A DNA stretch of 27,298 nt, from the IMG/VR virus record IMGVR_UViG_3300006752_000173, positions 1-27,298 of that record; one strand, 5' to 3'. Below the pieces are notes generated by a model that saw only the letters and a list, made by a program, of their open reading frames with translations, made no database searches and was not told the DNA's origin. Source of the DNA: a virus. Positions 1-27,298 of the stretch are shown one piece after another (position 1 is the stretch's first letter; the number at the start of each line of letters is the position of its first letter). A program made the translations under genes and the position numbers.

Positions 1-3000
1 AAAAATAAAAACTTTAGGTATATAAAAATGGTTTAAATTAAACTCATCTACTATATTAACAGTAATTTTAATTAAATTGTCATATCTTAGACTGCTCAGT
101 TTTTTACTATTTAATCCAAAATTATAAAAGCTAGAATTAAAGTAATTTTCTTTATTTTCGCTTAAAGAAGTCATTGATAAAGGATCATCTGAGTCAACAC
201 TGAATCTTGTCATATTAATAGAATTTTTATCTTTTTCAAACATTTCAGTAAACATATCATTAGTTAAATAGAAATCTAATCCTTCTTCCTCTACACCACT
301 TTTTATTCTTTTTTCTATTTCAAGATTAAAACTTATTTTACTGACTAAACTTTTGCTAAGAGAATTTATATAAAACATGTCACTAAAATTTTCTTCAATT
401 TCTTTAGTTGTTTCTTCTCCTAGTAGTGGTTTTAAATCTTCTATTTTCTTGCTAAATGTTAGTTCTTCTATACTTTTTTCTAATACTTCATCTTGATAGT
501 CTATGCAACCATTAATTATGTCTAGACTTGCTGCTTGAAGAATATCTGACCTGTACAAGCTTTTTGCTACATTATAAATGCATTTAGAATGCTTCGTATA
601 AAAGTCTTTGTAATAATCATCATCTTCAAATAAATTATCAATACTACTGTCATTATTAAAAAAGTCGTATTTTGGTGTAATATTAGAAATATTTTTCAAG
701 TAGTCTTCACTATTAATAGAAACATTTATAATATTATCCTCATATTCATAATATTTTCCAATAATTTGGTCACTTAAAGAGCTTGTGTTTCCTTTAAGGA
801 TATGCCCATTAATATTATCAGTATCATCTATACTGAATCTTCCTTTTATTGCATTTGCATTATTTATAAAAAAATCTCTTTGAATTTTATCAAAATTAGG
901 CAAATAAGCATTTTTAAACAAAGTAATAATTTCTTCAACATTTTCTAGCATATTTTCATTTTGACTTATAAAATCATCTATTTCGCTTTCATTTTGAAAG
1001 TATTGCATGTCATAGTCTTTTATGCAAAGAAGAAGCATGTTTTGTATACACTTCATAATATCATTAAATACGCTAAATTTATTACTACACACTTCATCAA
1101 ATAAGTCTTCTATTTCAATATTGTTATACCGTCTTGTAGATCTTTCAACACTCACATCGTTATATTTCGGTGTTAATCTTATCTTTATGTTTTTCGAACC
1201 AGTTATATCTAAAGTATCAGTTTTTTCAACTTGATATTTTACTAAAAAAACATTATTATCAATATTAGGAAAATTAATTGAATAAGGTACTTCTTTTATA
1301 CTATTTTTTTCTATTCTTTCTAGATTCAACTTTAAATCATCTTTTAAATATTCAGACTGTTGAAAAAAGTTATAAAATATATAGTGATAAGGAATTACAT
1401 TTGCAAAAATTGTTCCTGTAAAAACTAAATATGGCTTATTCGAACTTAAATCTGCTCCATTTGTGGCTTCTAATAGAAAATCTTTAGTTGGACTGTCTAA
1501 TTTAGGATTTAAATAATTTAAATTATAAAAACACTTGTAATCACAATTACTTGATAAATCTAAAATATTAGAATTTGAAAATACTGTATTTTTAATGATT
1601 TCTAGATTACTAGAAGAATTTAAAATTTCATCTAAATAATTGTTTAAGCTTTCTTTTGAAGAATCTGAATAGTTGCTGATTAAAACATTTTCTGGATCAT
1701 AAGAATAGTCTGATGCTTTTGATTGTCTTAAGATACTTGAAGACTTTCTGTCTAAGAATATTGCTTTTTTTAAAAATCTTTTTGTAACTATTTTTTTGTT
1801 TTCATTACTAAAGTTTACTCTATCATAATATTTAAAATATAAAGCTTGCGTTAATTTTTCTTTATAATCAACTGAATAAGTATTGTCGTCTTCTTTAGAA
1901 ATGCTATTTAATATAAATTTTAAAAATTTAGAACTGCTAAAGTACTCACATTTAGGATAATAATACGACAATAATTCTTTAAAGTTTTTCTTAATGTTTT
2001 GTCTGTTACTGCTGATGTTAATGTTTTCTCTTTTAATAGAATCAATACCTAGAAAAGTAATATCATCTACAGAATGATTACTAATGATATCAGTGTGACT
2101 ATAAATGTTGTTGTCTTTTTTGCTAAACAGTAAATCAAATAAATCAGCATTTTCATCAATTACTGACATGTTTTTATTGTTGTTTTTTGAATATGATACT
2201 AGTTTGACTTTTTTATTTGAAGAGTTTATATTCTCAATTACTTGATTTATAATTTTAAAACTAACATTTTTATTTTTTAGAAAAGATCTTTTGACTTTTT
2301 TTACATGACTGTCAATTAATATTTTATAACTCAAATTATCATTGCATTTGTCATTATTAATGTCAAATGCTTTTAACAGACTTATTTTATTCAATAGAGG
2401 ATTTTTGTTTGTATATGCTCTAGCATTGTCTATTTTAAATACTTTTTTGTTTTTATAATAAAGATGTTTGTTAAATCTAAAATTAGAACCAACAAGTTCG
2501 TCAAAACCTTCAATGCTTGAAAAGGGACTACCATTTTGATTTATAAAGTAATTATAATAATAGTCATTATTTACAGCTTTCATAGCATTTGGACAAAAAT
2601 TATAAATGCTAGGAAACAAAATATAATTTCTTAAGTCACTATTAAAATTAATATTACTGTTTTCTAAATTTTCAAGAATTGACATTAATTCTATTAAACC
2701 AACATCATCAGGATCATCGGTCCTAAATGATCTAGTATCCATGTTTTTTATATTGAAAAAAATAGCGTATAAAGGGGCAGTCCATACACTTCCTATCTTT
2801 TTTTTATCAAAAATATTACCCCAGAAAGGATAATTAGCCTGATTTGAAATTCTAATAAATTTTATAAAATCAGCACTTAGATTAGATTCTGTAATTACTA
2901 TGTGCCTCGTGACAGCTTTTTTCAACATTAGTCTTTTTAAAAATAAATCAGAGATACTTTTAAAAGCACCGTTTTCAACTGAAATGTTAGCATCATCTTG

Positions 3001-4278
3001 ATTGCTATTAGAATAACTAAAGTTTATTTTTAAAAATTCTTCATATTGTCTGATTCCGGCAGCAGAGCTAGGATATTGACTAAGATCTGGGTCTACTAAA
3101 TCAATATAATCAGATGAAACAAGAGAATCTTCATTATTTTGCAAATAATTTATTTCATTGTTTGTTTTTAAATAATTATTACTAATAATATCATCAATGT
3201 CAGTATTTATGTTTTGTTTATCTATATAAGAAAAAGGTCTGAAACCTTCTTTTTCTGTAACTAGACATTTAATAGAATCTCTGTTAAAGTCTATTTTTAA
3301 AATAGAATCACTCTTATAATTATCTACTAAACAATTTGTAGAAATTGTATAAAAAGATCTTGCAAAATTAACAAAAGCTTGAATTACGATGTCGTTAGAA
3401 GTAGTTTTTAAGGAATTTACAAAATTAAAAGGTTGATCTTTTTCAAAGCCTATTAATGATTTTTCTAATAATGGAAAATTGTCTTTATTATAATTAAATA
3501 AATTATCTACAAAACTTTCATTTGTTTCTAGAAATACTAGGTTTTTTTGCAAAAATTCTCTATTGTTTTCTAAAAAGTTTTCAATAAAAAAATTAACAAC
3601 TTTATTAAAATATTTCCCTTGATCTGAATAGATATCAGACTTAAGTTTTTCTTCAAACAAATTGTTTTTCACAATCTGCGTTTTTTCTTCTATACCCTCA
3701 ATTACTAGATTATAAACTTTATTTAATAAATTAAATTTATTTAAAAATATGCTGTGAAGTTTTACATTATTACTATTAACACTGCAAAACATGTTAAATT
3801 TATTTTCTATTTTTTGATATTTGTTTTTTAGTAACTTTTCTTTATAGCTTAAAACATTGTCAAAAATCGATGAATTGACTAAAAAGCTATTATTGTTTTC
3901 AATAGAGAAAATAAAATCTAAAACTTTATTTTCTGAATTTTTTTTAAGATCTCCTCTGATGTAGTCTTCTAATATATTATCATGCTCATTATACTCTATA
4001 ACGTCTGCAAGCACATTTCTTTCTAAGTTTTGATCAAAATATACATCTGAAGGATCAACTTCAGATAATCTGGGTTGATAAACCTGTATATCTTCACTTG
4101 CAACTGCTTGTCTATTTAAAACAGAAACAATCAATGATGTTTCTTCTAAACTTGACATTACAGGTCTTGATCTAGGCATAATAGATAGTAAATCTTTGTC
4201 TAAAGTCGTAGATTCATTATCACTTTTATCTTCACTTTTATTTTTATTAGTTGGTAAAGGAATTGTTAAAAAAGTCAT
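1..4278 (-). CDS. Giant unrecognised virion-type protein, partial (C-terminus beyond the window)
   Basis: Reading the minus strand from the ATG at 4278-4276 gives 1426 consecutive codons without a stop, through to base 1, so the C-terminus is outside the window. The protein starts MTFLTIPLPTNKNK, is rich in Asn, Lys, Ser and aromatic residues, and has no signal peptide or membrane segment that I can see. I recognise no domain. A mid-protein stretch with YPFWGNIFDKKKIGSVWTAP (about residues 490-510) is less low-complexity than the rest and may be a folded core. It is the last visible gene of the cluster, 12 nt after the stop of the 1007-aa gene, with only a weak purine run (AGAAAGA) as ribosome site. 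Size, orientation and position suggest a virion or baseplate-periphery component; this is inference. The existence of the gene is certain, its function unknown. Confidence 0.9.
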   Translation of the reverse strand, partial: MTFLTIPLPTNKNKSEDKSDNESTTLDKDLLSIMPRSRPVMSSLEETSLIVSVLNRQAVASEDIQVYQPRLSEVDPSDVYFDQNLERNVLADVIEYNEHDNILEDYIRGDLKKNSENKVLDFIFSIENNNSFLVNSSIFDNVLSYKEKLLKNKYQKIENKFNMFCSVNSNNVKLHSIFLNKFNLLNKVYNLVIEGIEEKTQIVKNNLFEEKLKSDIYSDQGKYFNKVVNFFIENFLENNREFLQKNLVFLETNESFVDNLFNYNKDNFPLLEKSLIGFEKDQPFNFVNSLKTTSNDIVIQAFVNFARSFYTISTNCLVDNYKSDSILKIDFNRDSIKCLVTEKEGFRPFSYIDKQNINTDIDDIISNNYLKTNNEINYLQNNEDSLVSSDYIDLVDPDLSQYPSSAAGIRQYEEFLKINFSYSNSNQDDANISVENGAFKSISDLFLKRLMLKKAVTRHIVITESNLSADFIKFIRISNQANYPFWGNIFDKKKIGSVWTAPLYAIFFNIKNMDTRSFRTDDPDDVGLIELMSILENLENSNINFNSDLRNYILFPSIYNFCPNAMKAVNNDYYYNYFINQNGSPFSSIEGFDELVGSNFRFNKHLYYKNKKVFKIDNARAYTNKNPLLNKISLLKAFDINNDKCNDNLSYKILIDSHVKKVKRSFLKNKNVSFKIINQVIENINSSNKKVKLVSYSKNNNKNMSVIDENADLFDLLFSKKDNNIYSHTDIISNHSVDDITFLGIDSIKRENINISSNRQNIKKNFKELLSYYYPKCEYFSSSKFLKFILNSISKEDDNTYSVDYKEKLTQALYFKYYDRVNFSNENKKIVTKRFLKKAIFLDRKSSSILRQSKASDYSYDPENVLISNYSDSSKESLNNYLDEILNSSSNLEIIKNTVFSNSNILDLSSNCDYKCFYNLNYLNPKLDSPTKDFLLEATNGADLSSNKPYLVFTGTIFANVIPYHYIFYNFFQQSEYLKDDLKLNLERIEKNSIKEVPYSINFPNIDNNVFLVKYQVEKTDTLDITGSKNIKIRLTPKYNDVSVERSTRRYNNIEIEDLFDEVCSNKFSVFNDIMKCIQNMLLLCIKDYDMQYFQNESEIDDFISQNENMLENVEEIITLFKNAYLPNFDKIQRDFFINNANAIKGRFSIDDTDNINGHILKGNTSSLSDQIIGKYYEYEDNIINVSINSEDYLKNISNITPKYDFFNNDSSIDNLFEDDDYYKDFYTKHSKCIYNVAKSLYRSDILQAASLDIINGCIDYQDEVLEKSIEELTFSKKIEDLKPLLGEETTKEIEENFSDMFYINSLSKSLVSKISFNLEIEKRIKSGVEEEGLDFYLTNDMFTEMFEKDKNSINMTRFSVDSDDPLSMTSLSENKENYFNSSFYNFGLNSKKLSSLRYDNLIKITVNIVDEFNLNHFYIPKVFIF

Positions 4279-4290
4279 TTTTTAGTCTTT

Positions 4291-7200
4291 CTAGTTAATT
4301 TCTTCAAATTTAATATTTGCAATCTGTAAATTATCTATTTTAATTATTTGATTGTTTAAGTTAACTTTAGGTATTTTATGTGAAAAATCTGTTCTGACAA
4401 GTGTATAAGCTCTTAAATTTTCAGTCGGGTACGAGTTTGCCAGCGAAACTCTATAAACTATATCTTTTATAATATTTATTTTATTTGTTTTACAGAATTC
4501 AAAGAAGTTAGATAAAAATCTATTTATACTGTTAAAATAATTAGTAACATCTGATGTTCTGCTACTAGTTAAATAATTCTTATCTAATGTAGTAATGACT
4601 TGTGTGTCTATATAAAAAGCTTTGAGTATTCTAAATCTGCTTGTAGGTTCTAGACTGCTATTGAATTCATTAACAAGAGAATCAGATATAATACCTTCTT
4701 CATTTGTCATTAAAAATCTAAAAGAAGCAAAAGTCTTTAGTCTTAAAACTGAATTATAATACAGACTAAGTCTATTAATTATTTCATTGTCAAATCTGAT
4801 ATTGCCTGTTGCGTTATTTTTATTTATTGTTATTCCTGTCGGTTTATAGCAATTTTCTTCAGTATCATAATATGCATCATCATATGACAAATTATATGGA
4901 AAATTAATTATAAATATTTCGCTATCATCAACGTTGACATCATGATGTCTTAAAGCACCAGAGACTAAAGTTCTTTGTTTAAAGATATTAATTAAATCTT
5001 CCGATCCATAGATGTTTAATATCTCATCTTTTGTATATCTAGTATCAAGTACAACTTTATTAATATTTTCTACGTTAGAATCTATAATAATATCAAAAAG
5101 CTCACTAAAGATATTAGCAGAATACACTGAATCTTCAAAATTTCTAAAAAGACTTCTTTTAATTCTTAACACAGTTTCACTTGATATGTTTTGATTCTGA
5201 TTATACATAAGTTCAGTAAAAGCAATGCTAATTTCATCACGATTTTCTATATTAGGCTTTATCTCACCATTTTCTAAATTTATGATTCCACGACCAATAT
5301 TATTAGCTATAATTTTCGGTAAAGGTAATATCTGAATTTCTAATTTATTTTCTAATAAAAAAGACTCACTCAATTCAGACGCAGATATTGACATCGGCAG
5401 CCTAACAGATGAATTACTTTCATCAGTCTCTGACATTAAAAAGTCTTTTATTTTACTGTCTAATCTAGAGTTTGCAACTAGTAATTCTAAGTTAAATAAA
5501 TCATTAGTATGAAGATTAGATTCGATAAAATTATTGTTCGAATAAATAACATCACTTTGTATAGTATCTATTGAAAATAATTCAAAAAAGAAACATTGAA
5601 TTTCTTTTGATGAAATTGGAATCTCGTTTATTTTTGTTGCTTTTTTCAACCTCAATACACAATTTTCTAGCATTGATGTGATATCTATACTGTTATTTTC
5701 AACGTACCCAAAATTAAATGCAATATCATTTAAATATTCTATATTTGAAAAACTAATATTTCGAAGATTGAATAAACTGAATTGTGTACTAATTAGTGGT
5801 AGTCTAGGTAAATTTTCTTCATTAAATTTTATATTTTCTTTAAAAATTTTATTAATATTATTAAATCTATTTTGAATAAAATAGTTAGTAAAATTTGTGT
5901 TAGAAATATTAAAAGGAGATGTCAATAAAGTGCTATCTAAAAGAGAAAATTCAAAAGTTAAGTTTGCATTTATCTGACTAAGTCTAATCCAAAAATTTAA
6001 AGAATTGTTTTGTTTACTAAATAAGTTACTTAAAGAAATGTTTTTATAGTCAATCCTAGATTCTAAATTAAAGCTTTTGTCTGTGTATATGTAGTCTAAT
6101 TCTTTGCTGTTGTTTTTAATAGATTTTAATCTTACTGTATTCAATATTTTGTTAGCAACTTCTTCTGATTGTACAATTTGCCTTAGACGACATGAAATCT
6201 CTATTTTGTCAAAAATTTCTTCTGATACGCCATCTGTTACAGCAGGCTCTGCAAAAAATCTGTCAGAAATGTCATTTAAAATAATTGCCTTTGATACATC
6301 AACATATTTATAAGCAATACTTGTAATAAAAGAATTATTTCTATCTAAAATAATTTCTTGAGTTAAATATTTATCACCTAAACTTAATATAACATTGAAT
6401 ACAAATTCTTGAGTTCCTATTATATGATCTCTAGCAATTTTTTGACAAAATTCAGTAAAAGATTCTTCGTTGTCACTTTTCAAGATTATGCCTTTGATAT
6501 TTAAAAATTCAACACCTTCAGGGCTTTTGAATAATTTTTCAATTATAACATTGTAATTAACAAAATTTATTCTTAGGAAACTAGGACCATTGTCTTCATT
6601 GAACATAGAATTTTTGCTTATATCAAGAAGCAGATTTTCACGCCCAGTAACATTTATTTTTTCGATTTCTTGATTAAGTTGTACGTAGTCTAACTTTATT
6701 TTATCCTTAATATTTTCCCAAAAAATGTCATAATAATCTAATCCTAAATTTTCTGTGTTTATTTTAATGAATTGATGACTGAGATCAATGTCGAAAAAAG
6801 AGGTCGTGTCAACAATATTTTGGTCTTCATCTAGTAAAGATATTTTTATATTACTAATTGTTTTTTTTGCAAAAACAGACTTTGAAAAATTATTATCTAA
6901 AGTCAAAGTGTATATATTACTATTATTTTTAAAGTTTTCTAAATTGAAGTCTACAATCTTATTAAAAGATTCATCTTTTATGAAAGATGAATTGTATTTA
7001 AGCTGTGTTTTTAAAACTTTATTTTCTTTGTTTTCACTTGAAATTTTTCTGTATTTAAAAGATCCTGTCCTTGATATGTCTGAAAAATTATCATTTAAAA
7101 ACTGATCGTCGAAAAGAGAATTGTTTATTAGATTTATTTCTAAGAATTTAATTTTACGTAATTCTTGTGTGTTAATATTATAAAATTCTATAGGTATTTG

Positions 7201-7314
7201 TATGTTAAAATTTACATTGGCAAAATTATTAATAGTAATTGCGTTGTTATCATAAGTAACTGCCTTTACTCTGTCTGATAAAATATTTCTAATTAAATTT
7301 GATTTTTTTGTCAT
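4291..7314 (-). CDS. Unrecognised 1007-aa probable virion structural protein
   Basis: A single open frame from MTKKSNLIRN to EEIN and a TAG stop. I do not recognise a family. The sequence alternates hydrophobic and polar residues with many Asn, Ile and Ser, as in beta-rich phage structural proteins. There is no signal peptide, membrane helix or catalytic motif. Roughly residues 580-990 look more regularly folded (stretches such as LALQ-type beta segments, ALRHHDVNVDD and VYRVSLANSYPTENLRAYT) than the Asn-rich N-terminal half. The start at 7314 is supported by TAAGG about 11 nt upstream, a long spacing. It follows the 369-aa gene by 16 nt and precedes the 1426+ codon gene by 12 nt, so it belongs to the same late operon. 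A virion role is inferred from context only. Confidence 0.85.
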   Translation of the reverse strand: MTKKSNLIRNILSDRVKAVTYDNNAITINNFANVNFNIQIPIEFYNINTQELRKIKFLEINLINNSLFDDQFLNDNFSDISRTGSFKYRKISSENKENKVLKTQLKYNSSFIKDESFNKIVDFNLENFKNNSNIYTLTLDNNFSKSVFAKKTISNIKISLLDEDQNIVDTTSFFDIDLSHQFIKINTENLGLDYYDIFWENIKDKIKLDYVQLNQEIEKINVTGRENLLLDISKNSMFNEDNGPSFLRINFVNYNVIIEKLFKSPEGVEFLNIKGIILKSDNEESFTEFCQKIARDHIIGTQEFVFNVILSLGDKYLTQEIILDRNNSFITSIAYKYVDVSKAIILNDISDRFFAEPAVTDGVSEEIFDKIEISCRLRQIVQSEEVANKILNTVRLKSIKNNSKELDYIYTDKSFNLESRIDYKNISLSNLFSKQNNSLNFWIRLSQINANLTFEFSLLDSTLLTSPFNISNTNFTNYFIQNRFNNINKIFKENIKFNEENLPRLPLISTQFSLFNLRNISFSNIEYLNDIAFNFGYVENNSIDITSMLENCVLRLKKATKINEIPISSKEIQCFFFELFSIDTIQSDVIYSNNNFIESNLHTNDLFNLELLVANSRLDSKIKDFLMSETDESNSSVRLPMSISASELSESFLLENKLEIQILPLPKIIANNIGRGIINLENGEIKPNIENRDEISIAFTELMYNQNQNISSETVLRIKRSLFRNFEDSVYSANIFSELFDIIIDSNVENINKVVLDTRYTKDEILNIYGSEDLINIFKQRTLVSGALRHHDVNVDDSEIFIINFPYNLSYDDAYYDTEENCYKPTGITINKNNATGNIRFDNEIINRLSLYYNSVLRLKTFASFRFLMTNEEGIISDSLVNEFNSSLEPTSRFRILKAFYIDTQVITTLDKNYLTSSRTSDVTNYFNSINRFLSNFFEFCKTNKINIIKDIVYRVSLANSYPTENLRAYTLVRTDFSHKIPKVNLNNQIIKIDNLQIANIKFEEIN

Positions 7315-7330
7315 GTAAAAAATAACCTTA

Positions 7331-8440
7331 CTATTCTATTATTAATGTAAAAAGGCATACAAAAGAGAAGAAAGCACTAAGCGCAAAACTTTTATCACTA
7401 TCAAGACTAATATTTCCATCGTTGAAATTAAATAAAATATCTAGATCTTTCGTGTTTTCTCTAGTATTGAAAAACTTACCAATTAAGTAAATTTTTTTTG
7501 TTGTGCCTAGATTTTTATCATAAAAGTCTCCTAATTTAACAAAATGAATTTTTTCTAATTCTACTTTCGTAATATTACCTGCAGCATTTATTGTTTCTTG
7601 AACTTCATGTAATTCAAAAATTAAAGAGTCACTTTCTGTAGTGTTTTCTAAGATATACTTTTTTTTATGAATTGCCTTGTTTTTTTCTAGATTTCTAACT
7701 ATATTCAATATTTGTTCTGTTCTCGAGTCAGACTTGATAGTATTTAAATTAGAATTATATGTTGGAAACATGTAACCAATATTATTAGATTCAGACAGTT
7801 CTTCTAAATTAGAAAAGCTTTCTGTACTGTAAAGATTTTCGCCAGAAGAATTTATAGGTGGTAAAAACTGAAAATTTAATTTGTGTGTGAACCTTTTGTC
7901 TAAAGCAATCACACTAGCATTTTCTTTTTTGAAATCAATATCTCTTATTGTTGAATATTTTAATACACTATTTTTAAAATCTAAGTCTTTATATAAATCA
8001 CCGTCATTAAAAAAAGTAAACAGTTTGTCGCTATTCAACATATTCTTTGTTTTTAAAAGTTTTAAGCTTTGCAGATAACTTGCTAGTGAGAACTGTGTCA
8101 AATACGTATCAACGTGTACATCAGAAGTGTCTCCGTTTTGTATTATATTCGGAATATTAATGTTTATACTAGTATTATCAAAGTATTTTCTGAGATCAAA
8201 TTCTGGATTAATTGTTGAATTGTTTTTTGTTAGTACTTCTAATGGGATATAATTCAACTCTGCATTTGAAACATCAGACTTGTTAGTTGAAGTCAAATCA
8301 TGGTCTTTTGTGTACAATATAGATCTATCACTTAAAGAAGCATATTTATATCTAATATCATTGTCACTTAATTGTGATCTACCGTTTTCTGTAATAACAT
8401 AATCTAAAATTCTACTTTTCTTATCTAATATTCCTGCCAT
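7331..8440 (-). CDS. 369-aa putative virion protein with a conserved-type N-terminus
   Basis: The protein begins MAGILDKKSRILDYVITENG, followed by RSQLSDNDIRYKYASLSDRS. From memory this start resembles a conserved N-terminal signature (MAG-DKKSR-DY-T-NGR-Q----DI---YAS-SD) seen in structural proteins of large phages; no function is attached to it that I know of. Residues from about 50 on are Asn/Asp-rich and unrecognised. The last 18 residues (about 352-369, FALSAFFSFVCLFTLIIE) are unusually hydrophobic and could be C-terminal beta strands packing in an oligomer or, less likely, a membrane segment. An AAAGG ribosome site lies before the ATG at 8440. The gene is placed between the 2416-aa and 1007-aa giants, which suggests a connector or fibre-attachment role; that is a guess. 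Confidence 0.8.
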   Translation of the reverse strand: MAGILDKKSRILDYVITENGRSQLSDNDIRYKYASLSDRSILYTKDHDLTSTNKSDVSNAELNYIPLEVLTKNNSTINPEFDLRKYFDNTSININIPNIIQNGDTSDVHVDTYLTQFSLASYLQSLKLLKTKNMLNSDKLFTFFNDGDLYKDLDFKNSVLKYSTIRDIDFKKENASVIALDKRFTHKLNFQFLPPINSSGENLYSTESFSNLEELSESNNIGYMFPTYNSNLNTIKSDSRTEQILNIVRNLEKNKAIHKKKYILENTTESDSLIFELHEVQETINAAGNITKVELEKIHFVKLGDFYDKNLGTTKKIYLIGKFFNTRENTKDLDILFNFNDGNISLDSDKSFALSAFFSFVCLFTLIIE

Positions 8441-8458
8441 TTTAGTGCCTTTGTTATT

Positions 8459-11400
8459 TTAAGATGAATAATATTGAGAAATTTGATCACTGCTATTTTC
8501 AATATACGGGTGAGTACTTCTTGAGTATAAGTCTGTATTGTAAGTATTAAGATTATCAGTAACATTGACTCTTAAATAATTTACATCAACAAACTTTTTT
8601 TCTACTGGGTATTTTTCTATAATCTGACTATTAACAGGATCTTTAAAAATAGTTGCAGTATTAGTAGAACCAGAAACTTTATCAGAAAAGTGACCAAATC
8701 TAGAAATATTATAATGATATCTAAAGCTTTGTTTATTTCCTGCTTCAACGCCATATTTAAATCCATCTAGAGACTTTAAAGGATATCTAAATGTATCTTT
8801 GCTAAATCCGTAAAAGAAATTTTTAACTGCATCTTCTTGAACTTCAAAGCCTCTATAAGCATTTCTGTTTTCTTCATTTATTCTATAAATAGTACTTCCT
8901 AGACTTCCTGGTGTAAACTCAGAAACATCTAAGTTAGTAGTAATATCTAAAGACGACGCTAGTTTTATTCCAGAATACAGTATTTGATTAATGCCATTGT
9001 TTACATTTGTAAATCCTTTTGACTTATGTGATAAATCAATTTCAAAGTATGGTACATAGTCTTCTGATTTAAAATTCATACTGTTTTTTAAGTAATTATT
9101 TTCAATTAGTTTTGGTTCATATACTCTTATAATATCTTTGTTTTCAAGGTCACCAACAATAAACATATCATCATATTTTAACTTTTCAAACAAACTATAG
9201 TCAGTATCAACACCTAATATTTCTATTGCGCTGTATTTAGTTTCTCCGTAATTATTAAAGTACAATGGAGCAGAACTATGCATATTGAGTACACTTAAAC
9301 TTTCTGTTAAATTATTAAAATCAGAATCAGATGACGTAGAAGTTAAAGTCAAAGTATACGATTCACTACTACCACTCTCAGATAAATTATCATTTATTCC
9401 TGTAATTGTTACACTTTGTTTTTGATTCCAGTTAACTGTCGTAAAAGTTAGAGAATTAGTAGATAAAGTTCCTTCTGTTACATCAAGACCAGATATTGTA
9501 ACTGTAACATTACTACTTGGCTTTGATGTAAGTACAACGAAAAATACTCCTGTGTCTCCGACTTCACTAGTTACAATTTGTCCTCCACTGTTTGAAGTAT
9601 CATTCTCACTAATCTCTACTTTGAATTTGCCGCTGTTATAGAAACTCGTATTATTTGTATACATGTTATTTATTTTATATAACAAGTAATACTTCGTCTT
9701 TATGAAATTGTTTTCTGATTTTTTATATATTTTAGACCTGTAAATTTTTTCATTTAAATAAAAAGATTCAGCCTCGTCTGAAGCTTTAAGCATTGTGTCT
9801 TTTCTTTTGTCAATCTCATCTAGATTATTTTCAAAGTATTTTTCACCAGTTAAAAATCTATTATGAAAACTATTCTTATAAAAATTATCAAGATTTGAGT
9901 ACTCATTGCTTTCTTTAGAATATGTTGGAGTGTTTATACTATCTGTCTTGAATTTAACATTAGATATATAAAATTGTCTATCTTCGCTGTTTAAGATAAG
10001 CTTGTCAGAAGGATCATGCAAAGAATTGATAAACCCACCTGATTGGTCATTTGTTATGTTTAAATTACTTAATTCTTCAAAAGTATAAGGTACTTTGCTA
10101 GCTTTTTGTATATCTGCATTACCAGTTCCAAAAGAATTATTAATAGGATCAGGTAAAGGATAATATTTAGAATTTACAGCATTTAAATTGCTATGTTCTG
10201 AGCTGTTTACAAAAGGTTTGTAGATATGCTCTGTATCTATAATTTTTAAACTATTATTCAACCTGGCATACCAAGCAGGTTGATTATTATTAGAATAAGA
10301 ATAGAAATTATGATCTTCTTGATATTCTTTTTTCCCGTACTTTACGTAAGCTGAATTATTAGTACTTAAAAATGTATCATCAATTTCTAATGTTTCCCAG
10401 TAGTATAAAGGTATTACAATTGTAACCTTATTATCATTACTTGAAGATTTTATTATTTTAGCAGTTTTGCATTTAGGTTTATTGTCACTTAAATTTTCGT
10501 ATAAGAATAGAAAAATATTTTTATTTAAATAATCTCTTGTTATTTTTTCATGATTTAATGTTTGATTTAAATCTAATAAATTACTAAATGCTAAAAAAGA
10601 AAGATCAAATACTATGTGCCACTGTGGATTAAAGTCTATAAAGTTTTCACTACTACTTTGAGTGTCATTTTTATATTCTTTCAAAGACTCTCTAGAAATA
10701 TCTTTATATTCATAAAACGTAGAATTATTAGATAGGTTTTTATTTTCTAGAATATTAAGGTAGCTATCAAAATATTGCAAAGATGCTGTTTGTATTAATA
10801 GTTTGTCTTCATTGTTAATATTACTAAAAACACTATCATACTTTTCAATAATTTTGTCATTTTCAATAAATTCAACAAACTTTTTGGTATTTTCTCTCCA
10901 TACTCTTAGATCTTTTACTCTCTGAATTTTTATTCCTTGCTGATATGAATTTAAACCTGAAGAAGGAAGAGTAAACTCTCTAATTGTTTGCCCATGTTTT
11001 TTAATATTTGAAATTACGTCGTTTTTAATTGACGTGCTATAACTGTTATCGTATAAAGAAAAGTTTGCTGTAGCAATATTGTTGAATTCTCTTAGAGAAT
11101 TTACAGGCTTATAAGAATTTGAATCAAATAAAACTAATATATCTTTACTGTTTTCATTTGGGATGTTTGAAAAAGTATTGTCGTCTTCTGATCTATTTTC
11201 TAAATTATTAAAAAAGCTTTTAAAAGTGTGAAATGGATACGTTTTATGCCATTTATTTATAACATTGATAGAGTTATCAATATTTTCAAAAGACTCAGAT
11301 ATTAGTATGTTTAAAGTGCTTTTATCATTTAAGTCATTATTTTCTATTGTTTTTAGAGATAGACAGTCGTTAAAAACTTTACCTAAACTAGGTAAAACTG

Positions 11401-14400
11401 TGTCTTTTTTAAATAAGATAGCCTGACTATTGTTAACTTGAATTTCCTCATTAGTTAGTGTTATGATTCCAGAATATGTACCATGATGTCTAGATGAGTT
11501 TTTACCTGTAACAATCTTTCCTTCTTTGAAGTCTGATAGTGATCTGTTTAAGTTGTTTTTACTCCATATATTATCAAAAACATTACCTTTTGTTTGGTAT
11601 ATTGTGTTTCCTGATTTTTTAATGTAATCATCACCGATTACAACTTTTCTTATTGACTTAGAGAGATTATTTTTATACTCTATATTATTGTCTACGTAGT
11701 CTCTACCAATTAAAATTATTTCTAACTTTTCGTGTAGCTTAAATACTGTTGGCATTACTTGTCCATTAGAATTAGAAGAAACACCAAAAACAAGCTTATC
11801 ACTTGGTTTAAGTAAATAGTTTGATCTAACTGTCGTATTAAATGCATCACCTTCGTGTAGATATTTTCCTGAAAAGCTTCTATACTTTTGTATACTGTTG
11901 CTTTCTAAAAGCTCTTTATTTATTATTCGATTAGAAGAAATATCTAAATTTTTAGACCCTGTAGTTTTACCTTCAAGCACAAAAAATGAATTTTTGTAAG
12001 GTTCTGCTTGAGTTATCTCATATTTTCCGTTAGATTCTATTCTAGTTGAAAAATTTGTTGTAAGCATACTAGAAGTAAAATTATCAGTAAGCCTAAATTG
12101 TCGCATCTCAACACCATCAGTTTCACTTAACTCTAAGTAATTGAATTTGTGTGACATATTTAATGAAATTTCAGTTATTTTTACATTATTACTATCAGTA
12201 ATCCTGTTTACTTTGAAAGTATCATCTTCTCTTTTTTTAAAAATCTCTTGTGGGTCTACATACACATTTGTATTAGACCCTGACGGGTAGTGTGTATTTA
12301 TATAACCACTATCTGTAATTAGCTTTTTGCCTATTAACGCATAAAACAAAAATAAGGATATTCCTGCACTTTGATCTTCAACGCTATATGTATTCCATGC
12401 ATTTGTACCAGGTGAAAAATCGTCATTAAGACTGCAAGGCAAGTCAAAAACATTATTATCTGGGTATCTATATACAAACCTGTCAGAAAACGTTTCTTTA
12501 TCATAAACCCTTCCAAAGTCTAAAAGCTTTTTAAGGATTGAATAGTTTTGCCACATATCAAGAAATCTCAAATTTAAGTCTATTTTGTTGACTAGCAAAC
12601 TTGAATGTGCAGAGTCGACTGAGTTTCCTGTGCTATATGTTATAAAATCTCTAATGTCAACAGAAGGCTCTTGATTTAAAATTAAAACGCCTCCTTTTAA
12701 ATGAGTACTCGGGTTATTCCAGGCACCGTATATTGGATTGTTATCACTGTCTGTAGGATTTTTAAAAGAAAAAGTTATTTCTATAAAAGGAACTGTATCT
12801 ATATTGACATTGCTATTTGTATACCCACCTGAAGCATCTAAAATTTGTCTTCCTGAGCTTATTGTAAGTGCATAGTTTGTTCCTGAACCATTGTTTAATG
12901 TGTACGGTGTACTCACAGGGCCGCTAGGTATAGTATACCCTAGAATATTAGTTAATGTTGTGCCATCTGTTGTAGTAAAAAGATTTATTTTAGTATTTGA
13001 CGCAGGTGATGCTGGACTAACAACATTTGTAATAGTTTCTACACTAGTTTCTTCTGCCCGAGCAATACTCGTACTGTAAAAATTAGAACCAAACTCATAC
13101 TGCGATTCATCTAAGTAATTCTTGTTTGAAAAAGTATTGTTTTTGCAAAAACTCCTAACAACAAAGTCTTTAGGCGAGTTAATGTCTAAATGAAAGTCAC
13201 TTTGCCCACTTACAGAAACTGCTGAATTTACAGGCACAACGTCAGTGTTGACATGCAAGTCAATATTTTTTAAAACGCTAGGATCAAAGTTTAGACTATT
13301 TTTTTTAGACGTGATAAGCATGTTTGAATAAGTAACAAGTTCTCTTCCTCTTTCTAGATTTAGATTGTTCGTACTTTCTATCTTTATTTTAGCAAAAACA
13401 TTGTTAACAGTATTTAAGTCTTCTTTAAAATCGTTTGTACCTGAGCTTTCGTATAAGTCTCTTTTTTTATAGTATAGATTATCAACAAAGCTGGCATCTT
13501 CTGAACTAGTATTTAAATCTAAATAGCAAAATCTAGATTTATTAAAGTTTGACTCATTAACTAGATCAGTATTACTAGATAAATTATTATACTCATCAAT
13601 ACTATATAATGCATTATTTTCTACTAGATAACTTTTTAAAACAAGTTTTGTTTGATTATTTGGGACCTCATAAGTGCTTAATTCACCTGTTAAATCTTCA
13701 ATGATAGAATTATTATAATTTAAAAGTTGAATGTCTTCTAGAGTATTTGCAAGTAAAGATTTACTTTTTAGTTTGTGATCATCATGACTTGAAAAAAGAT
13801 ACGTATAATGATTGTTAGCTTCAAAACTAATTTTATTTTGAATGAAATTTTCATTTTCTCTTTCGTTTAATAAAAAGAATGTTACATTATTTGCAATATA
13901 CTCATATATTGCATCATCTTTAAAAAAGTTTGTTGATGAGCCAAAAGAAGAACCTTCATCTATTCTATAACCTAAGTTTCTATATCTAAAGCCGAATTCT
14001 GAAAGATTGGCTACATCACTTTGGCTATTGTCTTGTAAAAACCCACTATAGAAATTTCCGTTATTAACAGGCATTTCTCCTTTTGAAGTAAATTTACCTT
14101 TTATAATCATTTTTTCTAATAAGAAATCTTTAGCTATATACTTTGACATGTCTATCAAATGATCATCTGCAGGTTGCCATATGGCTTTATAAGGAAAACC
14201 ATAAGAGTCAGAAATCTGGCTGATCATTGATTTATTTTCATCTTCAGAATTTATGTTAGATAGTAGACTACCATCATTTCTAAAGCTAGGTGTTGTCATT
14301 AAAGGCTTGTTATAGTGAAAATACTTAAACCTTTTATGATTATTTACATTAATTTTTCTTAAATCAATTTCTTGACTACTGTCTACACTAGGATCTAAAA

Positions 14401-15709
14401 ATATGTAATTATTAGGTATTTGAGATTCAATTGTGTTATCATTTATTTTAGCACCAGAATATGCATTTTCAGCAGCGTCTAAGTAACTCCATCTTTTGTT
14501 TTTATTGTTCCAATATGCAGTAGGCATATGATGTGAGCTGTAACTTTCTTTATACACACCTTTAAGAAAGTTTAAGAATCTAGTATCATAAATCTTGTTT
14601 TTTGAACTTAATGAGTCGTTAAAGTCTGCTTTGTTATTTGACATATTATTGTACAGATTAACAAAAGAAAATTTAGTATTCATTAAGTGTAGATTAAAAT
14701 CTTCTGAAAAGTCTAATTCTATTTTGATTTGTTTTTGTTGCCCTAGGGAATAGTTTTTTGAAATTTTATCGCTATCAATAGTCTCAGTATAAAAGCTAGA
14801 TCTTTCATCTTCTTCTTCAAAATAATAACTTTCTTCTCTAAAAGGTTCAAATTTTTCTTCAAATCTTTTTTGTTTTAAAATATGTTCTATATTTCTGCTT
14901 GAAACTAATTTATTAGTTATAAAAGTGTTATCTATTTTATTAGGACTACTAAAAACTCTTGAATTATGTAAATCATATGTTTCAATAAAGGAATCATCTG
15001 CAACTGAAATTGTGCTTTGATAATCAGGATCTGTAGTGTCTATTAAATCGCTAGCTGTAGTAATATAGAATTTGTCTGCTATGTTTGTTTGCTTTAGAGG
15101 CAAACCGACAGGAATATTTACATTATTAAATTCAGAAAATTCTATTACATTAGTTTCATCAAAAATATGATTAAAATTAGCTAATTCTTTTCCTGTTGTT
15201 ATCTTAGAAGCAGGTAAAGTACCAATTTCTGAACTTCTTTCTCTTATTGAATTTTTTAATGAAACTGATAAAGAACCTGAATTATTGTTGCTTTTTAATG
15301 AACCAGCACCAATTTTTGGAAAAACAATTAAATTATTTATATTTGTACTGTCAAATTGAAAATTACTGTTAACACTATCAGCAGCTAATTTAGCTTTTAT
15401 TATGATTTTGCTATTTAATGATTCACTTTGATAGTTTGAAAAATCAACTTCACTAACAATTATAAAACCACTTTGTATTGAAATCAAGTCAGTGTTAGCT
15501 GAATCATAAAAACTTATGCTGTTTGTATTTATTTTTTGATTGATATAAAAGCTTTTTAAAATATCTTTACTGTTTTTATATACAACGTTCCAAGTTTTTA
15601 CAGCTAAAACTTCAAAAGTTATTGTGTAAAAATAATTTACAGAGTCAGCTTGCACATTTGTTATTTTTGACTCTATAAAAACATTTTTTTTACTATTGAC
15701 TCTGCTCAT
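8459..15709 (-). CDS. 2416-aa giant phage structural protein with one Calx-beta/adhesin-type repeat
   Basis: One uninterrupted frame of 2416 codons, the largest gene in the window. It starts MSRVNSKKNVFIESKITNVQ, and no signal peptide is visible. About residues 500-535 hold YGFPYKAIWQ followed by a segment ending in DFLLEKMIIKG, and about 1298-1310 hold LLKPSDKLVFGV. Both patterns resemble stretches I recall from very large structural proteins of other big phages. About residues 890-1005 form a Ser/Thr/Gly/Pro-rich island unlike the Asn/Lys-rich flanks. About residues 2037-2141 form one Calx-beta/adhesin-type repeat with VTEGTLSTNSLTFTTVNW and QKQSVTITGINDN. The start shares one base with the stop of the 335-aa gene (TAATG) and has a strong AGGAGA site, implying translational coupling. 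Most likely a baseplate-periphery, fibre or decoration protein that contacts the host; the exact role is unknown. Confidence 0.85.
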   Translation of the reverse strand: MSRVNSKKNVFIESKITNVQADSVNYFYTITFEVLAVKTWNVVYKNSKDILKSFYINQKINTNSISFYDSANTDLISIQSGFIIVSEVDFSNYQSESLNSKIIIKAKLAADSVNSNFQFDSTNINNLIVFPKIGAGSLKSNNNSGSLSVSLKNSIRERSSEIGTLPASKITTGKELANFNHIFDETNVIEFSEFNNVNIPVGLPLKQTNIADKFYITTASDLIDTTDPDYQSTISVADDSFIETYDLHNSRVFSSPNKIDNTFITNKLVSSRNIEHILKQKRFEEKFEPFREESYYFEEEDERSSFYTETIDSDKISKNYSLGQQKQIKIELDFSEDFNLHLMNTKFSFVNLYNNMSNNKADFNDSLSSKNKIYDTRFLNFLKGVYKESYSSHHMPTAYWNNKNKRWSYLDAAENAYSGAKINDNTIESQIPNNYIFLDPSVDSSQEIDLRKINVNNHKRFKYFHYNKPLMTTPSFRNDGSLLSNINSEDENKSMISQISDSYGFPYKAIWQPADDHLIDMSKYIAKDFLLEKMIIKGKFTSKGEMPVNNGNFYSGFLQDNSQSDVANLSEFGFRYRNLGYRIDEGSSFGSSTNFFKDDAIYEYIANNVTFFLLNERENENFIQNKISFEANNHYTYLFSSHDDHKLKSKSLLANTLEDIQLLNYNNSIIEDLTGELSTYEVPNNQTKLVLKSYLVENNALYSIDEYNNLSSNTDLVNESNFNKSRFCYLDLNTSSEDASFVDNLYYKKRDLYESSGTNDFKEDLNTVNNVFAKIKIESTNNLNLERGRELVTYSNMLITSKKNSLNFDPSVLKNIDLHVNTDVVPVNSAVSVSGQSDFHLDINSPKDFVVRSFCKNNTFSNKNYLDESQYEFGSNFYSTSIARAEETSVETITNVVSPASPASNTKINLFTTTDGTTLTNILGYTIPSGPVSTPYTLNNGSGTNYALTISSGRQILDASGGYTNSNVNIDTVPFIEITFSFKNPTDSDNNPIYGAWNNPSTHLKGGVLILNQEPSVDIRDFITYSTGNSVDSAHSSLLVNKIDLNLRFLDMWQNYSILKKLLDFGRVYDKETFSDRFVYRYPDNNVFDLPCSLNDDFSPGTNAWNTYSVEDQSAGISLFLFYALIGKKLITDSGYINTHYPSGSNTNVYVDPQEIFKKREDDTFKVNRITDSNNVKITEISLNMSHKFNYLELSETDGVEMRQFRLTDNFTSSMLTTNFSTRIESNGKYEITQAEPYKNSFFVLEGKTTGSKNLDISSNRIINKELLESNSIQKYRSFSGKYLHEGDAFNTTVRSNYLLKPSDKLVFGVSSNSNGQVMPTVFKLHEKLEIILIGRDYVDNNIEYKNNLSKSIRKVVIGDDYIKKSGNTIYQTKGNVFDNIWSKNNLNRSLSDFKEGKIVTGKNSSRHHGTYSGIITLTNEEIQVNNSQAILFKKDTVLPSLGKVFNDCLSLKTIENNDLNDKSTLNILISESFENIDNSINVINKWHKTYPFHTFKSFFNNLENRSEDDNTFSNIPNENSKDILVLFDSNSYKPVNSLREFNNIATANFSLYDNSYSTSIKNDVISNIKKHGQTIREFTLPSSGLNSYQQGIKIQRVKDLRVWRENTKKFVEFIENDKIIEKYDSVFSNINNEDKLLIQTASLQYFDSYLNILENKNLSNNSTFYEYKDISRESLKEYKNDTQSSSENFIDFNPQWHIVFDLSFLAFSNLLDLNQTLNHEKITRDYLNKNIFLFLYENLSDNKPKCKTAKIIKSSSNDNKVTIVIPLYYWETLEIDDTFLSTNNSAYVKYGKKEYQEDHNFYSYSNNNQPAWYARLNNSLKIIDTEHIYKPFVNSSEHSNLNAVNSKYYPLPDPINNSFGTGNADIQKASKVPYTFEELSNLNITNDQSGGFINSLHDPSDKLILNSEDRQFYISNVKFKTDSINTPTYSKESNEYSNLDNFYKNSFHNRFLTGEKYFENNLDEIDKRKDTMLKASDEAESFYLNEKIYRSKIYKKSENNFIKTKYYLLYKINNMYTNNTSFYNSGKFKVEISENDTSNSGGQIVTSEVGDTGVFFVVLTSKPSSNVTVTISGLDVTEGTLSTNSLTFTTVNWNQKQSVTITGINDNLSESGSSESYTLTLTSTSSDSDFNNLTESLSVLNMHSSAPLYFNNYGETKYSAIEILGVDTDYSLFEKLKYDDMFIVGDLENKDIIRVYEPKLIENNYLKNSMNFKSEDYVPYFEIDLSHKSKGFTNVNNGINQILYSGIKLASSLDITTNLDVSEFTPGSLGSTIYRINEENRNAYRGFEVQEDAVKNFFYGFSKDTFRYPLKSLDGFKYGVEAGNKQSFRYHYNISRFGHFSDKVSGSTNTATIFKDPVNSQIIEKYPVEKKFVDVNYLRVNVTDNLNTYNTDLYSRSTHPYIENSSDQISQYYSS
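9285..9600 (-). other. Calx-beta/adhesin-type beta repeat module inside the 2416-aa protein
   Basis: About residues 2037-2141 of the giant protein carry GDTGVFFVVLTSKPSSNVTV, then the segment GTLSTNSLTFTTVNW and a QSVTITGINDN strand. This is the classic shape of tandem repeats in bacterial surface adhesins and secreted proteins (TTEGTVSPSSLTFTTSNW-type with a VTVTGVDD strand). It appears once here. GC is locally high: I count 23 of 60 bases as G or C in 9541-9600, against 8 of 60 in 10501-10560 of the same gene. This fits a transferred domain with an immunoglobulin-like beta-sandwich fold, possibly for surface or glycan binding; the ligand is unknown. Confidence 0.75.
12690..13050 (-). other. 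Ser/Thr/Gly/Pro-rich, GC-raised segment in the 2416-aa protein
   Basis: About residues 887-1007 include NVVSPASPASNTKI, FTTTDGTTLTNILGYTIPSG and ASGGYTNSNVNI, with many Ser, Thr, Gly and Pro. The surrounding protein is dominated by Asn, Lys, Asp and aromatics. I count 25 G or C in 12901-12960, about three times the density of AT-rich stretches elsewhere in the gene. It looks like an inserted beta-rich module, but I do not recognise the family. Confidence 0.5.
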
Positions 15710-16716
15710 TAAATAAGTTCTCCTAAGTATGCAATAGAAAGAGGTAAACCACCATTAATTTTATTACTGTCGTTTCCTGCGCTACTGTACACTGCTTCAT
15801 CATCGTGATCTAAGTTTATTGTATTTGTCTGTCTAGAATCATCAAAAGGTACAATGTCTAGTTGATCATCATTATAGTAATATGCAATATTTGTTAATCT
15901 GTAAGAATGCTCGTTAACATTTTCACCTGATACACTATTTACTACATTTCTACCGTTAAAAATTGTTCTTTGATAAGCATATTTTCTATTAAAGCTAACA
16001 ACATCATTTGTTGGTAGATCTTCTATAATAGAATCCGAAAAAGACTCTATTTTTTTGTTACTTTTTTCTAATTCCCTTATAGAAATCTTATTAGAAATAA
16101 AAATTTCTCTATTTCTTGCATCTCTACCGTTTTTTATTATTTCAACATTCATACCTTGTAGTGGCACTTCAGTAGTCAAGTTTCCGTTAATAGACTCTAA
16201 AGTGCCAAACACACTTATGTTTGAATTAAGCTTCGATACTGAGTAGTAACCGTAATAAAACGGATATTTTTTATCTTTTGGTAACTTAAAATATTCATTA
16301 ACATCTTCTAGTCTGTCTAAATCTTCAAAAGGAATATAATCATCAAAAATAGGATCAGGATTATTCATACCTAAAGTTTTCACATAAGGTACAGGATTCA
16401 TCCCAACTTTTATTTCTTTACCTTTATAACTACTGTTTTCATTATAAGCACTAAATTTTTCAAATATACTTTCATCTTTATTGTAAAACTTTGAATTTAA
16501 TATTTCGTTTTTTGTAAAAGACGAATAATATCCTGCAAATAAACTTACAAAAATAATTTTTTTACCATTATCAAAATAATTTATCTTATTAATAATATTT
16601 AGATTTTCTTTGCGAGATAACAAATTTAAACTTACTGGCGAAACAGGAACAAAACCTTCAGAGAAAGTTATTTTTCTATCTATTTCTGACGGTGTTATAT
16701 TAAGGCTTTCTGACAT
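15709..16716 (-). CDS. Unrecognised 335-aa protein of the tail/baseplate operon
   Basis: The frame runs from MSESLNITPSEIDRKITFSE to AYLGELI. I do not recognise its family. It has a hydrophobic strand near residues 53-62 (KIIFVSLFAGYYS), a Pro/Asp-rich middle (MNPVPYVKTLGMNNPDPIFD) and no membrane helix or catalytic motif, so a small beta-rich structural or adaptor protein is plausible. It sits between the LamG protein and the 2416-aa giant. Its stop codon overlaps the giant's start by one base (TAATG), so the two products are probably made in linked amounts and may interact. The ribosome site is weak: a purine run AAGAAGAAA upstream of the ATG at 16716, after a 29-nt gap. Confidence 0.85.
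   Translation of the reverse strand: MSESLNITPSEIDRKITFSEGFVPVSPVSLNLLSRKENLNIINKINYFDNGKKIIFVSLFAGYYSSFTKNEILNSKFYNKDESIFEKFSAYNENSSYKGKEIKVGMNPVPYVKTLGMNNPDPIFDDYIPFEDLDRLEDVNEYFKLPKDKKYPFYYGYYSVSKLNSNISVFGTLESINGNLTTEVPLQGMNVEIIKNGRDARNREIFISNKISIRELEKSNKKIESFSDSIIEDLPTNDVVSFNRKYAYQRTIFNGRNVVNSVSGENVNEHSYRLTNIAYYYNDDQLDIVPFDDSRQTNTINLDHDDEAVYSSAGNDSNKINGGLPLSIAYLGELI
15719..15724 (-). promoter_or_regulatory. Strong ribosome binding site (AGGAGA) for the 2416-aa gene, inside the upstream gene
   Basis: The minus strand reads AGGAGAACTTATTTAATG. The AGGAGA lies about nine bases before the ATG at 15709-15707 and within the last codons of the 335-aa gene. It is the best Shine-Dalgarno match in the window and fixes the start of the giant gene. 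Together with the TAATG overlap it suggests termination-reinitiation coupling. Confidence 0.75.
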
Positions 16717-16745
16717 TTTTTATTTTTCTTCTTGTTAATTTTTTG

Positions 16746-19700
16746 TTATTCTCTGTTTTTATTGTATGCTGAACTTCTTGTTGATAAAATACTTTCTCTT
16801 GAATATGATAGCTTAGAAGCACGATCATAATCTATGATAGTATTTATGCTGTCTTTGTTTTTATATTCATACTTATGTCTTTCTAAAGCATGCGACTCGT
16901 AAACAAGATTAAATCCTTCAAATCTAACTCTACTTGGAACAATATCATACAAAATAGAGTTCATAATATTATCAAAATATTTAAATACATTCCCAATAGA
17001 TGAGTAGTTAATATACTCCGAGTCAGAAAATTTTTCAAAATACAAGTTCTTTATTTCTTCTAGATTCTTATATGAATACTCATATATGCTCATGTTATTG
17101 TTTATTTTACTTGAAAAATCATTCAAGTCAGAAATGATTTTTGATATGTCACTATTAATAGTTTTAACAATTGACATATCAATGCTAACTCTATTTACTG
17201 TATCATAATTAAAAAACTTTGGGACTGAATTTGACGGAAAATTATTAAAATTATTAGTAGCTTCTCTGTTTTCTTCATTACTATAACTAATAATATTTAC
17301 TTTGTTATTTGAGTTTGGTTCGTCAATTTTAATACTATCTTCTTTGATAGTTATAAAACAAGGATTAATTACAATTTTATTGACAAGATTATTATTTTTA
17401 GTTTTTACTGTACAAGTATTTAAATTTTGACTTTGTGTTTCTTTGTTATTTGAAATATCATCTATGTTCCAAGTAAAGATACTATTGTTTGAACTATCAT
17501 AATTCTGTTTGTTTTTTACTTCAATGTCTATAATTAGTGTCTTAAGAGGATCAAAACCAGACTTGCTAAAATTTTTAATATTTTTTGTGTGTGCTAAAAT
17601 TTCTTTATTATTCAGACAATGCTTCCACATTCTTATCTTAATAACTTCACCTTGAAAAGTAGAGTTACTTGTACCTGAAAGCGCATCATTTAAATGATTG
17701 CTAGTGCTATATTTATAGTTTCCTATTCTAAAATTTAGTTTCTTATCATTTGAAAAAAGATAGTTGTTGTTAGATATTTCATTTGATAAGTTTGCTACTG
17801 TAACACTACTGGAGTTTGTAATTGCTTTTGATACATCTATTTGTTTTGAAACACTATCTATAGACGCTGTGTATGTAAGTTTGTTATCTTCTCTTTTTTG
17901 AGTTATTACGAGATGTTTTTCAATATCATAAATGTTTACATTTTGTAATGTTAACGTCGTATTTGAACTTTGACTCTGTATAGGCTGAATTTCTATTATT
18001 ATATTACCTAAATTATTGTTAAAACTATTAATTCTGTCATATTTAGCAAAAATGATGGCGCCATCGTTTGTATTAGCGTTTGTGCTACTACTTAAAACAA
18101 ATAATGTCTGTGTGTCATTGTAAGATATTTCTCCTTCCAGTTTTTTATCAAATGCAGAAAGATTGATGTTTTTTCTTTTGTTAATACTGTTATTAAATTT
18201 AAAAAATAATTCAATACTCCAGTCATTTTTTCCTATTCCATTTTCCAATGCATTATCTGAAGAATTAGGGAGTAAATTCTGTTTGTTTATTTTAGATCTA
18301 ATATCTAATATTTCAAGTAAAAGTTTATTTTCAGAAATACCTTCATTTACTTGAAATGTTGGGGCTCCTGATATATTGTGTCTATTTGAGAAATTAACAG
18401 TGAATGTTTGCAAAGAATTTAATTTATAATTATTTTCTTGTGTTATTGTATTGTTTTGTGAATATTCTTTAATATCAATAAATTTTGTGTAATCGATACC
18501 AAAAGAATTAAAGCAAGATTCAATGCTTTTAATTGTTCCTTTTGATGTTAAAAAGTCTCTTGTATTAATTAGAAATCTTTGCCAAAGTAGATTTTGTATT
18601 TTTCTTATACTCACTTCAGATATGACATCATCAAAATTTAAGTTTTCATTGTTTAGTTTGTTTTTTGTAATAGAAGGTAATACTTCTTTAAAATCAATCC
18701 CGTAAATCTTACATAATAGAGGTATTTGCATTGATACTATTGACTTTTTGTTTACAGAATCATAGTCAATATTCATAATTCCTGTTATAGAATTTGTGTA
18801 TAATTTTAATTTATCAAAAAACTTTGCCCATATTAAAACAATGTTTACTAAGTCTGTATTTGCAGGAACTTTAGGAGTTATGTTACTAGTCGTGAAAATT
18901 AAATTATTATCTTCTATTTGATTGTGACTAGAATAATTCGACGTATTACTATAAACAGGAAGATTTTGGAAATTTGACGAGTCTAAGAAGTAATGTCTAG
19001 GCATTAATTTAAAAATCAAATTAGGATTACTTAAATCATATTCCTTCGCTATCTTCATTAAGCTTTCTCTTGCATTACTAATATTTGTATAAGAAGAATT
19101 TAAAACAGGCGAGTCGATAAGCTTTTCTAACTTTAAAGGAGTATTTAAGTTCACCTTGTGACCTGTAGTATTGCTTAAGACAGTAGGCGAACTTGATAAA
19201 TTGTTATAGCTTATTCCATGAATTCTGTTTCCGCTATAGTCAATAGACAAACAACTGTTCGTATAACTCCCAGAAGGTTCATTGAATCGCAGATAAAGTC
19301 TTAATCCTTTTCGGGAAAAGACGTTTCTATGCATATCTTTTTTAACATCTCGAGCACTTCTTAACTTAAAGTACATTTTAAAGTCATCAATTCCGCAAGT
19401 AGAATTATTAAAACCTGTAAGAGTATTTATTGTGTTATTGTTTTCATCAACGTAAAAGATACCACCTAAAGTTAGAGGAATGTTTTTTCCTTTAAATTCC
19501 TTAGGGAAACTTTTATTTGAAATATTGTTTTCAACAAGAATTGTTTCTTTTTTAAATTGTCCGTCTAAGACAAAATCTATTTTCTTTGTTTTTTCAACTG
19601 ATATTCCAATGTGATGCCACTCATCTAACAAACTGACTTCTAATTGTAATTTATAGTGTGATTTTTCTCCGTTTATAATAACAATAAAGTTTAAAAAATA

Positions 19701-20360
19701 GTCATCACTATCCTTGCTCAAACTACAGATATAACCGTTTTTAATAACATTGTTATCAAATTGTATTTTTTTAAATACAATTTGATTATTATTATTACTT
19801 AAACTGTCACTAGTAGGCATCTTGAGCCAAAATTCAAAAGAAAATCTTTGGGATAAAGGGTTTAGTATTCCAATTTCTCTTTCTTTGGTGTCTTGTAGAA
19901 CTTTGCCTTGTTCATCAAAAACTGTAACACAACTTTCGCCATCGAATAAAACATAACCTTTAGATTTCGGGTATACTTTTTCTAATATGAAATTAGTGTA
20001 TCCATCATTCTTGTTAAAATATTTTATATTTTCAAATTCATCTTTATCATAAGGTATATTATGTATTCTATCAAAAGAAAACGTTACTTTATTTACTGCT
20101 GAATCGAAAAAAACATGATTTTTTAAATCTCTATAGTCTATATTTCCTAATTGTTGTGTTGTAAAAAGCCCGGAATAGCCGTCAACTCTTTGTAACAATA
20201 TTGATAAATCTTTTTGAGAAAGCTTATTACTGTCTATTATATTAAATGACTTTATTAGGTCTGTAAGATCATCTGCAGTTTTTTCTGTAAGATTTAACTT
20301 GTTGTTTTTATTGATACTTTCAATTGTATCTTGATGTAATCTATCATTTTCGAAAGCCAT
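16746..20360 (-). CDS. 1204-aa phage structural protein with two LamG-like lectin domains
   Basis: Two LamG/concanavalin-like domains are visible. The first is about residues 165-340 (FSFEFWLKMP at 173-182, DEWHHIGISV at 247-256, CGIDDFKMY at 322-330). The second is about 712-925 (DWSIELFFKF at 713-722, GEVIKIRMWKHCLN at 904-917). Between them, about 590-635, is the segment LLWQRFLINTRDFLTSKGT plus KSIESCFNSFGI. This resembles an LL-TKGT--SI--L---YGI pattern I recall from large phage structural proteins. The C-terminal segment about 1140-1164 (VPSRVRFEGF, VYESHALERHKY) matches another recurrent ending. LamG domains usually bind glycans or act as beta-sandwich structural units, so a peripheral baseplate or fibre role in host recognition is likely. 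The start overlaps the preceding stop (TAATG). A perfect 14-bp inverted repeat lies in the first LamG coding region. Confidence 0.85.
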   Translation of the reverse strand: MAFENDRLHQDTIESINKNNKLNLTEKTADDLTDLIKSFNIIDSNKLSQKDLSILLQRVDGYSGLFTTQQLGNIDYRDLKNHVFFDSAVNKVTFSFDRIHNIPYDKDEFENIKYFNKNDGYTNFILEKVYPKSKGYVLFDGESCVTVFDEQGKVLQDTKEREIGILNPLSQRFSFEFWLKMPTSDSLSNNNNQIVFKKIQFDNNVIKNGYICSLSKDSDDYFLNFIVIINGEKSHYKLQLEVSLLDEWHHIGISVEKTKKIDFVLDGQFKKETILVENNISNKSFPKEFKGKNIPLTLGGIFYVDENNNTINTLTGFNNSTCGIDDFKMYFKLRSARDVKKDMHRNVFSRKGLRLYLRFNEPSGSYTNSCLSIDYSGNRIHGISYNNLSSSPTVLSNTTGHKVNLNTPLKLEKLIDSPVLNSSYTNISNARESLMKIAKEYDLSNPNLIFKLMPRHYFLDSSNFQNLPVYSNTSNYSSHNQIEDNNLIFTTSNITPKVPANTDLVNIVLIWAKFFDKLKLYTNSITGIMNIDYDSVNKKSIVSMQIPLLCKIYGIDFKEVLPSITKNKLNNENLNFDDVISEVSIRKIQNLLWQRFLINTRDFLTSKGTIKSIESCFNSFGIDYTKFIDIKEYSQNNTITQENNYKLNSLQTFTVNFSNRHNISGAPTFQVNEGISENKLLLEILDIRSKINKQNLLPNSSDNALENGIGKNDWSIELFFKFNNSINKRKNINLSAFDKKLEGEISYNDTQTLFVLSSSTNANTNDGAIIFAKYDRINSFNNNLGNIIIEIQPIQSQSSNTTLTLQNVNIYDIEKHLVITQKREDNKLTYTASIDSVSKQIDVSKAITNSSSVTVANLSNEISNNNYLFSNDKKLNFRIGNYKYSTSNHLNDALSGTSNSTFQGEVIKIRMWKHCLNNKEILAHTKNIKNFSKSGFDPLKTLIIDIEVKNKQNYDSSNNSIFTWNIDDISNNKETQSQNLNTCTVKTKNNNLVNKIVINPCFITIKEDSIKIDEPNSNNKVNIISYSNEENREATNNFNNFPSNSVPKFFNYDTVNRVSIDMSIVKTINSDISKIISDLNDFSSKINNNMSIYEYSYKNLEEIKNLYFEKFSDSEYINYSSIGNVFKYFDNIMNSILYDIVPSRVRFEGFNLVYESHALERHKYEYKNKDSINTIIDYDRASKLSYSRESILSTRSSAYNKNRE
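19755..19786. repeat. Perfect 14-bp inverted repeat, 4-nt loop, inside the LamG gene
   Basis: Arms 19755-19768 (ATCAAATTGTATTT) and 19773-19786 (AAATACAATTTGAT) are perfect reverse complements around TTTT. The stem is AT-rich and lies in codons for QIVFKKIQFD. With this base composition such a repeat may arise occasionally by chance, so a function is uncertain. Confidence 0.6.
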
Positions 20361-22390
20361 TAAACTACCCTAACTAAATATTTTTCGTTAAAAATAAATT
20401 TATCTGTATTAGTTGTTATATCTTTATATCTAAACTTAAAATTCAATCTCATGTTTTTAAACATTTTTGGAACAAACAAATCAAAAACATATTTTTCACC
20501 ATCATAAAACATTAATGTTGCATCATCATAATCTACTAAAACTTTGTTAGTTTCTACATCAACAACAGAATATTTTACGCTTCCTATGTTTTCGCTTGGG
20601 AGTTGATATGGCACTTTAACTGAGTCATACTCTTTTTTAGTATCAACAAAATATACTTTCAATGAATAAACAGAGTCATTTGCAATCACATCATTTTCAT
20701 CAATAGATATTACAGTAATTAAGTTTTTAAAATCAACTTCAGATGGTTTTTCGCTAGTATTGAAATTAATATCTTGAGAGTGAACTTGATACTCTATTAA
20801 TTCATATGCATCATCACTACCACTTCCTATACCAGTTGCAGTAAAAATAGTATTTTCATTATTATTAGCTGCTCCTATTGCTACAAAGCTTGTATTTGTA
20901 GACGTGTTTATTTTATAACGTCGACCTATAACAAAACTTCCTGCAGATACAAGATTCTCAGGGTCTTCGTCATCTAACCAGTACCAGTGTGCTTTTGTTT
21001 TTAAAACATTATTCTTGATCAAAGGTGATATTGTTGAGCTATATCTATTTAGATTAAATAATGTTTCTTTTATGCCTAATAATGTTGTTCCACTAAAATT
21101 TGAAACGCTAGAAGATGAATTATCATTTAATATAGTTACTGTTTCATCACTAGATTTAATTCTAAACTTTAGGTTGCATCTATCATTAGGTTTGTTAAAG
21201 TCAACAGTATAATTTCCAGAGTTATTATTATATAAATAGATTTTTTCTTGCTTCCCTAGGAATCTTTCTTTGTTAAAAGAATTAGTGGGAATATGATAAG
21301 AAGAATCATTTATTTTAATTTGTAATTGCGGTATTAATTTTTTATTTAATAAATGTCGACTCCCGAATCTTTTTGCGAAGTAAGACTTATTGTTAAAAAG
21401 TAAAGAATCAGGAAATTTTATCAAAATACCTTTGTCGTCTGGGTTATCTAGCTCAATTTGTGCTTTAATATATTCAGTTACATCAAGAGATAAGTCTTCA
21501 TTCCCTAAGGTAAAAGTGTTTAAAGGATCTGGCGTTCCTAAAGATTCTATATCTCCACTTGCGTGTTTTGTAATATAACTAGAAATATTCCAAGTATTGT
21601 TTATAGAATTATCATTAATACTTTCAAAGTTACAAACATCACTATCAGAAAAATGAATTGTATCTTTTCCTAAGCCTTCTTCGAATTCTTTTAAAAGCTT
21701 GAATGCAGTCAACTGAAAGTCTTTAGGTTTTACAACTCCAGACGTTACGTCCTTTAAGATTAAATGTGCAGTTAGACTATTAAATGCGCCTTCTTGGGCA
21801 AGATTAGTACCTATATTCCAGTTTTGTTTAAAAGAGGCTAGGTCAAATTTTAGTAATGCTGAACTATAATCAATTCTTGCAAACTTAGTAATAGATGCGC
21901 CTCCAACATGAACCATACTGTTTGGAACTGTAAATGTAGTATCGCCAGATGAACCTGCTTTGTTCTGTTTTAATACAAGCTCATTGTTTGAATTACTAAA
22001 AGCAGTTATGCCTAATGTTAAATCGTTGTTAAACGTAGAAACATTATTAATTGCATCTGAAATTCTTGAAGCATAACTATTGTTTGTTACTCCTTGGGTT
22101 CCAATGATTACTTTGTCGTTAGCTAGACTGCCATCGATTGTATTTGAATTTGTTTTAAAAATAAAGTTTACGGATCTACCTTCTGAGTCAGTTAAGTTCA
22201 TTTCTTGATCATTATCAATAGAACCTATAAATTTAAATGCTGTCCAAGAGTGTGAATTTTCATTTTCGTTATAAAGTTTAAATAAATCTAAAGTTGCAGC
22301 TTGACCAACATTGGCTTTTGCACCATCATTTTTAATTGTTTTTAAATTTGTAACGTATGTATCTTTTTCAGGTTCTAATATAATAATCAT
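20360..22390 (-). CDS. DNRLRE-like 676-aa tail/baseplate protein with two inserted shuffled modules
   Basis: The N-terminus (EPEKDTYVTNLKTIKNDGAKANVG) and the later ALLKFDLASF, AHLILKDVTSG and FQLTAFKLLKEFEEGLGKDT resemble a DNRLRE-type beta-sandwich, normally read as D-Y-----------G, then LL-FDLS-----I--A-L-L, then a V--L---W-EG pattern. About residues 60-166 interrupt it with a separate module (LTDSEGRSVNFIFKTNSNTI, DKVIIGTQGV, LKQNKAGSSGDTTF) that I recall from many marine phage proteins. About residues 481-530 hold a second widespread phage module (SAGSFVIGRRYKINTSTNTS, TIFTATGIGSGSDD). The C-terminal part, about 545-676, is a beta-rich domain of unknown family. An AAGGA site precedes the start at 22390. 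It directly follows the gp6-like gene, so it is likely a baseplate or fibre component. Confidence 0.8.
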   Translation of the reverse strand: MIIILEPEKDTYVTNLKTIKNDGAKANVGQAATLDLFKLYNENENSHSWTAFKFIGSIDNDQEMNLTDSEGRSVNFIFKTNSNTIDGSLANDKVIIGTQGVTNNSYASRISDAINNVSTFNNDLTLGITAFSNSNNELVLKQNKAGSSGDTTFTVPNSMVHVGGASITKFARIDYSSALLKFDLASFKQNWNIGTNLAQEGAFNSLTAHLILKDVTSGVVKPKDFQLTAFKLLKEFEEGLGKDTIHFSDSDVCNFESINDNSINNTWNISSYITKHASGDIESLGTPDPLNTFTLGNEDLSLDVTEYIKAQIELDNPDDKGILIKFPDSLLFNNKSYFAKRFGSRHLLNKKLIPQLQIKINDSSYHIPTNSFNKERFLGKQEKIYLYNNNSGNYTVDFNKPNDRCNLKFRIKSSDETVTILNDNSSSSVSNFSGTTLLGIKETLFNLNRYSSTISPLIKNNVLKTKAHWYWLDDEDPENLVSAGSFVIGRRYKINTSTNTSFVAIGAANNNENTIFTATGIGSGSDDAYELIEYQVHSQDINFNTSEKPSEVDFKNLITVISIDENDVIANDSVYSLKVYFVDTKKEYDSVKVPYQLPSENIGSVKYSVVDVETNKVLVDYDDATLMFYDGEKYVFDLFVPKMFKNMRLNFKFRYKDITTNTDKFIFNEKYLVRVV
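20801..20950 (-). other. Widespread phage beta module (AGSFVIG-type) inside the DNRLRE-like protein
   Basis: About residues 481-530 read SAGSFVIGRRYKINTSTNTS, then FVAIGAANNNENTIFTATGI and GSGSDDAYEL. The pattern (AG-FVIG--Y-I-----T-F--IGA--N--G--F-ATG-GSG) is one I recall in tail and neck proteins of many unrelated phages. GC is 19 of 60 in 20821-20880 by my count. It is flanked by WLDDEDPENL and LIEYQVHSQD, which read as host-protein sequence. Confidence 0.75.
21893..22213 (-). other. Shuffled LTD-EG / GTQGV module inserted in the DNRLRE domain
   Basis: About residues 60-166 carry MNLTDSEGRSVNFIFKTNSN, DKVIIGTQGV, ISDAINNV and LKQNKAGSSGDTTF. This order (LTDAEG--V-F-F, then IG-QG, then A-AINA, then LTQ--AGA-GNT) is a repeat-type module common in marine phage and metagenomic structural proteins. 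It separates the first strand of the DNRLRE-like domain from its ALLKFDL continuation. I count 25 G or C of 60 in 21901-21960, well above neighbours. Confidence 0.75.
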
Positions 22391-22402
22391 TTTTTAATGT
22401 CC

Positions 22403-24274
22403 TTAACTTACAGCAATAAATATGTCTTTAAACGTGTATCTCATTTCAAATATTCCGCCTCGTGGCGGGTGTATCAATCCGTCTGAGTATAATGTTTGTG
22501 GATTAAAAACATTATCATTGTAAGATAATACATCTAAAAGATCATTGTCAAAAAAATTGTCTTCTGAAGTTTTGGAAGATATCATTGCAATCCTTGGTGT
22601 TATTATTGATTCAACACCTTCAGTTAGTTCAATAACTTGAGAGATTTGATTTACATTTATCGGACTTCCAATTTGCATTAAATCAAATCTCATGTTCTCT
22701 ACTATTCTAGAATTAATATCAAAAATTAGTCTTTCAACATCAGTGCCACTTTTTGCTCTTATTTTAAATCTTAGACCAAAGTTAAAAACTGGGACATCGA
22801 GAATATTAAAATTATCACCTATAAGTCGATATTCATTAATATATTTTGATAAATTAGTTTTTATAGCGTCAGACGCTTCTGTATAAAATCCTTCTGAATC
22901 AATACATGTTACAAATAAATCTTTAGAACTACTAGAATAAGGATTGTCTAAAGCAACTGCTTTGTTTATCCTACCAAAGTCACTAGGCATAGTTAGTATT
23001 CTTGAAATTAAGTCTTCATGTGTAATTATTCTAGACTGAGCCCTTATTGAATTTGGTATTTGTAGTTTCATTTCTTCTAGACTTAAAGGTTGTGTACCAC
23101 CTATAGACTTGTTTTCGTTAAAAACACTCACTGATTCTAAAATGTTTGTAGTGATTGTGTCGTAATTATCATCTAAAATTGACAAGTTCGGATAAGATAA
23201 GATAGGATCTCCAACTAACGTCTTAATTGACTTTACAGGAACATTATGAGTTGATCCACCACCATGTTTATATGTTATTGTAAGGGTTTTTCCTATTGGT
23301 GAGATGCCTAAAGTATTAGATTGCAAAAGAGTACTAGGATCTAGACTTATTCTATTTAATACGTCTTTGTTTTTCAATGGAAGCAAAAGATCTTCATTAT
23401 TTAAAAAAGCGTTGCTCTTTAAAGACTTGCCGCTACCGTTACCAAATCTTAGGCTAGTTTTTCCTGTGTTAAAATTTTCTTCTCTTATAAATCTATGAAA
23501 AGAAGGAACTGTTATTAAGTAGTCATCATTTGAATCTTTTACTTTTTTAAACACTGTAGATTGACTTAGAAATTCTACTTCATAATACTCATTGTTTTCA
23601 TCATCGATTACACTAATAATACTTGTTATATTACTTTTTTCTAAATCTACTTTGACAAAAAAACTTTCACCGCTATCTGCAATTTTAAAAATTTCTTGAC
23701 TAACTATACCAGATATACAAAGACCTTTTTTAGTTAGGAATAGACTTGTAACAGCACCACTTGCAGACTCTTCAGCAACTTCTTGTTCATAATTTTCTTT
23801 TGTAAAGTCTAAATCTTCTTGCAAAGAAAATACGACACCTGTTTCTGATATTAGTTGTGTGCCTTTTTTTATTATAGGTAAATGTGTCTTATAAGGTTTT
23901 AAGTCATAGTCGAAACTAGAAGGATCTCGATCTACCTCTATAGTAAAAGTAACGTCTACTGAAGAGGGTGATGCCTTAGAACCTTTTATGTTTGCTCTTC
24001 TTAGATGTTTTACAATATTATCAGGATCTACAGCAGTTGTATAGTCTAGTTCATTAAATTGTTGTTCTGCATAATAAACTAAAGAGTCCCCTACAATTGC
24101 TGCAAAATCTAACAGCATACCACCTAAAGAAACTTCTGAAAAGTCTACTATATTATCTTTATAGAATAGATTAGCATATTGTAAAAGATCTTCTCTAAAG
24201 TCTACAAAAGTCTGATTTGAAAATTGTTTATTGTTTTGATTTTTTAAGTAATTTTCTAACTTACTAATTGGCAT
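22403..24274 (-). CDS. Baseplate wedge protein, gp6/J-like
   Basis: The 623-aa product follows the gp6/Baseplate_J plan. The N-terminal part has FREDLLQYANLFYKDNIVDF and EVSLGGMLLDFAAIVGDSLV (residues 26-66), then NELDYTTAVDPDNIVKHLRR (74-93), a typical wedge-protein start. Further markers are RFGNGSGKSL (276-285), NSIRAQSRIITHEDLISRIL (408-427), MQIGSPINVNQISQVIELTEG (around 533-553) and the end HPPRGGIFEMRYTFKDI. In contractile-tail systems this protein dimerises, with gp7 or alone, to form the inner baseplate ring that triggers sheath contraction. It sits 17 nt after the gp25-like gene, with AAGGAT as ribosome site close to the ATG at 24274. The gp25-gp6 order is conserved across T4-like and P2-like tails. 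It lacks signal peptide and membrane helices, as expected for a cytoplasmically assembled virion protein. Confidence 0.9.
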   Translation of the reverse strand: MPISKLENYLKNQNNKQFSNQTFVDFREDLLQYANLFYKDNIVDFSEVSLGGMLLDFAAIVGDSLVYYAEQQFNELDYTTAVDPDNIVKHLRRANIKGSKASPSSVDVTFTIEVDRDPSSFDYDLKPYKTHLPIIKKGTQLISETGVVFSLQEDLDFTKENYEQEVAEESASGAVTSLFLTKKGLCISGIVSQEIFKIADSGESFFVKVDLEKSNITSIISVIDDENNEYYEVEFLSQSTVFKKVKDSNDDYLITVPSFHRFIREENFNTGKTSLRFGNGSGKSLKSNAFLNNEDLLLPLKNKDVLNRISLDPSTLLQSNTLGISPIGKTLTITYKHGGGSTHNVPVKSIKTLVGDPILSYPNLSILDDNYDTITTNILESVSVFNENKSIGGTQPLSLEEMKLQIPNSIRAQSRIITHEDLISRILTMPSDFGRINKAVALDNPYSSSSKDLFVTCIDSEGFYTEASDAIKTNLSKYINEYRLIGDNFNILDVPVFNFGLRFKIRAKSGTDVERLIFDINSRIVENMRFDLMQIGSPINVNQISQVIELTEGVESIITPRIAMISSKTSEDNFFDNDLLDVLSYNDNVFNPQTLYSDGLIHPPRGGIFEMRYTFKDIFIAVS

Positions 24275-24291
24275 ATTAATCCTTAAGCTTT

Positions 24292-24885
24292 TTATTTAGA
24301 ACTATTTATAATTAATTTTAATACTCTTGTTTTTTTATCTACTAAAGGTATAAAATAAGAAATTGATATCTCAAAAATACTATCTTTTGAGATATCAATT
24401 TTATTTTTTTCGTCTAATGTAGGTATGTTAAGATTAGTTATCACTGAGCCTTGTTTATTTAAAAATTCATATGCAACATTATTTGCAGAATTTTGTTGTT
24501 TACTCTCAGAACCTAATTTAGAAGAATAAAAATCGGCTAAGTCTATAGAAGGCATATACTTCTTTACAACTTCTTTTATTTGCTCAGATGCTAAATTAAC
24601 TATTTCATCGTCTGTAAGGGTATTGTCTGAATATATTTCTTTTAACTGAGTTCCATAGTCTGGAAAGCCAAGCCTCTCGCCTTTTTGTGTCATAATTAAA
24701 TTTTTTAAGTTATCCTCAACTTGACTTAAGACGTCAAAGTGCATTTTAAATAAAGTTTCTTCTTGTCTGTTACCTTTTTCTAAAGGTGTTTTGATCCCTA
24801 TTGGCTTAATAGGCGTTACAGTTAAGGAAGACAGATAGTCTGCTCTTCTTTGAACATCTCTTACAACACTTCCTAATTCAGACAT
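24292..24885 (-). CDS. Baseplate wedge protein, gp25/gpW-like
   Basis: The 197-aa protein contains the core GPW/gp25 signature: DNLKNLIMTQKGERLGFPDYG (about 58-78), then TQLKEIYSD, and EIVNLASEQIKEVVKKYMPS (94-113), followed by a beta hairpin (SIFEISISYFIPL, 169-181). Family members link the sheath-initiating central part of the baseplate to the wedge. The usual core is about 100-130 residues; this one carries an extra N-terminal region (1-45) and a Ser/Gln/Asn-rich insert near 122-137. The start at 24885 is supported by an AAGGA site. A perfect 17-bp inverted repeat lies within codons for KIDISKDSIFEISIS. It forms an operon pair with the following gp6-like gene. Confidence 0.9.
   Translation of the reverse strand: MSELGSVVRDVQRRADYLSSLTVTPIKPIGIKTPLEKGNRQEETLFKMHFDVLSQVEDNLKNLIMTQKGERLGFPDYGTQLKEIYSDNTLTDDEIVNLASEQIKEVVKKYMPSIDLADFYSSKLGSESKQQNSANNVAYEFLNKQGSVITNLNIPTLDEKNKIDISKDSIFEISISYFIPLVDKKTRVLKLIINSSK
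24360..24401. repeat. Perfect 17-bp inverted repeat, 8-nt loop, inside the gp25-like gene
   Basis: Arms 24360-24376 (AAATTGATATCTCAAAA) and 24385-24401 (TTTTGAGATATCAATTT) are exact reverse complements around ATACTATC. On the mRNA (minus) strand this predicts a 17-bp, mostly A-U hairpin about 70-110 nt before the gene's stop codon. It has only three G-C pairs, so a strong intrinsic terminator is unlikely. A regulatory dyad, an RNase III-type site or a mobile palindrome are alternatives. Confidence 0.8.
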
Positions 24886-24928
24886 AAAAATTCCTTTTTT
24901 AAAATATATATTTAATATTAATTATTTG
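24886..24928 (-). promoter_or_regulatory. Longest intergenic gap; AT-only stretch with a possible weak promoter and RBS
   Basis: This 43-nt gap, the longest in the window, contains an uninterrupted A/T run (minus strand TAATATTAAATATATATTTTAA) followed by an AAAAAAGGA ribosome site for the gp25-like gene. The run could serve as a phage late promoter, but it does not contain the exact T4 late motif TATAAATA. The evidence is weak. Confidence 0.2.
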
Positions 24929-26842
24929 TTAAGTAGTTTTTGCAAATCTAGAAAGCATTTTATTTAAATTACTTTTTAAGTTTTCGTATCTTAATTCAAT
25001 GTTACTTTTCTCTGACATAACAAAAGAGTTTACATCACTTACTTGAGGTACTACGGGAGGAGTTGTTAATCCTGGCCCTGATGTGACTCCGCTGTGTGTA
25101 TGTTTTAAAATATTATTTGATATTTTATTTAGTTCATCTACTAGTGCGATATTGATGTGTATAAGTTCTTTTAACATGCTTTCTAAAGTATTACCTAGAA
25201 CAAGAGGCTCTGACAGTTTTTCATTGTAACCTATTAGAAGGCCACTGCCTTTTCCTTTCATTTGCTCGAAAGAAGCAATATCGTCAGGAAATTCTTCATC
25301 TTCAATGTCACTTATCACTCCAAGCTTTATAGCTTCTTTTTTAAAGTTACCAAGTAAAATGCTTTGTCCGTCAACAAGTATCTGCCCGTTATTTTCCATG
25401 CATATGTGAGAGTAGTTTGAAAATTCATTACTTTCTTTGATTAATCTAATTGAACCTTCATCTAAAATATTATCAGTAATTTCACCATTGATATCTTTTT
25501 CGTTTTGATATTTTTTTCTAGCAACTATTCTTATATCATTGCTTTTAACTAAGATGCTAGGTAAAACTGTTTTAAAATTATTTAAAAAGTCTATTTTAAA
25601 ATTTTGTCTTACTATTTTTTCTTCATCTTGTAAGAAACCTCTTTCATCTTCTATAACATCAGAAAGTTCAAAGTCTTTTAAACTTTCGCTATCTGAGTAT
25701 GATAACATTTCTTGAAAATCGATCCAAGCTGTATCGTAAAAATCAGAGTTATCTAGATCGTCAAACTCTGCTACATAAATCCTTGAAGCATCGTATTCTA
25801 AACTAGACTTTCCTTCGTTTGTTTCATCTATTTCATTATCATTAAAATTTAAATAGTATTTCTGGCTTTTTAAAGTTTCTTCATGGCCTTGAGAATTTAA
25901 TATTTTTGGAAAGCAATCATTTTTTAAATTAATTGTATTTTTTTCTGTATTGAAGTCTTCACTTGATATTTCGTCTGGTAAATTTTCAATTATTTTATCT
26001 TTTAACTCAATAGTATTAAAGTCACTTCTTTCAATGTAATTGTTTATAAGAAGCCTTCCTGAAACTATGTCGACTGCACCTTTATTTACGTAACTTGTTT
26101 CTTGATTGTAAACGTTTGTTAGATTAATTAAAGAATTATTTGATCCTTGTAGAGTTAGTTCGTAAGGTTTAGACGACCATCTAGGCACTGCACTTGGAAA
26201 GAATGTTCTAAATTTTTCATTGTCATAAGAAATTTCGTTATCTTCAAGGATATTACTAAATAACTCTTGATAAAGGCTGTGATTTTTAAATTCTGGAATT
26301 CTAATGTTGTTTTGTACTTCTTTTTTTAGTTCACTTAGTTCTTTTTTTGTGTTAGAGTCGTTATTTTCTAATAGAAGTGAATCTATTTTTTCTACATCAT
26401 TAATGAAACTGCTTGTAATATTTGCATCTCTATGAAAATTAGAAAAATTCAAATCTTCAGATATTTTAAATCCTATTTTTCTTGAAAGCCAGTAGTTTCT
26501 AATTGACAACAACGGTGCATTTTCTTCAATAAAATCTTCATATGGTAAAAATTGATCTTCCATAAACCATACGACTTCATTTATTTTAATAGGCATAGAA
26601 ACGTGAGAAGAAAACATAGGTAAACATATTACATTTTCCTCTAAATTATCTTCATTTAGAGTTTTACAAATAATAGTCCCAATAGGCAAGTTTTCTATAA
26701 TATTTAATAAAGAAATATCACTACTTATTTCTGGAACTAGAATATTATTTGTAGATGCTACTGAAAGTATGGCTTCTAGACTGTCTCTTTCAAACTGCGA
26801 ATATTCACTGACATAATGTAATACTACACCTACTTTAAACAT
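24929..26842 (-). CDS. Baseplate hub/spike protein, gpV/gp5-like
   Basis: The 637-aa protein has the outline of a central spike protein. About residues 50-125 (LPIGTIICKTLNEDN, VICLPMFSSHVSMPIKINEV, YWLSRKIGF) look like the OB-fold domain of the gp5/gpV family. About 431-500 (LVKSNDIRIVARKK, GSIRLIKES, ICMENNGQILVDGQSILLG) look like the beta-rich stem or apex-support repeats. Near the end are LVLGNTLESMLKELI and HTHSGVTSGPGL (581-592). HxH in gpV-type spikes binds an iron ion at the membrane-piercing tip; here it is 40-odd residues from the C-terminus, so the tip assignment is tentative. About residues 148-180 and 605-635 look helical or coiled-coil. No T4-style lysozyme domain is visible. 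It lies directly upstream of the gp25 and gp6-like genes, as expected for hub genes. The start at 26842 follows the preceding stop by 2 nt, without a good Shine-Dalgarno match. Confidence 0.75.
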   Translation of the reverse strand: MFKVGVVLHYVSEYSQFERDSLEAILSVASTNNILVPEISSDISLLNIIENLPIGTIICKTLNEDNLEENVICLPMFSSHVSMPIKINEVVWFMEDQFLPYEDFIEENAPLLSIRNYWLSRKIGFKISEDLNFSNFHRDANITSSFINDVEKIDSLLLENNDSNTKKELSELKKEVQNNIRIPEFKNHSLYQELFSNILEDNEISYDNEKFRTFFPSAVPRWSSKPYELTLQGSNNSLINLTNVYNQETSYVNKGAVDIVSGRLLINNYIERSDFNTIELKDKIIENLPDEISSEDFNTEKNTINLKNDCFPKILNSQGHEETLKSQKYYLNFNDNEIDETNEGKSSLEYDASRIYVAEFDDLDNSDFYDTAWIDFQEMLSYSDSESLKDFELSDVIEDERGFLQDEEKIVRQNFKIDFLNNFKTVLPSILVKSNDIRIVARKKYQNEKDINGEITDNILDEGSIRLIKESNEFSNYSHICMENNGQILVDGQSILLGNFKKEAIKLGVISDIEDEEFPDDIASFEQMKGKGSGLLIGYNEKLSEPLVLGNTLESMLKELIHINIALVDELNKISNNILKHTHSGVTSGPGLTTPPVVPQVSDVNSFVMSEKSNIELRYENLKSNLNKMLSRFAKTT

Positions 26843-26844
26843 TT

Positions 26845-27219
26845 TTAACCATTAATCTTTCCGAAAATATCATCTTCACTGATAGTTTCAGACTTTTCTT
26901 CTTCTTTTGAAATTAATTCTACTAACTTAAGAATTTGATCGTTAGACCTCGTCATTCTTTCAAGATACTTCGACATAATCGCACCTATATTCATATGCTC
27001 GTTTACGCCACCTGTCATGGAAATATAAGCATCATTGAACAGCATTTTTGCTTTTTCACGATCTTCTACAGAATTCTCGTATATTTCTTTCCACAACATC
27101 TTTTTTTTGTCTTCAAGTGAATCGATGTTATCAAGAATATCAGCAAAGTTTTTGATTCTTTGCTCTTTTGCTTCGTTTTTTTCGTTTTTTTCTAAAACTT
27201 TTTCTATATCTTTACTCAT
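26845..27219 (-). CDS. 124-aa helical protein, possible gp16-like small terminase subunit
   Basis: The product is strongly charged and helical. Residues about 30-65 (DNIDSLEDKKKMLWKEIYEN and the following REKAKMLFNDAYISM) and 75-112 (HMNIGAIMSKYLERMTRSND, QILKLVELI) form two long amphipathic helices, followed by an acidic tail with DDIFGKI. The HMN---IMSKYLERMT-SNDQILKL segment resembles the central [20 protein letters not shown] region of T4 gp16, the small terminase subunit that forms rings and regulates DNA packaging. Length is at the low end for gp16. Alternatives are a tape-measure chaperone or baseplate assembly factor, since it sits just before the hub gene. An AAAGGA site at 27225-27230 precedes the ATG. 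I judge gp16 as somewhat more likely than not. Confidence 0.55.
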   Translation of the reverse strand: MSKDIEKVLEKNEKNEAKEQRIKNFADILDNIDSLEDKKKMLWKEIYENSVEDREKAKMLFNDAYISMTGGVNEHMNIGAIMSKYLERMTRSNDQILKLVELISKEEEKSETISEDDIFGKING

Positions 27220-27228
27220 AAGTTTCCT

Positions 27229-27298
27229 TTAGTTATCATAGAAGTCAAACATATTATCTGGGCCAACAACTTTTCTATATATTTTTCTAATATTAGAA
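27229..27298 (-). CDS. C-terminal end of an unrecognised protein (partial)
   Basis: The minus strand from the window edge carries one open frame of 22 codons ending in TAA at 27231-27229, reading SNIRKIYRKVVGPDNMFDFY then DN. The frame is plausible because the next gene starts 9 nt later and its AAAGGA site overlaps this stop, the same compact spacing seen elsewhere. Too little is present to assign a family. The 5' part lies outside the window. Confidence 0.65.
   Translation of the reverse strand, partial: SNIRKIYRKVVGPDNMFDFYDN

Follow-up and report, generated by a model that had tools for sequence, protein, structure and literature searches.

A module in a loop of a CBM96/DNRLRE-like domain of a phage protein, with signs of exchange between phages

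Has a folded module been set into a loop of another domain in a phage protein, and has it since passed between phages? The question is raised by a 676-aa open reading frame (ORF), the host ORF, in a virus record of 27,298 bases. The whole record is called the window here, and its large genes lie on the minus strand (Table 1). A preliminary description had noted a segment with the motifs LTDSEG, IGTQGV and LKQNKAG ahead of the ALLKFDL strand, and we find it there, at residues 60-166 (21893-22213, minus strand), in what is called M1 below. Our main reading, to which we give a probability of about 0.7, is that M1 sits in a loop of a CBM96/DNRLRE-like sandwich, was gained and has been exchanged, and is putatively the exposed, variable part of a tail or baseplate protein that binds glycans. 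Related phages lack M1, hold other versions of it or carry it elsewhere, so M1 behaves like an exchangeable cassette.

Among named isolates, Flavobacterium immuto phages and Microcystis phage Mel-JY01 come nearest to the window's baseplate wedge protein, with 24-25% identity. Mel-JY01 and immuto 3-5A each have a smaller, M1-free relative of the host ORF directly downstream of the wedge gene. Two other large ORFs of the window carry features of their own. A 1204-aa ORF (16746-20360, minus strand) matches Laminin_G_3 (concanavalin-like, PF13385) above the cutoff, at E 1.4e-6, and a 2416-aa ORF (8459-15709, minus strand) contains a stretch that resembles Calx-beta type repeats when the sequence is read by eye (SENDTSNSGG...ESYTLTLTS).

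Table 1. Positions of genes, domains and sites in the window; residues are those of the protein concerned.
Feature	Position	Strand	Remarks
gp25-like baseplate protein	24292-24885	-	PF04965, E 4.8e-5, 23.5 bits, below the 27.2-bit cutoff
Baseplate wedge protein	22403-24274	-	phrog_6, E 9.4e-11
Host ORF, 676 aa	20360-22390	-	CBM96/DNRLRE-like N-terminal domain and C-terminal part; downstream of the baseplate genes
First half of beta-sandwich, residues 1-46	22253-22390	-	module-free profile, model positions 1-46
Inserted module M1, residues 47-169	21884-22252	-	absent from the module-free profile
Second half of beta-sandwich, residues 170-364	21299-21883	-	module-free profile, model positions 48-242; CBM fold match
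Segment of foreign ancestry, residues 23-169	21884-22324	-	nearer L010 than L015, the closest in the host domain
Module M2, about 51 aa, residues 481-531	20798-20950	-	present or absent among relatives
Second gene, 335 aa	15709-16716	-	without M1 in the window; homologues with M1 in five records
Site in second gene, residues 79-106	16399-16482	-	M1 instead in L030 and L032; blastp blocks end at 78-81 and resume at 107

The inserted module and the folds of the two domains

M1-free relatives were compared with the window protein by sequence and by profile. Their profile covered residues 1-46 and, as a separate piece, residues 170-364, and this two-piece match places M1 at about residues 47-169. 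The preliminary description had taken the segment for a piece set into a loop of a DNRLRE-like sandwich; the M1-free relatives agree with this, since they bridge both sandwich halves with 12 residues or fewer. Its claim that GC is about twice the local level failed: GC is 33.3% in the segment, 28.1% elsewhere in the ORF and 26.8% in the window, and 4.3% of 321-nt windows taken every 10 nt are at least as GC-rich. With 33.3% against 28.1%, a GC anomaly as a mark of recent transfer was ruled out. M1 is one open frame within the ORF. We met no mobility gene of its own and no terminal repeats of a self-mobile element, and no direct or inverted repeats of at least 12 nt with arms at both M1 borders were found in the window.

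The structure of the N-terminal 375 residues was predicted with a pLDDT of 92 and a pTM of 0.89, and the host domain in it is a two-sheet beta-sandwich of the CBM96 kind. VIA-align matched the model range 1..361 to the chondroitin-sulfate CBM 8wab_B (Z 17.8, rmsd 2.5, 172 residues aligned) and to the alginate CBM96 7vbo (Z 15.8, rmsd 3.1, 176 residues aligned). A Foldseek search with the N-domain gave a best E of 0.005 at probability 1.00 and nothing at E <= 0.001. The sequence searches were negative. The window ORF had no NCBIfam match at E <= 10, no Pfam match at E <= 1 and nothing credible in PHROGs; its relatives had no NCBIfam match, and the Pfam matches of nine of them were weak and scattered. 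Nothing significant came from a PDB sequence search with the N-domain profile.

CBM96 is linked to the DNRLRE domain in the account of PMC9971899. The DNRLRE identity proposed in the preliminary description stands by fold and not by sequence, and we call the host domain DNRLRE-like without filing it as a member, because no curated sequence model from Pfam or NCBIfam matches it. The host domain shares the fold of the alginate-binding CBM96 module TM6-N4 (7VBO, PMC9971899) and differs in that 7VBO has no M1-like insert; no CBM96 sequence model matches the host domain. M1 is lacking from both solved CBM chains, of which 172 of 176 (8wab) and 176 of 182 (7vbo) residues are aligned.

The structure predicted with the module included divides in the same way: the CBM match runs over 1..361, and quite other proteins match about 45..174. 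A segment integral to the DNRLRE fold, the outcome that would have spoken against an insertion, did not appear. Predicted alone from residues 52-172, M1 gave a pLDDT of 88 and a pTM of 0.83, and its predicted strands and helix cover residues 63-161, within 47-169. The range of about 45..174 matched the A-1(L) sheath (Z 8.4, rmsd 2.3, 92 aligned) and the phiTE contracted tail (Z 8.2, rmsd 2.5, 88 aligned), modest matches of which 8.4 is the best. Others, at Z 5-7.3, were the Bas63 baseplate, Mu, XM1, Milano, E217, FliD, flagellin and T4 gp11, and M1 alone fell in the same structure class with a best Z of 7.4 (Bas63 connector, rmsd 2.6, 84 aligned); a Z under 8 may reflect just a common arrangement. 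Searches of other kinds added little. Foldseek with M1 alone reached a best E of 0.33 and nothing significant, and a PDB sequence search with the M1 profile likewise gave nothing significant. The window's M1 copy had no credible PHROGs, Pfam or NCBIfam match, phrog_165 included. Two M1 copies matched phrog_165 (tail sheath) weakly (E 0.015 and 0.010) and also phrog_18828 (unknown function; E 0.0013 and 0.006).

By its predicted fold, M1 looks like the sheath/FliD lateral domain, and the models suggest a domain that folds on its own and is shaped much like the lateral insertion domain found in tail sheaths, flagellin and FliD. A lateral beta-sandwich with a helix is reported from the sheath, the podovirus nozzle, an auxiliary capsid protein, FliD and flagellin in the relevant part of PMC12846349, and the InD of XM1 is given as an example of a sheath insertion domain in PMC10457771. 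Like the sheath domain, M1 is modelled as a beta-sandwich with a helix, inserted in another domain of a (putative) virion protein. Unlike it, M1 has a CBM-like host and not a sheath, and exchange and several homes are seen for it; M1 shows no significant sequence similarity to the solved lateral-domain chains. The FD domain of the crassvirus auxiliary capsid protein gp36 is described in PMC10172136 as FliD/FliC-like and inserted in another domain, with chains 6IWY and 4NX9 named, and M1 matches these two chains as well. In that description the gp36 FD domain belongs to the capsid and its host domain is of the PH type, in contrast to M1. With M1, a CBM-like host would join the class of sheath, FliD and flagellin insertion domains.

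In our main reading, M1 would be a surface-exposed, changeable part of a putative glycan-binding tail or baseplate protein, and its exchange would alter what the virion touches and leave the sandwich undisturbed. If M1 is exposed, adsorption or host range could be predicted from its subtype, and the prediction tested. The main rival to this function is structural contact. M1 might be a clamp or spacer that touches baseplate or fibre proteins, and its exchange would then follow these partners and not receptors or surfaces. The analogy comes from A-1(L), where, according to PMC10966104, the wedge insertion domain either keeps hold of the long tail fibre or fills a cleft of the hub, and from the statement in PMC12846349 that the sheath lateral domain takes no direct part in contraction. 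We regard a clamp as conceivable and somewhat doubtful, and continue with M1 as an exposed, variable part.

Presence and absence of M1 at the loop site

The preliminary description had looked to related phages for DNRLRE-like proteins without the insert, and such proteins were found. Of 77 distinct ORFs, a set that contains the window's own, 25 are without M1. The spacer before the S.LLKFDL strand has at most 12 residues in these 25 ORFs and at least 91 in the other 52, with none intermediate, and a short M1-free junction reads, for example, ...LDLFKLYGITKTNNIKNTELSRLLIHFDL. The 77 ORFs combine relatives from a search with the part after the module (the 80 most similar of 112 confirmed loci) and ORFs from other searches; since some of the latter used M1 itself, the ratio of 52:25 is not a frequency. 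Near-copies among the 77, such as L115 and L116, were kept.

On a tree of the host domain (the part after M1; 74 of the 77 ORFs, with L045, L061 and L074 dropped), the presence of M1 is one change, on a starred branch with support 95. Alignment set A4 was made without L001 (the window again), L045, L058, L061 and L074. Set A5 was made without nine divergent copies (L034, L042, L048, L051, L052, L053, L057, L065 and L070) and without L004, L115 and L116, in which M2 is nested.

We read the history of the site as a single gain, after which M1 kept its place. The tree alone gives no direction, and its one change would suit a single loss just as well, with M1 ancestral and the M1-free state derived. 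We consider this loss improbable and prefer a gain, because the isolate relatives (two phages) and the solved CBM chains 8wab and 7vbo are without M1. No M1 was found anywhere in Mel-JY01 when the whole record was searched, and tblastn with two M1 copies against 50,697 phage records gave no match at E <= 1. Two matches to M1 among genome_contigs, L145 and L146, were taken as chance; by eye, the ORF in which they lie resembles an asparagine-synthase-type enzyme.

Exchange of M1 versions

The preliminary description had proposed domain shuffling at the DNA level, and recombination scans favor this, as they put exchanged segments at or near the M1 edges. The window is 84% identical to L015 and 54% to L010 in the host domain, against 47% to L015 and 63% to L010 in M1. 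DNA identity to L015 drops to 38-55% at residues 61-120, and the blastn match of L015 on the window halts at 22229 and picks up at 22010. Identity to L010 is 92-95% at residues 21-60, 67-72% at 61-120, 95% at 121-140 and mostly 51-72% beyond residue 160. Exact stretches shared by the window and L010 measure 38 bp upstream of M1 and 26-29 bp within the C-terminal third of M1. A segment scan of informative sites found the window L010-like at 104/135 sites inside residues 23-169 and at 51/310 outside. When L017 or L016 replaced L015, the L010-like segment covered residues 5-162 and 11-173. In the same scan, L067 was compared with L069, its sister in the host domain, and with L104 and L038, its relatives in M1; this gave residues 51-174 and 52-174, and each result of these scans was reached in 0 of 2000 permutations. 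The borders of the L067 mosaic are those of M1; the exchanged piece of the window starts further upstream than M1 does, at residue 23.

AU tests were made on 37 rows with groups that were picked after the trees were seen. M1 rejected the window with L015 (p 0.0019) and the window with L015, L016 and L017 (p 0.0007), and the host domain rejected the window with L010 (p 3.5e-5). L067 with L069 was rejected by M1 (p 1.5e-6), and L067 with L104 and L038 was rejected by the host domain (p 6e-35). The group of L067, L069 and L055 was not rejected by M1 (p 0.15).

Two M1 subtypes can be told apart, one with a long DGS-type loop and one with a short loop, and 37 of the 50 M1 rows were classified. On the host tree, subtype changes 12 times among these 37 rows, at least seven of the changes being forced by starred branches. 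Shuffled subtype labels gave a mean of 12.5 changes, and counts as low as the observed one in 238 and 247 of 500 shufflings. Subtype changes equal those of shuffled labels, so M1 subtype carries no phylogenetic signal on the host tree. For 45 M1 rows (L004, L115, L116 and L017 left out), we counted crossings, in which M1 and the host domain clearly favor different relatives. There were 7 in 45 for M1, which stand for fewer events because partners count each other, and 0 in 45 when a segment of the host domain served as control. Plain agreement of nearest neighbours, weak when taken alone, was 20/45 for M1 and 26/45 for the control.

These results bear on vertical inheritance, in which M1 would be a fast-evolving family elaboration of the sandwich and its subtypes the product of repeated indels and diversifying selection. 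All M1-bearing ORFs have M1 at a single site, as vertical inheritance would have it, and in most close relatives M1 and the host domain show similar identity to the window. However, M1 of L067 has 81% identity with the M1 of L038 (host domain 46%) and 39% with the M1 of L069, its sister on the host tree (host domain 78%), the segment scans and AU tests contradict vertical descent, and M1 occurs in a second gene. We judge it very unlikely. An assembly chimera as the source of the window's mosaic is scarcely credible: every M1-bearing sequence seen is a metagenome contig and the two isolate relatives have no M1 in the homologous protein, but a separate contig, L006, whose source may be the same sample or a related one, runs through both junctions with a single mismatch over 4151 bases, and L067 has a similar mosaic with borders at the M1 edges.

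By these computations, M1 versions have passed from phage to phage through recombination whose borders lie at or near the edges of the domain. We infer homologous recombination through conserved coding flanks, probably NVGQAATLDLFKLYNEN upstream and ITAFSNSNNELVLKQNKAG near the C-terminal end of M1. Domain mosaicism in tail proteins is already known, and PMC10684548 reports ongoing domain exchange in phage receptor-binding and baseplate proteins. The exchange described here is likewise ongoing domain exchange in a tail-region protein; the tail examples presented in PMC10684548 swap terminal domains, whereas M1 is a loop-inserted domain swapped in place. What is added is the CBM-like host, a single-site series of empty, occupied and exchanged states, and the extent to which exchange has gone. 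With one site found empty, occupied and re-occupied, the uptake of a whole folded domain by a loop and its later exchange are open to quantitative study.

M1 in other genes and the second module M2

M1 was sought in other genes of 50 records, in which Mel-JY01 was the sole module-free record. Homologues of the window's second gene were found in 15 of the 50. In ten of these, the gene 2 product has 295-362 aa; in the other five (G007, G008, G045, G046 and G047), it has 472-497 aa and carries M1. L030 and L032 are the loci of G007 and G008. All five records carry M1 in the first gene too, and on the host tree they and the fragment L029 make up a single clade (support 86). Since the gene 2 copies of M1 cluster together (support 97, starred), the simplest reading of the sequences would be one old transfer of M1 into gene 2. 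Partial M1 matches were found in a 1462-aa ORF of G019 and in a 1930-aa ORF of G047 that is related to the window's 2416-aa ORF, and a weak partial match in a 1787-aa ORF of G013. L143 (L203:1621-3792), a first-gene ORF of 724 aa, has a second, weaker M1 copy at residues ~388-504. Fainter signs of a second M1 were seen in L137, L140 and L141, at E 0.04-0.15.

M2, with the sequence pattern AGSFVIGRRYKI...TSFVAIGA...FTATG, occupies the window's site in 11 of the 74 tree rows (L005 twice) and is nested in M1 in three (L004, L115 and L116); L017 stops short of the site, and its score of no M2 is uninformative. M2 is also found in a third gene of two records (L191 and L198). A collection search in viral contigs confirmed at least 458 places. 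The best 80 loci among these held 81 ORFs with M2, in 28 groups by flank similarity, some of which may be fragments of one protein, and up to seven copies in one ORF. For three M2 copies, PHROGs gave no match at E <= 1 and Pfam none above the cutoff, and M2 is thus a widespread module undescribed in the family libraries tried (PHROG and Pfam). It occurs in the named phage records MW202615.1, MW202481.1 and OP053362.1 (Cyanophage S-TIM54), where the annotations over it are b-glycanase, phage stabilization protein and virion structural protein.

A wider claim can be put forward tentatively. The loop might be a dedicated exchange site, through which a FliD/sheath-like cassette of at least two subtypes would circulate among divergent contractile-tail phages by recombining in its conserved flanks and would serve a CBM-like tail protein as a variable surface cassette. 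M2-like in-frame modules would invade the same genes and the cassette itself, which would amount to a continuous colonisation of virion genes. We hold this to be possible at most, and less probable than our main reading. As a separate observation, L013:4794-7025, whose sister L014 lacks it, has an extra insertion of ~100 residues of another kind around KNVKDNFYFLDPDNLD.
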